This document shows, piece after piece, positions 1 through 64,000 of a DNA stretch of 64,000 nucleotides. Origin of the DNA: Flagellimonas sp. CMM7 (GTDB lineage: Bacteria > Bacteroidota > Bacteroidia > Flavobacteriales > Flavobacteriaceae). The DNA is taken from NCBI RefSeq assembly GCF_021390195.1, contig NZ_CP090003.1, forward strand, positions 1,352,001 to 1,416,000, in the 5' to 3' direction. The position numbers and the translations under genes were made by a program. The notes beneath the pieces were generated by a model, which was given only the letters and a program-made list of their open reading frames with translations, had not been told where the DNA came from and did no database searches. Numbering within the stretch: the stretch's first letter is position 1; the number at the start of each line of letters is the position of its first letter.

Positions 1-655
1 TGTTCACCAAGAAAAAGGCGGGCACCAACATATACACGGCGGCATACAGCTTAAAAAAGGAATAGGCAAGATCCCTGAACTTCTCAAAGACCGCCAAACT
101 GATGACCAAGGGAAAGAAGGCCCTCATGATGCCCAAAAGGAAGAACCGTTCCGCCAAAAAAAGCGGATAGATGAACAGGTCCAATAGCCACAGGAACACG
201 CTGATGATAAAGGCCAAGATCCGCATTCCATAAAAGGGACTGACCAGGGCCTCGTACAAGAGGGCCAATCCTTTGCTCGCGGCATCCAGAAGACCAGCAT
301 CCTCCTCAATTGAAATATCCTGCAACTGCAATGGTACAAGGTCTGGGGCAGTATTGCGATATTGGGTCTCTATGCCCACCAAAATGTTGTCGAAGACCTC
401 CAAGATCTGATCCGAGAATATGACCAAGATGACCACGGCAAAGTTCTTGGCCAGTTCCGATGGGGTCAATCCCCAGGTATGACCATCCCGTTCGGCCACT
501 CCCTCATTGTACTTTTTCATGATGTTGATCAAGAAAAAGAGAATGGCCAGGGCCTTCATTCCCACAATTGTGTACTGGGAAAAATCACTTCCGGTGATGG
601 TATCGTACACCGCATCCACATATTCCAAACCGATGCTCAATGCAAAACCTACCAT
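1..655 (-). CDS. traJ: Conjugative transposon protein TraJ, 3' end outside window
   Basis: The frame is open from the ATG at 655 down to base 1, so about 218 residues of the N-terminal part are present and the C-terminus lies left of the window. The start is two bases after the traI stop, so the genes are almost certainly cotranscribed. The translation is hydrophobic, with several membrane segments (for example around ILAFIISVFLWLLDLFIYPL). Position after a TraI-like gene and membrane character match TraJ of Bacteroidetes conjugative transposons, thought to be a VirB6-like inner-membrane channel component of the mating apparatus. The assignment rests on gene order and membrane topology more than on a diagnostic motif. 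Confidence 0.8.
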   Translation of the reverse strand, partial: MVGFALSIGLEYVDAVYDTITGSDFSQYTIVGMKALAILFFLINIMKKYNEGVAERDGHTWGLTPSELAKNFAVVILVIFSDQILEVFDNILVGIETQYRNTAPDLVPLQLQDISIEEDAGLLDAASKGLALLYEALVSPFYGMRILAFIISVFLWLLDLFIYPLFLAERFFLLGIMRAFFPLVISLAVFEKFRDLAYSFFKLYAAVYMLVPAFFLVN

Positions 656-657
656 AA

Positions 658-1239
658 TCAATAATTTGTTTTACGGTTATTGATTACAGCCTGCATTTCC
701 CGAAAGGAAATGATGTCCCTGTACCTTTTGGTCCTACGCTCAATCTCGCCCACCATTTCCTTAGAGCGCATTTCCTTTTCCTTGAGCACGATGGCCCTTT
801 CCGCATCGGTCATTTTCAAAAAGTCACTGGAAAGGATCTGTTCCACAAATTCCAGATCTTCCAATGAACTCTCGATAATGGCATTGAAGGATTCCGAAAT
901 GCGTCCCACCTCTTCTGGACGGATGTGCGGTGAGTCTAGGATCTGCCTGAGGTCGTTGCGTACCATATCAAATAGGCGTTTGTTGTTGCGTGTGAGTTCT
1001 TGTACGGCCTTTAAGTGTTTGATGACATCGCTGACCTTTTCGATGCGCTCTTTTTGTTCCCGCAAAAATTCCACGGTCTTCAAGAGTTCTGCGGTCTGTT
1101 TGGCCGATTCAATGATCTGTTTGCCCAAGGTGATGAAATTAGTGTTATCATACACGGGCATCCCTTGGCAGGCAGCGCCTGAAGGTATTAAAACAGTGAA
1201 GGTCAGGGCAATGCCCAATGTTCTCATTCTACTTTTCAT
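658..1239 (-). CDS. traI: Conjugal transfer protein TraI (DUF4141 type)
   Basis: A 193-residue protein with an N-terminal signal peptide (ending near residue 24, before QGMPVYD) and a long, charged, helical body likely to form coiled coils. Length, signal peptide and place between TraG and TraJ fit the DUF4141/TraI family of Bacteroidetes conjugative elements. The family is thought to act in the periplasm, perhaps like VirB5. The start ATG overlaps the end of traG by four bases (ATGA), which implies translational coupling. No catalytic motif is visible. The role is inferred from synteny. Confidence 0.85.
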   Translation of the reverse strand: MKSRMRTLGIALTFTVLIPSGAACQGMPVYDNTNFITLGKQIIESAKQTAELLKTVEFLREQKERIEKVSDVIKHLKAVQELTRNNKRLFDMVRNDLRQILDSPHIRPEEVGRISESFNAIIESSLEDLEFVEQILSSDFLKMTDAERAIVLKEKEMRSKEMVGEIERRTKRYRDIISFREMQAVINNRKTNY

Positions 1240-3653
1240 GATGTTCTTGTTTTTTGATGAATAAACTTTTTGATGGCCGTTTCCATACAGCCTGTTTCTT
1301 TATAGAATTCCATAATGGCCTTGTTGTCGGGGCCATCTGTCAGGTATGCGGCATAGACCTCTGGCGGGACCTCCAGCCTGAAAATGTTGCTTTCCTTTCC
1401 GATCTTTATGAAGATTTCCGTGTACTTCTGCCTTGCGGAAAGATTGTTCTTGATGGAGCTGAGTTGGTTCAGGTCATGGGAGGAAAGATGGAGCCTTTCC
1501 TTTAGTGCACCATATCCCTTTTCGTTTCTAAGGCTGTATATGACCTGGGTGTTTTCCAAGATACTGGCCGATGTGGAATTTATGGGCAACTGGTTTATGG
1601 ACTGCAGGATGATGCCTATGGCCCCTTCCTGTTTACGTATGGCCTGATAATAAAATTCCACGCTCTCCAGTACATTGTCGAACTTGAGCTGTTTGGCGAA
1701 CTCATCGAAAAGGATGATGCCACGTTCGTCCCTGTTCTTCCAGATGGTACGCTGAACGGCCGTTTTTATGAGCTTGAGCATTACGGAGAGGATCTCCTTG
1801 TTGTCCTTGACCTCGTCCAGCTCGAAAACGATCAACCTCTTGTCCTCCAGACGATAGGACCGGTCCTTGCTCGAGGCAAAAAGAAAACTATAGATACCGC
1901 TCCCGACATATTCGGAAAGAATGTGCAGGAACCTTTTGATATTGAAATACCCGGGGTGGATCTGCAATCGGGAGAGCAGTTCCTTTCCGTATTTGCCAAC
2001 AAATCGGTAGAAACCGTCAAGTGAATGCAAGGAACCGGTTTTTTCCCCGTAATAGAGATGTAATATTTTCTTCAGTGCCACCGATGCCTCTTTTGATGGT
2101 TTAGTTCCCATTCCCATGAGCTCAAAGAGAAATATGGAAAGGTCCTCCAAATGTTCCGGGGTAACATCATCGGCATGGGTTACGTAAAAGGGATTTATAC
2201 CAAGGCTCTTTCCATTTTCATATCGCAGCACCGTATAGTGTTCGGGGTAAAGGCTGGCGAACTTGGTATAGGAACCGCCCAGGTCAATAATGACCAGCCG
2301 GACACCCTGTTCGAAAAATTGCCTCAAAATGTTGTTGGCCAAAAAGGACTTACCCTCGCCTGTCGGAGCAAAAACGGCAAAGTTCCGTGCCTTGATGCGC
2401 CTTTTTTGTTCGTCCCAGACATCCTTTAGCACTGGAATGTTGAATTCCCTGTCGTTGAATACAATCCCCTTTCTGTCCGTTCTGTAATTGGTTGTGTTGA
2501 TTAATAAGCAAAGGGCATGTTTCAGGTCGGTCACATAAAGATCTTCGTTGGAATAATTGGAGGCAAAACATGGAAAACTGTTCAGGATATAATTTTTGCG
2601 CTCCCTTCCACAAGGATAATACGGTACAACATCCAGTTCCTTGAACTCTGCCTTTATCCTTGTAGTGGTATTCTCCAGTGCTCGCTTTTCACCATCCCAA
2701 TGGATTACATTAAGGTGTCCCCGAACAATTCTTGAACTGTCATCGTTGTTGATCTGGTCAAGGATATGCCCTATCTTTTTGAGAACGACCTTGTTCTGAG
2801 TGCCAAAATTGGAGCTCTTATTCAATTCCTCGACTTTCTTCTCTAATTGCTTTCTCCATTGGTGCTTGTCATCCAAATAAATAATCTGGTTCACCACATG
2901 GTTTTCTTTTAGGGAAAGCCCCAGGTCATCCATGAACCCCTGATGGAACGTAAAATCATCCGAGGTGAAATGCTCATTGACCTTACTGGTCTGTACGCTA
3001 TCCCCAAAGCAGGACTCACTGTTGATGGCAAGTACATCAAAATGGTTGTTCCCAATGGTCACATTGGCGCCATCCAAAACGATGTCGGTATCGCAATTGG
3101 AACTGTAACCATTGAACTGTTCTTTGGTCAAGGACATAATTTCGTCAGGCCTCATAGGTCCCAACCGGATTTTTGTTCCATTGTTGATATAGTTCACTGA
3201 ATCGGTCACCGAGGCCAAAAAACGTTTTACAGTATCATCCAGTTCCTCGTGCAATCCTTTGGGTGTCTTCTTAAAAGGGTTGACATACTTGGGATTGTTC
3301 AGTCCCTTTTTCTTGGGACACGTAAAGAACATATAGCTTCGGTGGTCCAGATATTCCCTGCCCCGGAAATAATCATGGGTCGCTTTGGACAAAAATGTAC
3401 TATTGGACAGATATTCTGAAGTGAAGGATGATTTAAGGTAAATATCCTGTTTATGGACCACGGTACCAATAGGGAGGGATTTAAAAGTCTGGAACCAATT
3501 GCTGTGCAAATCCTCAAAATCCTTTTCGGAAAGGGAATGGATCTCAGGGAGCAGAACCTTGTAACAGGCCAGCACATTGCCGTTATTGGCAAAGATGATA
3601 TTATCCTGAATGTCCAAAATGGGATGATGGGATGCGATGTTAATTTTCGACAT
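1236..3653 (-). CDS. traG: TraG-type conjugation ATPase (VirB4 family)
   Basis: An 805-residue ATPase of the Bacteroidetes TraG/VirB4 family, which powers assembly of the conjugative type IV secretion system at the inner membrane. A Walker A motif (APTGEGKS) lies near residues 429-436 and a Walker B (IILFDEF) near 646-652. The N-terminal 400 residues correspond to the family-specific domain upstream of the ATPase core. Length is normal for the family. The start overlaps the 3' end of traF and the end overlaps traI, so the transfer operon is compact and appears intact here. Despite the shared letter, this is not the VirD4 coupling protein. Confidence 0.95.
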   Translation of the reverse strand: MSKINIASHHPILDIQDNIIFANNGNVLACYKVLLPEIHSLSEKDFEDLHSNWFQTFKSLPIGTVVHKQDIYLKSSFTSEYLSNSTFLSKATHDYFRGREYLDHRSYMFFTCPKKKGLNNPKYVNPFKKTPKGLHEELDDTVKRFLASVTDSVNYINNGTKIRLGPMRPDEIMSLTKEQFNGYSSNCDTDIVLDGANVTIGNNHFDVLAINSESCFGDSVQTSKVNEHFTSDDFTFHQGFMDDLGLSLKENHVVNQIIYLDDKHQWRKQLEKKVEELNKSSNFGTQNKVVLKKIGHILDQINNDDSSRIVRGHLNVIHWDGEKRALENTTTRIKAEFKELDVVPYYPCGRERKNYILNSFPCFASNYSNEDLYVTDLKHALCLLINTTNYRTDRKGIVFNDREFNIPVLKDVWDEQKRRIKARNFAVFAPTGEGKSFLANNILRQFFEQGVRLVIIDLGGSYTKFASLYPEHYTVLRYENGKSLGINPFYVTHADDVTPEHLEDLSIFLFELMGMGTKPSKEASVALKKILHLYYGEKTGSLHSLDGFYRFVGKYGKELLSRLQIHPGYFNIKRFLHILSEYVGSGIYSFLFASSKDRSYRLEDKRLIVFELDEVKDNKEILSVMLKLIKTAVQRTIWKNRDERGIILFDEFAKQLKFDNVLESVEFYYQAIRKQEGAIGIILQSINQLPINSTSASILENTQVIYSLRNEKGYGALKERLHLSSHDLNQLSSIKNNLSARQKYTEIFIKIGKESNIFRLEVPPEVYAAYLTDGPDNKAIMEFYKETGCMETAIKKFIHQKTRTS

Positions 3654-3945
3654 GGCTCAATAGATTGTCGTGTTTATTGCTGATACAGTCTGGAAAGACT
3701 TTGTTGAAGTCCAAAAGATTCTTGTTTGATGCTATCTTGGTCAGGCCTACATACCAACATAGGTTCCATCCCATGGCCAGAATGATGACCATAAGATTAA
3801 AGGAAAATATGATGATCAGCAGGGATGCCAGGATGGAGAGTGTCAAAAGGGCAAAGAGGGACATGGGAAGCCCCCATATCCTCGCCCCTTTGCGGATGTC
3901 CTTATATATCTTGTACTTTCTCATTGGTGATGGAATAGACATCAT
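3640..3945 (-). CDS. traF: Conjugal transfer protein TraF (DUF4133, VirB3-like)
   Basis: A 101-residue protein with one hydrophobic hairpin (about residues 25-65: SLFALLTLSILASLLIII followed by LMVIILAMGWNLC). It lies between a TraE-like pilin and TraG, exactly the order of Bacteroidetes conjugative transposons. Size, topology and position match DUF4133/TraF, regarded as the VirB3-like inner-membrane partner of the VirB4 ATPase. It overlaps the traG start by 14 bases. A second ATG directly follows the first, so the start is uncertain by one codon. Confidence 0.85.
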   Translation of the reverse strand: MMSIPSPMRKYKIYKDIRKGARIWGLPMSLFALLTLSILASLLIIIFSFNLMVIILAMGWNLCWYVGLTKIASNKNLLDFNKVFPDCISNKHDNLLSHVEN

Positions 3946-3949
3946 AAGA

Positions 3950-4237
3950 TTAGACTACAATTCCAATGAGATAGGTAAAGATGCCAACAACGGCCCCTGC
4001 AATGAGCACGAACACCAATACCCGAGTGATGCCTTTTTTGAGATCTGCGTTCTCACCAAAAAAGTGGCCCGCATTGAAGAGAAAGCCAACTAAAAAGATG
4101 ACTCCCAAAAGCAGGGGAAAAATGGTTCGGATGGTATCCGAGATGTCGTTGACCGAATCCTCGATGCCGCCGATCTGTGCAAAAGCGGGGATACCCGTAA
4201 GGAGCATTGCCCAAATGAATACAGCTGTTTTTTTCAT
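3950..4237 (-). CDS. traE: Conjugal transfer protein TraE (DUF4134, VirB2-like pilin)
   Basis: A 95-residue protein with a cleavable signal peptide (MKKTAVFIWAMLLTGIPAFA) and two membrane helices separated by a short charged loop. This is the VirB2-like pilin topology of the DUF4134/TraE family. It is the first transfer gene of the minus-strand operon here. The operon promoter should therefore lie in the 186 bases between it and the divergent amidase gene at 4424. No strong promoter match was picked out by eye. Confidence 0.85.
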   Translation of the reverse strand: MKKTAVFIWAMLLTGIPAFAQIGGIEDSVNDISDTIRTIFPLLLGVIFLVGFLFNAGHFFGENADLKKGITRVLVFVLIAGAVVGIFTYLIGIVV

Positions 4238-4423
4238 GATTTTTCGTTTTACGGCTGATTGAGCCTATTGATGAATAAACTTTTTCGAAAAGTATCGGGA
4301 ACCCGTGGAAAGGATGGAAATACCCTAAAAATTAACGGACAAGAGCGTTAAATTTTGAGGAATCACAACTGTTTTATGGAAACCGTTAAAGATTGCACAA
4401 TGAATCTTTAAATCTGAAATGAT

Positions 4424-5047
4424 ATGGAACAAACAAAGGCCATATTCCTGTTGTGTCTGTTTTCAGTTTTTATCACAGTATATGGACAGAAAAAACAAAT
4501 CATCATTGTGGACCCAGGACATGGAGGAACTGATAATGGGGCAGTTGGGATAAATGGACTTAGGGAAAAAGACCTGACCTTAAAGATTGCACAGGCCATT
4601 GTGCATTATAACAGGATATTGTTGGACAAGCGATACGACATTTACTTGACCCGATACGGGGACACTTTGATTTCATTGGGACATCGCACAAAACTGGCAA
4701 AGATTCTAGATCCCAAAATCTTTGTCTCCCTGCATTGCAACCATGCAAATAACCCCAAGGCATCTGGACTTGAAGTTTATGTATTCAATGGATCGATCCC
4801 AAAGCAGAGTCTGACCATGGCAAAAGTTATGGATGGGTACCTTCAGGAACAATTAGGGTATCGAAGCCGAGGGGTGAAGCGGGCCAACTTTCAGGTACTT
4901 CGGGACAACAGAGAGGTATGCCCGGCCCTGTTGTTGGAACTTGGTTTTTTGTCCAATACGGATGAGGCAGTCCACTTGGAAGAGAAAGGCAAAATCAAGG
5001 CGTTGGGATTGGCCATATTAATGGGAATCAAAACTATAATGGAATGA
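4424..5047 (+). CDS. Exported N-acetylmuramoyl-L-alanine amidase (Amidase_3)
   Basis: A 207-residue zinc amidase that cleaves the bond between N-acetylmuramic acid and L-alanine in peptidoglycan. After a signal peptide (residues 1-21) come the Amidase_3 landmarks: DPGHGG with zinc ligand His33, the second ligand Glu48 in LREKDL, the third ligand in SLHCNHAN near residue 101, and the catalytic glutamate in LLELGFLSN. The protein is essentially only the catalytic domain. It is divergent from the transfer operon, so a likely job is local opening of the cell wall for the mating channel. That function is inferred from location. The enzyme family is clear. Confidence 0.92.
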   Translation: MEQTKAIFLLCLFSVFITVYGQKKQIIIVDPGHGGTDNGAVGINGLREKDLTLKIAQAIVHYNRILLDKRYDIYLTRYGDTLISLGHRTKLAKILDPKIFVSLHCNHANNPKASGLEVYVFNGSIPKQSLTMAKVMDGYLQEQLGYRSRGVKRANFQVLRDNREVCPALLLELGFLSNTDEAVHLEEKGKIKALGLAILMGIKTIME

Positions 5048-5134
5048 AAATGTTACTTATAAGCTTATATAATGTGCTCAAAAAAATAGTCGTTGAGGTA
5101 AGCAAGGAATTATTTGATGTTCTCAGGAGACTGT

Positions 5135-5650
5135 TCAGGATTTGAAACCGATTCGCTTTCTATCGCGCTGTTCTTTCTCCTTTATATCCTTATTCAATAA
5201 ATAATTGAGAGCATCAAAAACATCCTTGAACTGTCTATCATATTTTTTCTCCAGTTCCCTAAGTCGGATACTGAGTTCCTTATGGGACAGAGCATATTTT
5301 CTTAGGAATACAAAAGCTCGAATTATCTGAATGTTGACTTCAATTGCCTTGGGAGTATTCAGGACACTGGATAGCATGGCCACACCCTGTTCGTTAAAAG
5401 CAAAGGGCAGGTACTTGCTGTGCATACCACGCCCAGAAGATTTTAAGGTCGCAAATTGCGTCCTTAGAACCACATACTCCTCTCTGGTGAGTTCAAACAT
5501 AAAATCTTTTGGAAAACGATCTATGTTTCGACGAACAGCTTCCTTCAGCCGTTTGGTTTCGGTACCATAAAGTTTAGCAAGGTCAAAATCCAAGAGTACC
5601 TGTTGGCCTTGGATTTCATATATCATCTGTGGAATTTTCAATGGTTCCAT
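5135..5650 (-). CDS. ORF6N domain protein
   Basis: About 171 residues from the ATG at 5650. An in-frame TTG at 5656 directly after the upstream stop is an alternative start. The N-terminal part (IYEIQGQQVLLDFDLAKLYG, then RFPKDFMFELT and PFAFNEQGVAMLSSVL) is a clear ORF6N domain, a KilA-N-related DNA-binding module common in phages and mobile elements. The C-terminal third is charged and probably coiled coil. It is the last gene of a three-gene overlapping operon with an EEP-fold protein and a small HTH protein. A regulatory or DNA-binding role is known for the family. The specific role here is unknown. Confidence 0.85.
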   Translation of the reverse strand: MEPLKIPQMIYEIQGQQVLLDFDLAKLYGTETKRLKEAVRRNIDRFPKDFMFELTREEYVVLRTQFATLKSSGRGMHSKYLPFAFNEQGVAMLSSVLNTPKAIEVNIQIIRAFVFLRKYALSHKELSIRLRELEKKYDRQFKDVFDALNYLLNKDIKEKEQRDRKRIGFKS

Positions 5651-5656
5651 GCCCAA

Positions 5657-6784
5657 TCATATATTTAATTGGCACCATAACAGGGGATGCTCACTAGCTG
5701 CATGTTTTTCATTATTAATGCTGCCAAAAATGTTCCACTGGGGTTGCTGTTTGTGCCACATTCCTTTTCTAATTAACCCCCAATTTTCAACAGTATTAAA
5801 GAGGCCACCTGACAACATGAGATAATCCCGTTGCTTGATGTTGACACCCATTTTGTATGCCCCTAATCTAAAATAATCGGCATCTTTCCCTCTATCCAGA
5901 TCACCCAAAAAATTGGGATGTTTAGTTATGTCCTTCAAATAGGTGTCATTGATGATTGGTGCAATTGCACTACTATAGCATGGGGCATTCAATGTGCCCA
6001 AAAAGACTGAATGAGAGGATATATCTTTTTGTCTTCCAGAAAAGCGTTTTGAAATATACTCCGATTGCATTTTTTGGCGATTACAAAAAACCTCCGAATC
6101 ATCATCGTTATTGGTAAAATGTGTGCAATGAACGTCCAGATTAAGGCCAGAACTGGTTCTGAACCTATATTCCTGTAGATCCACATCAAATAAGGGATTA
6201 TTCTTTTCATCAGAATCGTTCACATGGGTCTTTATCGACTCAAGATCAAATCCTTCTTTCGCCAATACTCCGATACCTCGACCATAGGGGTCATTGGTTC
6301 CCAAAAAAACAATTTCCTTGTAGAGAGAACCATTTTTGGGGGATAGGAAATGTCGATTGAACTCGACCAGTGAAATCCTATCCTCCACTTCCAATAGCAC
6401 AAGAATATCAGGGTCAACCTCCGCTATGACCTTGGCCTTGTTCATAATGGCCAATTCATCGATTGGCATGGAGTCAATTTTTGCCCACCCTTCCCAATCG
6501 GTCAAATGTGATGACTTTGGCATTTCCCTGTCCAAGCCTTTTCTGAGCGTTAACTGACCTATGGTATTCTTGATGGTAAAATAAGGTATTTGTTCTTCTT
6601 TATCGAACCCCAAAAAATGGGAAAGTATCCGCATCCTGTCATAATCCCTTTGGGTGCGTCCCGGCTGGATTAAAAGAGTTTCAAATTCTTCCACCCATTG
6701 GTCCTTGTTTTTAGCGTTACAACGCTCTACCAAACGAATATGACGTTGGAAGATGTTCTGTATGTTGAAGAGGGCCATTTTCAT
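5657..6784 (-). CDS. Endonuclease/exonuclease/phosphatase (EEP) fold protein
   Basis: A 375-residue protein with EEP-superfamily signatures: a metal-binding glutamate in DPDILVLLEVED, a VHCTHFTNN strand (counterpart of the NxH motif), FLGTLNAPCYSSAI (counterpart of GDFN) and a C-terminal SEHPLLW (counterpart of SDHxP, Asp replaced by Glu). The family hydrolyses phosphodiesters in nucleic acids or phosphoinositides. The GDFN-like motif reads GTLN, so catalytic competence is uncertain. Its start overlaps the small HTH gene by four bases and its stop abuts the ORF6N gene, so the three genes form one unit. Proteins of this kind are frequent in flavobacterial mobile elements and little studied. 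Confidence 0.8.
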   Translation of the reverse strand: MKMALFNIQNIFQRHIRLVERCNAKNKDQWVEEFETLLIQPGRTQRDYDRMRILSHFLGFDKEEQIPYFTIKNTIGQLTLRKGLDREMPKSSHLTDWEGWAKIDSMPIDELAIMNKAKVIAEVDPDILVLLEVEDRISLVEFNRHFLSPKNGSLYKEIVFLGTNDPYGRGIGVLAKEGFDLESIKTHVNDSDEKNNPLFDVDLQEYRFRTSSGLNLDVHCTHFTNNDDDSEVFCNRQKMQSEYISKRFSGRQKDISSHSVFLGTLNAPCYSSAIAPIINDTYLKDITKHPNFLGDLDRGKDADYFRLGAYKMGVNIKQRDYLMLSGGLFNTVENWGLIRKGMWHKQQPQWNIFGSINNEKHAASEHPLLWCQLNI

Positions 6785-7068
6785 GACTCGTCCTTAAGAA
6801 AAAAGTTCTTATTGTCCATAAGGATCTTATGGATTTCCTCTTCATCATAATAAATGATTCCTCCCAATTTGGAAAAAGGGATGGTTTCATTGATCCTAAA
6901 ATTTTGAAGGGTTCCGGGGCTTATTCCCAACTTGTTCATGACAGCATTGGACTTGATCCAACGATCCAAAGTGATACGGTCATTTTTTAATAATATTTCC
7001 TTGATTTCATCTAAGAGGGATTCTTTGAACCCTTCTAAGTCTTCCTGTGTTAAAATATTTGCTGGCAT
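6781..7068 (-). CDS. Small helix-turn-helix (excisionase-like) DNA-binding protein
   Basis: A 95-residue protein. The N-terminal half is a helical stretch (LEGFKESLLDEIKEILL). The C-terminal half is an excisionase/HTH_17-like winged helix (WIKSNAVMNKLGISPGTLQNFR, then FSKLGGIIYYDEEEIHKIL). Proteins of this family bind element DNA as recombination directionality factors or regulators. It is the first gene of the operon with the EEP and ORF6N genes and overlaps the EEP gene (ATGA). Whether it is the true excisionase of this element cannot be told, because the integrase is about 14 kb away. Confidence 0.85.
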   Translation of the reverse strand: MPANILTQEDLEGFKESLLDEIKEILLKNDRITLDRWIKSNAVMNKLGISPGTLQNFRINETIPFSKLGGIIYYDEEEIHKILMDNKNFFLKDES

Positions 7069-7251
7069 CTTAACTTGTTTATAATCAGAACCAAAAGTGT
7101 ATTGTTTGATTCAATAATATTCACAAGGGTTATCCCAAGTTGGGTGAAATTTTAACATTTGGACTACTTTTATCGGATTTTTTGTGGGATAACTGATATT
7201 ATTGGGGTTGTAATTTCCTTATCTACTATATTTAGAGCTTATATTGCTAGC

Positions 7252-9447
7252 ATGTTTCGCACTACTTTTCCAAACTTTAGGCAATTGGACAAAATGGACT
7301 GTGGTCCAACATGTTTACAGATTATTTCCAAACATTATGGAAAGGAAGCTTCGCTTGAAGATCTTAGGAAATCCTCCTATATTGATCGGGAAGGTGTTTC
7401 CTTGGCGGGAATTAAAGAAGCGGGGGAAAGCATAGGGTTGGAAACCTTCCCTGTACTAATAACATGGGAAGATTTGCTCAAAAAAGCTCCTTTGCCATGT
7501 ATTGTACATTGGGAAGGAAACCATTTCTTCGTTGTATATCGTGTAACCACTACCAAAGTATACATTTCGGATCCAGCTAAAGGAAAATATACTTTAAGTG
7601 TGGATGAATTCAAAAAAGGGTGGCTTTCAGAGGTGAACAAGGGAGTTGCTATGCTTTTGGAACCAACGGACACCTTCCGAAAAGGTAAGTTGCAGGGTAG
7701 CGGTGACAGAAACAATCTTTTAAAAACTCTTAAGTACCTTTTCGATTACAAGAAATTGCTATGGCAATTGTCTCTAGGGTTATTATTATCATCCATCGTT
7801 CAATTGGCCTTGCCGTTCTTTACGCAAAGTATTGTAGATTATGGAATAGAGAATCAAGATATAGGATTTATACAAGTCATTCTTATTGGACAGATTTTCT
7901 TCGTGTTGTCCAAAGGTGCGGTGGAAATACTCAGGGATTGGATTCTGTTGCATATCTCTATGAGGGTCAATATCCGTATGATGAATGATTATCTTTCGAG
8001 ATTAATTCAACTTCCAATTTCCTTTTTTACTGGAAGGGGAATCGGGGATTTGGTAAGGCGGATCAATGATAATGAAAGGGTTGAAGAATTCTTCACGAAT
8101 GGTTCCCTGACATTTTTGTTCGATATTTTTAATATTATTCTTTTTGGGTTTGTACTTGCTTATTACAACTTAAACATATTTTTGGTGTTTCTCATTGGCT
8201 CTGGAGTCTATTTACTGTGGTCATTGGCATTCATGAAGAAAAAAGCCTTATTGGACACCGCCTATTTTGGAACGAGTGCAAAGAGCCAATCCAAGATTCT
8301 TCAGATAATTTACAACATTGAGGATATTAAGGTCAATGGTTCGGAAGACAGGCGTAAAAAGGAATGGTACCAGACTCAACTTGATCTTTTCAATGTTACT
8401 TCTGAAAACCTAAGAATCCATCAATTGCAAACCAACGGTGGTCAGATTATCAACGAATTAAAAAATATTGCAATTATCTTCCTTTCCGCATATGCAGTCA
8501 TCGAAGGAGTCTTTAGTCTTGGTGTTATGCTAGCCATACAATTCATAATTGGCCAGCTCAATGTTCCTTTAAGTAAGATGATTGATTTCCTATTAGATTA
8601 TCAAAAAGCTGAATTGGCCGTGAAACGTCTTTTTGAAGTATGGAAAGAGGAACCTGAGGGGCATAAATTGGATGGAGCTACCAAGGCTTTTCACCATGAC
8701 ATAACACTTAGAGATATTTCTTTTAGATATGGGCCTCCAGGAACCAAGGAAGCATTATCCAATATTTCCATGGAAATCCCTAAGGGAAAAGTCACAGCTA
8801 TAGTAGGACATAGTGGATCGGGGAAATCTACCTTGCTCAAGCTTTTGTTACAATTCTACCCTCCAACCAAAGGAAAAATTGAAGTAGGAAAAATATCATT
8901 ATCCTCAATAGCGCCCAAAGATTGGAGAGAAGTTTGCGGAGTAGTACTTCAGGAAGGGCAACTTTTTGATGATACAATAGAAAGGAACATTACTGAATCT
9001 CAATCAAAGGTACCATTGGATGTAGAACGATATGAACAAGCCATAGATTTCGCTATGTTAAAGGATTTTATAGACGATTTACCTCATAGGTCCAAAACTA
9101 AAATTGGAGAAAATGGGATAAAATTAAGTGGAGGAGAAAAACAAAGAATATTAATGGCCAGGGCCATTTATAAAGACCCAAAATATTTCCTTTTGGATGA
9201 GGCCACCAGCTCTTTAGACTCCATCAATGAAAAAGGGATTCTTAAGAATTTGGAATCCTTCTATAAAAATAGGACTGTGGTTATTGTGGCTCATAGGCTT
9301 TCAACTATTCGTAATGCAGATAATATCATTGTATTGGAAAATGGAAATGTCGTAGAACAAGGAACACATAAGAAGCTTTTGAAAAACAAAAGTACCTACT
9401 GGAGATTGGTACAGAATCAAATGGACTCTATTGAAGATGGACGATAA
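7252..9447 (+). CDS. Peptidase-containing ABC exporter (C39 peptidase, PCAT)
   Basis: A 731-residue exporter that removes a double-glycine leader and pumps the mature peptide across the inner membrane. The N-terminal C39 peptidase has Cys17 in DCGPTC, His91 in EGNHFFV and Asp107 in SDPA, a complete triad. A transmembrane domain follows, then an ATPase with Walker A GHSGSGKS near residue 520, signature LSGGEKQR near 625, Walker B FLLDEAT near 646 and an H-loop near 679. The ATG at 7252 is chosen because the C39 domain begins right after it. An in-frame TTG at 7159 would add residues with no family counterpart. It overlaps the HlyD gene. Confidence 0.95.
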   Translation: MFRTTFPNFRQLDKMDCGPTCLQIISKHYGKEASLEDLRKSSYIDREGVSLAGIKEAGESIGLETFPVLITWEDLLKKAPLPCIVHWEGNHFFVVYRVTTTKVYISDPAKGKYTLSVDEFKKGWLSEVNKGVAMLLEPTDTFRKGKLQGSGDRNNLLKTLKYLFDYKKLLWQLSLGLLLSSIVQLALPFFTQSIVDYGIENQDIGFIQVILIGQIFFVLSKGAVEILRDWILLHISMRVNIRMMNDYLSRLIQLPISFFTGRGIGDLVRRINDNERVEEFFTNGSLTFLFDIFNIILFGFVLAYYNLNIFLVFLIGSGVYLLWSLAFMKKKALLDTAYFGTSAKSQSKILQIIYNIEDIKVNGSEDRRKKEWYQTQLDLFNVTSENLRIHQLQTNGGQIINELKNIAIIFLSAYAVIEGVFSLGVMLAIQFIIGQLNVPLSKMIDFLLDYQKAELAVKRLFEVWKEEPEGHKLDGATKAFHHDITLRDISFRYGPPGTKEALSNISMEIPKGKVTAIVGHSGSGKSTLLKLLLQFYPPTKGKIEVGKISLSSIAPKDWREVCGVVLQEGQLFDDTIERNITESQSKVPLDVERYEQAIDFAMLKDFIDDLPHRSKTKIGENGIKLSGGEKQRILMARAIYKDPKYFLLDEATSSLDSINEKGILKNLESFYKNRTVVIVAHRLSTIRNADNIIVLENGNVVEQGTHKKLLKNKSTYWRLVQNQMDSIEDGR

Positions 9448-10729
9448 GGTTATTTTTTCTGAGAACTTTTTGAACCGCCCTCCTAATTGGATGATGAGGA
9501 AAGGAAACATGATTCTTTTTCTTTTTTTCACATTACTCGTTGTCTTTGCGTTCTTTTTAAAATATAATGAGGTAATCCATGCAGAGATATTGGTTACTTG
9601 TGAAAACCCTCCTGTTGCCCTCTACAGCAAAAAGGGAGGAAAGCTGGTTTATGTGAACTTTAAATCTGGTCAAGAAGTCAAGCAGGATGAGATTCTTTCG
9701 GTTGTTGAGAACCCTTCAAAATGGGAGGATGTCTTCCATCTTAAGGAGCAGTTGAACGACATAGACACCAATATGGTTCGCACATTGGACAAACTCTATC
9801 AAAAATTCCCAAGTGACTTAGAATTGGAAGTAAACATTCACATGTCTTATCAAAAATACTTAAGAGCATTTCAAAGTTATTTGCTCCACTTGAATCTAGA
9901 TCAAGAGGAACATGAGAATGAAAACTTAAGTTTGAGGATAGGAAGATTAAAGAGACAAATAAAGATAAAGCAGGTTCAGTTAAACACTTCTAGGAGAAAT
10001 TATGCACTGGCAAAACAAAGTAATGGTAGGCAGCAAGAGCTTTTAAAAAAAGGGGTGATATCTCAACAGCAACTGGATGCAAACGAACAGGAAATGTTAT
10101 CCGCACAAAATGATGTCAATAGAATCAAGGAAGAGATTGAAGCGCTGTATGTTGATACACTCAGTCTGAATGACCAAAGTCTAAAATCATTGAACAGGAA
10201 CATTGTCAATTCATCCTCTAACTTTTCAGAGCTTCAATTGGCGAAACAAGAATTAAAGGGGAAAATTGATGCATGGGAAAATAACTATGCCCTGAAAAGT
10301 CCAATTTCTGGATCAGTTACTGTTTTCGATGTTTGGAACAATCATCAGCATGTTCCTACTGGAGAGCACGTACTCACTGTAGTTCCAGACAAAAAGAACA
10401 AGCTTGTTGGCAAATGTAAAGTTCCTATTAGAAATTCTGCGAAAATCCATAAGGACCAGGAGGTTGTTATAAAACTTGACAATTATCCCTATCATGAGTG
10501 GGGCCTTATTAAAGGTAGAGTCGTGAATATATCCGAAACACCAAAAAAAGGAGATGAAGTTTATTATTCTGTTTATGTGAAGATTCCTAATTTAACTACC
10601 ACATACAATAAGGAAATCGAGTTCAAACAGGAAATGATGGGAACCGCAAAAATAGTGTTGCAAGAAACCTCATTATTGGAAAGGGTTTTCTATCAATTTA
10701 GAGGACTTTGGTCAGACATAAATTATTAA
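9437..10729 (+). CDS. HlyD-family periplasmic adaptor of the peptide exporter
   Basis: A 430-residue membrane fusion protein. It has a short cytoplasmic N-terminus, one membrane helix near residues 25-45, a biotinyl-lipoyl-like half domain (SKKGGKLVYVNFKSGQEVKQDEIL), a long coiled-coil hairpin (about 90-270), and the returning lipoyl half (SPISGSVTVF) with beta-barrel domains. It links the ABC exporter to an outer-membrane channel. No TolC-like gene lies nearby, so a chromosomal TolC is probably used. The start overlaps the exporter gene by 11 bases. A TTG two codons upstream is an alternative. Confidence 0.93.
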   Translation: MDDKVIFSENFLNRPPNWMMRKGNMILFLFFTLLVVFAFFLKYNEVIHAEILVTCENPPVALYSKKGGKLVYVNFKSGQEVKQDEILSVVENPSKWEDVFHLKEQLNDIDTNMVRTLDKLYQKFPSDLELEVNIHMSYQKYLRAFQSYLLHLNLDQEEHENENLSLRIGRLKRQIKIKQVQLNTSRRNYALAKQSNGRQQELLKKGVISQQQLDANEQEMLSAQNDVNRIKEEIEALYVDTLSLNDQSLKSLNRNIVNSSSNFSELQLAKQELKGKIDAWENNYALKSPISGSVTVFDVWNNHQHVPTGEHVLTVVPDKKNKLVGKCKVPIRNSAKIHKDQEVVIKLDNYPYHEWGLIKGRVVNISETPKKGDEVYYSVYVKIPNLTTTYNKEIEFKQEMMGTAKIVLQETSLLERVFYQFRGLWSDINY

Positions 10730-10737
10730 ACTAAAAT

Positions 10738-12417
10738 GTGAAAGAGAATATATTTTTATATCGAGTTTTGTTTTTTTTATTTCTGTTTTATACTGCAACA
10801 GCTTGTTCACAGGAATTATCCAAAGACCAAATATTTCAGCTTCCGTTTGATTCCATTATCAAATTGGAAGATGACTTGGACTATGGAAGCAATTATTCAA
10901 AGAAGGTTTTTGACACACATATATTAAAGGCAAAATATTTAAATGATACCAACCAGCTTGCCGAAGCTTATAGGAAAAGGGTCTGGGGAGAGAACTTTAA
11001 TATTGCGGTTCAGTATATAGATTCCTCAATAGCAATTTCCGAAAGAGTTAGTCAAAGTGACTTCATAACAAGAGTACGCTATACCAAAGGAGGGCTTTTG
11101 TATGAAGCAGATATTCCTGAAGAGGCCGTAAAAGAATTTGTTAAAGCCTATGAATCAGCAAAAGAAATTGAAGATTATGAGCGAATTGTTGATTGCTTTA
11201 ATGCTATTGCGGTCATCAAAGGAGAATACGGGCATCAGGAAAGGGCGATTTCATTGCTCAGACAATCAATACAATACTTAAAAAAACATCGACAAAAAAT
11301 TGAGAATTATGATTTAACCCAACTAATAACTTTGGATAATATCGCCCGGTGCTACTTACAAATCAAGCAAATTGATTCATCACGAACCTACACCAAAAAA
11401 GGGATTGATTTGTCATTAAAGATGAAAGATTTTGATACATATCAATCTTTGAGGGCCTTAAATGCTCAAATAAATTACTATGATGGAAATTATCTCAAAG
11501 CAAGGGATACTTTAATCAAGTACACCAAAGGTTCGGGAGATTTGTCCGAGGCTGATAGACTTTATTATTTAGGAATGGTTGAGGAAAAGCTGGGCAAGCA
11601 TATTAAGAAAAGAATGCATTTTAAGAGAATAGACACTCTTCTAAAGAGAAATGATTATCCTCTTATGGACAATGTCAAAGAAATATTCCAATTCCTTCTA
11701 AAAGACGCAATCTCTAAAGATGAAAAAGTTTTCGTTGAAACTTACGCGAATAGGTTAGTATACTATGATAGTATGTTGACAGAAGCGGAAAAAAATATAA
11801 GGAGTATTTTATGGACAGAGTTTGACTTACCTGAACAAGAGGAAACTAAACAAAATCTATCGAATGAAATTGACAAAAAAGAAAATACAATCAAAGTATT
11901 TTTTTTCCTTTCTACAGCATTGATTGTTTTATTTATTCTTTATTATATCAAATACAACTCAACGCAAAAGAAGCTGAAATTTGTAATGAATGAAGACATT
12001 TTGCCTGTCAAAAATAACCCTAAAAAGGAAGAGGTCATCAAAATGGATATCGACACCGATGTAGTGTTGCATACACTTGAAGCTTTAGACAAATGGGAAA
12101 AAAACCTTGGTTTTCTCAACCAGGGCTCAAATCAGAATACATTAGCAAGAGAACTAAATACTAATACAACATATTTATCTAAAATTATTAATGCTTACAA
12201 AGGGCAAAGCTTTTCCAATTATCTTAAGGACCTTCGAGTTACTTATGCGATTAATTCTCTGAAAGAAAATCCAAAAGTCATTGAAAGCCACTCCACAATA
12301 CAAATAGCTGAAATGTTCGGGTTTAACTCGTTGGATGTGTTTGCTAGGTCACTTAAAGCCAAAATTGGCCTTACACCAGCGGTTTTCATTAAGCAGATAA
12401 AAAGAAGCAATTTATAA
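10738..12417 (+). CDS. Membrane-spanning TPR / AraC-type HTH regulator
   Basis: A 559-residue one-component regulator. A signal-peptide-like N-terminus (to about residue 23) leads into a roughly 350-residue helical region with TPR-like repeats (for example LYEADIPEEAVKEFVKAYES). A single membrane helix lies near 384-404, and an AraC-type double HTH fills the last 100 residues (LARELNTNTTYLSKIIN, then IQIAEMFGFNSLDVFARSLK). The TPR part should face the periplasm and the HTH the cytoplasm. The likely start is GTG at 10738, because the overlapping ATG runs straight into TGA. It sits between the peptide exporter and the precursor peptide, so it is the obvious candidate to sense that peptide or control its expression. 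Confidence 0.9.
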   Translation: MKENIFLYRVLFFLFLFYTATACSQELSKDQIFQLPFDSIIKLEDDLDYGSNYSKKVFDTHILKAKYLNDTNQLAEAYRKRVWGENFNIAVQYIDSSIAISERVSQSDFITRVRYTKGGLLYEADIPEEAVKEFVKAYESAKEIEDYERIVDCFNAIAVIKGEYGHQERAISLLRQSIQYLKKHRQKIENYDLTQLITLDNIARCYLQIKQIDSSRTYTKKGIDLSLKMKDFDTYQSLRALNAQINYYDGNYLKARDTLIKYTKGSGDLSEADRLYYLGMVEEKLGKHIKKRMHFKRIDTLLKRNDYPLMDNVKEIFQFLLKDAISKDEKVFVETYANRLVYYDSMLTEAEKNIRSILWTEFDLPEQEETKQNLSNEIDKKENTIKVFFFLSTALIVLFILYYIKYNSTQKKLKFVMNEDILPVKNNPKKEEVIKMDIDTDVVLHTLEALDKWEKNLGFLNQGSNQNTLARELNTNTTYLSKIINAYKGQSFSNYLKDLRVTYAINSLKENPKVIESHSTIQIAEMFGFNSLDVFARSLKAKIGLTPAVFIKQIKRSNL

Positions 12418-12505
12418 AATGAGCGTTATATTTTACAAAACAAGTATAAATATTAGCTAGCTTGGGTCATCAAAATTAAAGTTTAACCATAAATTATTGA
12501 TTGAA

Positions 12506-12622
12506 ATGAAAAATGCACGAGATTTATTCAAGAAAAAAGAATTGAAGCAAATTCACAAAATTAAAGGCGGTGATGGTGGAGGAACTATCGAAAAAGGTAA
12601 AGTAAAAAAGTACAATAAGTAA
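12506..12622 (+). CDS. Double-glycine leader precursor peptide (38 aa)
   Basis: A 38-residue reading frame that standard gene calling could easily miss. The first 22 residues look like a leader for a C39 exporter: charged and helical, ending ELKQIHKIKGG. Cleavage after Gly22 would release DGGGTIEKGKVKKYNK, 16 residues, glycine-rich at the start, basic at the end and without Cys, Ser or Pro. That argues against lanthionine or disulfide chemistry. It lies 88 bases after the TPR-HTH gene and is followed by a perfect hairpin at 12642-12677. Such leaders are known for bacteriocins and pheromones. Which of these it is cannot be read from sequence. Confidence 0.8.
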   Translation: MKNARDLFKKKELKQIHKIKGGDGGGTIEKGKVKKYNK

Positions 12623-12641
12623 ATTAACTTATAGGTTTTAT

Positions 12642-12677
12642 ACTAAAAATCCCTATGTTCGGGTAGGGATTTTTAGT
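12642..12677 (+). terminator. Perfect 14-bp hairpin between peptide and peptidase genes
   Basis: ACTAAAAATCCCTA is followed after eight bases by its exact complement TAGGGATTTTTAGT. The right arm carries a T-run, as in intrinsic terminators, and the left A-run would make it work in both directions. It begins 19 bases after the peptide stop and ends on the base before the first possible start of the peptidase gene. It probably ends most peptide transcripts and lets a little read through. Confidence 0.8.
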
Positions 12678-12689
12678 ATGTCATTAAGT

Positions 12690-14840
12690 ATGAAAAGAAA
12701 AGTGTTGTTTATTGGACTTATGGTTTCTATTCTTTTTGGATGCAAACAGAATGAAACTCGATTTTTCAATTACCCCAAACTGGCAAATGAAAGGGTTGTT
12801 GAAAAACATTATGGGATTTCATATGCTAATGAATATTCTAACCTTGAAAAAAAGAATGATTCCAACATAGTTAAATGGTTCAAGGACCAAGATTTAATAG
12901 CCGAAGAGTACTTTAATAGAAACCCAAATTATAAAAAACTTTATTCCCGCTATGATTCTTTGGAAAACAAAGAAACAGACCCAGCAAGAAAAATCAAGTA
13001 CGATGAATCAGGATTAACATTTTATTTATCCAAGACTAATGAAGGAGAAATCTTGTTATTTGTAAAGAACAGAGAAGCGTCTCCCCAATTATTATATGAC
13101 CCCAAAAACTACAAAGATGGAACCTATATCATAGAATACTATAAACCATCATATGATGGAAAATATGTGGCCATCTCTATGGGGAAAGATGGAAATTTCT
13201 TTAATGAAACCATTCTCTTGGATTGTGAATCTAAAAGATTAATTGGGAAGCCAATTGTAAATACTAAACCTTTAAAAGCAGGAGGTATTGTTTGGACACC
13301 TGACAGTAAATGCATTTCATTTATCGCTTATCCTAATTATAGGAAAAACCAAAATGATCGGAATAGCTATACCGCGCTCTATTGTTTGGACAATCCTGAT
13401 AAATCTCCAAAAACCATCTTCAAAGATGGAGAAAACGGTATTGTCTTGAACCAAGAATATTATCCTGTTCCTATGTTCCGCTCAAGTGAGAGCAGCTACA
13501 TGTTCATATATACTGGCAATGCTTCAGACTTTTGGGATTGCTATTACATAACTGTCCAAGATTTTTATAACGGCAATTATAATTGGAAGAAACTATACTC
13601 TAGCGAGGATAATATATTTCATGACTGGGGTACAGAAAGGAATGGTCAGTACTTTTACAAGAGATTGAATGAGAGCAATATCGAATTATGCGTAGTGGAT
13701 TTAAATAATCCTGATTTCAAAAACCCCAAGGTATTATTTTCGGGGAAAGGAGACAGTCAGTTAAGCGGCTTTGAAGTCACTCGAAATCAAATATACTATA
13801 CAGTGACTACTAATGGAATAGAAACCTCCCTATATAAATACAAGGAGAGCTCCAAAGATGTTCTAATTAAGCTACCTATTTCAGCAGGGGAAATTACCTT
13901 TCAATATCGATCCCCTTACTCTGATGATTTATGGGTAAAAATATATGGATGGACCTCGAATCCTAAAGATTATTATTTAGACCCTAACACGGGTGAATTC
14001 AAGTTTGTTGAATTGGGAATGTGGCCCAATTATCCTGAATTTGAAAATATAATTAGTGAAGTTGTTGAAGTCGAATCCCATGATGGAACAAAGATTCCAA
14101 TGAGCATTGTCAGAAGAAAAGACCATAAAAGGGATGCTACCTCAATGGGAATTATTACTGCATATGGAGCTTATGGTATATCCGAAACACCATGGTTTCA
14201 TTCCCCAATAGCAGATTTTGTAAGCCAAGGTAATATTTATGTCTCTGCACATGTGCGGGGCGGTGGGGAAAAGGGGCCGAAATGGCATGACGGTGGTATG
14301 AAATCAACCAAAGAAAATTCATGGAAAGATTTGATTGCCTGCAGCGAATATTTAATAAAAAGTAATTATATCCACCCAAAGAGACTTGGACTCACGGTAA
14401 ATAGTGCGGGTGGCATAACAGGTGGCATGGCTGTCAATGAGCGACCTGATTTGTTTGGAGTATTCACGGGATTTGTTCCAATTTTAAATGTTATAAGAAC
14501 TGAATACCTTGATGATTTTGATGATTCTGATACCGCTTTTGAATTTGGCACTATAAAAGAAGAGAAAAGCTATAAGGATTTACTTAAAATGGATCCTGTT
14601 GTCAATCTATCCGATCAGAAAAACTACCCTAGTACATTAATGATTATTGGATTTAATGATTATTTGATTCCACCATCTGGCCCAGGGAAATATATTTCCT
14701 TATTGCAATCATTTAATCAAAATAATGATAAACCCTATTTATTGGATGTAAAATTTGACGCAGAGCATGAAATAGATTGGCTCAATGATTATGCTAGAAT
14801 GTTATTCTTTACAATGACTGAATTAAAGAACCGAAACTAG
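12690..14840 (+). CDS. Exported prolyl oligopeptidase-family (S9) lipoprotein
   Basis: About 716 residues from the ATG at 12690. An ATG four codons upstream directly touches the terminator hairpin. The N-terminus MKRKVLFIGLMVSILFGC is a lipoprotein signal. A beta-propeller region is followed by the S9 catalytic domain: nucleophile Ser in NSAGGITGG, Asp in GFNDYLIPP, His in FDAEHEIDW, plus the family block GGGEKGPKWHDGG. POP enzymes cut short peptides, usually under about 30 residues, after Pro or, in oligopeptidase B types, after basic residues. Its place beside a secreted 16-residue Lys-rich peptide suggests that peptide as substrate, for maturation or destruction. That link is inference. 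It converges on rteC with overlapping stops. Confidence 0.88.
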   Translation: MKRKVLFIGLMVSILFGCKQNETRFFNYPKLANERVVEKHYGISYANEYSNLEKKNDSNIVKWFKDQDLIAEEYFNRNPNYKKLYSRYDSLENKETDPARKIKYDESGLTFYLSKTNEGEILLFVKNREASPQLLYDPKNYKDGTYIIEYYKPSYDGKYVAISMGKDGNFFNETILLDCESKRLIGKPIVNTKPLKAGGIVWTPDSKCISFIAYPNYRKNQNDRNSYTALYCLDNPDKSPKTIFKDGENGIVLNQEYYPVPMFRSSESSYMFIYTGNASDFWDCYYITVQDFYNGNYNWKKLYSSEDNIFHDWGTERNGQYFYKRLNESNIELCVVDLNNPDFKNPKVLFSGKGDSQLSGFEVTRNQIYYTVTTNGIETSLYKYKESSKDVLIKLPISAGEITFQYRSPYSDDLWVKIYGWTSNPKDYYLDPNTGEFKFVELGMWPNYPEFENIISEVVEVESHDGTKIPMSIVRRKDHKRDATSMGIITAYGAYGISETPWFHSPIADFVSQGNIYVSAHVRGGGEKGPKWHDGGMKSTKENSWKDLIACSEYLIKSNYIHPKRLGLTVNSAGGITGGMAVNERPDLFGVFTGFVPILNVIRTEYLDDFDDSDTAFEFGTIKEEKSYKDLLKMDPVVNLSDQKNYPSTLMIIGFNDYLIPPSGPGKYISLLQSFNQNNDKPYLLDVKFDAEHEIDWLNDYARMLFFTMTELKNRN

Positions 14841-15649
14841 GCATTGCCTTGCTCCATTTTATTGTACATTATATAAGAGAGTTCATCTAGAAATTTTATT
14901 TTATCCTTCTTTCTTGAACATATTTCAATATAGGTACGATAAAAATCTCCTAAACTAAAATTGAAAATTTTTTCAAAAGCATTTGCAATTTGTTTAATAT
15001 CAGCCTTCCCATTATTTATAGCGCCAGAATGGTGTAGGGCATAAACTAATTCCGTCAATGACACCTTACTTGAGGTCCAGTGTAAGTTGCTGGTTTTATC
15101 GATTTTGCCATAACTCCTCAACCTATTTTGGAGGTATATTGACATACGTTGAAGCGCACTTATTTTGGCCAAAAGATAATCATGTGAAGTGTTAAAAATT
15201 GGGTCAAGAATATAATATGGTTTAGCAATACCGCAATAGAAATTAGAATATTTTCTAGTAAAGAATTGTTTGTCGAAATGAGTCTGCTTTAACCTAGTAT
15301 ATCTTATGAAATCCGAATGAGTTAGAAATAAATCGCTTATATCTTCGGTTTTCTTCTTGATATATTTCTTTTGCGTTTTAAGTTTATTCATAGGAAAGCT
15401 TGCTTCAAAATCTAGTACTTGTGAATAATAGATAAGATTTGTTAGCGGAGTCTGTTTAACAAACTTAAAAAAATGAATTTCATCATTTTCATTTTGGAAA
15501 CCTTGATTAGCCACTTTGGCCCTCAACCCCAGTAGATGAGTTTTACATGCAAGAATAATTTCCTTGCAAACTTCAAGGATATTGTTGTTTCGGGATTCAA
15601 TTTCCTTGATTTGACTTTCCAAGTCATTGATGTGCATTTTTCTCTCCAT
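14837..15649 (-). CDS. rteC: RteC-family regulator of the conjugative element
   Basis: A 270-residue homologue of RteC, which in CTnDOT activates excision gene expression after RteA/RteB signalling. The diagnostic C-terminal block is well kept: LHWTSSKVSLTELVYALHHS, then AINNGKADIKQIA and SLGDFYRTYIEI. The N-terminal half is more divergent and helical. No rteA or rteB-like pair is seen in the window, so the upstream signal is unknown. It is divergent from a beta-barrel gene across a region with repeated operator-like motifs. RteC supports the reading that the whole left part is one conjugative element. A second ATG four codons downstream could be the start. Confidence 0.92.
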   Translation of the reverse strand: MERKMHINDLESQIKEIESRNNNILEVCKEIILACKTHLLGLRAKVANQGFQNENDEIHFFKFVKQTPLTNLIYYSQVLDFEASFPMNKLKTQKKYIKKKTEDISDLFLTHSDFIRYTRLKQTHFDKQFFTRKYSNFYCGIAKPYYILDPIFNTSHDYLLAKISALQRMSIYLQNRLRSYGKIDKTSNLHWTSSKVSLTELVYALHHSGAINNGKADIKQIANAFEKIFNFSLGDFYRTYIEICSRKKDKIKFLDELSYIMYNKMEQGNA

Positions 15650-16009
15650 ATCCTAAATGGTTGGACATAAGAAAGCTTGATTCTCTTTGGGTATCTGAGT
15701 ATTAAGAAATAATCCCAAGTAATTTTTCAGGATTTTACTCAAATCAAATATGAGGAAAATGAAAATTAAATAAAAACTTGATTATCAGTGATTTATAAAT
15801 TACACTGATTTTCAATAGTTATTTAAGAATGTGATTTGATTCACCGTAGGCTTCAATCAGTTGTATCAAATTATACTAATGAGAGATAAAAAAATAGGCA
15901 ATTTATAAATCACAGCTTTAATTTATAAATCACATTATTATTCAATTTTTTTTTTAAATCAATCAATTGCAAATTCGCACAAAACTTACTGATCTAAACT
16001 GAAAATAAG
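15650..16009. promoter_or_regulatory. Divergent control region with three operator-like repeats
   Basis: This 360-base gene-free region separates rteC and the beta-barrel gene at 16010. AATTTATAAATCACA occurs at 15900-15914 and again at 15920-15934, a spacing of 20 bases, close to two helical turns. A near-perfect inverted copy (14 of 15 bases) lies at 15788-15802. The layout suggests binding by a dimeric regulator, with RteC or the cassette regulator as candidates. No clear Bacteroidetes -7 element was found by eye. Confidence 0.5.
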
Positions 16010-16531
16010 ATGACCTCAAAATTAAAATTATTAACCACACTCATGATTTTATTTTCCATTGCAGATACCTATTGTCAAAATTTTGAATTTGGGGTTTCTG
16101 GAGGATTATTAAATGGTTCAAGTAGGGTTATGGAAAACAATGCAAGCGCATCATACTCGGATACTGGATTCTATTTGGGGCTATATTCTAAGATTCAATT
16201 GAACAAAAAAATCATGATAATTCCAGAAATAGATTACGGAAACCTGAACGATAGTAGTTTTGGTTTTCTATCGGCAAGGGTTGGATACTATCTTAATCAC
16301 AGTTTTTATTTACAAGGAGGTGGACAAATGACCTATTTGTTTGATGTACTTAATGATGAGATATCCAAAACTGGACTGGATTTATCACTCGGTATTGGAT
16401 ATGATATAACCAATAAATTTAATATTCAGGCGAGATATGCGCTTGAATTAACCAATAGGATTAAAGAGCCAACCACAGATGTGAAAGGAAAATTTAATTG
16501 GTTACACATTGGTTTGGGCTATACCTTTTGA
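16010..16531 (+). CDS. Small outer-membrane beta-barrel protein
   Basis: A 173-residue protein with a signal peptide (to about residue 22, ...ADTYCQ) and then alternating hydrophobic and polar strands ending in Phe (LHIGLGYTF). This is the typical eight-stranded OMP_b-brl/porin-like outer-membrane barrel with a C-terminal aromatic recognition signal. It has no sequence signature of a specific transporter. It is the first gene right of the rteC intergenic region, followed by 227 bases without a gene and then two lipoproteins and a further barrel-like protein. A structural or envelope role is likely. The ligand is unknown. Confidence 0.75.
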   Translation: MTSKLKLLTTLMILFSIADTYCQNFEFGVSGGLLNGSSRVMENNASASYSDTGFYLGLYSKIQLNKKIMIIPEIDYGNLNDSSFGFLSARVGYYLNHSFYLQGGGQMTYLFDVLNDEISKTGLDLSLGIGYDITNKFNIQARYALELTNRIKEPTTDVKGKFNWLHIGLGYTF

Positions 16532-16758
16532 TTTAATCAAAGAAGAAGGAAAAGTGCCTGTAGATAAATACCGCTTTCCATAGGAATAAGGAATCTTTTA
16601 TCCATTGCAAATCACGAAAACCCGATTATCCCTGATACTCTGATGTACTGGGAAAAGGTAAATATTGTCTAATCTAAAACTAAAGTGCCCATGAAATAAA
16701 AATTGAAGACGGTGATGTTCCGCAAACTATTCCAATCATTAATAAAAAACTAAAAAGA

Positions 16759-17655
16759 ATGAATAAAATTTATTTAACAGCATTTCTATCAATTCTAACA
16801 TTCATCGGATGCAGCAAGAGTGATACGGAAACATTAGAAAAAAATCAAGACACAACTTTTAACGTTCAATTTGATTTCCAAGTTGAGGTAAAGAATGACA
16901 TGTTGTCTTTTCCAACTAGAGAAGACTATGATTTGGCGCTGGATTATTTGGGGCCAATGAATTCCCAAGAGTTTGAAGTTTGGGAAAACAAACTTGGATT
17001 TAAATCAATGAGATCGGTACTTCCTTTGGTTGAACGAGAAAGTATAGGAATATTTGATGATTTACTTGCGACTTTACTAAACAAGGAAGGGGTAATAGAA
17101 ATATCTGGCAATGTTCTAAAATTGAACTCTACCCAAGAAACAGTATCTGTAATTGATTCAAAAGAATACGATAAATCATTAGGGTTCAAAAATAAGAACT
17201 CTAAAATTTTCAGTACTGATGATAATGTTCTTGATATTTTAGAAGGCATCGAAAAACAGCCTCTTGCTTTAAAATCAAGGTATTGCCCAAAACGAAAATT
17301 ATCCTGGCACCCAAATAGTAATGTAGCCTCAAAAGTAGTATATCAAAAAGCAGGGTTTCTAAACTCACTTGTGGCATCCATACAAAATGTAAATGGAGCT
17401 TTTGAATCAGAGAAAGAAACCTTTGGTCTCTCATTGATTACAGTGGGTAATAATTTCTGGAGAAATAAGAAAAGAAATGGGACCTTCAGTAAACCCACTT
17501 CAAGTGCAACTTCTTCAAGAAAAAGTTATAGGCCATATTATTCAAGTAGGAGACTAACTAGTTATCGCTTTTCTGTTGAGTTTAAGGCACAAGAGTTTGG
17601 ACAGGGTAATCAAGGATCATTCCATAAAAGAGTAGTCACAATAGACTGTAACTAA
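16759..17655 (+). CDS. Uncharacterised lipoprotein with basic C-terminal domain
   Basis: A 298-residue lipoprotein (lipobox LTFIGC). No family is recognised. Residues 30-130 contain an acidic, helical domain with the pattern V(K/N)N-x-LxFx...LGFKSMRSVLP that recurs in the next gene. The last 130 residues are basic and rich in Ser, Arg and Tyr (SSRKSYRPYYSSRRLTSYRF). The gene is 14 bases upstream of a longer lipoprotein, so the two are probably cotranscribed. The shared N-terminal domain suggests duplication of an anchoring part joined to different C-terminal domains. Function is unknown; surface exposure is plausible but not shown. Confidence 0.7.
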   Translation: MNKIYLTAFLSILTFIGCSKSDTETLEKNQDTTFNVQFDFQVEVKNDMLSFPTREDYDLALDYLGPMNSQEFEVWENKLGFKSMRSVLPLVERESIGIFDDLLATLLNKEGVIEISGNVLKLNSTQETVSVIDSKEYDKSLGFKNKNSKIFSTDDNVLDILEGIEKQPLALKSRYCPKRKLSWHPNSNVASKVVYQKAGFLNSLVASIQNVNGAFESEKETFGLSLITVGNNFWRNKKRNGTFSKPTSSATSSRKSYRPYYSSRRLTSYRFSVEFKAQEFGQGNQGSFHKRVVTIDCN

Positions 17656-17669
17656 TAATTAAAATCAAA

Positions 17670-19295
17670 ATGAAAACAAAAATCGTATTTAAATTCCTAA
17701 TTTCCTCGTTTTTAATTGTTTCATGTTCGGAAGAACAGATTGAAAGTTTGAGTGGAGTAGAAACCGAAGTTGGTTTAGCCGAAGTTCAAATGGTCAACAA
17801 CAAATTAAAATTTGAAAATCAAGAATCGTTGACAGCTTTCATGGAACAGATGGATGAAGATCAACTAAAAAGCAAAATAGAATCATTGAGTGCTAAAGGC
17901 TTTTCTTCTCTACGACCTTTTTTTGATGAAAATGATGATTTGGCAATAGATAATTTTCTGGCCAAAAAGAAATCGAAAATCGCAAAAAAAGGATTAATGT
18001 ATAGTTTAAAAAGTGATACTGATGAGATCGACATTGACGATGAGGTCATAACCGACTCTAGATTTGCAAGCATTTTAAATGAAGACAGGGAAATATATGT
18101 TGGTGATGAATATTACATATATACAACAGGAGGGCTATATTTTTCAAAAATCGAAGATGAACAATACCTAAAGGATTATGTTGCCGAATTGGAATCCCAA
18201 GTTTCCAGTAAATCACAATTTTTGAAGGAACTTAAAATGCCTTGTTATGACCCTAATGAACACCAAAACCAAAAAGCAAGCAAATCCTCAGATGCAATTA
18301 ACATTAGCCCAGTAAAAGGACAAATTGAGCAGATTGACTCTAAAGTCAGTCGCTATAGTTCATGTGGTGGTTCTGGGGGAGGGTCTAGTGGAGGAAGTTC
18401 AGGAGGATCTTCTAGTGGAAGTTCGAGCACCAGCAATGATATTCCATTGCTAAGACCACAAAGTTTCAAAAGCTGCGTGTACTCTGAAGACAGCATTTGG
18501 CAGAAGTTATTTGGAAATCGGCTTAGATGTAATGACTACCACGATTCAACCCATAGGGTTCAAACTATTTTTTGGAATGAAAATTACAAATTATGGGCAT
18601 CTATCGGATCACGGGTAAAATATCAAAAGAAAAGATTAATTGGATGGAGTGAATCAGGTACATCAGATTTTGTCGAAATGGGTATTAATATGGTAAAATT
18701 CACATACAATCATGTAGTTCCACAACACAATCCCTTTTCCACATCACATGTAACTTTTAAATATAAGGGACTGACATATGCAATGAACACAGGTCAACCC
18801 ATTTCATATCCTGCAAATCCAAATCCTTGGCCTTTTTATAATAAAGATCAAGAGTTTTTTACATTAGATATAATTATTGATGATAATGTTGCCAATCCAC
18901 TAAAATTGAGTGTTGACACAGATTTAGGAGATCTGAATAGAGCATCCAATGATCTAATAAAAGCTGCGGCAAAGTCACTGCCAAGTGTTTTAAATCTTAA
19001 TAGGGATATGAAAGACAATAAAGTAGGGGTCAGAATAATTAAATTTAGCAACAATAAAACAGAAATGGCCGTTTCAAATAGAATATCAAGAGGAAAATCC
19101 TATACTTGGTATCGCTATGATTTAAATTTTCTTCTAAGCTTTGAGGTAGACTTAACTGATGGAAGTGTAGCTTTACAAGAATTGGCAAAACAATTCAAGG
19201 CAAAAAAATATGATGTTGGGGAAATTGATATATATGGAGCTGCTTTGAGGGGAGGAAAATGGAAAGGAAGGAGAATAATAGGAAGAACCGATTAG
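17670..19295 (+). CDS. Uncharacterised lipoprotein with Gly-Ser linker
   Basis: A 541-residue lipoprotein (lipobox LIVSC). The N-terminal 140 residues share the pattern of the preceding lipoprotein (NNKLKFENQESL...AKGFSSLRPFF). A flexible Gly-Ser tract near residues 232-252 connects it to a C-terminal domain of about 280 residues. That domain contains HDSTHRVQTIFWNE and repeated aromatic strands, probably beta-rich. A cysteine flanks the linker on each side (SSCGG and KSCVYSE). The domain plan, anchor then linker then large beta domain, fits a surface-displayed effector or binding protein. No enzyme motif is recognised. Confidence 0.7.
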   Translation: MKTKIVFKFLISSFLIVSCSEEQIESLSGVETEVGLAEVQMVNNKLKFENQESLTAFMEQMDEDQLKSKIESLSAKGFSSLRPFFDENDDLAIDNFLAKKKSKIAKKGLMYSLKSDTDEIDIDDEVITDSRFASILNEDREIYVGDEYYIYTTGGLYFSKIEDEQYLKDYVAELESQVSSKSQFLKELKMPCYDPNEHQNQKASKSSDAINISPVKGQIEQIDSKVSRYSSCGGSGGGSSGGSSGGSSSGSSSTSNDIPLLRPQSFKSCVYSEDSIWQKLFGNRLRCNDYHDSTHRVQTIFWNENYKLWASIGSRVKYQKKRLIGWSESGTSDFVEMGINMVKFTYNHVVPQHNPFSTSHVTFKYKGLTYAMNTGQPISYPANPNPWPFYNKDQEFFTLDIIIDDNVANPLKLSVDTDLGDLNRASNDLIKAAAKSLPSVLNLNRDMKDNKVGVRIIKFSNNKTEMAVSNRISRGKSYTWYRYDLNFLLSFEVDLTDGSVALQELAKQFKAKKYDVGEIDIYGAALRGGKWKGRRIIGRTD

Positions 19296-19320
19296 ACCAT
19301 AACAATATAATTTGAAAGAT

Positions 19321-19866
19321 ATGAGGAAAATAGTTGTTGTAATTGTTGCTTGTTTGTTTTTTGTTACAATTAAGGCCCAGAGCGTTGATTTAAAAAACAA
19401 CGTTGTTTTGAACGTCATAAACCCAGGAATAAGTCTTGAGTGGGTCATTAGTAAAAAGGGGTTGATTTCAACAGATGCCGGTATCGGTTATTCAGGAGCT
19501 TTTGATGAGATAACGATTATCGAAAATAATGGCTTCAATTACGTGATAGCACCTTTCTTAGGGGTTCAGTATAAGTTGATATACAACAGAGAAAATCGTA
19601 AAAACAAAGGAAAGTCAATAAATTTTAACTCAGGCGACTTCATATCTTTTAGGGTTAGGGGAAGAGGACCTTCGATAGCTGAAAACTTAACAAGAACGGA
19701 TAACATAGATTTTGTCATCGGCCCGACCTGGGGTTTTCAGCATTCCAACAAAAAAATACGGTTACAGCTGGATTTTGGACCTCAGTACTATTTTGACACC
19801 CTAGGTAACGCTGGATTTTTCCCACTGGGAATACATTTTAACCTTGGATTTAATTTATCAAAATAA
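19321..19866 (+). CDS. Secreted beta-barrel-like protein
   Basis: About 181 residues from the ATG at 19321; a TTG three codons upstream is possible. A signal peptide (VVVIVACLFFVTIKAQ) is followed by amphipathic strands and a C-terminus of the outer-membrane barrel type (LGIHFNLGFNLSK). It is 25 bases downstream of the Gly-Ser lipoprotein and precedes a strong terminator, so it ends that operon. It may be a membrane partner for the two lipoproteins. No specific family is identified. Confidence 0.65.
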   Translation: MRKIVVVIVACLFFVTIKAQSVDLKNNVVLNVINPGISLEWVISKKGLISTDAGIGYSGAFDEITIIENNGFNYVIAPFLGVQYKLIYNRENRKNKGKSINFNSGDFISFRVRGRGPSIAENLTRTDNIDFVIGPTWGFQHSNKKIRLQLDFGPQYYFDTLGNAGFFPLGIHFNLGFNLSK

Positions 19867-19886
19867 TTGTAGGAAATAATTTATAT

Positions 19887-19921
19887 AACAGGGGAGTTGA
19901 AAAAAAATCAACTCCCCTGTT
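19887..19921 (+). terminator. Strong intrinsic terminator after the lipoprotein operon
   Basis: AACAGGGGAGTTGA and its exact complement TCAACTCCCCTGTT flank a seven-A loop, giving a perfect 14-bp stem. It lies between the plus-strand operon ending at 19866 and the converging lipoprotein gene ending at 19935, so it can serve both. Confidence 0.85.
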
Positions 19922-19934
19922 TATTATAGACTGT

Positions 19935-20534
19935 TCATTTCACTTTATTTTTATCATAGGCATTTATCAATTTGCTTAGACCAACGCGTGTAATTGTCTC
20001 AACCGATTTTGCTTGGCCCCAGTTGTGATCTTCATCAATTAGGCGGTTATCAACACCTATGACCACGGAGTTAGAGATTAATTCACGCTTATTTAAGTCA
20101 TAGATTCGTATTTCTATGGTGGCTTCGTTGGTTTTAGTTGCGGAGCCTATGTTGGTAGAGCCAACGAAACCGGTCATTTCATTCTTGGAGTTCTTTTCAT
20201 TGATGCTTATTAAGTAATCACATTTTGTCGCGATTTGGGCATTTTTCAAATCTGAGTTCGACATTTCGAAAGGGAATTGAACCGGTACGATTCTGACATT
20301 TCGAAGTTCATCTAACCGGATAAGAGAATCACCAAGGATTTCTTTAAAATAGATTGTGGAATAGTCATAGATGTCAGGAGGGTTATTTGAGCCATGAGGT
20401 TTGTTCATAACCCATTTCCCCTGGTTAAAATCCAAGGTTTTTCCTTTTTCAAATGAATATGAGTACTTTGGGGCATTGCATGAAAATAGAAAGAGTAAAA
20501 GAAAGAGAGAGAGAGAGATTAAAACTTGTTTCAT
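19935..20534 (-). CDS. Uncharacterised lipoprotein
   Basis: A 199-residue lipoprotein (SLFLLLFLFSC). The mature part has alternating strands and helices, with KCDYLISINE near the middle and EATIEIRIYDLNKRELI further on. This layout resembles lipoproteins of the DUF4136 or CsgG-like alpha/beta type, in which a residue near YLI begins a core strand. The resemblance is weak and no family is claimed. It is a single gene between converging terminator sequence and the integrase gene, so it is part of element A cargo. Confidence 0.65.
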   Translation of the reverse strand: MKQVLISLSLFLLLFLFSCNAPKYSYSFEKGKTLDFNQGKWVMNKPHGSNNPPDIYDYSTIYFKEILGDSLIRLDELRNVRIVPVQFPFEMSNSDLKNAQIATKCDYLISINEKNSKNEMTGFVGSTNIGSATKTNEATIEIRIYDLNKRELISNSVVIGVDNRLIDEDHNWGQAKSVETITRVGLSKLINAYDKNKVK

Positions 20535-20702
20535 TTTATAAGGTTTGCTATTTAAGTAAATTAATAGCTACATATATTATGCCATATTCTATGAAACATT
20601 GAGGAAATAGAATTAATAAATGTTCATTATTTCATCATGGAATCAAATAACCTAATTGACCTTCAATTGAAAGTATGCATTGTTTCTTTTAATGTTAAAC
20701 AT

Positions 20703-21956
20703 TTATGAAACAATCATTTCATTAGCTTCATCCAAAATACGATCATCAAAATCTTTTAGGTATATTTCAGTGGTCCTGATGGAGGAATGTCCAAGTCCTT
20801 CGCTAATAATCTCAGTGGATATTCCCATATACTTTGCTATTGTTGCCCATGAATGGCGTATATAATAAGTAGTAAAACTTCCCTCAATACCAGCATCCTT
20901 TGCAATAATCTTAAGACGCTCGTTCATCCTTCTTCTCTGCGACTTATACTTTTGGTAATGTTTGGAGCTTCCATCATAGTTGGTCGGCAATAAGTACTCG
21001 GAAGGTTTTTTACCATTGATGTAATGATTCAATATGTTCTGTAACCCTTCTGTAATCTTTACAGAAAAGGGATTGCCCGTCTTACTTCTACCGTAATATA
21101 AGCGTCCGTTGGAAATATCCTTTACCTTGGTCTTGACCAAATCAATAAAGTTCATGCCCCTACAATAAAACATGATGAGAGTATAATTCTTTGTATGCCA
21201 GAGCGGTGAACCAAACTCATAGCGCAGTTCTTTAATGTTAATGATCTTCTCCTTGCCCACTACCCTTTTTTTGGTTCTTGTGCTTGAAGGAATCCTATAT
21301 TGCTCAAAAGCGTTTTTGACAGGTATGAACTTATCTTCTTGAATTGCATTATTATAAATGGATCTTATGGCCCTTAGATATATACTGATGGTATTTTTGC
21401 TATTGCCCCTTCCTAAATGGTAGGCTTCAAAATCCTTTAAAAAAGAAACCGTGATATCATAGAGCATTATATCTTTACCCTTATTAAACTTTACCAACGC
21501 ATCTATCCCGTCCTGGTACCACTTCGCAGTTGCAGGGCTGTTTGCACTCTTCTTTCTATCGGTAACCACTTTGCCCCATACTGAAATTGAAACTTGATTA
21601 TCTATCTTATGTCTGATTTCTGAGGTTGGATTATAGTCCCATTTTTCTTTAATGTGATCTATAAACCCTTGAAAGTCCAGTTTATCAATACTGCTCCCAA
21701 GCTCCCTTGCCAACTCTTTGGCAGCATATAATTTCCCGTCCAATTCTCGGTTGATCTCATCGCAATCAAGATTTCTGTTCATAGCGGCTGATTTTTTCAA
21801 TCGCGAATTTCTATCGTCCCAGCCATTTATTGAAGTATAATGACCTAGCCTTATCAAACTCTGTTTTTTATGAAAAACACGCAAAACAATCGGAAAAAGA
21901 CCATGCCTGTTCCTAGCATTTTTCCGTGTGTCCAAGGCCAATCTGATAAGTGCCAT
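20703..21956 (-). CDS. Tyrosine recombinase, integrase of element A
   Basis: A 417-residue integrase. The N-terminal arm-binding domain (LIRLALDTRKNARNRHGLFP) and SAM-like core-binding domain (about 110-210) precede the catalytic domain. Arg is present in FYCRGMNF, RHSWAT supplies the second Arg block, and LGHSSIRTTEIYL carries the His and the nucleophile Tyr. It is the only integrase on the left side and lies 160 bases from the tRNA-Asp fragment at 22118-22160, so it most probably drives integration and excision of element A at tRNA-Asp. The family assignment is firm. Site specificity is inferred from adjacency. Confidence 0.95.
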   Translation of the reverse strand: MALIRLALDTRKNARNRHGLFPIVLRVFHKKQSLIRLGHYTSINGWDDRNSRLKKSAAMNRNLDCDEINRELDGKLYAAKELARELGSSIDKLDFQGFIDHIKEKWDYNPTSEIRHKIDNQVSISVWGKVVTDRKKSANSPATAKWYQDGIDALVKFNKGKDIMLYDITVSFLKDFEAYHLGRGNSKNTISIYLRAIRSIYNNAIQEDKFIPVKNAFEQYRIPSSTRTKKRVVGKEKIINIKELRYEFGSPLWHTKNYTLIMFYCRGMNFIDLVKTKVKDISNGRLYYGRSKTGNPFSVKITEGLQNILNHYINGKKPSEYLLPTNYDGSSKHYQKYKSQRRRMNERLKIIAKDAGIEGSFTTYYIRHSWATIAKYMGISTEIISEGLGHSSIRTTEIYLKDFDDRILDEANEMIVS

Positions 21957-22117
21957 ATTATGCTTGATTTTCTATTTAAGGTACAAAAAAATGTGCATAC
22001 TTTGTGCATACTTTTTCTTGAAATCAAAGCATTTCAAATGAAACCAAATTTCATTAAATAGTTTAAAATCAATTATTTATGTTGTTTTTGGTTTTTGCAA
22101 AATGGTCAAATTTCAGT

Positions 22118-22160
22118 CTGTCACGCAGGGGGTCGCGGGTTCGAGTCCCGTCCAGACCGC
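22118..22160 (+). other. 3' tRNA-Asp fragment, shared attachment site of elements A and B
   Basis: The fragment runs from the anticodon loop (CTGTCAC, with anticodon GTC) through the 3' anticodon stem, variable region, T-arm (GGGTTCGAGTCCC) and acceptor strand ending GACCGC. No 5' half precedes it, so it is not a functional tRNA but a duplicated gene end, as left by site-specific integration at a tRNA. It is flanked by inverted TTTCAG and CTGAAA. Integrase genes lie on both sides, so it appears to be a hybrid junction between two tandem elements. Confidence 0.85.
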
Positions 22161-22185
22161 TGAAAATTTATTAAATTTCAGCATA

Positions 22186-22217
22186 AAGCCTGTAAATCAA
22201 TGATTTGCAGGCTTTTT
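22186..22217 (+). terminator. Intrinsic terminator downstream of the tRNA-Asp fragment
   Basis: AAGCCTGTAAAT and ATTTGCAGGCTT form a 12-bp stem (one G-U pair) around a five-base loop, followed by a T-run. It resembles a tRNA terminator and was probably carried by element B or left by an earlier insertion. Confidence 0.75.
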
Positions 22218-22400
22218 CATTTTATTTGACTCCAAAAAATATCATCTAAAACTATATAAAAAGTGCGGAATTCGGTGCGTATTTTTCCCTTCAAAAAACC
22301 CGCTCCAAAATCGATGTAATCAACTGTTAAAGAAATCCTTACAACTAAATTTTAACATTTGTTTTTGCTACTTTAAGTGAGGATTTTAAACCCCGCACCT

Positions 22401-23657
22401 ATGTATGGCAAAATGAACATCCTTTTTTATCCCAAAAAGTCAGAAAAAAATGCCGATGGCACTGTTATGATTTACACACTTGTTACAATTAATGGCAAGC
22501 GTAGCGAGTTTAGTCTGGGTCGTCGTGTGGACGAACATAGATGGGATTCACGAGGAGGGAAACTGAGGGGTACCAGCTCAGAAATATCCAATTTTAATCG
22601 GTTTTTGGACAACGTCAAGAACAGGCTCTATGATATTTATGATTCTCTTTTAAAAGAACGGGAGGATATTTCGGCAACCATTATCAAAAATATTTATTTA
22701 GGTAAAGAAGGTAAAGAGCACATGGTTCTAGAAATCTTCGTGGAGCATAATGATGAAATGGAAAGTTTGTTGGGCAAGGGCTTCACAAAAGGCACTTTAC
22801 AACGATATAAAGCGGCTTACAAGCACGTTTCGGAATATATTCAGCATAATTATCACAGAAATGACATTCCTGTCCATAGGGTTGACTATAAGTTTATTTC
22901 TGGTTTAGAGCTCTTTTTGAAATCCAAACGAAATTGTGACCACAACACAGCTATTAAATACATAGTGAATTTTAAAAAGATTATCCGCATTGCTTATGCT
23001 AATGAATGGATTACTAAAGATCCTTTCTTTCATTGGAAAGCAAGTTGGAAAACAAAAGAAAAACAGTACCTAACTCAAGAGGAACTTAATATATTGAGAA
23101 ACAAAAAGTCTTTTTTACCACGTCTAGATTTGGTTCGGGATATTTTCGTTTTCTGTTGCTATACAGGACTAGCTTATTCAGATGTCAAACAATTACAGTC
23201 AAAACATATTGTAATTGGGATAAACGGGGATAGATGGATAAAAATGCCCCGAAAGAAAACCAAGGCAATAAGTAGTATTCCGTTACTCCCTGTTGCCGAA
23301 ACCATCATCGAAAAATATAGCGAACATCCTTATGTTGTTGATGGCAAAGGAATATTACCTGTTCTGACCAATCAGAAATCGAATGCTTACCTTAAAGAGA
23401 TTGCCGATGTATGTGGAATCCGTAAAAACCTTACAACACATTTGGCCAGACATACATTTGCCACAACCGTTACCCTATCTAATGGAGTTTCAATTTCTTC
23501 AGTGAGTAAAATGTTAGGACATCGTTCCTTAAAAACCACTCAAATCTATGCCAAGGTTCTTGATAGCAAGATTGCGGATGAAATGGAATTATTAAAAGAA
23601 AAGATACAACAGAATGAAACCTCAAAGGCAAAGAATAAAGGTAAAGTTGAAAACTAA
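22401..23657 (+). CDS. Tyrosine recombinase, integrase of element B
   Basis: About 418 residues from the ATG at 22401. An in-frame GTG at 22377 is possible but adds only eight residues. It has an arm-binding N-terminus (ILFYPKKSEKNADGTVMIY), a SAM-like domain and a catalytic domain ending LARHTFATT and LGHRSLKTTQIYAK with the nucleophile Tyr. The place of the first catalytic Arg reads GLAYSD, so that Arg is missing, as known for IntDOT and many Bacteroidetes integrases. It starts 241 bases after the tRNA-Asp fragment and faces away from it, the usual place for the integrase of a tRNA-inserted island. Confidence 0.95.
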   Translation: MYGKMNILFYPKKSEKNADGTVMIYTLVTINGKRSEFSLGRRVDEHRWDSRGGKLRGTSSEISNFNRFLDNVKNRLYDIYDSLLKEREDISATIIKNIYLGKEGKEHMVLEIFVEHNDEMESLLGKGFTKGTLQRYKAAYKHVSEYIQHNYHRNDIPVHRVDYKFISGLELFLKSKRNCDHNTAIKYIVNFKKIIRIAYANEWITKDPFFHWKASWKTKEKQYLTQEELNILRNKKSFLPRLDLVRDIFVFCCYTGLAYSDVKQLQSKHIVIGINGDRWIKMPRKKTKAISSIPLLPVAETIIEKYSEHPYVVDGKGILPVLTNQKSNAYLKEIADVCGIRKNLTTHLARHTFATTVTLSNGVSISSVSKMLGHRSLKTTQIYAKVLDSKIADEMELLKEKIQQNETSKAKNKGKVEN

Positions 23658-23676
23658 AACTGTCTGCTTGGAAACA

Positions 23677-23907
23677 TCACTTTATTCCCTTAAAGAATTC
23701 TTCTAAAGTTATTCCATGAATAGCAGTAATTTTTAATAAAGTTTCAATCTTAAAATTGCTGCCATTTTCTAAAGCCCAGTAACCTCGCCTAGAGAAACCA
23801 TTATCAATTGCAAATGTCTCATAACTAGTATATCCAGAACCCAATCTTAGTTCTTTTATACGTTCACCTATCCGTTTTCTCCTTTTCTCTAGCTCTTTCT
23901 GGGTCAT
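23677..23907 (-). CDS. XRE-type helix-turn-helix regulator
   Basis: About 76 residues from the ATG at 23907; an in-frame TTG at 23931 is an alternative. The protein is almost only a Cro/C1-type HTH: IGERIKELRLGSGYTSYETFAIDNGFSRRGYWALENG, then ETLLKITAIHGITLEEFF. It converges on the integrase gene, 19 bases away. It is a candidate repressor controlling element B excision or cargo expression. Its operator was not identified. Confidence 0.82.
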   Translation of the reverse strand: MTQKELEKRRKRIGERIKELRLGSGYTSYETFAIDNGFSRRGYWALENGSNFKIETLLKITAIHGITLEEFFKGIK

Positions 23908-24029
23908 GATGGAAATTTCATCAAATCCCAATTAATGAATTACGCATTGCAGTGCGTGATTTTTTTTTGTAGTATTGTCAGTAAAAGTTTAAAACAACAA
24001 CATATCCGATTTGTGATTAAAACTGAATT

Positions 24030-24275
24030 ATGGAGAATAACATTACCTATCTCCTATGCATGAAAGAAGAAGCTCTATTGCTCTATGAAGAATCCATCGA
24101 TTTACTGATAGAGTCTGACTGCAAAGATTTTATGGTTTATAAACTTGTAGATGGTAATAGGAAGTACCAAACAGATATCAATATTTGGTCAATTGAAACA
24201 GAGATTAATGAACATTTTTATTCTATACTACATCTCAACCTTTGCCAAAAGTTCAGACCCATTTCAAAACCCTAG
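24030..24275 (+). CDS. Hypothetical 81-residue protein
   Basis: A small acidic protein (MENNITYLLCMKEEALLLYEE and onward) with no signal peptide and no recognised family. A two-helix start and a short beta-rich middle (DFMVYKLVDGNRKYQTDINIWSI) are suggested. It has its own start in a region between the XRE regulator and the AraC-type regulator, transcribed away from both. It is a plausible gene by length and codon use. It is not supported by homology. Confidence 0.45.
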   Translation: MENNITYLLCMKEEALLLYEESIDLLIESDCKDFMVYKLVDGNRKYQTDINIWSIETEINEHFYSILHLNLCQKFRPISKP

Positions 24276-24896
24276 TTATAAATTCAAGGATTATTTTGAA
24301 ATTATCCCGATTTAAAATAAAAAGTTCTTTAATTGAGTACTATTAGAATCTGATTATTTACGTTTTTGAATTGTATTCTACACGACGACGATAAGGAGTG
24401 GTTTGGAATAGCAAGAGGATAACACGCTCACGCGATGTTATAAATCATAAATTATTGATTATCATACATTTAGATTCACATCTAAAGTTTTAGCATTTCC
24501 AATTTTACTGTAAAAACGTTGGGAGGCCTTAATTTTCGGGGAATTTTTACAGCAAAAACAGAATCCACAATTTATTTTGGCATCTTTTAATGCAAAGTAG
24601 TAGTGCCCTATTTTGATGGCATCTTTCGCTCATTCTCCCGATTCGCTATGCCATCTAAACAGGATCCAGCACTAAGTTTTGAGGTAAGTATTTGGGACGC
24701 CTGCAGCGTAAAACACTATTTTGCTCGCTAAAAATTACAGCTCATGAGCCGATTAGAATTCTTATTCGGCTCAAAAAGAGTAAAATGTAAAATATATTCG
24801 CTACCTATCTTCTAGATTATCAGAGTTTTTTAATAAATCAAAACATTAATGATAAACCACCGCTTTGATGAACTTTTGGCAAGTCTAGAAATAATG
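24276..24896. other. 621-base region with no recognised gene
   Basis: All frames are broken by stops and no RNA gene, CRISPR array or strong hairpin was seen. The left part is AT-rich. The part around 24600-24780 is more mixed and could be the remains of a disrupted gene, but no fragment could be identified. Confidence 0.5.
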
Positions 24897-25898
24897 TTAT
24901 GCTCTACCTTCCGGTCTCAGCAAATACTTCTTCTGGTATTCGGTGGGGTTCATTCCAGTTGTTTTCCTGAAGGCTGAGTAAAAGGCAGATGGGGTATTAA
25001 ACCCCACGTTATAAGCTATACTTTCTATTTTTGTTTCTTTTAAAAGGCTTTCATTCAATTCTTCGATTGCATCATTTATCCTAAAATGATTAATAGTTTC
25101 TGGGAATGTCTTTTTATATTCTTTTTTTATGATTTGTGATACCATGTACGAAGGTATATCCAGCTTTCTGCCTAGTGAATCCAAAGTTAGCGTAGGTTCC
25201 AGATACACTTTCTCAATCTCTACAGTGTTTTTAACCTTATGGATTAGCTGGGGATTCAGTTTTTTAGCCGGACGTGGCCTTAGAGCAAGAAAATTTGTTT
25301 TTATCGCACCTACTACAATGACTAGTAAAATTATTGCAATCGCAACAGTTCCCATAGCATAACTAATGATTGTGTTCATATAAAATTGAAGAACGAAAAC
25401 AACACCCATGAGTGCTACAGCAACTAACAATAAAAAATTCCAGGAATTGTATTTAAAGTTTGAAGTATTTTTACATCTGATAAATGAGAAGGCCAGATAT
25501 ATAAATAGCAAGGCAGTGATACTTCTATAAAAAACACTTGAAAAATCCGGTACTATTGCTAAAATAATACTACCAATAATAGCTGGTAAAAGGTGAACAT
25601 AATCCTTACGCTGGATTCTTGTTGTGTTAGGTTTATCCTGATATTGGAAATAAAACCAAATTATAGGGCCAATACATGCCAACCCAAAGAAACCCATAGC
25701 TATACCTAGGCTTGGAATGCTTCCTGAAAAAAAAATAATGGACTTGAGAACACGCAAGGAAATAGCAATGAACAAAAACCCCAATAAGATAATTTTCAAC
25801 TTGCTCGCTCCTCTCATAAGGAAAAAATAAAGGGAAGCCAGAATACTTAATGATGCAACATTTCCAGAGAAAAAGGCCAAAACCAACAGTGTATTCAT
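24897..25898 (-). CDS. Membrane-bound AraC-type regulator (7TM plus HTH)
   Basis: A 333-residue protein with about seven membrane helices in the first 215 residues and an AraC double HTH in the last 110 (LDSLGRKLDIPSYMVSQIIKK, then IESIAYNVGFNTPSAFYSAF). This class is frequent in flavobacteria, where the membrane part is thought to sense a signal and the HTH to act on nearby promoters. It is divergent from the exported-enzyme run beginning at 26020. The 107 or more bases between hold a palindrome and a promoter-like sequence, so it is the probable regulator of that operon. Confidence 0.92.
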   Translation of the reverse strand: MNTLLVLAFFSGNVASLSILASLYFFLMRGASKLKIILLGFLFIAISLRVLKSIIFFSGSIPSLGIAMGFFGLACIGPIIWFYFQYQDKPNTTRIQRKDYVHLLPAIIGSIILAIVPDFSSVFYRSITALLFIYLAFSFIRCKNTSNFKYNSWNFLLLVAVALMGVVFVLQFYMNTIISYAMGTVAIAIILLVIVVGAIKTNFLALRPRPAKKLNPQLIHKVKNTVEIEKVYLEPTLTLDSLGRKLDIPSYMVSQIIKKEYKKTFPETINHFRINDAIEELNESLLKETKIESIAYNVGFNTPSAFYSAFRKTTGMNPTEYQKKYLLRPEGRA

Positions 25899-25952
25899 TT
25901 TAAAAACATCTTAAGATTTCCGAAATCAGGACTACTAGCATATGTATTAATG

Positions 25953-25986
25953 TTACAATTGCCTTGTAATAGACAAAATACATTTC
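25953..25986 (+). promoter_or_regulatory. Probable promoter and overlapping palindrome for the 26020 operon
   Basis: TTG at 25959-25961 and TACATTTC at 25979-25986 are separated by 17 bases and resemble the Bacteroidetes promoter (-33 TTG, -7 TAnnTTTG; one mismatch). The palindrome TTACAA-ttgcc-TTGTAA at 25953-25969 overlaps the -33 element, a fitting position for regulator control by the divergent AraC-type protein. Confidence 0.4.
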
Positions 25987-26019
25987 AATCTGTTTCTAAA
26001 AAGAATGTTAAAAATTGGT

Positions 26020-26571
26020 ATGGAAAAACGATTTAGGATTTTTAAAAAACAATTTCAAATAACATTTTTACCATTTATAGTAGGCTTCATTTCCTATTCT
26101 CAGAGTTCTGACAATAATTACAATCGAAAAGCGAATACTATTGACAATGTCATTAGCACTTTATATGAAGTGATTTCTGGTGAAAAGGGTGAAGAAAGAA
26201 ATTGGGAACTAATGAGGTATATCTACCATCCCAATGCCAAGTTAGTGGCCACTGGAAAAAATAGACAAGGAAACGTTGGTGCTACCTACGTAACTCCTCA
26301 GAGTTATGTCGAAAATTCGGGAAAATGGCTAATAGAAAATGGTTTTTTTGAAGAAGAAATTCATAGAAAAGTAGAGGTTTTTGGGAATATAGCACAGGTA
26401 TTTAGCACTTACCAATGTTTTAAAAGTAAGAAGGATACCAAACCCTTCATGAGGGGCATCAACGGTATTCAGCTTTTAAATACGGGCGATCGGTGGAGAA
26501 TCATAAATATCTTCTGGCAACAAGAAACCGATGAAAACCCTATACCAGAAGCATATTTGCCTAAGTCGTGA
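26020..26571 (+). CDS. Exported NTF2/SnoaL-like protein
   Basis: About 183 residues from the ATG at 26020, chosen because it leaves room after the likely promoter; an ATG five codons upstream is possible. A signal peptide (to about YSQS) precedes a single cone-shaped NTF2-like domain. Evidence for that domain is the helical start NVISTLYEVISG, then LMRYIYHPNAKLVATG and the C-terminal strands WRIINIFWQQETDENP. NTF2-like folds bind or convert small hydrophobic ligands. No catalytic residue pair is clear. It is the first gene of a long plus-strand run of exported proteins that contains two more NTF2-like members. Confidence 0.75.
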   Translation: MEKRFRIFKKQFQITFLPFIVGFISYSQSSDNNYNRKANTIDNVISTLYEVISGEKGEERNWELMRYIYHPNAKLVATGKNRQGNVGATYVTPQSYVENSGKWLIENGFFEEEIHRKVEVFGNIAQVFSTYQCFKSKKDTKPFMRGINGIQLLNTGDRWRIINIFWQQETDENPIPEAYLPKS

Positions 26572-26613
26572 CCAATCTTCTAACTATTACTCCTAGCAGT
26601 TAAATAAAATATT

Positions 26614-27513
26614 TTGAGACTAAGGAATATCATTTTTAATGACAGAGGTAATGTAAGGGTAAGTTTTAGGCTTTTGTCCTTTATATTGCTTTTTCAGATT
26701 ATAGGGATACTCCTAATAAAGATATTTGTTCCTTTCTTCAAGGAAAGTGGGTTTTACCTATCCTTTATGGTAAATGTTCTTTCTTGTTTGGCCGTTCTCT
26801 TGGCACTGTTTATATATTCAAAATATATAGATAAAAGTTCCTTCGCAAAGTACGGGATGTATCCGGGAAGGGCTACAGGGATTCATTTTATCAATGGCAC
26901 TTTTACCGGTATGGCATGTTTATGGGTTGTTGTTGTTCTACAAAAATCTAACTCTACAATTAGCTTTGAACCAAGTTCAATTTACCTAGAATACAATATA
27001 TGGATTGTCTATCTTTCACAAGCTCTACGATATTTTGTAGGCAGCATTTTTGAAGAGGTATTAACTACTTCATTTCTTTTCATTCTGGTCATTTATGCTT
27101 TTACAACCAAATCAAAATGGTATGTGCGCAGACAGTGGATTGCCATAATGATTTCAGCACTTTTGTTTGGTCTCATTCATAGTTCAAATCAAAATGCAAA
27201 TTTCCTGGGCATTTTTAACTTAATACTTTTTGGTGCGATTACCACCATAAATTTTGCAAGAACAAGAAATCTTGCTTTTGCTATTGGGTTTCATAGCCTG
27301 TGGAATTTTACCCAAAACGTTCTTTTTGGACTTCCTAACAGCGGTAAACCAGCTGAGGCATGGATTTTTAAGACAAATTTACAGTCTTCTGACCTAATTT
27401 CAGGTGGGAATTTTGGGTTGGAGAATAGCATTTTGAGTTCGGGAATTCTTATCATAATCCTTGTATATCAGTCCAAAAGATTTAAAAATTCAGTTCAATT
27501 TAATAAACATTAA
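26614..27513 (+). CDS. CPBP-family intramembrane metalloprotease-like protein
   Basis: A 299-residue membrane protein with about eight helices. CPBP/Abi landmarks are present: the Glu pair in FEEVLTTSF, His in FGLIHSSN and His-Asn in FHSLWNFTQN. The usual EExxxR motif lacks its Arg (EEVLTTS), so activity is uncertain. CPBP proteins cut within the membrane in prenyl-protein processing or bacteriocin immunity. The likely start is TTG at 26614, since the next in-frame ATG falls inside the second helix. Its gene is followed at two bases by the next NTF2-like gene. Confidence 0.82.
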   Translation: MRLRNIIFNDRGNVRVSFRLLSFILLFQIIGILLIKIFVPFFKESGFYLSFMVNVLSCLAVLLALFIYSKYIDKSSFAKYGMYPGRATGIHFINGTFTGMACLWVVVVLQKSNSTISFEPSSIYLEYNIWIVYLSQALRYFVGSIFEEVLTTSFLFILVIYAFTTKSKWYVRRQWIAIMISALLFGLIHSSNQNANFLGIFNLILFGAITTINFARTRNLAFAIGFHSLWNFTQNVLFGLPNSGKPAEAWIFKTNLQSSDLISGGNFGLENSILSSGILIIILVYQSKRFKNSVQFNKH

Positions 27514-27514
27514 A

Positions 27515-27976
27515 ATGCAGCGAAAAACTATCCTAATCTGTTTTTTTACACTTTCTTGGGTAACACATGGACAAGAATCTACTGAAGGTAACTTGGTTTA
27601 TGAAGAACTGGATTCAGTTCAACAAGTAATTCACACTTTAGAAAAATCCTTTCAAAAAATGACCGTCACTGATGGGATAGCAAACGCTTTTGCCCATTTC
27701 TCGGCTCCCGACAGTCAGTTAAATCGAAATAATCATTTAATAAAAGGGAAAGAGCAGATTTTTGAATTTTATGATAATGTAATGTATTCCCATGCCAAGG
27801 TGGATTGGGAACCTAATCGTATAGTCGTCGGTAAAGGCAATGATTTAGCATATTGCCAAGGGAATTATGTTTGGGAAATTCCAGATAAGGATGGAAAGTT
27901 AAAAACTTATGAAGGAATTTATCTGACTATTTGGAAAAAGCAACCAGATGGTTCATGGAAATACGTCTGGGATTAA
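27515..27976 (+). CDS. Exported SnoaL-like (DUF4440-type) protein
   Basis: About 153 residues from the ATG at 27515, which gives a proper signal peptide (MQRKTILICFFTLSWVTHG). The mature part is an NTF2-like domain: VQQVIHTLEKSFQKM, then FAHFSAPDSQLN and the closing strands YLTIWKKQPDGSWKYVWD, typical of DUF4440/SnoaL_3. It is likely a small periplasmic binding or isomerase-like protein. It lies in a tight run after the CPBP gene. Substrate unknown. Confidence 0.8.
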   Translation: MQRKTILICFFTLSWVTHGQESTEGNLVYEELDSVQQVIHTLEKSFQKMTVTDGIANAFAHFSAPDSQLNRNNHLIKGKEQIFEFYDNVMYSHAKVDWEPNRIVVGKGNDLAYCQGNYVWEIPDKDGKLKTYEGIYLTIWKKQPDGSWKYVWD

Positions 27977-27995
27977 TAATTAAACAATATGTGAA

Positions 27996-28475
27996 ATGGA
28001 GCGTAAACCTGTCGCAAAATTTGGGGTCCTATTATCAATTATATTAATCACCTATTTTTTAATTACGAATTTGATAGGGATATCAGGCAGTAATTTAGTC
28101 GGATGGCTCGGGTACTTACCCTATGCTTTCATTGTTTATTTTGGACTCATAAAAAGTGAGGATTTATATGAAAGGTACAAGACACGATTCCTCTTCGGTG
28201 TACTGGTAAGTCTTATCGGTGCAGTATTGAGTTCAATATTCATGTTTGTATATCTTAAATACGTCGATGACCTGATGATTAGAACAGCCGTTGAAACTCA
28301 AATTAGTAGTTTGGATAGTAGTAGTGAGAGTTACAAAGAGATGGTGTCAAAAATCAAATTAGCTATTACCCCTACTTTTTACTTAATCTTTGGGGTCATA
28401 TCCGGATCTGTAATCGGTACCATTATTTCTGCCCTGATTCCACTCCTTCTTAAAAAACAAAAACTTGAAGCTTAG
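27996..28475 (+). CDS. DUF4199-type membrane protein
   Basis: A 159-residue protein with four membrane helices and a lysine-rich tail (PLLLKKQKLEA). The pattern of a first helix pair, KYVDD then a helical segment, and a second helix pair resembles DUF4199 proteins, a flavobacterial family of unknown function. It is in the same direction and closely spaced with its neighbours (19 and 42 bases), so it is part of the run. Confidence 0.65.
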   Translation: MERKPVAKFGVLLSIILITYFLITNLIGISGSNLVGWLGYLPYAFIVYFGLIKSEDLYERYKTRFLFGVLVSLIGAVLSSIFMFVYLKYVDDLMIRTAVETQISSLDSSSESYKEMVSKIKLAITPTFYLIFGVISGSVIGTIISALIPLLLKKQKLEA

Positions 28476-28517
28476 TTTTTTTCGAGGTCATATCATAATA
28501 TTATAATCTCATTGATA

Positions 28518-29690
28518 ATGAAAAAAAAGTTAATCATCATCGTAATGCTATTTTCTGCAGGTTGCTTTGCCCAAGAATCCACTAGAGAACTAAAGCAGAT
28601 GAATTTTTCAGGAACCGGTTACAAGCTGGGCTTACAGCATGGTAGTCAGTTAAAAGAAGAAATCGCCGCTATCATCAAAGCATGGAAGACAAATACAAGC
28701 AAGCAATTGGGAAAAGATGCAAATGAAGTAGTTGCGGATTTTTTTGAATATGCAAATTTCATTAAGGCCATTAAACGCTGGACACCTGAACTTTATGAAG
28801 AAATTATCGGAATTTCAGATGGTTCGGGGCAAAGTTTCAGGGATGTTTTCGTGCTTAATCTCCTGGACGAATTCTGGGTATATGTAAACAACATCCATAA
28901 TCATCATTGTAGTGGATTAGGTGTTCCGGCAATGAATGGCAAGCCAGGATATATAGCTCAAAATATGGATTTGGAAAATTACACGGATGGTTTTCAGATG
29001 CTTATGAGATTAGAACGAACAAAAAATAGGCCAGAACAGCTTATTCTGACCCACCCTGGTCTCATTGCTTTAAATGGCCTTAACGAAAACGGAATTGGGG
29101 TTTGTGTGAACACCTTAATACAACTAAGGGCCAATGCCCATGGATTGCCTGTTGCCTTTATTATTCGACGAATAATCAATACAGATAATAAAGAAGAAGT
29201 ATTGGATTTTATCAATAAGGTCAATCACGCTTCAGGGCAGAATTACATTATTGGGATACAAGGGGAAGTCTATGACTTTGAAGCATCTGCAAATAATGTT
29301 GTTCGATTTGTCCCTGAGAATAAAAATGGTACCGTATACCATACCAATCATCCTTTGGTCAATACCGATATTAAACCATGGTTTGAAGCTTATAATCCAA
29401 AACCCTTAAATGGGCAAAATTTATTAAATACCGATAGTCACTTTAGATACAGGGCAATAGAAAAGCGGATGACAACGAAAATAGAATTGACAAATCATTC
29501 TCTTATCGAGGCATTAAGATCGAGGGACAATAAAAAGAACCCGGTATGCAAAACAAATCTTAAGAATGAATGGGGGTTCACATTTGCCTCAGTTGTAATG
29601 ACACTATCGGAAACACCCTACCTTCAAATTACTGCCGGACCTCCTGACGAATCTGAATTTGTAAAAATTGGTTTTGGAAAGAAGGAATAA
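28518..29690 (+). CDS. Exported C45-type Ntn acyltransferase/amidohydrolase
   Basis: About 390 residues from the ATG at 28518; a TTG two codons earlier is possible. A signal peptide ends near residue 18 (CFAQ). The protein matches the C45 family (acyl-CoA:6-aminopenicillanate acyltransferase-like): an N-terminal helical part, then HHCSGLGV with Cys131 as the likely nucleophile exposed by self-cleavage, then AQNMDLENY and HPGLIALNGLNENGIGVCVN. Members cleave or form amide bonds of N-acyl compounds, including beta-lactams and acyl amino acids. In this exported run an N-acyl substrate is plausible, but the actual substrate cannot be read. Confidence 0.87.
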   Translation: MKKKLIIIVMLFSAGCFAQESTRELKQMNFSGTGYKLGLQHGSQLKEEIAAIIKAWKTNTSKQLGKDANEVVADFFEYANFIKAIKRWTPELYEEIIGISDGSGQSFRDVFVLNLLDEFWVYVNNIHNHHCSGLGVPAMNGKPGYIAQNMDLENYTDGFQMLMRLERTKNRPEQLILTHPGLIALNGLNENGIGVCVNTLIQLRANAHGLPVAFIIRRIINTDNKEEVLDFINKVNHASGQNYIIGIQGEVYDFEASANNVVRFVPENKNGTVYHTNHPLVNTDIKPWFEAYNPKPLNGQNLLNTDSHFRYRAIEKRMTTKIELTNHSLIEALRSRDNKKNPVCKTNLKNEWGFTFASVVMTLSETPYLQITAGPPDESEFVKIGFGKKE

Positions 29691-29765
29691 TCAGTTAGAC
29701 CACAACCATCAAACCAAAATGTATTTAAATAAAAATTGATACAATTATCTATAAAATCAAGTATC

Positions 29766-30881
29766 ATGAAAAAATGTAAAAAGGACCATAAGATATTTAT
29801 AGCGGTATTTTTATGCATTCCATTCTTAGTGAGTGCACAATTTCATACGTTAAAAATACCCCGATCAAGCAATAAAGTAATTGAGACCCAACAATTGGGA
29901 GTTACCGATGTGACCATTGACTACAGTAGTCCGTCAGTCAATAATAGGGAGGTCTGGAATGACATTGAGGTCATTCCACAAAGTGGAGATCCGATTGCTT
30001 GGCGCGCAGGTGCCAATATGAACACGACCATTTACTTTTCAACCGATGTGTTGATTGAGGGGAAAGTTTTAAAAGCGGGAACTTATGGTTTTCATATTAT
30101 CCCAAATGATAACAATTTTACGCTCTTGTTTGCCCATAACAATAATCAATGGGGTAGTTATTATTTGGATAGAGAGAAAGACGTAACGATGGAGGTTAAA
30201 GTTCAAGGCGAAGAATGCCCTTTTTCAGAAAAGTTGGATTATGAATTTTTGAATTGGTCTGAAGATTCGGTGACCATAGCACTAGAATGGGCTGACAAAC
30301 GAATACCTTTTAAGGTTTCGATAGATTTGAATAAGACAGTAATTGAGAGCTTTAGAAATGAGCTAAGGGGCATAAATACCTATCATTGGCAGGCCTGGAA
30401 TGATGCGGCATCTTGGTGTTTACAACATAACACAAACCTTGAAGAAGCATTGGAATGGGCAAACAGGTCTATACAAGGGGGATACCATGGTTTCGCCGCT
30501 GAAGAAAACCTTACCAATTTGGTGACCAAGGCTCGGTTGCTTAAAAAATTAAACAAAGACGACGACCTCACTACCACCTTGGAGCAGGCAGAACATTTGG
30601 TCTCAAACCCAAGGGAGGCCAATATGATATCGTTTTTAATGCTTCAGCTTGAGCAACCTAAAAAGGCTCTTGATTTTAGTAACGGTATGTTGGTCAAATA
30701 CCCTGATGCTTGGTTTTTAAATATCAATAAAGGCATCAGCTTCTATTTTATGGGTCAAAAAGAAGAAGCACTTAAAGAACTTCGCGCCGTTGCAGAGATT
30801 GCCCCAGAGCAATTTCAAAAAAGGCTAGGTGAAATTATCCAAGAAGTGACCGAGGATACTTATAAAATGCCCAATGGTTAA
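29766..30881 (+). CDS. Exported DUF2911 protein with TPR-like C-terminus
   Basis: About 371 residues from the ATG at 29766; a TTG at 29736 gives a poor signal peptide. After the signal peptide (FLCIPFLVSAQF) comes a DUF2911 domain (VTIDYSSPSVNNREVW, WRAGANMNTTI, GTYGFHIIPNDNN). A helical region with TPR character follows (ALEWANRSIQGGY, ALDFSNGMLVKYPDAWF, ALKELRAVAEIAPE). DUF2911 proteins are common and secreted in Bacteroidetes and have no agreed function. It is placed between the C45 enzyme and another NTF2-like gene and is likely cotranscribed. Confidence 0.88.
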   Translation: MKKCKKDHKIFIAVFLCIPFLVSAQFHTLKIPRSSNKVIETQQLGVTDVTIDYSSPSVNNREVWNDIEVIPQSGDPIAWRAGANMNTTIYFSTDVLIEGKVLKAGTYGFHIIPNDNNFTLLFAHNNNQWGSYYLDREKDVTMEVKVQGEECPFSEKLDYEFLNWSEDSVTIALEWADKRIPFKVSIDLNKTVIESFRNELRGINTYHWQAWNDAASWCLQHNTNLEEALEWANRSIQGGYHGFAAEENLTNLVTKARLLKKLNKDDDLTTTLEQAEHLVSNPREANMISFLMLQLEQPKKALDFSNGMLVKYPDAWFLNINKGISFYFMGQKEEALKELRAVAEIAPEQFQKRLGEIIQEVTEDTYKMPNG

Positions 30882-30891
30882 GTCTTTACGC

Positions 30892-31386
30892 ATGAAAACA
30901 GTCTTAAGTTTCCTTTTACTGTTAGGTATTCAGTGTTTTAGCCAGACTCAGCATAAAAAAGCAAATTTGGCCGAAATCAATGAACTTACCAAAAAAATGT
31001 ATGATATCATATCATTTGATAATGGGAATATACCTACATATGACCTCAGTTCCATTTACCATAAAGAAGCAGTAATTGGTGTAGTCGACACCACTCAAGT
31101 TAGCATATTTACCGCCATTGAATTTGAAGAGGGGAACAATGCATATTTTAAAAAACATAAGATTGTATCCTTTAAAGAAAGGGAATTAGACGGGATTACC
31201 CATTTTTATGGTGGAGTAGCTGTACGTTACAGCCCCTATGAATTTAACCTTAAATCAGCTGAACGTGAGGTGACCATAAGGGGAGTAAACACCATTCAAT
31301 ATGTTAAAGTACCTGAATTGGGTTGGCGTGTTTATTCCATTTTTTATAGCGATAATACTTCATATCCTGATTTGGCTAAAGAGTAA
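30892..31386 (+). CDS. Exported NTF2-like protein
   Basis: About 164 residues from the ATG at 30892, which gives the signal peptide MKTVLSFLLLLGIQCFSQ. An ATG at 30874 overlapping the previous gene is possible. The mature domain has the NTF2-like order: helical LAEINELTKKMYDIIS, then IYHKEAVIGVVD, GGVAVRYSPYEF and the closing GWRVYSIFYSD. It is the third such protein in this run. Ligand and activity are unknown. No Asp-His catalytic pair of the isomerase type stands out. Confidence 0.72.
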   Translation: MKTVLSFLLLLGIQCFSQTQHKKANLAEINELTKKMYDIISFDNGNIPTYDLSSIYHKEAVIGVVDTTQVSIFTAIEFEEGNNAYFKKHKIVSFKERELDGITHFYGGVAVRYSPYEFNLKSAEREVTIRGVNTIQYVKVPELGWRVYSIFYSDNTSYPDLAKE

Positions 31387-31412
31387 TGAAAAAACAGATT
31401 TAAATAGGATTT

Positions 31413-32636
31413 ATGAAACCCTCACGAAGAACATTTTTAAAAAAAACCTCCATCGGAGCAATAGGGCTGGGTATACTTCCGACCAGCATCCCAACGCCAA
31501 GTTTGGATTTTTATGACGACATAAAAAAAGGAATCAATCCATGGATAGAACTTTCAAAAAAGGACTATTTAAAAAACGCTGAAATCATTTCAAAGATGGC
31601 ACAAGGAAGTTCTGTTTTGGCAGTGCTTAAAAATAACGCCTACGGTCTAGGAGATGTTGAAGTGGGCAGTATTTTAGATGATAGCCCGCATGTAGATGGG
31701 CTTGCTCTTGTTAAGGATGTACGTTGTTTGGCTCTTCGGGAGAAAGGAGTGCAAAAACCGATATTACTCATGGGCGATTTTTCCGCAAATTTAGGGGTTG
31801 AGCTTGCAAAAGCTAACATTACGTTCAGTGTGTTCTCAAAAGAATCTATGGCAAAAGTTCAGGCCTTGGCCAAAGTAAACCGCACAAAAATTAAAGTGCA
31901 ACTCTATTTTGATACGGGACTGGGACGTATGGGAATGGCATACAGCAAGCCATTGGACTGGGTGACTGAATTGGCAAAGATTGAGAACATTGAAATTATA
32001 GGACTATTTTCAACACTTACTACTCCAATTGACTTTGCGCAAGAACAATTGAGACGTTTCAATTCACTTACAAGCCGGTTAAATGCTTTGGGAATTGAGA
32101 TGCCTCAAAAACATATTGCTCCCTCCCAGTCTATATTAGAATTGGAAGCCTCGCACTTAAACCTCGTACGCCCAGGTATTTTGTTACATGGTTCATACCC
32201 TTTGCAAGGCATGCCACAATCTAAACAGTTTTCCCTTACCCCCACTTTCAAGCTTAAAGCTAAAGTGATCCGTATGGAAAAACTGAAACCAGGGGACACC
32301 ATTGGTTTCTCAAGATTCTATAAGGTGAAACAGGAAGAATGGATTGCCACCCTACCAATAGGATGGGCAGATGGTTATGCCAGTTCAGCTGAAAATGGAG
32401 CTAAAGTCTTGATAAACGGAACGCTTTACCCAGTGGTCAACGTTAATGCCAGCCATTGTAATTTGGTTATTGGCCGGAAAAAAGATGTTAAGGTCGGTGA
32501 TGTGGCCACCTTAATTGGTCCTGACGTCCCTGAAATTAGTCCTGAAGGTTTTGGCAAAGCTATCAATGGGCATAATTACCTGCAAATCAATTACAAAGAA
32601 TCTATCCCAAAAATCGTACTTGATGAACTGGTGTAA
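31413..32636 (+). CDS. Tat-exported alanine-racemase-like PLP protein
   Basis: A 407-residue fold-type III protein. A Tat signal (SRRTFLKK) directs it across the inner membrane. Lys73 in AVLKNNAYG is the PLP lysine and QLYFDTGLGRMG is well kept. The position of the catalytic Tyr (usually in SYGRTF) reads IGFSRFY, that is Phe299, and the usual MDQ block is replaced by NASHCNL. Racemase activity by the normal two-base mechanism is therefore doubtful, and a different PLP reaction is possible. Exported broad-specificity racemases are known. The 3' end overlaps the start of the hydrolase gene. Confidence 0.82.
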   Translation: MKPSRRTFLKKTSIGAIGLGILPTSIPTPSLDFYDDIKKGINPWIELSKKDYLKNAEIISKMAQGSSVLAVLKNNAYGLGDVEVGSILDDSPHVDGLALVKDVRCLALREKGVQKPILLMGDFSANLGVELAKANITFSVFSKESMAKVQALAKVNRTKIKVQLYFDTGLGRMGMAYSKPLDWVTELAKIENIEIIGLFSTLTTPIDFAQEQLRRFNSLTSRLNALGIEMPQKHIAPSQSILELEASHLNLVRPGILLHGSYPLQGMPQSKQFSLTPTFKLKAKVIRMEKLKPGDTIGFSRFYKVKQEEWIATLPIGWADGYASSAENGAKVLINGTLYPVVNVNASHCNLVIGRKKDVKVGDVATLIGPDVPEISPEGFGKAINGHNYLQINYKESIPKIVLDELV

Positions 32637-33486
32637 AGGAACCATTCAATACATCCTGTTCATTTCAGTATGGATTGCTAATTGTCAAAGTAAATACATT
32701 ACTGTTGGTACGGATAGTATAAAGGTATATGTAGAAGATATAGGTAAAGGCAAACCTATTGTCTTTATTCCTGGATGGACGATGACCTCCCAGTTCTTTT
32801 CAAAGCAAAAGGATTATTTCAAGAATGACTATCGATACATTTCCTATGATCCGAGAAGTCACGGAAAATCGACCAAGACGGAAAAAAGAAACACCTATGA
32901 AGACCATGCTAACGATCTAAATGACCTTATAAATAAACTTGAACTTGATGATGTGGTATTGATTGGCTGGTCGAGCGGATCAGCCACTATATATGAATAT
33001 GTAAAAAAATATGGTAGTAACAATATAGACCGTGTCATATTTATTGACGAGCCCCCAAAATGGATTGGAGATACCTCAAAGGAATGGGTCTATGGCTCTT
33101 TTGACGAATACAAAGAAAGTTTGAAAGACCTAATCAATGACCGATTCGGGTATGCCAAGGGTACCGTGCAATGGATGTTGCAAAAAAATGGAGATGCCAA
33201 AGAACATAACTGGATGGTAGCGCAAATGATGTTGACCTCAAATAATGCTGCTTTGAGCCTTTATATAGATGGATTGACAAGCGATTACACTGAAGAGGTA
33301 AAACGTATGGATAAGACAACATCCTTGTTGTATTTGGTCAGGGAATCTTGGTACGATCAGGCAAAACAATGATTGGATAGGAATGCGCCTCTTTCGAAAG
33401 TACTGCCTATAAAAAGCCATGCAATGTTTTGGGAGGACCCAGAGAATTTTAATGAAATAGCAAAAACTTTTATCGATGATAGTTAG
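32623..33486 (+). pseudogene. Alpha/beta hydrolase interrupted by an in-frame TGA
   Basis: The reading frame from ATG 32623 encodes an exported alpha/beta hydrolase: signal peptide, oxyanion region FIPGWTM, and nucleophile elbow GWSSGS. It stops at TGA 33370-33372. The same frame continues to TAG 33484-33486 and encodes the missing end, including the catalytic His block SHAMFWEDPENF. The stop falls where Trp is usual before LDRNAP, so a TGG to TGA change is the simple explanation. The product lacks its catalytic His unless the stop is read through. A sequencing error is the alternative. The start overlaps the racemase-like gene by 14 bases. Confidence 0.85.
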
Positions 33487-33606
33487 ACCTGTTACAGCTC
33501 TCAATCAAATGATTTTTTTTTAATCTCGTTTAAGCTCATCAAACAAAATTAACATAGGGCCATAGTCCAATTCGATCGCTATGACCTCAAAATCAATGGA
33601 AAATCC

Positions 33607-36021
33607 ATGTTCAAAAAAAGTATAATACTGACTATCTCTTTAATCGGCCTTTGGGGCAATGCACAAGAAAACATCACAGGAAAAGTTGTTGACATAGATA
33701 ATAATGCCATAGCTTTTGCCAATGTTGTGGCCAAACTAAAAACCGATTCCACTTTGGTAAAAGGTGCCATTTCTGATGATAATGGAAACTTCAACCTTTT
33801 GATAAAAGAACCACAAGCGTGTTTTTTGACAGTCTCCTACCTAGGGTTCAAGTCCAAAACCATTTCTTCAATTGTTTCCAGCAATTTGGGAACCCTTGTT
33901 TTACAAGAGGCGGCAGAACAGTTGAACGAAGTAGCCGTAGTTTCCCAAAAGCCCTTTATCCAAAGGGAACAAGATAAACTTGTTGTCAATGTTGAAAACA
34001 GTATTGTTAGCACGGGGAGTACTACATTGGAGGTATTGGGAAGATCTCCCGGAATCACCATAGATCAAGATGATAATATTTCACTGAGCGGAAGAAATGG
34101 TGTGCGCATATATATCGATAATAAAGATACGCGTTTACAAGGTGAACAATTGGCCAACCTGCTTAGAAGTCTTCCTTCATCCAATATTGAGAAAATAGAG
34201 ATTATCTCAAATCCATCAGTACGATACGAAGCGCAGGGAAATGCAGGGATTATCAATATCGTGACAAAAAAAGGAAAGCTTTATGGCACTAATGGGAGTT
34301 TGACGATAAGCCCTGGCCACGGGAGATATTTTAGATGGAGCAACAGCATCGACTTTAACCATAGAACTGAAAAAATGAACATTTTTGGGCAATATTCGTT
34401 TTCGGATATGAACCGCTATCAGGAGATAGTGATTGATCGTACCTTTCTTGATGGTGACCAGCCCATGGCCATTTATGACTTACAAAATGATTTTGAACTA
34501 CCTCTCAGCAATCACAATGCACGTTTGGGATTAGATTTCAACGCCAGTGAACGCACAACTATTGGATTGTTGTTCTCTGGACTCAGAAGCATACAAAAAA
34601 ATAGATCTACCAGTAATGTGTCGGGGTTTGATATTGCAAGAAATCCAATTTCAGAGGAGTTGACCACTACCGATATTAAATCAGATTGGAACCAATTTAC
34701 AGCTAACTTGAATGCTGGACATCGTTTTAAAAATAAATCCAGCCTCGATTTTAACTTGGATTATGCCCGATACACCAATGGTTCAGACCAAAACTTCGTT
34801 TCTGATTTTGAATTTTTCGATACGGGCAATACCGCTCAAGACATTTTGTTAGGTGATGTGGATGGATTTTTAAATCTCTCTGGAATTACATTGGACTATA
34901 GATTACCACTAAAGAACGGTAATGTATTTGAAACTGGCTGGAAGAATACCTGGGTAACTTCTGATAACGATCTAGAATACGTAAATGACCAGAATGGCAC
35001 TATAATTCTGAATGAAAACCTGAGCAACCATTTCATCTATGACGAGGCAATATATGCCGCCTATGTCAGCTACAGTATCAATAAAAAGAAATGGAACGCT
35101 CAATTGGGGTTAAGGGCCGAGAATACATTTATTGAAGGAAACCAGGTGACTACGAATACCGTCTTTGAGAACGATTATCTCAATTTTTTTCCGACAGCTT
35201 CGTACAATTATACCTTGAATGAAAAGAATGCATTGGGAGTTTCATTTGGGAGACGTATAGATAGGCCTAGTTACGGGCAATTGAATCCATTCAGGACCTT
35301 TGTTAATACCAATACCTTTAGGGAGGGGAACCCTTTTCTTCAACCTCAATTTACCTGGGTATCGGAACTTAATTACACTTTTAAACAACGTTACTACTTC
35401 GCCTTAAATGTAGGTTACACTACTGATAATCTCAACAACGCCATCATTCGCAATAGTGAAGAAGAAGTTGTTGTTGTAAAACCCATTAACATTGATAGGT
35501 TGAAAAGCTACTCTCTTGTTGCCAGTTTTCCTGTGCGGTTTTGGAACTGGTGGGAAAGCAATTGGAACGTCAATGCTTCAGTAAGCGATTTTGACGGTGA
35601 GATCAATGGATTCAACTTTGACAGAAACAATCCCGTGGTAACCATAAATACCAGTCATAATTTTAATTTGGGAAAAGGGTATCGCTTACAACTAAGTGCC
35701 TTTCATCTGTTCCCCAGTTATGCTACAATCACTAAAATCGAAACCATATCTTCAGTCTCCTTGGGTTTTCAAAAGAACATATTGAAGGATAAAGGAACAC
35801 TTCGATTTAATTTCAATGATATCTTTTGGAACCAGTATCCCACTGGTAGGACCCAGTTTGGTAACCTTGATGATACTTTCACCAGTTACAGGGATACACG
35901 TTACGCGACTTTGTCGTTCACATGGCGCTTTGGTAAACAAACCGTTCAACCACAACGTAGAAGGCAATCAGAAATACAAAATGAATTGAACCGGGCTAGA
36001 CAAACGGAGAATAATGGATAA
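33607..36021 (+). CDS. Outer-membrane receptor with carboxypeptidase-like N-domain (OMP_b-brl_3)
   Basis: An 804-residue outer-membrane protein. A signal peptide precedes a CarboxypepD_reg-like domain (ITGKVVDIDNNAIAFANVV, then ISDDNGNFNL). A plug-like region (LEVLGRSPGITIDQDDNISLSGRNGVRIYID, RSLPSSNIEKIEIISNPSVRYEAQGNAGIINIVTKKG) leads into a large beta-barrel ending with a strand near SFTWRFGK. This matches the OMP_b-brl_3 group of TonB-dependent-like receptors. No SusD partner is adjacent, so it is not a classic polysaccharide locus. It could import or bind the substrate of the exported enzymes upstream. Confidence 0.92.
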   Translation: MFKKSIILTISLIGLWGNAQENITGKVVDIDNNAIAFANVVAKLKTDSTLVKGAISDDNGNFNLLIKEPQACFLTVSYLGFKSKTISSIVSSNLGTLVLQEAAEQLNEVAVVSQKPFIQREQDKLVVNVENSIVSTGSTTLEVLGRSPGITIDQDDNISLSGRNGVRIYIDNKDTRLQGEQLANLLRSLPSSNIEKIEIISNPSVRYEAQGNAGIINIVTKKGKLYGTNGSLTISPGHGRYFRWSNSIDFNHRTEKMNIFGQYSFSDMNRYQEIVIDRTFLDGDQPMAIYDLQNDFELPLSNHNARLGLDFNASERTTIGLLFSGLRSIQKNRSTSNVSGFDIARNPISEELTTTDIKSDWNQFTANLNAGHRFKNKSSLDFNLDYARYTNGSDQNFVSDFEFFDTGNTAQDILLGDVDGFLNLSGITLDYRLPLKNGNVFETGWKNTWVTSDNDLEYVNDQNGTIILNENLSNHFIYDEAIYAAYVSYSINKKKWNAQLGLRAENTFIEGNQVTTNTVFENDYLNFFPTASYNYTLNEKNALGVSFGRRIDRPSYGQLNPFRTFVNTNTFREGNPFLQPQFTWVSELNYTFKQRYYFALNVGYTTDNLNNAIIRNSEEEVVVVKPINIDRLKSYSLVASFPVRFWNWWESNWNVNASVSDFDGEINGFNFDRNNPVVTINTSHNFNLGKGYRLQLSAFHLFPSYATITKIETISSVSLGFQKNILKDKGTLRFNFNDIFWNQYPTGRTQFGNLDDTFTSYRDTRYATLSFTWRFGKQTVQPQRRRQSEIQNELNRARQTENNG

Positions 36022-36114
36022 TTTAAAGCAAAAGGAATTATGAAGAAATCAATCTCCATAAGTGTTTTTTTTCATGCTGCATTTCATACACAAAATTGCT
36101 GCCCACAATTAAAA

Positions 36115-37341
36115 ATGAAAAATATACAGAGCATTCTGCTTAAACTATTGATAATCCTCCTACTGTTCGGATGTAATGAGAAATCTAAAAATGAGGGAGG
36201 GAATGAATTATCTAGCAGTGATAGTATAAGCTCAAAATATTTTTTGAAGCTTACTGGGCACATTTCGCCTTACATGACGTATAGGCCAAGAATTCCAATT
36301 ACAAAGAAAGAAGCCGAAGACACCAATCACTATAAAGTTGACTACGATTCTGAAGGTAGGATAATCAAGGTAATGCATTATTCAAAAGGTCTCTTAAACA
36401 ATTATTCATATTTCGGTATTGCTGTTGTCTCATTGGAATATAAGAACACGCAGCTAATCCGTAGATACTTTGACCATAACAACAAACCGGCAAGTGTTAG
36501 AAGGCATTTCTACGGGCGTGGAGAAAATCAAGGTATTCACAAGGAAGTCTTTGAACTTGATGCTGATGGAAGAAGAAAATCCCTGGTACTTTATAATGAA
36601 AAAGATGAGCAAATAGAAACAGAATATGGTACGTACAGATTTGAGTGGGAAACACAAAATGATAGCTCTTTCATTCAAAGAGCACTCAAGAAGAATGGTG
36701 AGATAAACATTTTGATGGATTATTTCGATTTTTATGTCACCCATATTACTACGGATGAAAATGGATATCTTGATTTAATAAAAAACTATGGGAAAGACGG
36801 TAAAGAACTTGTACTAAGCGAGAAGAAAAAAGCGGCCTACACAGATTTTGATTTTGATGAATACGGGAATGAGGTATCTTATACCTTTCATGACGAAGAT
36901 GGAAATCTTGTGGATAGGCAAGACACTGGTTATGCGTCTTTTGGGTATGCTCAAGTCAAATATATCCGTAAAACTCCCTCCAAAGGTGTCAATGATGGAT
37001 TAGAAACTGTTTTTTTTGATAAAAACAATCGTAGAGTTACTGCTAGCGATAGTGTTGCCAGGCATGTACGCTACCATAATGATAATGGAGACATAATCGC
37101 TTTCGAATACTATTCACTTAATGAAGAAAAGATTATTCCACCGGGCATAGGCTACTTTCGAAGCGAACGGCACTATAATAAGAGCGGGGATATAAAGGAA
37201 ACCAGGTACTATGATACCGATGGACGGTTAACCAATAACCCAAGTGATGGGGCCGCAATTGTTAAGCTCATTTATGATGACTCACGAAATATTTTAAGAA
37301 TCGAGAAACAAGATAAATTCGAAAATGTTTTGAAGGATTAA
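36115..37341 (+). CDS. Lipoprotein with RHS-like short repeats
   Basis: About 408 residues from the ATG at 36115, which gives a clean lipoprotein signal (MKNIQSILLKLLIILLLFGC); an upstream ATG at 36040 does not. The mature part consists of repeated strand pairs of the form D-x-D/E-G-R/N-x-x-x-x-x-x-Y (for example YDSEGRIIKVMHY, FELDADGRRKSLVLY, YDTDGRLTNNPSDG), like short RHS or YD-type beta repeats. No enzyme motif is visible. It is the last gene of the plus-strand run. Confidence 0.72.
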   Translation: MKNIQSILLKLLIILLLFGCNEKSKNEGGNELSSSDSISSKYFLKLTGHISPYMTYRPRIPITKKEAEDTNHYKVDYDSEGRIIKVMHYSKGLLNNYSYFGIAVVSLEYKNTQLIRRYFDHNNKPASVRRHFYGRGENQGIHKEVFELDADGRRKSLVLYNEKDEQIETEYGTYRFEWETQNDSSFIQRALKKNGEINILMDYFDFYVTHITTDENGYLDLIKNYGKDGKELVLSEKKKAAYTDFDFDEYGNEVSYTFHDEDGNLVDRQDTGYASFGYAQVKYIRKTPSKGVNDGLETVFFDKNNRRVTASDSVARHVRYHNDNGDIIAFEYYSLNEEKIIPPGIGYFRSERHYNKSGDIKETRYYDTDGRLTNNPSDGAAIVKLIYDDSRNILRIEKQDKFENVLKD

Positions 37342-37397
37342 CTCACTAATGAAAATATGTTGCTACTCCAGAGTTGAAGGAACTTTGTTCTTTGTTT

Positions 37398-39611
37398 CTA
37401 CAAATCATCCTTGGTAACCGGTATTTTTCTGATTCTCTTGCCAGAAGCATTAAAAATGGCATTTAGTACAGCTGGGGCCAATGGAGGCGTCCCAGGTTCA
37501 CCAAGTCCGGAAGGGCGCTCATCACTTTCAATAAAAACGACATCAATTTCTGGTAGTTCATCCATTCTAAGTACTTTGTTATTGTGGAAATTACTCCTTT
37601 GTACAATTCCATTCTCAACTTCCACCCCCCCATATTTTACTGCGGATAGTGCCCAGATAATGGCACCTTCGATCTGTCCTTTTCCAAAGTGTGGATTTAT
37701 TACCATACCGCAATGAACAATGGCAGTGACCTTGTCCACTGTAAAGCCAAATTCCTCATCCATGGTCACTTCGACAATTTCGGCACAAACCGTATCACCG
37801 AAATTTGCAATGGCAAACCCCATACCTTTTCCTTTTCCGGTTTCTTTTGGCCATAAACTGTTCTTTTTAATATGGGATATGATATCCAGTTGTCTTTGCC
37901 TTACCAATTTCTTTCTGGGTAACAAGTACTTTATTGCCCAGTCGGGCATGGTCTTAGGATCTCCCCAATCAACTTCATGACTCAATAGTTCCATTCGATA
38001 GTCCAAGGGGTCTTTTTGAAGTTTGTGAGCTAATTCATCTACAAAACATTCCTTGGACAAGGCTGCAGAATGTTCCCCAACACTGCGCCAAGCACCTTCA
38101 TGCAAAAGGGTTGGAACCAAAGTGCGATAACAACGGATATTGGGGAAAGCATAATAGTGCTCCCATTTTTCGACCCAGGTTGCATAATCAACAGTACAAA
38201 TGGCCCTGTTTTCTATACCAACGACTTTTTTTTCAGGTGTGATTGCTGCTCTTAAATAATTTTTTAAATACGGCTGAAAATGATCGTTTCTAACTTCATC
38301 CTCCCTGGTCCAAGTAATTTTAACGGGTTTTCCGATTTTTCTCGATACAAATGCTGCTTCTATAGATGTATCGGCATGGTAGCGCCTACCAAATGACCCT
38401 CCTGAGTTTAGATCATGTACAACCACTTTTTCTGGAGGTAGTTCCAAAACTTTGGCAACTTCTGAAATGGTTTGTTCAGCATCTTGTGTCCCCACCCATA
38501 TCTCACATAAATCTTCACGAAAATCTGCTGTGGCATTTAGAGGTTCCATTAGGGCGTGGGCTTGGTAAGGGTTGTCATACTCCATTTCCACAACCTCATT
38601 ATCACTGTTGGCAAAGCCCTCCTCAACATCACCCAAATCCATGGTCCTTTGACCAGGTGTGTTTTTTACCGCTCGCATATCACTGTTCAGGGAAGCTAGG
38701 CTTCTGGGGCCATTTTCGCCCCCATCCCATTCGACCTTAAGTTGTTTTCTGGCTTTGAATGCTATCCATGTAGATGTTGCCACCACCACAATCCCTTCAT
38801 TAACATATCCCAATACTGGATTCAATAAGCTTTTAATTTCCTCGGATAAAACTATTGGAAAAATATCTAGAACGCCTTCCACTTTTTTCGCCTCTGTAAC
38901 ATCGTAACTTTTGAGTTTGCCTTTATAAATGGGACATTTTTCTATTGATGCATAGACCATTCCCGGAACATCCATGTCTATACCATATTTGGCCTTTCCA
39001 GAAATAACATCTTTAGTAATTCGATTTTTAATCGGCTTACCAATGTACTTATAGTCCCCCGGCTCTTTTAAAGTAACATTGTCTGGAATGGGTAATTTGG
39101 AAGCAGCCTCGGCCAGTTCACCAAACTCCATTTTTTCATCGGTGGCAAGATTGGTAATGATACTATTCTCCACCTTTAATATAATTGGATCTACATCCCA
39201 CTTAATGGCTGCAGCTTGCTTCAGCAATTCCTTGGTGGTAGCACCTGCTTTACGAATAGGGTCCCAGGTCCGGGAGATGGAGCCACTGCCACCTGTAGTA
39301 CCCATCTCATGCCAGGTATACTTGGGACTGTACTCCACTTTCTTAATCTTTATCTTATTCCAATCTGCATCCAGTTCATCGGCTATTATTGTAGGTATGG
39401 AAGTTCCTGTGCCCTGTCCCATTTCATGCTTTGTCAGCATTATTGTAATCTCACCATTGGTGTCTATGGAAATAAAATTGTTGAACTCAACTTCTTTTTC
39501 ATTCTGATTTAACGGTCTTACATTTCCATACATTGGGAGGCTAAGGGACAATACTAAACCACCTCCTGCTTTGCCGCTAACTTTCAAAAAACTCCTTCTG
39601 GTGATATTCAT
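37398..39611 (-). CDS. Exported molybdenum hydroxylase large subunit (IorB/CoxL-like), set 1
   Basis: A 737-residue xanthine-dehydrogenase-family large subunit. A Tat signal ([13 protein letters not shown]) marks export in folded form. Family blocks for the molybdopterin cytosine dinucleotide cofactor are present, such as [50 protein letters not shown] and the C-terminal [15 protein letters not shown], with the Glu that serves as base in this family. The two-subunit, FAD-less form is typical of isoquinoline 1-oxidoreductase or membrane aldehyde dehydrogenase types. It is 3' of its iron-sulfur subunit gene with a four-base overlap. The substrate, an N-heterocycle or aldehyde, is unknown. Confidence 0.9.
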
Positions 39612-40072
39612 GACTCTATGTTTTTGGCTGCTGCTTTAATGGCTTTACAAATTCGGGAATACGTACCACAACGACAGATGTTCCCTTTCATGGCCCTATT
39701 GATCTCCTCATCGGTTGGATTTGGAATGCGCTCCAAAAGAGCTACCGCCGTCATGATTTGTCCTGATTGGCAATAGCCACATTGCGGTACATCCTCTGCT
39801 TCCCATGCCATTTGGACTGGATGATCGGATTTCTCTGACAAACCCTCAATGGTAGTGATAGATTTATTATCTACGTTTTCAATGGGGATGCTACAGGATC
39901 TTATTGGCAAACCATCAATGTGCACAGTACAAGCACCACATTGAGCAATACCACAGCCATATTTTGTGCCGTACAACTTCAGCTCACCCCTTAAAACCCA
40001 CAGTAGTGGCGTATCTGGGGAAACATCAACGGTGTGGGTTTCATTATTGATTTTCAAAGAATAATTTGCCAT
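39608..40072 (-). CDS. [2Fe-2S] small subunit of molybdenum hydroxylase, set 1
   Basis: About 154 residues. The ATG at 40072 overlaps the cytochrome gene stop; the previous codon is also ATG. Two iron-sulfur clusters are expected: the ferredoxin-like CGIAQCGAC with a later Cys, and the helical domain with CGYCQSGQ and CRCGTY. This is the IorA/CoxS family, carrying electrons from the molybdenum centre. It has no export signal and presumably rides with the Tat signal of the large subunit. It is flanked by the cytochrome c gene and the large subunit, with overlaps at both sides. Confidence 0.92.
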
Positions 40073-40443
40073 CATCTATTGATTTTGAATTGCTTTAATT
40101 GAGTTTTTGTTAAAAATGCTCCTTCATTTTCCCAAGTGTTTTGGATGTAATTAAGTACATCCACTATTTCCTTTTCCGTAAGTGAAATAGGCTTCATTCC
40201 TGCATCGAACCCAGAACCATATTTTATGAGTTTCAGGGCTCTTTGAGTTTGATCTGTTGTAATATAATCTGATTTTACAAGGGAGGGATATGCTCCTTCA
40301 ATTCCTTTGCCATCTGGTTGATGACAACTTATGCAATTAGTGATGTAAACTTCTTTTCCATTGGCAATACTCTCTTTTTCTGCTTTTGGCTTACAGGATG
40401 ATATAGCCAAAAAAAACAAGGATACAATCAACAATTGTTTCAT
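40072..40443 (-). CDS. Lipoprotein cytochrome c
   Basis: About 123 residues from the ATG at 40443, giving a lipoprotein signal ([17 protein letters not shown]). A single haem motif CISCH lies in the first third and a Met ligand is likely in AGMKPISL. It probably accepts electrons from the molybdenum hydroxylase, replacing FAD as the exit route, since all three genes overlap. No terminal oxidase is nearby. Confidence 0.88.
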
Positions 40444-40711
40444 ACACAGGGCAGTTAGGGTTTCGAAATCTAATTTCATTAGGGAGATTATCTCGTGAAG
40501 CTTCTGTCAATTAAAGATTTCTTGTTTTGAAGATTTTAATTTAATTGGGTAATTTCAAACCAACAGTGATAAAAAATGTATCGATTTCGAAAATCAGTAG
40601 ATGATTTAAGAGTATGGAACAATAATTTAACCCTTGTTAACAAGTCATTTTTGAAAATTATGAAGGAGTTGGTTTCTTTCATGAACGCATTGGTTTAAAT
40701 TATTTTAAAGA

Positions 40712-42859
40712 CTATAGTTTTGTTGATATTGGGATTTCCCGAATTCGATTTCCTGTTGCAGCAAAAACTGCGTTCAATAGCGCGGGAGCAATACCTGGCA
40801 CCGCAGGTTCACCTGCACCAGATGGCGAATCTGGACTATCCAATAAATGAACATCAATTATTGGGGTTTCATCCATTCGCAACATATCATAGGAATCATA
40901 GTTTTCCTGTTCTACGCTTCCATTTTTAACGGTAATCTTATCTTTAAGTGCAGCAGTCAACCCCCATACTATACTTCCTTCAACTTGAGCTTTTACTTGA
41001 CTTGGGTTGATGACCAGTCCACAGTCCATAACAACAGTAACTTTTACAACTTTCAACTCTTTACCAATTATTGAAATCTCAATTACCTGAGAGCAATAAG
41101 ATGTATTATAGCCTACTGAAGAAACTCCTTGGTAGTGATTTTCTTTAGTTTGCCCCCAATTGGATTCATGTTTAACTTTTTCAAGGGTACGTTTTAGTTT
41201 TTCAGGATAAAGATTGTCGCCTACCCAAATGTCCATAATCTGCTCCACTACTTCTGCTTTTTCCAATAATTCTAATCGATACTCAATAGGGTCCATTTGT
41301 CCAAGATGAGCTAATTCATCAATAAAACATTCCAAACTTAAAGCCCAAGGATGGGCATAAACACTGCGCCAAGAAGCTCTGGGTAACAACGGACCTTTCT
41401 TTTCGTAAATACTGTTGTAATGAACCTTTGGTAAGGCATAAGGATAAGGTTGAAATCCACTGGTCCTTCCCACGGTGCCTTGATAGCCCAGGGCAACTGC
41501 TTTATTGTTTTTATCCAACACGGCATCCCAAGAATCTGCACTTAGAGGATGGTACTTAGAAGTTTTGAAAGTATCTTCTCTTGACCAAGTCACCTTTACG
41601 GGCTTACGTATTTTTTCCGAAATTAAAACGGCTTCCTCCACAAAATCGGAATGAAACCGCCTACCAAACCCACCTCCAGAGGGTAGGTTGTGCGATATTA
41701 TGGCAGCTTCAGGTATTCCGGTAAGTTCGTAGATACGTTCTCTGAACATGGCCGGTGCTTGGCTACCCGCCCAAATTTCAATGGTATTCCCTTTATGATG
41801 GGCGGTAGCGTTGAGTGGTTCCATACAAGCGTTAGTTTGATAGGGAGTGACGTAGGTCGCTTTAAATTTCTTGGAGTCCTTTAATGCTTTTGAAGCTTCC
41901 TTGAAATCATGATTTATTCTTTTGGGCTCATCCAGTTGATCCAAGATTTCCTGTTTGACATCCAAATCGGATTTTTCAGCAAATCGGCCCAAATCCCATT
42001 CAATTTCCAACAACTTTTTCGCTTCAAAAGCGGCCCAAGTGTTACTTGCTAGCACTGCAATACCAGATCTGACACCTCCTTTAAAGTCATTGCTAGGGTT
42101 TATTTCTGTACTTGGAACTTCTATCACATCGATAACCCCAGGAAATTCCTTAGCTTTTGTTGCATCAAAATGAATCAATTTGCCATTCCAAATCGGACAA
42201 CGGGCTATGGTGGCATAGACCATATCGGGCATTTTGATATTGATACTATAAGGCAATCGGCCTTCAACGATGGTTTTTGTTTTTTTTCCTATCACCGGCT
42301 TTCCTATGTAGTTATAGGTGGAGGCATCTTTTAATTCAATTTCCAGAGGTATGGGAACCTCTTTGGCTAATACTATTAAACTAGCGTAAGAGGCTTTTTT
42401 GTTGTTGGATTCACAGCTTACCCAACCGTTTTCACTATAACAATCGTTGGGTTCTACGTCCCATTTTTGGGCAGCAGCCAGAACAAAGATTTCTCTAGTC
42501 GTAGCCATTGCCTTGCGTAAAGGGTTCCATAAAAGTCGTAAGCCATTGCTTCCTCCTGTGTCTTGAAAGTGTCCATATCGTTCAAAAGCGCCATCTCCGA
42601 ATTCCACTTTAAGTTTTTCCATAGCAATACCGAGCTCATCTGCTACAATCATAGTAAGTCCTGTGGAGGTGCCTTGTCCCAGCTCGGTTATTGAACAAAT
42701 AAATGTGATGGTATTATCCGGGTCTATTCGAAGAAAAAAATTCGGCTCCCAACTTTCTTGTCCTGCTGTGTCGATTGTACATGAAAGTGGAATGAAGGTG
42801 CTCATTAAAAGCCCTCCCCCAGCAAGTGTTGATGTTTTAAAGAAATGTCTTCTTTTCAT
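40712..42859 (-). CDS. Exported molybdenum hydroxylase large subunit, set 2
   Basis: About 715 residues from the ATG at 42859, which overlaps the small-subunit stop (ATGA) and starts a Tat-like signal (KRRHFFKTSTLAGGG). The family blocks of set 1 recur: ITELGQGTSTGLTMIVADELG, GGGFGRRFHSDFVEEAV, RASWRSVYAHPWALS and GEPAVPGIAPALLNA. It is a paralogue of the set 1 subunit but clearly diverged, so a different substrate is likely. This set has no cytochrome gene of its own, so the two sets may share one. The substrate cannot be read. Confidence 0.9.
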   Translation of the reverse strand: MKRRHFFKTSTLAGGGLLMSTFIPLSCTIDTAGQESWEPNFFLRIDPDNTITFICSITELGQGTSTGLTMIVADELGIAMEKLKVEFGDGAFERYGHFQDTGGSNGLRLLWNPLRKAMATTREIFVLAAAQKWDVEPNDCYSENGWVSCESNNKKASYASLIVLAKEVPIPLEIELKDASTYNYIGKPVIGKKTKTIVEGRLPYSINIKMPDMVYATIARCPIWNGKLIHFDATKAKEFPGVIDVIEVPSTEINPSNDFKGGVRSGIAVLASNTWAAFEAKKLLEIEWDLGRFAEKSDLDVKQEILDQLDEPKRINHDFKEASKALKDSKKFKATYVTPYQTNACMEPLNATAHHKGNTIEIWAGSQAPAMFRERIYELTGIPEAAIISHNLPSGGGFGRRFHSDFVEEAVLISEKIRKPVKVTWSREDTFKTSKYHPLSADSWDAVLDKNNKAVALGYQGTVGRTSGFQPYPYALPKVHYNSIYEKKGPLLPRASWRSVYAHPWALSLECFIDELAHLGQMDPIEYRLELLEKAEVVEQIMDIWVGDNLYPEKLKRTLEKVKHESNWGQTKENHYQGVSSVGYNTSYCSQVIEISIIGKELKVVKVTVVMDCGLVINPSQVKAQVEGSIVWGLTAALKDKITVKNGSVEQENYDSYDMLRMDETPIIDVHLLDSPDSPSGAGEPAVPGIAPALLNAVFAATGNRIREIPISTKL

Positions 42860-43317
42860 AGCTCTCGATTTTTTTGAGCGACTTGTTGAATGGATTTTTT
42901 GATTCTTGGATAGGTGCCACATCGACAAATATTACCGCGCATTCCCAATTCGATTTCCTCTTCACTAGGGTCAAGGTTTTGCGTTAACAGCGCCAATGCG
43001 TTCATGATTTGTCCGCTTTGGCAATACCCACATTGAGGTGTATCATTTTCTACCCAAGAGTCTTTTAGGGGTTGTAAAAGAGAATTGGGTTCAGAATGTT
43101 CAATAGTGGTGATTTTTTTATCCAATACTGCTGAAATAGGAATACTGCATGAACGTGCAGCCTCACCATTTACCAAAACTGTACATGCCCCACATAGGCC
43201 AATACCACAGGAGTATTTGGTACCGGTCATCTCTAACAAATCGCGTAAAACCCACAAGAGGGGCATGTTTACTTCAGCTTCAAATGAATAATCTCGATTG
43301 TTGATATTAAGCGTCAT
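42856..43317 (-). CDS. [2Fe-2S] small subunit of molybdenum hydroxylase, set 2
   Basis: A 153-residue IorA/CoxS-type protein. Cys37, Cys42 and Cys45 in CGIGLCGAC and a Cys near 57 bind the first cluster; CGYCQSGQ and CRCGTY bind the second. It is transcribed just before the set 2 large subunit, with a four-base overlap. Paralogous to the small subunit at 39608-40072. Confidence 0.92.
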   Translation of the reverse strand: MTLNINNRDYSFEAEVNMPLLWVLRDLLEMTGTKYSCGIGLCGACTVLVNGEAARSCSIPISAVLDKKITTIEHSEPNSLLQPLKDSWVENDTPQCGYCQSGQIMNALALLTQNLDPSEEEIELGMRGNICRCGTYPRIKKSIQQVAQKNREL

Positions 43318-43514
43318 GGTTGATTGTTTTTGAGTGATTTTTCGTTGCTAATGTCGAGATGTACCCGCTAGGTAAATCAATATATTGAATAGAGCTATGA
43401 TATAACTAACCGCAAAGAATCTAGTATTGATTTCCGAAATGAATAGACTTTTTAAAAATGATGGGGCTTAGAAGTTTGAACCTTCATAGGAAATTTTGCC
43501 TCGCATCAATTTTC

Positions 43515-44561
43515 TTAATCGCTCGACGTAGCCAATTCTTTATAGCGGGTTAAATTCAACTTTACAATAAAGAAATTCAACGAGCCATTGTTACTTGAAG
43601 TCATGGTCGATTTAAACCTCGCATAGCTTTCCATAGCTGTTTCCTTGGTGTTCGGAGAGATTCTACCAGAGGTAAACAATAAATGTTTTCCATCAGGGGT
43701 AACATAAGGGCTTCCATCAATTTGATCACTGTTGATGGTTTTGCCCATATTAATGGGATCTGTCCATTCATCACCACCTTTATTGAAACTGATGTAGAGG
43801 TCACTATTTCCATATCCATCTGGTTCATCCACACGAACAAAGATGATAAACGATTCATCCTGTGCCACAAAAGCATCGGCCTCTCTGGCATCAGTATTGA
43901 TATTTTTGGGCAACGGTATAGGTTCACCATAGGTGTCATTTTCGAATTTGGCATAATAGAGGTCACTATTCCCGCTCTTGTCCGAATTAAAATAGAGGTT
44001 ACCATTTTTAGTCATCACTGGATAAAATTCATTCCCTTTTGATGCAATTGAGCCGCCTATAGGTGTTGGTTTTTGCCAAAGACCTTCCTTTAATCTAGAC
44101 TCCCAAAGATTAAAGTTGAAACCTTCTGGTTTACCTTCATACTCCTCATATGTGGAAAACAGCATGCGTCTACCATCTGGAGAAATTTGTACATCGGCTG
44201 TGGCAATATCGAAAGAAACAAAGGGAACAAATTTGGGTTGCGAATATGTTCCATTCACAAATTCTTGATAGGCAATACCGGTAATTCCTAATTTTTGAGA
44301 AGTAGCAGTATAATAAATGGTATTACCATCAGGACTAAAACTGGTATTGAATTTGTCGATTGCCGTCGAAACAATATTGGGATAAAACATAACAGGTGTT
44401 TCTCCCAAGGAATCCAATTTTTGAAATGGATTTTCAATACCATTTTTAGGTAAGGTCTGTTGTTGTTTTTCGTTGGTACATGATAGTGGTATAGCTGCTG
44501 ATATAATTCCCAAAAAATATTTACAGAGATTGTAGTTGAATTTGATGTTTGAAGTGGTCAT
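43515..44561 (-). CDS. Lipoprotein with PD40/WD40-like beta-propeller
   Basis: About 348 residues from the ATG at 44561, which has GGAGG just upstream and begins a lipoprotein signal ending in AAIPLSC; an ATG at 44597 is an alternative. The mature part has PD40 repeats (FNTSFSPDGNTIYYTA, VQISPDGRRMLFST, PYVTPDGKHLLFTSG), as in TolB-like propellers. No enzyme domain is attached. It may be a binding or scaffold protein. It is the last gene before the right boundary of element B, in the same direction as the molybdenum hydroxylase genes but about 200 bases from them. Confidence 0.82.
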   Translation of the reverse strand: MTTSNIKFNYNLCKYFLGIISAAIPLSCTNEKQQQTLPKNGIENPFQKLDSLGETPVMFYPNIVSTAIDKFNTSFSPDGNTIYYTATSQKLGITGIAYQEFVNGTYSQPKFVPFVSFDIATADVQISPDGRRMLFSTYEEYEGKPEGFNFNLWESRLKEGLWQKPTPIGGSIASKGNEFYPVMTKNGNLYFNSDKSGNSDLYYAKFENDTYGEPIPLPKNINTDAREADAFVAQDESFIIFVRVDEPDGYGNSDLYISFNKGGDEWTDPINMGKTINSDQIDGSPYVTPDGKHLLFTSGRISPNTKETAMESYARFKSTMTSSNNGSLNFFIVKLNLTRYKELATSSD

Positions 44562-44889
44562 ATCCCTCCATTCCTTAATGATGTTCTCTATTTTCATTGT
44601 TATCCTATTTGTCCGAGAAGTGTTGAAAATGCAACCAATCCTCATTCTTAGGGTAATTTTAGCATTAGTTACAAAAATTGAGTTCCCGATTTTCGATTTT
44701 TGGAGAAAGTTTTACCATTTAGATTGCTGTTTATACTTATTTAAGGCTGTACTGTTTTCCAATGATTTCATATCAAACTCTATCAAGCACCAATACTTAA
44801 GTGTTAAACTTTGTTAAAAGGTGAGCATCACGGTGAGCCCAAAAAACCGCCCCTTGGCATGCCTTTGATAACTGGCATTTTGAAGAAAA

Positions 44890-44911
44890 GTTCGAGTCCC
44901 GTCCGGACCGC
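44890..44911 (+). other. 3' tRNA-Asp end, right attachment site of element B
   Basis: These 22 bases repeat the last part of the tRNA-Asp fragment at 22118-22160 (T-loop TTCGAGTCCC to GACCGC) with a single G/A difference in the acceptor strand. It is directly followed by a strong terminator, as expected for the original end of the chromosomal tRNA-Asp gene. It therefore marks the right edge of element B and the start of chromosomal DNA. No tRNA body precedes it. Confidence 0.82.
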
Positions 44912-44942
44912 AAAAAGCCCTCAAGAAATTGAGGGCTTTTTT
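44912..44942 (+). terminator. Terminator of the original tRNA-Asp locus
   Basis: AAAAAGCCCTCAA and TTGAGGGCTTTTTT pair around a GAAA loop, giving a long stable stem with a T-run. It starts on the base after the tRNA-Asp 3' end. It may also serve the converging dipeptidase gene ending at 44967. Confidence 0.9.
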
Positions 44943-44966
44943 GTTTTCAGAATTCTCACCACAAAT

Positions 44967-46037
44967 CTATCCCCATGTTCTCTCAAGGAATTTTATAAAA
45001 TTGAGGTGCATAATATTTTCGACATCATCATCCGAATACCCTCTTTCATGCAGTAAAAATGGTATTTTCTGTAAATCAGCTATAGTATCAAGATCATCCG
45101 GAGATTGCTCTTTGCCAAAAGCCCCGTCAAGATCAGTTCCGACACCCACGTGCAATGAGTTTCCGGCCAATTGGCATATGTGATCAATGTTGTCTACCAT
45201 CTGATTTAAAGTAACCCCCATAGCTTTGGGAGTGGATTTTCCCCTTATCCAATTAGGAACCATCATCCATGCATCAAGAGCAAGGCCTACAACTGCTTTT
45301 CTATCAATTAGTTCATTGATTTGTTCATCTGAAAACTGCCTGTTATGATTTACAAATTTTCTGCAATTATTATGGCTTGCCCAAACCGGCCCATTGTAAA
45401 TTTTCATTGTTTCCCAAAAACTCTTATCGCATAAATGGGTAGCATCTAAAATAAGATTGAGTTCTTCTATTTTTTTTAAAAGCTCTTTTCCTTTAGTACC
45501 AATTCCCCCGATGGAGTCAGTGCCATGTGCGTATGTCCCAGGCCCATAGTGTGCAGGACCAATAGCCCTTAACCCCATTTCATGGGATTTTTCAAGATGG
45601 TCTATGGTAATGATTGAATCTGCGCCTTCCAAGCTAAGTATGTATCCAATTGGCTTTTTGGAGTCACTATCATCACGTTCCCAAAGTGCCATATGTGTTT
45701 TTAACTCTTTTAAATTGGTAATCTGCACCATTTCACCAATTTCTTCCATGACCTTGTACCAGGCAAGTTGTCCCTGGGTTTGTGCCCAAGCTTGATGTGG
45801 AGAATTCCAACCAGGCAATGGGCTTCCTTTTTTTACATAACGAGCAATTTGTGTTGCCACGCAGAGACCTACATTACCTTTTCGCATTGCCTGTAAAGAA
45901 ACGGTGTTTTTACCTCGATCGGGTTTATCCATCATCCCTTCTTCGCTCTTTCTGATTTCTTCAACAGTCCAGGTTAAATCCCTGTTCCACTCCAAAGCGT
46001 TCATGGCCAAATCCAAATGTGCATCAAATACGAACAT
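44967..46037 (-). CDS. Membrane-dipeptidase-family (M19) hydrolase
   Basis: A 356-residue zinc dipeptidase with the M19 ligands: His7 and Asp9 in DAHLDLA, Glu in SLEGAD, His in LDATHLCD and SHNNCR, and Asp in GVGTDLDG. There is no signal peptide, so it is cytoplasmic. M19 enzymes often accept D-amino acids in the second position of a dipeptide. It is the last gene of a three-gene unit with RidA and a GntP-type permease, 50 bases after the ridA stop. This suggests uptake and cleavage of a small acid or dipeptide and detoxification of reactive imines. Confidence 0.92.
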   Translation of the reverse strand: MFVFDAHLDLAMNALEWNRDLTWTVEEIRKSEEGMMDKPDRGKNTVSLQAMRKGNVGLCVATQIARYVKKGSPLPGWNSPHQAWAQTQGQLAWYKVMEEIGEMVQITNLKELKTHMALWERDDSDSKKPIGYILSLEGADSIITIDHLEKSHEMGLRAIGPAHYGPGTYAHGTDSIGGIGTKGKELLKKIEELNLILDATHLCDKSFWETMKIYNGPVWASHNNCRKFVNHNRQFSDEQINELIDRKAVVGLALDAWMMVPNWIRGKSTPKAMGVTLNQMVDNIDHICQLAGNSLHVGVGTDLDGAFGKEQSPDDLDTIADLQKIPFLLHERGYSDDDVENIMHLNFIKFLERTWG

Positions 46038-46087
46038 TATTAGGTATTAGTGGTATAACATATTGTGTAAGCCCTCTTTTTATTGCT

Positions 46088-46552
46088 TTAACGCAATTGG
46101 AACATAGCCTCTACTTCAACGGGAATGTTGTCTGGCAACATCATTCCAACTGCGCTTCTAACTCCAATTCCATTTTCCTTTCCGAATACATCAGCCATAA
46201 GCTCGCTGAACCCATTTACAACATAGGGTTGTCTTCCAAAATCCGGGGTTGAATTGACCATCCCTAGAACTTTGACCACGCGTTTAATTTTATCCAAACT
46301 GCCAAAATGTGTCTGAATGGTAGACAGCATCGTTAATCCAACTTGGCGAGCTGCCAATTTAGCCTGATCTTCATTTAGGTCATCTCCAGCGCGACCTACC
46401 ATTAAAGTTCCATCCAAATTAATAGGTCCCTGTCCAGAAATGTACAGAAAATTATCCACCACCAATAGTGGCTTATAAACTCCTAAGGGTTTAGGAGCAG
46501 GTGGAAATTGAAGCCCTAATTCTTTTATTCTTTCTGAAGGTAAATTATCCAT
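46088..46552 (-). CDS. RidA-family protein
   Basis: About 154 residues from the ATG at 46552; longer frames upstream only read through the permease gene end. The protein belongs to the RidA/YjgF group with an atypical N-terminal extension (ERIKELGLQFPPAPKPLG) followed by LYISGQGPI and the closing VEVEAMFQLR. RidA proteins hydrolyse reactive enamines and imines released by PLP enzymes acting on amino acids. The usual catalytic Arg in the classic position (IRTTV) is not evident, so this is one of the divergent subgroups. Located between the dipeptidase and the permease genes. Confidence 0.88.
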   Translation of the reverse strand: MDNLPSERIKELGLQFPPAPKPLGVYKPLLVVDNFLYISGQGPINLDGTLMVGRAGDDLNEDQAKLAARQVGLTMLSTIQTHFGSLDKIKRVVKVLGMVNSTPDFGRQPYVVNGFSELMADVFGKENGIGVRSAVGMMLPDNIPVEVEAMFQLR

Positions 46553-46563
46553 AATACTAAAAA

Positions 46564-47877
46564 TTAAATAAACATATTCAACGTTAACACTCCTAATAAT
46601 CCAATCACACCCACCAAAGTTTCCATGACCGTCCATGTGGACAAGGTTTCTTTGACTGTAAGATTGAAATATTCTTTGAACATCCAAAAACCAGTGTCGT
46701 TCACATGGGACAACATTAGACTTCCTGAACCAATGGCCAATACCATAAGTTCTGTATTAACGCCTGTTCCCGATGCTAATGGAAGTACAATACCAGCAGC
46801 CGTTAATCCCGCAACGGTTGCAGATCCAACACAAACTCTAATGGCCGTCGCTATTAACCAGGCTAAAACCAAAGGGGATACACTAGAGCCTTTTAATAAG
46901 TCTGCGATATAATTGCTTACGCCACTATCTACCAGCACTTCTTTTAGCGCCCCAGCTCCAGCAATGATCAATAGAATCATAGTGATACTGGATACTGAGC
47001 TGGATAGAGAATCCATAACTGCTCCCATTTTTTTGCCTCTTGAAAAACCCAAAGTATAAATCGCTACCAATACTGAGATTAACATTGCAATGACTGGGTT
47101 CCCCAAGAAGACAAGAATAGTTTTAACGCTACTCTCTTGCATAAATTGATCTACAGCAATGGATAGACCTATTAACAATATAGGTAGCAAAGCAGTCAAC
47201 ACACTGACCATTACACTGGGCAGATGTTCATCTTTTATAACAACGGGGTTGTAAAATTCCTTTAAAGGCTTTGCCTCAATTTTTTTTATTGTTCGTGCAA
47301 AAAGTGGGCCTGCGATAATGATTGCAGGAATTGCTATAACAATACCATATATGATGGTTTTTCCGATATTGGCATTAAACATGGCGGCAATAGCGGTTGG
47401 TGCAGGGTGTGGCGGCAGGTATCCATGGGTTACGGACAAAGATGTGAGCATAGGCAATCCAACATATAATAATGGAAAACCTGTTGACATGGCAATGGTA
47501 AATACCAAAGGAATTAATATTACAAAGCCAACAGAATAAAACATTGGAATACCTACAATAAACCCAGTTAAAACCACTGCCCATTGTACATATTTAACTC
47601 CAAAAGCTTCTACCAATTTTGTAGTGATTTGCTGCGCCGCACCACTATCTGCAACTAGTTTTCCCAACATTGCTCCCAGACCTAAGATCAAGACCAAAAA
47701 ACCAAGTGTATTACCAATGCCCGTCTGAATGGATTTAACAAGACCTTCTAAATTCATGTTTTGGGATATTCCCACAAACAAGGAAACAATTATAAAAGAA
47801 AGGAAGGCGTTGAGTTTAAATTTTGCGATGAGTAGAAACAATAGCAATATTCCTAATACAACAAAAACAATGGGCAT
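46564..47877 (-). CDS. GntP-family proton symporter
   Basis: A 437-residue protein with about 12 membrane helices and GntP/gluconate-permease landmarks (FIVGIPMFYSVGFVILIPLVF, GYLPPHPAPTAIAAMF, SGSLMLSHVNDTGFW). Members carry gluconate, D-serine or related small acids with protons. The company of M19 dipeptidase and RidA suggests a D-amino acid or related substrate more than a sugar acid. This is inference. It is the first gene of the operon. Confidence 0.92.
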   Translation of the reverse strand: MPIVFVVLGILLLFLLIAKFKLNAFLSFIIVSLFVGISQNMNLEGLVKSIQTGIGNTLGFLVLILGLGAMLGKLVADSGAAQQITTKLVEAFGVKYVQWAVVLTGFIVGIPMFYSVGFVILIPLVFTIAMSTGFPLLYVGLPMLTSLSVTHGYLPPHPAPTAIAAMFNANIGKTIIYGIVIAIPAIIIAGPLFARTIKKIEAKPLKEFYNPVVIKDEHLPSVMVSVLTALLPILLIGLSIAVDQFMQESSVKTILVFLGNPVIAMLISVLVAIYTLGFSRGKKMGAVMDSLSSSVSSITMILLIIAGAGALKEVLVDSGVSNYIADLLKGSSVSPLVLAWLIATAIRVCVGSATVAGLTAAGIVLPLASGTGVNTELMVLAIGSGSLMLSHVNDTGFWMFKEYFNLTVKETLSTWTVMETLVGVIGLLGVLTLNMFI

Positions 47878-48152
47878 AAATTTTGGTTATTGGTCGATTA
47901 TAAATGTAATGATTCAGGAACAAAAAACCACCAACAACCCAATATAGATTGCTATCAAAAAAGGCGAATATTGTGATGTTTATTAAATAATATTCTTTTC
48001 AAAGATTAAAAAACCATCAACCAATTAATGATATTAGCCGAAAGCCTATATTACCTTGAATAAAAAAATAAGGTTCTTATTGAGTACACCCGCATAAACC
48101 CTTCAACAAAAACCGAAGGTTTTTCAGCAAAACAATACCTTTTAAAAAAATG

Positions 48153-51110
48153 TCACTTGACCGCGACATACTCTGAAGGGGAACAACCAAAGTACTGCTT
48201 AAAACAAGTGGAGAAATACGCTGGTTGATTAAACCCAACGGTGTATCCAATCTCTGAGATATTCACACCTCCATCTTTTAGAAGTTGAGCTGCAAGCTTT
48301 AGCCGTTGGGCTCTTATAAATTCTGTAGTGGAAAATCCTGTTAGAGCTTTCAACTTCCTATGCAAATGCATTCGACTTAACCCTATCTGATCAGAAAACA
48401 CTTTCGCACTAAAATCTGGATCTGTCAATTGGTCATCAAGTATAATTTGAATTCTTTTAAGCAATAGAGCATCTATGGACGTCAGTTCAATTTCGTGGGG
48501 TTTAAGAAACACTTGTTGACTGAATTTTTCCTGAATGGCTGTTCTGGAGGCAATCAACTTTTCAATAACCACTCTTAATTTTTCTTCCTTAAAGGGTTTT
48601 ATCATATAAGCATCAGCTCCAGTTTTAAGTCCCGCCAGTTCATCTTCTTCAGCAGATTTTGCTGTTAGCAGTACAATTGGAATATGGGACGTTCGCTCAT
48701 CTGCCTTTAGACTGTTACTTAAATAAATTCCATCTTCTACAGGCATCATAATATCAGAAACTATCAAGTCTGGTATTGTCTCAAATGCCACATCCACCCC
48801 TTCTTTTCCATTTTCCGCCTGCAGTACACGATAGTCGTTTTTCAATAATGATTGTATAAAAAGTCTGATTTCTTCATTGTCATCAACTATTAGTAACAAC
48901 GGAAGGGATTCATCATGAGATTGGACTTCTTCCGGTTGAGGGATGATTTCTGTATTGAACTCGGTTCTAGAATTTTCTAAAAGATCACTTGCAGAGGCTA
49001 ATTCTTCCTTAGTAAATGCATTTTTGGATATGGGCAAAGTAACACTGAACCTTAAAGTTCCCCGAGTAGGTTTATCTGCCTTAACTTCTCCATGGGACAA
49101 ATGGGACAACTCTTTTACCAAGGATAATCCTATACCGAATCCTTGATTAACCGAATTATTCTGATAGAAACGGTCAAACAACTTAGGTAGTTCTTTTTCG
49201 GTCAAGTTTTCATTTTCGTTGATAACGCTAATCCGCACCTCATCATTAACAATCTCTGCTTTAAAATCAATGTTACCATTTTTATCGCTGTATTTAAGTG
49301 CGTTTGACAGGAGGTTCCCCACGATTTTTTCTACTAAATCTCGGTCAAACCAAGCTTCATCAGGAAGGTTAATGTCAGTATTGAAGGTTAAGTTTTTGCG
49401 AGCGGATTGATAACTGAAAGGCTCAACGAGGTGTTTGAGAAATAAATCCAGATTTCCTTTTGATAATTTTAGTTTTCTACGTCCGGCCTCAATCTTGGAC
49501 AAATCCAAAAGTTGATCTACCAAACTCAATAACCTATTTGCATTTCGTTGAATTAAACCCAAGTCCGTTTTATCATCTGATGATAATCGCTCTTTTGACA
49601 ATTGATGTGCTACTGGCCCAGAGATAAGGGTAAGCGGAGTGCGGAATTCATGTGAGATATTGGCAAAAAACCTAGATTTGGCAGCTTCTAACTGTCTTAG
49701 CTTATCATTGGTTTTTTGCTTGTTCCTGAAAAGGATGTAGAGTGCTATAACTGCAAGGCCCAAAATTAAAATCCCTGCAATAAAAAGGCTTTTCTCATTT
49801 TTGGATTTTTGTTTTTCCAGCTCTGCTTGCGAGGTAAGCAATTTTATTTCCTGCTCTTTCTTTTCTGTTTGATATTTCTTCTCTAGTTCCTCAACCACCA
49901 AATGGTTTTGAAATCTTCTGATGCTATCCTCTAAAACAGCTCTTTTCTCATAGGCCACAACAGCTGCCTCAAAATCCTTCATTTTCGTATAAGTAGCTAT
50001 CAAACCTTTATACGCTGCCAAAACATTAAGCCCTTCTGATTTGTTATTCTCTAAACCGCTTTTAATTTCAAGCGTTTTGTTATAATACGATATTGCTTTC
50101 CGATATTCTTTTCTAGCACTATAAAGATCCCCCAGTGCTGTGTAATTGGTAGCCAAAAATGTAATCCGTTGTGCGTCTTCTGAAAGTACATTACTTTTTA
50201 AAAGATATTCTTCCGCTTTTCCAATATCTTCCTTTAAATAACAACTGCCCAATCTCATGTATATTTCTGCAAGCATATTCGCATCTTCATATTCCTCATA
50301 AAAGTCTTTAGCCTTTAGTAAATGTTGTATAGAAGTTTTGCAATTACCTTGAAGTTCATAATGAATGCCCAAAGCCGCTTCACCATAATGCACTCCTTCT
50401 TGGTGTCCTAGTTTTTGATAGACATCAATACTCTTTTCTAGGTACTTGACTGCCTGTGAATCTTTGAGTTCAGAATATATGAGACCAATGTTTGAGTATG
50501 CAGCGGCCAAAGATTTATCCAAACTATTTTGGGCGGCGTAGATAGAGTCCAGTTTTAAGTAATAGGTTAGTGCTTCGGGGTATTGCGTGAATTGAAAACT
50601 CCTATTGCCAAGTGCTACATAAATGGAGCTCAGCAGCCGCCAGTCGTCAGTTTCCTTGGCACTTACCAACGCTTTATTGATAAATTTTAAGGAAAGAGAA
50701 TCATTTCGCCAAACATCATAAATAATGGATATTTTTTTATAATTATCAGCCATGTAGGCCTTATTCCCCAGTTTTTCAGCTATGGCAGCAGCAGCTTTGA
50801 TGTGAAATAGCGCACTGTCTAAATTTGACTTTGCAAAGTAGAATCTTCCACTTTGGGAATTATAAAAATAACTCCCCTCTTGATACGAATTTTTTGTTGA
50901 AACCTCTCCAATACGCTTGCGATAAAAGTCGGCAGAATCCAAAGAAGTGTATAAATACGACTCAAAGAGTTCATTTGAAATCTTAACGGTTTCTGCCGTC
51001 CCGACCTTTTGTTTTAACAGTCTTTTTAATGAGTCTATTTGCGGAGTTTCCTGACTCCAACTCAAGGAATACATTAATACTGTAATTAACAGGCAAAGGT
51101 TGGTTTTCAT
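48153..51110 (-). CDS. Hybrid two-component sensor/regulator with TPR, HisKA, REC and AraC domains
   Basis: About 985 residues from the ATG at 51110, which gives a signal peptide (MKTNLCLLITVLMYSLSWSQ); an ATG 11 codons earlier does not. In order: periplasmic TPR region (to about 430), a membrane helix (FIAGILILGLAVIALYILF), a HisKA domain with the phospho-His in SHEFRTPLT, an ATPase domain (FGIGLSLVKELSH), a receiver with phospho-Asp in IVSDIMMPVEDG, and a C-terminal AraC HTH. This puts sensing and DNA binding in one chain. The neighbours do not name its ligand. Secreted-protein genes lie upstream and the permease operon downstream. Confidence 0.95.
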   Translation of the reverse strand: MKTNLCLLITVLMYSLSWSQETPQIDSLKRLLKQKVGTAETVKISNELFESYLYTSLDSADFYRKRIGEVSTKNSYQEGSYFYNSQSGRFYFAKSNLDSALFHIKAAAAIAEKLGNKAYMADNYKKISIIYDVWRNDSLSLKFINKALVSAKETDDWRLLSSIYVALGNRSFQFTQYPEALTYYLKLDSIYAAQNSLDKSLAAAYSNIGLIYSELKDSQAVKYLEKSIDVYQKLGHQEGVHYGEAALGIHYELQGNCKTSIQHLLKAKDFYEEYEDANMLAEIYMRLGSCYLKEDIGKAEEYLLKSNVLSEDAQRITFLATNYTALGDLYSARKEYRKAISYYNKTLEIKSGLENNKSEGLNVLAAYKGLIATYTKMKDFEAAVVAYEKRAVLEDSIRRFQNHLVVEELEKKYQTEKKEQEIKLLTSQAELEKQKSKNEKSLFIAGILILGLAVIALYILFRNKQKTNDKLRQLEAAKSRFFANISHEFRTPLTLISGPVAHQLSKERLSSDDKTDLGLIQRNANRLLSLVDQLLDLSKIEAGRRKLKLSKGNLDLFLKHLVEPFSYQSARKNLTFNTDINLPDEAWFDRDLVEKIVGNLLSNALKYSDKNGNIDFKAEIVNDEVRISVINENENLTEKELPKLFDRFYQNNSVNQGFGIGLSLVKELSHLSHGEVKADKPTRGTLRFSVTLPISKNAFTKEELASASDLLENSRTEFNTEIIPQPEEVQSHDESLPLLLIVDDNEEIRLFIQSLLKNDYRVLQAENGKEGVDVAFETIPDLIVSDIMMPVEDGIYLSNSLKADERTSHIPIVLLTAKSAEEDELAGLKTGADAYMIKPFKEEKLRVVIEKLIASRTAIQEKFSQQVFLKPHEIELTSIDALLLKRIQIILDDQLTDPDFSAKVFSDQIGLSRMHLHRKLKALTGFSTTEFIRAQRLKLAAQLLKDGGVNISEIGYTVGFNQPAYFSTCFKQYFGCSPSEYVAVK

Positions 51111-51303
51111 ACTGCTTAGTGAGGTTACTCTAAAAAGATACAAAAATTGATTTTCTATCAGGCAAATAGAAGACCCATAAAATCTATTCCGTTTTTATAG
51201 TCGTCCTACCCCAAATGAACTGAATAAATCAATGCTAGAGTTAGAACATGTTCGAATATATCGTTCTTAAAATTATGGCGACAAATTTAATAGTGCCAAT
51301 GTA

Positions 51304-51717
51304 TCAACCCCGTGTTTTATCAAGTATAATTATATCTCCACTTGAGTCTGTTAGTGATAACTCACTTGCAGTAATACTATTGATAGTTGCTGAAACAATC
51401 TCAGAACCAAACGTAATTTCCAAAGACGAACCACTTAAGGTATAAGTAGCTGTGGCAGTTTCTTCTAACTCACAAGTCCCCGAATTTTCTTCAAAATTTT
51501 CCTGTACAATTGAACCATCATCATTAAATTGAAGAGAGCCATTTTTTTCACATGCTGAAAAATCGTTCGGTGTTTTGGACTCTAGATACCATTTACCAGA
51601 AGTCAGTAAATTTTCTGTTTTCTGCGTTTCGGATAAGTTGTCATCATCATTATTATCGCTGCACGCGAACGACAAAAATAAAAGACCTAGAATACTAATT
51701 GTTTTTATTGTTTTCAT
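51304..51717 (-). CDS. Lipocalin-like lipoprotein
   Basis: About 137 residues from the ATG at 51717, giving a lipoprotein signal (ISILGLLFLSFAC); upstream frames run through the next gene. After an Asp-rich spacer the mature part reads LLTSGKWYLES, then LQFNDDGSIVQ and TATYTLSGSSLEITFG. This is the compact pattern of Bacteroidetes lipocalin-like (DUF4923/DUF5004-like) lipoproteins with a leading GxW. Ligand unknown. It is 31 bases downstream of the papain-like gene. Confidence 0.78.
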   Translation of the reverse strand: MKTIKTISILGLLFLSFACSDNNDDDNLSETQKTENLLTSGKWYLESKTPNDFSACEKNGSLQFNDDGSIVQENFEENSGTCELEETATATYTLSGSSLEITFGSEIVSATINSITASELSLTDSSGDIIILDKTRG

Positions 51718-51748
51718 AATATATTTCTTAATGGTTATATTTTTCTGG

Positions 51749-53335
51749 TTACCTTCTTGCTGTAAAGGTTCTTTTCCTGTCCGTAAATCGATGTAACAGC
51801 TTGTCGTCATCACCTCTTTTATAAAAGTCTCCGACTGCAGTTGAACCCGTCCGCGCTTCAATTCGAATTGCATTGAGATTCCAATTGTCTCCGCCGGAAC
51901 CACCTCTAAATGTAGTTTGGAGCACTACTTGCGAAATCTCGGATATATTGTAGATGTTGTTGTTAAGGGTTATATCAACCGAGTTTAAACTTCTATCCTT
52001 CCAACGGGTTCCTTTATTTACGTTGTTGATCGTTTGCTTTCTTCCGTTTCTATAATGAACTACAATATTGAGATTATCATTACCTCCTCTTAGGTCATCA
52101 TCACCAGTTCGCATCCACAACCTTAGCTTATCTATTTTCTTTCTGTTAATGGGAGTTCGTTTGCCTCCGGTACCGCCTGTTCTTGGGTTTGATTGAGTAC
52201 GAGCAATTGTGGGCGGATTGGGATTGATAAGTGCTCTAAAAACTTTGTCTTTCCCCGTAAAGCGTTTTAATGGCCCCCCTAATTTTTCATAAATACGCCT
52301 GTTTACATTATACCCCCTAGCATTAATTTTCAACCCATTTAAATTGAAATTGTCATTCCCAGATACCGTATTCAATTGAACTGATTTTATCTTATTTAAA
52401 GCAACTGGTGTTTTAAGGGGAATTGTGATGTACTGCGAATAATTGTCTATCCACTTATTTCCTTTGTTGACATTGTATACCCTTTGAGAAGTAGCACCAT
52501 GATAATTGATGGTAAGGTTTAGATTGTCATTTCCTCCTCGTAAATCGTCTCCTCCCACACCAAATTCAAATACAAGCTCATGTATTTTCCTGTCGTTTGG
52601 ATAATCCGTAAGTGAGATTCTTGCTGGCGATTTAGCTCTATAGTTTCTATCAACAAAATAGGTTCGCCATCTTTTCTTCGGATTCTCCAAATAATAAAAC
52701 GTTTCGTTTTCAAAATTGGGAACCATGGTTTTAATCGCCCCTTTATAATTAGGATCATAAACGTAAATTTTCATTTTACGTTTATAATTACCGTTGGCAA
52801 TATCTTGCGCTGAGCCAAAATCGTAGCCAATGGCCAAAATTTGATGATTGCCAGGATCCGATTCCTCTTCCCCTACACTTTGCATTCCCAATGGGACAGG
52901 AATACCGCGATCTATATAAGAGCGTAACTCGTTAATTCTACTGCCTCTTTTATTCTCAATGCCCCAATTGAAAAACTCACTGTTACGAGCACCATCTGGA
53001 TTGAAACCAATCTCGCCCCATTTGTCCAGGTTTGAAGTGAGCGATGTCACCTGACGATTATATAAATAGCGTTGCAGCGGACTTCCTTCGGTAGGTCTGT
53101 AGCTAGTTTTAGGAATTAATCGGCCTCTTGTGTTGTAATAATCCAAAGCGGAGTATACCATACCCCCGCATAACCCTCCTGTCCTCCAGTCCAAAGCGTC
53201 CACAAAAATGTTTTTAAAGGTATTGTTGAATTTGAATCCATGCTGTTCAGGTTTAAACGAGGTCATCTTTTTAGTTTGACCTATGCCTTGGAATCCAAGC
53301 ACAATTGATCCAAATAGTATAATGAGATTTTTCAT
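51749..53335 (-). CDS. Secreted papain-like protein with two repeated beta domains
   Basis: A 528-residue secreted protein. A signal peptide ends near residue 20. Residues 40-200 resemble a papain-like or C39-like cysteine peptidase: Cys56 in GGLCGGM, His164 in DPGNHQILAIG and Asp194 in YDPNY, a complete triad. Two copies of a beta domain follow, each with GDDLRGGNDNLN (near 262 and 414), an NVNKGxxW turn and N(F/W)NLN, probably Ca-binding or carbohydrate-binding. I know of no named function for this arrangement. It lies between a lipocalin-like lipoprotein and a collagen-like lipoprotein gene, all in one direction. Confidence 0.75.
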   Translation of the reverse strand: MKNLIILFGSIVLGFQGIGQTKKMTSFKPEQHGFKFNNTFKNIFVDALDWRTGGLCGGMVYSALDYYNTRGRLIPKTSYRPTEGSPLQRYLYNRQVTSLTSNLDKWGEIGFNPDGARNSEFFNWGIENKRGSRINELRSYIDRGIPVPLGMQSVGEEESDPGNHQILAIGYDFGSAQDIANGNYKRKMKIYVYDPNYKGAIKTMVPNFENETFYYLENPKKRWRTYFVDRNYRAKSPARISLTDYPNDRKIHELVFEFGVGGDDLRGGNDNLNLTINYHGATSQRVYNVNKGNKWIDNYSQYITIPLKTPVALNKIKSVQLNTVSGNDNFNLNGLKINARGYNVNRRIYEKLGGPLKRFTGKDKVFRALINPNPPTIARTQSNPRTGGTGGKRTPINRKKIDKLRLWMRTGDDDLRGGNDNLNIVVHYRNGRKQTINNVNKGTRWKDRSLNSVDITLNNNIYNISEISQVVLQTTFRGGSGGDNWNLNAIRIEARTGSTAVGDFYKRGDDDKLLHRFTDRKRTFTARR

Positions 53336-53360
53336 TTGATTTATTTTTTGGTTTTGGTTA

Positions 53361-53981
53361 TTAATCTGGAAGGTTGTAAAATGCTTTTACAGCTTCATAA
53401 TCGTTGTAGTCCAATGCTGATTTTCCACTTACATTTATATTGCCCGGGATTATGACATAGCGGAGTCGATTATAGATAATGCCCTCAAACTGTCCAAACG
53501 TATCCCTAGTTTCAAAATCTCGATCATACCTTCTAATGGTTATCCATACATCGCCCGATATCCCTCTAACATTCATTGATCGTGAAATATTTAAAGCTCC
53601 AGTACTTGTACTATATGAGTTCCAAGGAACAAGAAAAGTAGATCCGTTATTGGTAATCCAATAAAAGAGAATTACACCATCATCGTAGTTTTCTCCAAAT
53701 TCCGGGTCCGTAACAGCCATTCGTTTAGCTCTAGGGGTATCAAACTCATTCCATTCTGGAAAGAACCAATCTGAATAAATGACATTGGCATTGCCATCTT
53801 CCCCATCTGCACCAATTGGGCCTTGTTCTCCTTGTTCTCCTTGAATTCCCTGAGAACCATCTTCCCCTGGAACACCTTGAGACCCTTGTGGCCCAACAGC
53901 GCCATCCTCTGCGGAGCATCCTCCCAACCCAATCAATAAAGCGAGCACTAACAGTTTTGAAATTCCATTTAATTTTTTCAT
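53361..53981 (-). CDS. Collagen-like lipoprotein
   Basis: A 206-residue lipoprotein (LLIGLGGC). Residues 27-63 are a short run of Gly-X-Y triplets (GPQGSQGVPGEDGSQGIQ and onward), followed by a roughly 140-residue beta-rich domain with no recognised family. Short collagen-like stalks of this type occur in secreted Bacteroidetes proteins and may trimerise. It precedes the papain-like gene by 25 bases and is likely cotranscribed with it. The promoter should lie in the 346-base region upstream, which contains an inverted and a direct repeat. Confidence 0.85.
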   Translation of the reverse strand: MKKLNGISKLLVLALLIGLGGCSAEDGAVGPQGSQGVPGEDGSQGIQGEQGEQGPIGADGEDGNANVIYSDWFFPEWNEFDTPRAKRMAVTDPEFGENYDDGVILFYWITNNGSTFLVPWNSYSTSTGALNISRSMNVRGISGDVWITIRRYDRDFETRDTFGQFEGIIYNRLRYVIIPGNINVSGKSALDYNDYEAVKAFYNLPD

Positions 53982-54327
53982 AATCAGTGTTTTAATATTA
54001 TAAATTATAGATTAATGGGGGAGTTTCGTACTATTTATTGTTCTACTCAGAAATAGAACAATCACAGAACAGGATAAAAGTAGTTTGAGGTATTTTGGGT
54101 CCTTATTTGATATGTAACATAAGCTTTCGTATATGTAACATGAGGCAATTTTGCAAGCCTTGGAGGTCAGCACAATCGCAAAAAATGTTTGGTATCCTTA
54201 GACCATGGAAGAGTTCCTAAAAAATAGAGCACTATTTTTATTTATAGCTGTTTCTCATTATTTACTATGCATGATTAGCATATTTTTAATAAAAAACTTA
54301 GTTTTAGTGGAAATAAAACATAATCCC
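53982..54327. promoter_or_regulatory. Divergent intergenic region with palindrome and direct repeat
   Basis: This 346-base region separates the collagen-like and YegP-like genes. ATTGTTCTA and TAGAACAAT (54037-54062) form a perfect 9-bp inverted repeat around eight bases. ATATGTAACAT occurs twice (54110-54120 and 54131-54141), exactly 21 bases apart, the two-turn spacing of LytTR-type operators. A plus-strand frame with hydrophobic residues runs in from 54205 but is taken as non-coding leader. Confidence 0.45.
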
Positions 54328-54657
54328 ATGGGTAAATTTGAAATAAAGAAAGATAAATCTGGACAGTTCAGATTTAATTTAAAAGCCAACAACGGCCAAG
54401 TTATTTTAAGTAGCGAGGCATATACTACCAAGCCTGCCTGCGAAAACGGTATTGAGTCCGTAAGAACCAATTCTCAAGATGACAATAGGTTTGACAAAAA
54501 AACTGCAAAAGACGGTAGCCCTTACTTTAACTTAAAAGCTTCCAACGGACAAGTTATTGGAGCAAGTGAAATGTACTCCAGTACATCTGCCATGGAGAAT
54601 GGTGTTGCTTCTGTAAAAAGCAATGCTCCGGATGCTTCAATTGAGGACAATTCATAA
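54328..54657 (+). CDS. YegP/DUF1508-type protein, two tandem repeats
   Basis: About 109 residues from the ATG at 54328. Two copies of the DUF1508 repeat are seen: FEIKKDKSGQFRFNLKANNG then QVILSSEAYTTKPACENGIESV, and FDKKTAKDGSPYFNLKASNG then QVIGASEMYSSTSAMENGVASV. The family is small and cytoplasmic, and its function is unknown. It stands alone, divergent from the secreted-protein genes and followed by a strong terminator. Confidence 0.92.
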   Translation: MGKFEIKKDKSGQFRFNLKANNGQVILSSEAYTTKPACENGIESVRTNSQDDNRFDKKTAKDGSPYFNLKASNGQVIGASEMYSSTSAMENGVASVKSNAPDASIEDNS

Positions 54658-54700
54658 TTGTTTTAAAACATCTCATATAGCAGAATATGATGTAAAAAAC

Positions 54701-54722
54701 AAACGGCCCTATCGGGCCGTTT
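54701..54722 (+). terminator. Intrinsic terminator between converging genes
   Basis: AAACGGCCC and GGGCCGTTT form a perfect 9-bp GC-rich stem with a four-base loop. It lies between the YegP-like gene and the end of the converging cytochrome-domain gene, and is likely to act in both directions. Confidence 0.88.
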
Positions 54723-54751
54723 TCTCTTTATTAAATTTACATACAATCAAG

Positions 54752-56797
54752 CTAATTAAAGACTAATTCATCCAAGAAAATAAAACTATTGCCTCCAGGT
54801 TCAATGTGCCAATCAGGATTCTTCAACGGGCTTTCAACAAAAAGCCTTACCTTTTTTAGTGAAATCGGATCAAAGGCAATATTGTAAGCCATACGTTCAA
54901 TATCAATGCTAGGTTCTGGCTTTGGCAGTTTTATGGTCTTTATTTTTCTAAAATTATTCCCATCTGTTGAGCCCCAAACGGTATAGCCTACAGGAAAGAA
55001 AATCCAACTAGTCGGTATGGAAAGACTCCCTACCGAGATATTTGACACTGTGGTCTGTTCTTTAAATTCTATGGTTGCTGTCATATGCTGACTTTCATAC
55101 CCCACCCAATTACCGTCAACAAAATTAGTTGTTCCTCGTTTGAGATCCATAAGTGTTTTACCACCTTTAGCTTTATATTTTGGATGCGGGGTGCTTGCTA
55201 ATGTTATGTTACTGATTTCCACCTGATTTTTCAAGAAATGTGCCGTACTAACTAAACTGGGCTCCCAATTGTCTGAAGTGGCGTATGTTTTTAATGTAGA
55301 AGTTTCTGTAAGATAAAATGGCGCAGAATATTCCTTCGGAATAGTATCGTTTTTCGAATTTTCTGTTATGTAAAACACCTTGGCTCCTTCAAAATATTGT
55401 TCAATCGATATTTTTACAGAGTCCTTAAAAATTTCTTGATCCGCGATGATAGTAGGAGGGGTTAACGTACTTGATGCAAAAACACTGTCCGCTATCTGAC
55501 TTTGCACTAAAATCGCATCATTTTGTCTTTGAAATTCAGCAAGTCCATCTTCGGTCATTTTGGTTTGCCATACATAAAGGTTTTTTAAATTGGATAATGT
55601 TGCAAATGCGCTAAGAGCTGAATCATCCAATTCCGAACCATAGAGGTTCAATGATTCCAGAAATTCAAAATCACCGAGCATGGGCACAATTGCATTGGTT
55701 ATTTCCGTATTCTGCAACTGAAGCTTGGTAAGGTGTTTAAACTGTTTTAGTTGCTTGGCCAATTCATCGGTTAAATTGGTATGCCCTAAATTCATTTCAA
55801 CAATATTATCCCTATATGGTTTAAGCAAGTCAAAGTCTTGTTCACCAAGATCTTTCCTTTTCAAAAAATTAATGGATAACAGCGGAACTTCTTCTGAAGC
55901 CAACTGTGCAGAGATATTATTTTGGGATAAGGTGCCGATGAACTCTAAAGGTACAATATCCACTTTTTCGGCAATCAACGCTTTTACGGAGGTATCCTTT
56001 TCTAATGAGGCTAATATCGCGGCCAATTTTTCATCAGCAGGTAAATTCTTTACCACGCAATCAAAACAATTCTCATTCTTCATCCACCAATTCATTAAAA
56101 GTACTTCTTCTTGAGTAAGCTGTACTTTTCCCTTTGGCGGCATATGTTCTTTATCCTCAATAGGTAGATAAAGGCGATGCATTAGCAACGATGTCTTCTC
56201 CTGCTCCAGTGAATCTAAAAGTGACCCGGAATCTCCTCCTGCCAATAACTCCTTTTGCGAAGTGAGCAATAATCCTCCTTTGGCCTTACCACTATTGTGG
56301 CAACTAACACATTTTTGTTGAAGGATAGGTTGAATGACATCTGAGAATACCACCGCTTCTTCTATATCTTCAATTATGGGTTCTTCATAAGCTTCTTCAA
56401 ACAAAAAGTCTTCACCATGGGTAAGACTTCCTCCATAATGTCCTGTCAGGGTAAGAAGAATCAATACTAAAACAAAAACCGGGAAATATGATTTTTGAGC
56501 CAATCCATTAGCTGATTTTTTAAGAAAAAATAGCATCAAAGCGCCCACGGAGAAAGCTACTGCAATCCACCGGTGTCTAAATAGTAGTTCTTCATCATAT
56601 CCTCCGTTTTCTCCTAAAAACCAACCTGATGCAACTGAAAAGATGGCACTGAAAGCTCCTATTGCCAGCGCAAATAGAATAGTTCCATTGTCTTTTGGAG
56701 CCGGTTTTTTATAGTAATAGAGCTCCATTAAGAATGCCAAAACTAAAATCCCAATGGGCAAATGGACAAATAAGGGATGTAAATTTCCTAACTGCAT
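54752..56797 (-). CDS. Membrane protein with DUF2231, PSC-type cytochrome c, LRR and F5/8-like domains
   Basis: A 681-residue multidomain protein. Residues 1-125 hold four membrane helices (DUF2231-like, LHPLFVHLPIGIL). A planctomycete-type cytochrome c domain follows with CVSCH (about 160-250). A leucine-rich stretch (about 330-410, NLGHTNLTDELAKQL, LNLYGSELDDSALSAF) is followed by a chitobiase-C/FN3-like domain and a C-terminal beta domain ending FIFLDELVFN. The order resembles proteins found next to PSD1/DUF1501 pairs. It is the last gene of the module that begins at 62545. Electron acceptance and carbohydrate binding are suggested but unproven. Confidence 0.87.
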   Translation of the reverse strand: MQLGNLHPLFVHLPIGILVLAFLMELYYYKKPAPKDNGTILFALAIGAFSAIFSVASGWFLGENGGYDEELLFRHRWIAVAFSVGALMLFFLKKSANGLAQKSYFPVFVLVLILLTLTGHYGGSLTHGEDFLFEEAYEEPIIEDIEEAVVFSDVIQPILQQKCVSCHNSGKAKGGLLLTSQKELLAGGDSGSLLDSLEQEKTSLLMHRLYLPIEDKEHMPPKGKVQLTQEEVLLMNWWMKNENCFDCVVKNLPADEKLAAILASLEKDTSVKALIAEKVDIVPLEFIGTLSQNNISAQLASEEVPLLSINFLKRKDLGEQDFDLLKPYRDNIVEMNLGHTNLTDELAKQLKQFKHLTKLQLQNTEITNAIVPMLGDFEFLESLNLYGSELDDSALSAFATLSNLKNLYVWQTKMTEDGLAEFQRQNDAILVQSQIADSVFASSTLTPPTIIADQEIFKDSVKISIEQYFEGAKVFYITENSKNDTIPKEYSAPFYLTETSTLKTYATSDNWEPSLVSTAHFLKNQVEISNITLASTPHPKYKAKGGKTLMDLKRGTTNFVDGNWVGYESQHMTATIEFKEQTTVSNISVGSLSIPTSWIFFPVGYTVWGSTDGNNFRKIKTIKLPKPEPSIDIERMAYNIAFDPISLKKVRLFVESPLKNPDWHIEPGGNSFIFLDELVFN

Positions 56798-56810
56798 TAT
56801 TAGCTTTTAT

Positions 56811-57665
56811 TTATTCAACAATAATTTCATCCACGAATACCCAAGGCAACGTTCCTTTACCTGGATGCCAATCGGGGATTTCTTTTAAAGAAGAAATAGT
56901 TATGGTCAATGTGCTGTATTTTTCTTTTTGAACGGGAATCTCAACAAAATCCATTGTTTTGCTTTTAGCTTCCTCACTACTGCTCAATTTAATAGCGCCA
57001 ACAGAACCCCTTGCCGATTTAACATCTATCGATGCAGGATAAAAAATCCATGATCCTTGATCCTGTAATACGCTCACAACTATCTTTTCCACTAAAGCGG
57101 GTTCTTGAAAATTAAGGTCGACAACAATTTCATTTTCTTGAAAACCCAACCACCTTGTACCATTTCTAAAATTCACTGTTCCCTTAAGGCCGTCTATCAA
57201 GGTATTTCCTACGTTTCCTTTATAATTTTCATTGGGTCCGGGGTTAATATTTATTACGGCGCTGGAAATATCCTTGTTCATTTTACGTACAACCAGCTCC
57301 AGCTCTTTGCTAGGCTTAAAATTCTTATGAAAAGCCTTTACCTTTAAGCGGGTCGTAGTTGTAATTTTTAAAGGTCCTCCATAACGATGGGAATTTTCTG
57401 TAACACTACTCCCGTCTGTTGTATACCTAAGTATTGCATTATCAAAAGCCAAATCTACCTTTACCAATGCCGAATTTCTAAAAAGTGATGAATCCACATG
57501 AACTATTGGAGGTGACAGCTGAATAGCTGATTCATCTAAAAAAACTGGTTTCCTTGATTGGCATGAGAGAGTGGTCAAACTGAAAAAGAAAATCAAAGCT
57601 GTTGCTTTCGCAATCTTCCCAAAAGTACCAATTGCTGTATTTAACTTAAGACCTAAAACCCTCAT
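56811..57665 (-). CDS. Lipoprotein with chitobiase-C and F5/8-like domains
   Basis: About 284 residues from the ATG at 57665, which overlaps the upstream stop (ATGA). A lipoprotein signal ends at TTLSC. A chitobiase/hexosaminidase C-terminal-type repeat (NAILRYTTDGSSVTENS) precedes a discoidin-like beta domain that ends PDWHPGKGTLPWVFVDEIIVE. The final part is a paralogue of the C-terminal domain of the next gene (NPDWHIEPGGNSFIFLDELVF). This suggests that both proteins bind the same type of ligand, perhaps a glycan. Confidence 0.82.
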   Translation of the reverse strand: MRVLGLKLNTAIGTFGKIAKATALIFFFSLTTLSCQSRKPVFLDESAIQLSPPIVHVDSSLFRNSALVKVDLAFDNAILRYTTDGSSVTENSHRYGGPLKITTTTRLKVKAFHKNFKPSKELELVVRKMNKDISSAVININPGPNENYKGNVGNTLIDGLKGTVNFRNGTRWLGFQENEIVVDLNFQEPALVEKIVVSVLQDQGSWIFYPASIDVKSARGSVGAIKLSSSEEAKSKTMDFVEIPVQKEKYSTLTITISSLKEIPDWHPGKGTLPWVFVDEIIVE

Positions 57666-58699
57666 ACCCGATATAATTTTATGGGATATGTGGCAGAAGA
57701 ATTCCATTGGGCAACATAAATATTCTCATCTTCATCTATACACACATCATGAGGGTGCGTAAAAATCTTTAAGGTTTGATGCATGGGATTCAGGTTGTCA
57801 TTTTCATAATGCGGAATACTTCCTCCCGGAGCAGAAATCAATTTGTTGTTTTCATCCAATATTGAAATAAAACCCGTGCCTTCAGAGCCATCTCCAGACC
57901 ATATTGTAGCTAGGTAAATATGGTTGTTATGTATCACCGGCCTACATATGTAAGCCCCTGGCAAATCAATGGAATCAAGGTAAGTACCATCCAATGAAAA
58001 ACGCTTTAACTTATTTTGCTGGCGAGCTGTTATCAACAAGCTTGGATTTTTTGGATTACGGTCATCAATACAAATACCATGTGCATTATTGAATAGATGA
58101 TCTTCATCACCTCTACCCCCAAATATGTTTTTTATGTTTCCCTTGGAATCATAGTGCGTTATAAATTGAGCCCCATAACCATCTGCAACATATATATCTC
58201 CATTTTCCGCAATTGTAGTTTCAGTTGGTATGTACTCCTCTTTTTTCTGGTACTTGCCACTTTCTTTTGGGAATGGAAGAACTTGAATCACTTTTCCATC
58301 CAAAGTCGTTTTAATTACCTCATGCCTATCATTATCCGAGATGTACAAAAATTCGGTTCCATTTTCATCATGAATGGTTAATCCATGGGCCCCGGGATAT
58401 TCTTTGCCCCAAGCATTCAACAACTTTCCAGATTTATCGTAGATAAGAACATTGTTTTTGGTGTGGTTGGTCAACAGGATAATTCTACCCTTGGCATCTT
58501 GGACCATCTCATGACAGTCCTTTACCGGGAAGTTTTTGCTATTGAGCTTCCCCCAGTTTATATCCACTTTGTATTGGTGGCTTCCATGGCCAATAATAAT
58601 ATCTTTTTGCATACGCTCAGAAAATGATAAACTACCTAGGGATGCCAAGCCCAAAGAGGCCAGTCCTCCTTTTTCAATGAATCCCCTTCTGTTCATCAT
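57662..58699 (-). CDS. Exported six-bladed beta-propeller (NHL-like) protein
   Basis: A 345-residue protein with a Tat-like start (NRRGFIEKGGLASLGLASLG) and NHL-type blades (AHGLTIHDENGTEFLYISDNDRHEVIKTT, ENGDIYVADGYGAQFITHY, HPHDVCIDEDENIYVAQW). The fold is common in sugar lactone hydrolases and in pure binding proteins. No lactonase metal-ligand set is obvious. It overlaps both neighbours by four bases, so it is tightly coupled with the DUF1501 protein and the lipoprotein. Confidence 0.87.
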   Translation of the reverse strand: MMNRRGFIEKGGLASLGLASLGSLSFSERMQKDIIIGHGSHQYKVDINWGKLNSKNFPVKDCHEMVQDAKGRIILLTNHTKNNVLIYDKSGKLLNAWGKEYPGAHGLTIHDENGTEFLYISDNDRHEVIKTTLDGKVIQVLPFPKESGKYQKKEEYIPTETTIAENGDIYVADGYGAQFITHYDSKGNIKNIFGGRGDEDHLFNNAHGICIDDRNPKNPSLLITARQQNKLKRFSLDGTYLDSIDLPGAYICRPVIHNNHIYLATIWSGDGSEGTGFISILDENNKLISAPGGSIPHYENDNLNPMHQTLKIFTHPHDVCIDEDENIYVAQWNSSATYPIKLYRV

Positions 58700-60186
58700 G
58701 CCAATATATCCTTTACCAGGTGCCCCTCTACATCAGTAAGTCTAAATCTTCTTCCCTGATATTTATAAGTGAGTCTTTCATGATCAATACCCAACAAATG
58801 AAGTAGTGTCGCCTGAAAATCATGAACATGCACGGGGTTGTCAACTATGTTATAGCCGAACTCATCGGTTTCACCATATACAAAACCGGGTTTAATGCCT
58901 CCCCCTGCCATCCACATGGTAAAACATCTTGGATGATGGTCTCTTCCATAATTAGTATCGGTCAAAAGGCCTTGAGAGTAATTTGTTCTCCCAAATTCGC
59001 CTCCCCATACCACCAAGGTATCTTCTAACATACCTCTTTGTTTAAGGTCAGCCACTAGAGCCGCTGAAGCTTGATCTACATCTTTTGCCTGCTTTTCAAT
59101 AGCAGAAGGCAAATTATCATGCTGATCCCATCCCATATGGTATAATTGAATAAAACGAACATCTTGTTCTGCCAACCTTCTTGCCAGCAAACAATTGGCG
59201 GCGTAAGTGCCGGGTATTTTGGCATCTGCCCCGTACATTTTATAAATGTAATCCGGTTCGTTTTCTGTGTTCATTACCTCTGGAACAGAAGTTTGCATTC
59301 TATAGGCCATTTCATATTGAGCTATCCTACTTTGAATCTCATCATCCCCAAATTCCTTATACTGTTTTTCATTAAGTGCTGCTAGATTATCCAGTATGGA
59401 ACGTTTGGTTTCCTTGGATATTCCTTTTGGGTCATTTAAATAAAGAACGGGGTCTTTTGCAGCCCTGAACTGGACTCCTTGATGCAATGAGTGAAGAAAA
59501 CCATTACCCCACAATCTGGTGTACAATGGCTGACCGTTTGGTCTTCCCGTACCCCTGGACAATAATACTGTAAATGAAGGCAGGTTTTCATTTTCGCTCC
59601 CTAATCCATAACTTAACCAAGAGCCTATACTGGGTCTCCCAGGCTGTTGGGAACCGGTCTGGAAAAAAGTAACGGCGGGATCATGGTTAATTGCTTCAGT
59701 ATACATTGATTTTACAATGCATAGCTCATCTACCATTTTTGCGGTATAAGGTAATAGGTCACTGATCCATGTTCCGTTTTTACCATGTTGCTGAAAACCA
59801 AAATTTGAACCCACCAAAGGAAACTTGTCTTGTCCCGAAGTCATTCCGGTCAAACGTTGTCCATTACGAATGGATTCGGGCAAATCTTCACCTCGCCTCT
59901 GGTTAAGCAATGGTTTGTAATCAAAAAGTTCTAATTGTGAAGGCCCTCCACTTTGAAATAGATAAATGACCCGTTTTATTTTTGCTGGATGATGAGGGGA
60001 GTTAAGAATACCCTTTATCCCCATTGGATTATCCGCTTTAGTAATTAAACTGCCTTCTTTTTGATAAAAATTACAGCCAAGAAGAGAGCCCAATGCCATT
60101 CCACCAACTCCCAACGCAGACTTTCCCAAGAAAGACCTCCGGTTCATATTGATGGCGTTGTCTGCTATTATTTTCTTTTCGCTCAT
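58696..60186 (-). CDS. Exported DUF1501 (alkaline-phosphatase-fold) protein
   Basis: A 496-residue protein with a Tat signal (MNRRSFLGKSALGVGGMALG). It shows the DUF1501 blocks: YLFQSGGPSQLELFDYKP, INHDPAVTFFQTGSQQPGRPSIGSW, RFIQLYHMGWDQHDNLP and VWGGEFGRTNYSQG. The family has a sulfatase/phosphatase-like fold with unknown activity. It is almost always paired with a DUF1549/DUF1553 cytochrome protein, as here, where the two are one base apart. This pair is abundant in Planctomycetes and scattered in marine Bacteroidetes. Confidence 0.94.
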   Translation of the reverse strand: MSEKKIIADNAINMNRRSFLGKSALGVGGMALGSLLGCNFYQKEGSLITKADNPMGIKGILNSPHHPAKIKRVIYLFQSGGPSQLELFDYKPLLNQRRGEDLPESIRNGQRLTGMTSGQDKFPLVGSNFGFQQHGKNGTWISDLLPYTAKMVDELCIVKSMYTEAINHDPAVTFFQTGSQQPGRPSIGSWLSYGLGSENENLPSFTVLLSRGTGRPNGQPLYTRLWGNGFLHSLHQGVQFRAAKDPVLYLNDPKGISKETKRSILDNLAALNEKQYKEFGDDEIQSRIAQYEMAYRMQTSVPEVMNTENEPDYIYKMYGADAKIPGTYAANCLLARRLAEQDVRFIQLYHMGWDQHDNLPSAIEKQAKDVDQASAALVADLKQRGMLEDTLVVWGGEFGRTNYSQGLLTDTNYGRDHHPRCFTMWMAGGGIKPGFVYGETDEFGYNIVDNPVHVHDFQATLLHLLGIDHERLTYKYQGRRFRLTDVEGHLVKDILA

Positions 60187-60187
60187 A

Positions 60188-62545
60188 TTATCCTCTTGAG
60201 ATGGTTTCGTCTAAATTTAGTATTGTATGTGCCGTTAAGGCCAATGCCGTAAGATGATCTGAAGAAATATCCACATCAACAGAAAACTCTCCTATTGACA
60301 GGTATTCGTCCGTAATGACCTCGCCTGTTTTTATCTTTTCAAAAGTGTCCAAATAAAGGTCATGCAAAATTTTCAATTCTTCTTCATTTGGCTTCCTAGA
60401 AGTAGCATTTTGAAAAACATATCCTATTTGGTTCATTGGTTCCTTGCCACTTGCATCTATTGCTTTATATGCCAAAGCTCTAGCGGCCTCTATAAGTTGT
60501 GGGTCATTTAAAAGTACAAGAGCCTGCAACGGAGTATTGGTTTCTTGTCGTTTTACAGTACAAAGGTCTCTTGAAGACGCATCAAAGGTCATCATACTGG
60601 GTGGTGGAACAGTTCTCTTCCAAAATGTATATAAGCTTTTCCTGTACAAATCTTTGCCCTCGCTCTGAACATAGGTTGAAGTACTTCCTCCCCCTCCTCC
60701 TGTGGTCTCTTCCCAAATACCATCTGGCTGATAAGGTTTTACACTTGGTCCACCCACCTCAGCATTTAACAAACCACTAATTTTTAATGCTTGATCTCTA
60801 ATCATCTCAGCACTCAATCTTAACCTAGAAGCTCTTGCCAAATATGTATTTTCGGGATCTAACTCTTGCATTTCTTCTGTGATATGGCTGCTCTGTTGAT
60901 AGGTAGAAGAGAGCACCATATATTTAATAATCTGCTTAACATCCCACCCTTCTTTCATGAACTTGACTGCCAAAAAATCCAATAATTCTGGATGGGAGGG
61001 CAATGCTCCTTGATTTCCAAAATCATAAGAACTTTCCACCAAACCTTTACCAAATATTTTTTGCCAGATTCGATTGACGGCAACTCGAGCGGTTAATGGA
61101 TTGTCTTCATGAAACAACCATTTGGAAAGTCCTAGTCTATTCCTTGGAAATTCTTCTGGGAACGGCAAAATTGCTTCAGGAGTTGAAGGAAAGACTTGTT
61201 CAGAAGGTTGATCATAAACTCCTCTATTCAAAACAAAGGTTTCTCTCTGGACCTGCATATCTTTCATAACCATTACTTCCACCTTTTGTTCAGGGTTTTT
61301 GGTCATGTTCACAAAGCTCAACACCCCTTCCATATCATCTTTTGAAACGGTTATGTATGGTTCCGGTATTTCCTGGGCATTTGCCATAAGCCCTTTCTCA
61401 TCTATATTGTTAAAAAAACCGAAAAGCTCGAAATGTTCTTTTTGGCTTAAAGGGTCATATTTATGGTCATGACAACGGGCACATTCCATGGTCATTCCTA
61501 AAAACGCCGTACTGAATGTGTTTGTCCTATCCTCTACATATTCTATTCGGTATTCCTCAGGAATAACTCCTCCTTCTGCGGTTATCTTATGGTTTCGGTT
61601 AAATCCTGTGGCCAAAATGGATTCTTTGGTAGCATTGGAAAGCATGTCTCCCGCCAACTGGTAGGTCACGAATTTATCATAAGGCATGTTCTTTTCAAAA
61701 GCGTGGATGACCCAATCGCGCCAAGGCCACATGGTACGTTCAAAATCATCTTGATAACCATGAGTATCTGCATATCTTGCAACATCCATCCAGTCTGCGG
61801 TCATATATTCTGCATAAGCCGTAGTGTTGAGCAAAGAATCAACAACCTTTTCATAGGCGTTTTTAGAGTTGTCTTTTAGGAAAGTATTCACTTGATCAAC
61901 ACTTGGGGGCAATCCTGCAATGCTAAAAAATGCACGACGTATGAGTTGCTCTTTGGTTGCTTTTTTTGAAGGTATAAACCCTTGGAGGTTCAGTTTTTCG
62001 AGAACAAACTTATCTATTTCGTTATGACTCCACTCATCACTCTCAATTACTGGGACTTCTGGGCTAACCGGTGGCACAAATGCCCAATGTTTCTTGTACA
62101 CAGCACCTTGTTCCACCCATTTTTTAAGCAATTCCTTCTCATAATCCGTTAATGAAAGGTTTGAATCTGGCGGTGGCATTTTTAGTGCTGCATCCTCTTC
62201 AAAAATCCGTTTTATCAACTCACTTTTTTCCAAATCACCAGGGACAATGGCATATCTATCCTTGTCCTCTCCAATTGCGGCATAAGCATCTTCAGACTTG
62301 TTTAACGAAAGACCACCCTCAATGGCATTTTTATCCGGTCCGTGGCATGCAAAGCATCTGTCTGAAAGAATTGGTTTTATATGAAATGAGAAATCAATAT
62401 TGTCTGGGATTTGACCTAAGGATTGCTCTTGAGAAATGGTTGCGTATTCTCCTTTTTTACTCTGACAACTTATCACAAAAAAAGACATCATAATGAAATA
62501 CGCCGCTTGCGATAACTTCTTTTTTAATGTCTGGAAAGAAGGCAT
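60188..62545 (-). CDS. PSCyt1/PSCyt2/PSD1 planctomycete-type cytochrome protein
   Basis: A 785-residue lipoprotein (FFVISC). PSCyt1 with haem motif CFACH lies near residues 60-140, PSCyt2 (DUF1549) spans about 165-380, and PSD1 (DUF1553) about 470-750 (FPRNRLGLSKWLFHEDNPLTARVAVNRIWQ, TFDASSRDLCTVKRQETNTPLQALVLLND). A second haem-like CARCHDHKYDP occurs in the middle. It is the first gene of the module and probably the electron-transfer partner of the DUF1501 protein. Function of these pairs is not established; use in polysaccharide breakdown has been suggested. Confidence 0.94.
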   Translation of the reverse strand: MPSFQTLKKKLSQAAYFIMMSFFVISCQSKKGEYATISQEQSLGQIPDNIDFSFHIKPILSDRCFACHGPDKNAIEGGLSLNKSEDAYAAIGEDKDRYAIVPGDLEKSELIKRIFEEDAALKMPPPDSNLSLTDYEKELLKKWVEQGAVYKKHWAFVPPVSPEVPVIESDEWSHNEIDKFVLEKLNLQGFIPSKKATKEQLIRRAFFSIAGLPPSVDQVNTFLKDNSKNAYEKVVDSLLNTTAYAEYMTADWMDVARYADTHGYQDDFERTMWPWRDWVIHAFEKNMPYDKFVTYQLAGDMLSNATKESILATGFNRNHKITAEGGVIPEEYRIEYVEDRTNTFSTAFLGMTMECARCHDHKYDPLSQKEHFELFGFFNNIDEKGLMANAQEIPEPYITVSKDDMEGVLSFVNMTKNPEQKVEVMVMKDMQVQRETFVLNRGVYDQPSEQVFPSTPEAILPFPEEFPRNRLGLSKWLFHEDNPLTARVAVNRIWQKIFGKGLVESSYDFGNQGALPSHPELLDFLAVKFMKEGWDVKQIIKYMVLSSTYQQSSHITEEMQELDPENTYLARASRLRLSAEMIRDQALKISGLLNAEVGGPSVKPYQPDGIWEETTGGGGGSTSTYVQSEGKDLYRKSLYTFWKRTVPPPSMMTFDASSRDLCTVKRQETNTPLQALVLLNDPQLIEAARALAYKAIDASGKEPMNQIGYVFQNATSRKPNEEELKILHDLYLDTFEKIKTGEVITDEYLSIGEFSVDVDISSDHLTALALTAHTILNLDETISRG

Positions 62546-62799
62546 TTGATTTGGATTTTTGATTGTTGCTTTTGAAACTAGTTAGATAACTGGAAATCCA
62601 CTTAAAAAATTCGACCAATGGCAAAGCAGAAAAGACCAATGAAGTTGTATTAGCAAATTCAATTGGAATTCATTAAATAATTGAAAAACTGCACCAAATT
62701 CAAGCTTACTAGGCTAAGAAATTCAATAAATGAGCAAGTATTTTTGAAAACATAACAAAAACGTTAAAGAACATTTAGCTCTAAACATCAATCATACTT

Positions 62800-63519
62800 C
62801 TACGTAATTGAATCATTTAATATGCGATTTTTGGCATCATTTAAATAGCTTCTACCTATAGTATATCTGATACCATCAACTTCTAAACTATTGCCTTCAA
62901 CAGCCTCAACTTTATCTATGGCAATAGTATAAGACCTATGTATTCTTAGGAACTTATCCGAAGGTAATTCATCTGTAAAACTACCTAAGGTCTTGTGGAT
63001 TATATATTTTGCCGAAGTGGTCTTAATACGGATGTAGTCTTTAAGGCTCTCTACCACCACAATTTCATCCAGAAAAATCTTTTGTAGTTTCTTTTTATCT
63101 ACTTTGACAAAAATACTCGGTTTTTCATTTAACGACTGCCCCCCTGCATTGGACGTCCCTTGCTTTAGGCTTATAATACGATTTACTGTTTTTAAAAACC
63201 TTGGGAAAGGAATAGGTTTTACGAGATAATCTATAACTTCCAGCTCAAAGCTTTTTAATGCATATTCTTCATGCGCAGTTGTAATAACAATCATTGGAGA
63301 TACGTGTAACGATTCCAAAAAATTGAGTCCATCCAAAATGGGCATGTTGATATCCAAGAAAATAATGTCAACCTCATTTTCTTGCAGAAATGATGTTGCG
63401 TCTATAGCGTTTGAAAAAGTATTGACAAGTTGCAGTTGTTTTATCTGTTCAGCATAATTCTTTAATACATTAATTGCCAATGGCTCATCATCAATAATAA
63501 TAACTCTTAGGGCTGTCAT
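62800..63519 (-). CDS. LytTR-family response regulator
   Basis: A 239-residue regulator. The N-terminal receiver has the acidic pair in IIDDEP, phospho-Asp in FLDINMP and Lys in YLVKPI. The C-terminal LytTR DNA-binding domain begins near residue 133 (IFVKVDKKKLQKIFLDEIVVVE) and ends with FLRIHRSYTIAIDKV. It overlaps the sensor kinase gene by four bases. LytTR proteins bind pairs of short direct repeats; candidates exist at 54110-54141. No target is proven. Confidence 0.95.
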   Translation of the reverse strand: MTALRVIIIDDEPLAINVLKNYAEQIKQLQLVNTFSNAIDATSFLQENEVDIIFLDINMPILDGLNFLESLHVSPMIVITTAHEEYALKSFELEVIDYLVKPIPFPRFLKTVNRIISLKQGTSNAGGQSLNEKPSIFVKVDKKKLQKIFLDEIVVVESLKDYIRIKTTSAKYIIHKTLGSFTDELPSDKFLRIHRSYTIAIDKVEAVEGNSLEVDGIRYTIGRSYLNDAKNRILNDSIT

Positions 63520-64000
63520 ACTTTTAGTTTTAAATCTACATGAAACATATTCTCCTTCTCAAAAATAGATAGGTCATAATCTTTTGGATCATACCCCAAT
63601 TCCAAACGTTTCTTTACATTGGACAATCCTATGCCCCCACTTCTGGTTGCCACTTTGCTATCCATATCATTTGTAGGAATTGTGTTGGATACATTAAAAT
63701 ACAAAAAATCATCTGCAACATTCACATCTATGGCAATATGCATATCACCAATATTTTTACTTGCCCCATGTTTAAAACAGTTTTCAATTAGTGGAACAAG
63801 TAGCATTGGCGCAATCATCTTATTTTCCAGATCTCCCGAAATTCCAATATCAATCTGCAATGAGTCATTAAAACGTATTCGCTCTAAGTCTATATAATTT
63901 TGAATACAGTCTATTTCACTTTTTAAGTCTTGCTTTCTTTTTCTGGTAGCATAGAGCAAATAACGCATCAGTCCAGAAAGTTTTAAAATGACTTCTGGTG
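63516..64000 (-). CDS. LytS-type sensor histidine kinase, C-terminal part
   Basis: The frame is open to the right window edge, so only the last 160 residues are seen. It contains the end of the His_kinase domain (VILKLSGLMRYLLYATRKRK) and an ATPase domain with the N box (VPLIENCFKHGASK) and G box (GGIGLSNVKKRLELGY). The phospho-His region lies beyond the window. An ATG at 63968 is internal and not a start. It pairs with the LytTR regulator by a four-base overlap. Confidence 0.92.
   Translation of the reverse strand, partial: PEVILKLSGLMRYLLYATRKRKQDLKSEIDCIQNYIDLERIRFNDSLQIDIGISGDLENKMIAPMLLVPLIENCFKHGASKNIGDMHIAIDVNVADDFLYFNVSNTIPTNDMDSKVATRSGGIGLSNVKKRLELGYDPKDYDLSIFEKENMFHVDLKLKV

Follow-up and report, generated by a model that had tools for sequence, protein, structure and literature searches.

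A double-glycine peptide cassette with a predicted TPR-AraC regulator and a candidate operator shared with rteC in a Flavobacteriaceae conjugative element

Introduction

The control of conjugation by peptides is well described in Gram-positive bacteria. According to sections of PMC6540685, RapI-PhrI of ICEBs1 and Rap-Phr of pLS20 are RRNPP pheromone circuits that control conjugation; a C-terminal TPR domain is the defining feature of RRNPP proteins, and the HTH domain, where present, is N-terminal. The PrgX/cCF10/iCF10/PrgY system of pCF10 also places conjugation under peptide sensing, and the same sections describe its PrgY as an element-encoded membrane protein that lowers pheromone activity.

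Related pieces have been reported from Bacteroidota. For CTnDOT, parts of PMC10865816 assign activation of the excision operon to the rteC step. In that element, tetracycline-induced rteA and rteB drive RteC. Bacteroidetocins, described in excerpts of PMC6671954, are toxins of 35-50 aa with at least two Cys, encoded as GG-leader peptides on Bacteroides ICEs. A study of Bacteroidales RiPPs noted that two clusters encoding exporters and precursors of the GG type also include TPR genes, and mentioned that TPR domains bind pheromones elsewhere; these clusters have modifying enzymes, and the sections of PMC10352776 concerned describe no TPR-AraC fusion, operator, S9 peptidase or link to rteC. Among the matches listed for the open-access literature, there is no described case of peptide-controlled conjugation in Bacteroidota.

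Here we describe a cassette, part of a mobile element in marine flavobacteria, from a 64-kb stretch of the Flagellimonas sp. CMM7 genome, hereafter the window. Like the Rap-Phr circuits, it appears to combine an element-encoded peptide, a TPR receptor and the control of conjugation. In contrast to them, its regulator is predicted to have the TPR domain outside the cytoplasm, with a TM helix connecting it to an AraC-type HTH at the C-terminus; its peptide has a GG leader and a C39 exporter, so that no re-import would be needed, and its host is Gram-negative. Whereas PhrI inhibits RapI, activation is probable here. PrgX differs as well: it acts as a repressor within the cytoplasm, its DNA-binding domain is N-terminal, and its peptides enter the cell through PrgZ and permeases. 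The S9 peptidase of the cassette might lower peptide activity as PrgY does (PMC6540685, in part). The RteC step is shared with CTnDOT, with a TPR-HTH regulator and a peptide seeming to replace RteA and RteB.

Results

Organization of the cassette and its element

The five genes that the initial annotation had placed in order on one strand were all recovered from the ORFs and Pfam matches, on the plus strand of the window (7252-14840): a C39-ABC exporter (7252..9444; PF03412 at 1.4e-33, PF00664 ABC_membrane and PF00005 ABC_tran), a HlyD-type periplasmic adaptor (9431..10726; PF13437), a regulator with TPR, TM and AraC-type HTH regions (10738..12414; PF13424 TPR_12 and PF12833 HTH_18), a 38-aa double-glycine precursor defined from its ORF and alignments of relatives (12506..12619; leader MKNARDLFKKKELKQIHKIKGG, followed by DGGGTIEKGKVKKYNK), and an exported S9 oligopeptidase that is a putative lipoprotein (12678..14837, with a start possibly at 12690; PF00326 and PF02897). 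By eye, a terminator-like hairpin, AAAAATCCCTA-TGTTCGGG-TAGGGATTTTT (12645..12674, plus strand), sets the peptide and S9 genes apart, and 12 of the 19 loci have one at the equivalent place. Within the cassette, we saw no gene for an outer-membrane partner, and gene calls and Pfam gave no recognized modification or immunity gene.

Convergent with the cassette lies rteC (14840..15649, minus strand), whose product matches PF09357 with 208 bits (cut-off 25.3; 1.9e-61). A TraG gene is found within the window, and TraM and DUF4138 genes just left of it; judged by its genes, the element that carries the cassette is conjugative.

The set of regulator, peptide and S9 genes is common to 19 loci, in agreement with the proposed co-occurrence; a further locus, L032, which has exporter, adaptor and regulator up to a contig end, was left out of this count. 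The peptide core is found in 18 of the 19 and an adjacent rteC in 17. The peptide gene is the first recognized after the regulator in all of them except L049 and L050, where cargo has been inserted. L162 and L046 have the three genes without rteC; the core of the former has R in place of D, and that of the latter is absent.

Exporter and peptide family

Residues Q11, C17, H91 and D107, which we take to be the catalytic residues of C39, do not vary when the window protein is aligned with four relatives, in agreement with the full triad claimed before. Identity to relatives is 81% for L032 and L033, 42% for L048 and 47% for L046. With Cys/His/Asp present, and with the ABC membrane and ATPase domains in the same protein as C39, the exporter is of the PCAT type; the adaptor matches TIGR01843 below the cut-off of that model. 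The precursor has a GG motif after which cleavage is predicted; judging from their families, the C39-ABC/HlyD pair would make this cut and export the peptide.

The 38-aa ORF has no match in Pfam or NCBIfam. Its relatives form 115 protein clusters at E<=10 (112 at E<=0.01), and by sequence it is a member of an unnamed peptide family. A mature part random between relatives, next to a conserved regulator, had been named as the outcome that would speak against the initial annotation; what we found is a conserved core, typically IDRDK, in 114 of 119 unique family sequences, kept even where the leader differs. An I stands two residues before GG in 107 of 113 sequences, Cys is present in 4 of 114, and Pro occurs at core -1 in 62 and at core +8 in 91 of 114. 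In the window clade, the core is IEKGK. The predicted mature peptide of the window has a conserved polar core and is short and very polar by eye. With 16 residues and no Cys (nor Pro), it falls outside the bacteroidetocin or class IIa-like peptides, which are defined by 35-50 aa and at least two Cys. One homologue bears the name "Bacteriocin-like" (P0194).

An HMM of the relatives, run on 397 Flavobacteriaceae genomes, identified seven at E<=0.0016, with 21 further genomes at E 0.002-0.1 treated as noise. Since the ORF sits between the TPR-HTH and S9 genes in all seven (the window and six fetched stretches), it is more than a chance ORF. A phylum-wide search of 395 genomes gave 9 at E<=0.01, including that of the window; in seven of the other eight, the best match stops short of the core, at model position 23-27, and in G702 it extends to 36. 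The core was not found in L166, L169 and L171, the three loci readable among these eight genomes.

A predicted periplasmic TPR regulator

By eye, the regulator has an N-terminal signal peptide. Its AlphaFold2 model, built from an alignment of 59 out of 90 collected proteins plus the window sequence, has a mean pLDDT of 91.9, with helices at 37-326, a long helix at 330-418 and an HTH region at 440-558. The predicted arrangement is a TPR superhelix resembling the peptide-binding type, followed by the long helix and the HTH, and Pfam assigns the latter to the AraC/XylS family (PF12833, 3e-11; PF00165, 2.5e-6). The membrane-spanning TPR-HTH regulator of the initial annotation is thus recovered in model and Pfam matches as a superhelix, a TM-containing helix and an AraC-type HTH. 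The TPR model matches RapI and RapLS20, with the best matches being eukaryotic (APPBP2 and LGN) and TPR superhelices aligning to many proteins. The protein lacks the cytoplasmic, C-terminal TPR architecture of RRNPP proteins, having a signal peptide, an N-terminal TPR region and a C-terminal HTH. Comparing TPR with HTH conservation, the TPR region is not more conserved in cassettes than among regulator homologues, and we dropped this comparison as a test of peptide binding since it is not informative.

In the regulator tree (31 rows), the window clade joins chromosomal homologues (100/100), apart from the IDRDK-type cassettes, which need two changes on this tree; L162, L046, L058 and L106 have long branches. 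We read the tree only as compatible with regulator and peptide having changed together. Elsewhere, homologues of the regulator have secreted proteins or peptides resembling bacteriocins as neighbours, and the same operator lies close by. An IDRDK-type peptide was not seen in these loci, and no GG peptide was found in the neighbourhoods of the homologues in L034 and L193.

A palindromic operator upstream of the peptide gene and rteC

The palindrome ATTTATAAAT, newly recognized here, is suggested by its distribution to be a site of the regulator. This candidate operator, to which no strand is assigned, lies at the regulator stop codon 5' of the peptide gene and also 5' of rteC; some loci have it 5' of the exporter too. 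In the window, the clade variant ATTTATAAAA (12410..12419) overlaps the regulator stop codon about 90 bp 5' of the peptide ATG, and a candidate -7 promoter element of the peptide gene, TAGCTTGG (12458..12465, plus strand, by eye), starts at +43 from the operator centre. Upstream of rteC, a promoter-proximal ATTTATAAAT (15791..15800) is followed by CATATTTG, with T at +47 and +48 by eye, and a tandem pair with 20-bp spacing (15901..15930) has copies at 15901 and 15921. These three are the only copies of ATTTATAAAT in the window (0.54 expected; none of 100 shuffles reached three).

All 17 cassettes with rteC have the centre TTTATAAA upstream of that gene, and nine have all ten bases, counts that are not independent because several cassettes are near-copies. 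Upstream of 30 rteC genes outside cassettes, taken as the best-scoring Pfam matches and not drawn at random, the operator occurs at chance level only. The suggested tie between cassette and rteC has thereby gained operator evidence. Regulator homologue loci without rteC have tandem operators nearby with the same 20-bp spacing, and the operator is enriched in regulator-only loci. L049 and L050 retain a copy 5' of the peptide gene after cargo insertion; none was recognized at the peptide genes of L162 and L046, nor upstream of the exporter in the window. Seventeen of the sites served to train the operator matrix, for which the comparison was five shuffles per locus; exporter-upstream sites exceeded the shuffles only in L059, L083, L066 and L060, the last being a training site.

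A fixed spacing from the operator to the -7-like element was read from 24 chosen promoters. This set omits the window clade, the near-copies L055, L078, L083 and L090, and, for L059, L098, L160 and L161, the rteC sites, and it counts the rteC row of L048 although it has no true proximal palindrome. This fixed spacing suggests activation. The exact 20-bp tandem pattern occurs in 11 of 397 genomes (backward control: 8 matches in 7 genomes), in two of which the sites were read: G000, with three, and the cassette genome G430, with one; it is absent from the cassette genomes G283, G314, G168, G379 and G202.

The S9 peptidase

The S9 protein has a lipobox, LFGC, by eye. The Ser-Asp-His triad is kept in all 19 cassette S9 proteins, and the window protein has the PF00326 catalytic domain and PF02897 propeller expected of S9A. 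Aligned to the 2bkl segment, Trp595 and Asn555 of POP, presumably the proline-recognition residues (the former stacking on Pro), are replaced in all 19 by T/S/N and A, respectively. A proline-specific peptidase is therefore less credible, the window peptide itself having no Pro, and proline-specific cleavage that frees the core is rejected for the window, as the peptides of its clade lack Pro and none of the 19 S9 proteins retains Trp595. The exported enzyme may trim or destroy the peptide, ending or maturing the signal.

Discussion

We consider it moderately probable that these genes form an autoinducing peptide circuit gating a Flavobacteriaceae conjugative element, with the regulator switching on the peptide and exporter genes and rteC. 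The precursor would be cleaved after GG and exported through C39-ABC/HlyD, as its families imply; the periplasmic TPR domain of the neighbouring regulator may then bind the IDRDK-type or IEKGK core, the peptide being its presumed ligand. The AraC-type HTH would activate promoters with ATTTATAAAT, namely those of the peptide gene, of the exporter operon in several loci and of rteC; RteC, by analogy with CTnDOT, would induce excision and transfer, and the exported S9 enzyme may trim or destroy the peptide. The initial annotation's interpretation is partly supported: it gains from the co-occurrence, the non-random mature part, the TPR-superhelix model and the tie to rteC, whereas a proline-specific role of the S9 enzyme is weakened.

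The regulator could also drive peptide, exporter and rteC jointly while its TPR domain senses another cue, such as envelope stress, a host factor or exporter load, the peptide being a co-regulated output on neighbour or recipient cells. Same-operator homologues beside secreted or bacteriocin-like cargo, where no IDRDK-type peptide was seen, point this way, as does the lack of special conservation of the TPR region in cassettes. We regard this as unlikely, given that the peptide gene directly follows the regulator among recognized genes (save in L049 and L050), that a core nearly invariant across genera is unusual for an arms-race effector, and that the window clade differs in regulator lineage and peptide core alike.

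C39-ABC/HlyD exporters often carry bacteriocins, and this, with the name of P0194, would suit a bacteriocin or microcin with S9 as its immunity or detoxifying protein, rteC being adjacent because the whole is mobile-element cargo; a Riemerella element with RteC has a C39 exporter annotated as bacteriocin cargo (PMC6491836, in part). The short, very polar, mostly Cys-free mature part, the operator shared with rteC and the lack of a recognized modification or immunity gene make this improbable. Binding of the palindrome by RteC itself, autoregulating and driving the cassette, would fit the operator centre upstream of all 17 cassette rteC genes, but we disfavour it as very improbable: the operator is at chance level at the 30 outside rteC genes, and is enriched, with 20-bp tandems, at regulators that lack rteC.

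RteC-type genes are found in 132 of 397 Flavobacteriaceae genomes, so that the activation switch of such elements matters. With its conserved peptide, defined operator and named output gene, the proposed autoinducing circuit lends itself to direct testing, and the operator hints at a broader set of TPR-AraC regulators governing secreted and bacteriocin-like cargo. Tentatively, and with less assurance than for the circuit itself, we propose a new class of Gram-negative pheromone system, with a periplasmic one-component TPR-TM-AraC readout that dispenses with re-import and activates rteC directly, by which Flavobacteriaceae conjugative elements may count cells or fellow carriers before transfer. 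If this is true, the near-universal IDRDK-type core would be a language shared across genera, and IEKGK the dialect of the window clade.

Cassette and element

The gene cassette described in the initial annotation is present in the window with all of its members, namely a peptidase-containing C39-ABC exporter (7252-9444), an HlyD adaptor (9431-10726), a regulator with TPR, transmembrane (TM) and AraC-type HTH parts (10738-12414), a double-glycine (GG) precursor of 38 aa (12506-12619) and an exported S9 peptidase (12678-14837), directly followed by a convergent rteC (14840-15649). Since a TraG gene lies inside the window and TraM and DUF4138 genes lie just to its left, the location of the cassette in a conjugative element is well supported. 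The window also holds cargo at 16010-20534 (an outer-membrane barrel, two lipoprotein-like proteins of 298 and 541 aa, and proteins of 184 and 199 aa) and two tyrosine integrases (PF13102/PF00589) on opposite strands (20703-21956 and 22377-23657). In the homologous locus L050, between regulator and peptide, lie a 184-aa protein and a homologue of the window's 541-aa protein. A 375-aa protein without a Pfam match (5660-6784) and a 95-aa HTH_17-like protein, below the cut-off (6784-7068), are found near the cassette in most relatives. The window's genome has four RteC matches and therefore probably holds several such elements.

Conservation of the gene set

Relatives were collected with the regulator (59 genomes, the window's own included), the exporter (GTDB contigs, best 80 of 497 relatives) and the peptide (397 Flavobacteriaceae genomes), and the fetched loci (L-numbers) were annotated by tblastn. 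The expected co-occurrence of regulator, GG peptide and S9 was borne out, as the three are found together in 19 distinct loci: the window, L048, L049, L050 (= L033), L055, L059, L060, L066, L078, L083, L085, L090, L098 (= L158), L157, L159, L160, L161 (= L128), L162 and L046. These include near-copies (L059/L083, L055/L060, L085/L090, L049/L050), and the named hosts include Allomuricauda, Gillisia, Christiangramia, Gramella, Arenibacter, Salegentibacter and Yeosuana. Regulator and S9 occur in 12 of the best 80 exporter loci, with a family peptide between both in all 12. The rteC gene adjoins the cassette in 17 of the 19 loci and was not found in the stretches fetched for L162 and L046, the latter from another family of the order and with a GG peptide whose mature part is different. 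In L160 and L161, rteC is divergent from the regulator and the exporter follows S9; despite this changed order, the peptide gene still lies between regulator and S9.

The peptide family and the S9 peptidase

Searching 5.8 billion proteins with a profile of the peptide yielded 115 clusters at E<=10, 112 of them at E<=0.01, with members of about 40 aa, without Pfam domains and, where named, mostly "hypothetical protein"; four more sequences from the loci brought the set to 119 unique peptides. A core, typically IDRDK, is found in 114 of them (I 95%, D 90%, R 82%, D 93%, K 98%, then I or V), with a spacer of 2 to 11 residues from the GG and a tail of 4 to 26. The core is IEKGK in the window's clade, has R in place of D in L162, and is retained in L160 and L161, whose leaders are unlike the others. 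The initial annotation, which proposed a signal read by a periplasmic TPR domain, had counted random mature parts next to a conserved regulator as evidence to the contrary; because the core is conserved even where the leader differs, this outcome is not seen across the family. Peptide matches at E<=0.0016 occur in 7 of the 397 Flavobacteriaceae genomes, and a phylum-wide search (395 genomes) gave the window's own genome as the sole strong match (4.6e-13; next, 1.6e-4). Among the open-access papers listed in literature searches, none was seen to describe the peptide family or circuit.

The S9 catalytic triad is intact in all 19 loci, yet none of the 19 proteins keeps Trp595 or Asn555 of POP; Leu occupies the POP Arg643 position in the window, L049 and L050. 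The window's mature peptide lacks proline. The enzyme may act on the peptide by trimming or by destroying it. In 12 of the 19 loci, the peptide and S9 genes are separated by what looks, by eye, like a terminator hairpin.

An operator common to the peptide gene and rteC

Reading of the intergenic DNA revealed a palindrome, CGTCATTTATAAATGACG, at the regulator stop codon. In scans, this operator stands there in 13 loci and is weak in L048; the variant AATTTATAAAATG has the same position in the window, L049 and L050. A cargo block splits regulator from peptide by ~3.3 kb in L049 and L050, and an operator copy is retained upstream of the peptide. The operator also stands ~100 bp ahead of the exporter, scoring above the shuffle maximum in L059, L083, L060 and L066 and below it in L098; the window's exporter promoter has no recognised operator. 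Upstream of rteC the operator is often tandem, 20-21 bp apart. The three copies of ATTTATAAAT in the 64-kb window all lie upstream of rteC (15791, 15901, 15921), against 0.54 expected, and none of 100 shuffles reached three.

Controls matter because the motif was picked after inspection of the sequence. The motif was observed 31 times versus 4.0 expected in the 12 loci with regulator and S9, 8 versus 2.8 in 11 regulator-only loci, and 5 versus 11.0 in 57 loci without the regulator. Within 500 bp upstream of rteC, TTTATAAA is present in 17/17 cassettes and the full ATTTATAAAT in 9/17. Upstream of 30 non-cassette rteC genes, which are the best Pfam matches and not a random draw, TTTATAAA was observed 3 times versus 3.2 expected, and no ATTTATAAAT was found in their loci (1.79 expected). 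Two sibling elements with a backbone as in the window's have a TM-HTH regulator only, adjoining rteC (L039, 7941-8966; L040, 9214-10269), as if the sensing TPR part had been lost; exporter and S9 matches were not found in them, and TTTATAAA pairs are retained upstream of rteC.

Binder of the operator and promoter geometry

Four loci without rteC (L034, L036, L038, L193) combine regulator homologues with 20-bp tandem operators that precede genes for secreted proteins or for a GG peptide and exporter. When the 397 genomes were searched for the exact 20-bp tandem, the window's genome yielded three sites, one at rteC, one in L192 and one in L193, the last ~5.5 kb from the two chromosomal regulator genes. 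These tandem sites near regulator genes, together with the homologues lacking rteC, point to TPR-HTH regulators as the likely binders. The L192 site (9840-9869) lies upstream of a 529-aa lipoprotein-like gene, a possible remote target; no TPR regulator was matched in that 20-kb stretch.

When 24 chosen promoters were aligned on the operator centre, T was found at +47 in 22 and at +48 in 23, and A at +44 in 18. These fixed-phase positions resemble the consensus -7 element of Bacteroidota, an arrangement that an activator would be expected to show. The spacing also holds, by eye, for two promoters of the window: that of the peptide (TAGCTTGG at 12458-12465) and, when counted from 15791 but not from 15901, that of rteC.

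L193, L034, L036 and L038 share one chromosomal spot, flanked by what we take to be alanine-dehydrogenase-like and dehydroquinate-synthase-like genes, where a TPR-AraC regulator and the tandem operators accompany variable secreted or GG-peptide cargo. Other TPR-AraC genes directly adjoin different GG peptides (L071, L074, L079, L095, L102), and those of the Kordia loci among these contain Cys.

Proposed circuit

Sequence comparison shows that the gene set and the peptide core are conserved, the operator is common to the peptide gene and rteC, and the promoter geometry is fixed. In the circuit that we propose, the regulator would probably bind the operator and activate the promoters, the peptide, a reasonably likely candidate, would be its ligand, the S9 enzyme would modulate the signal, and RteC, by analogy with CTnDOT (PMC10865816), would trigger excision of the element. 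It most closely parallels three described systems (PMC6540685), RapI-PhrI of ICEBs1, Rap-Phr of pLS20 and PrgX/PrgY of pCF10; the circuit would work alike, although the regulator departs from the RRNPP architecture of the Rap/PrgX receptor family. The comparison also suggests that regulators of the TPR-AraC type pair with GG peptides more broadly.
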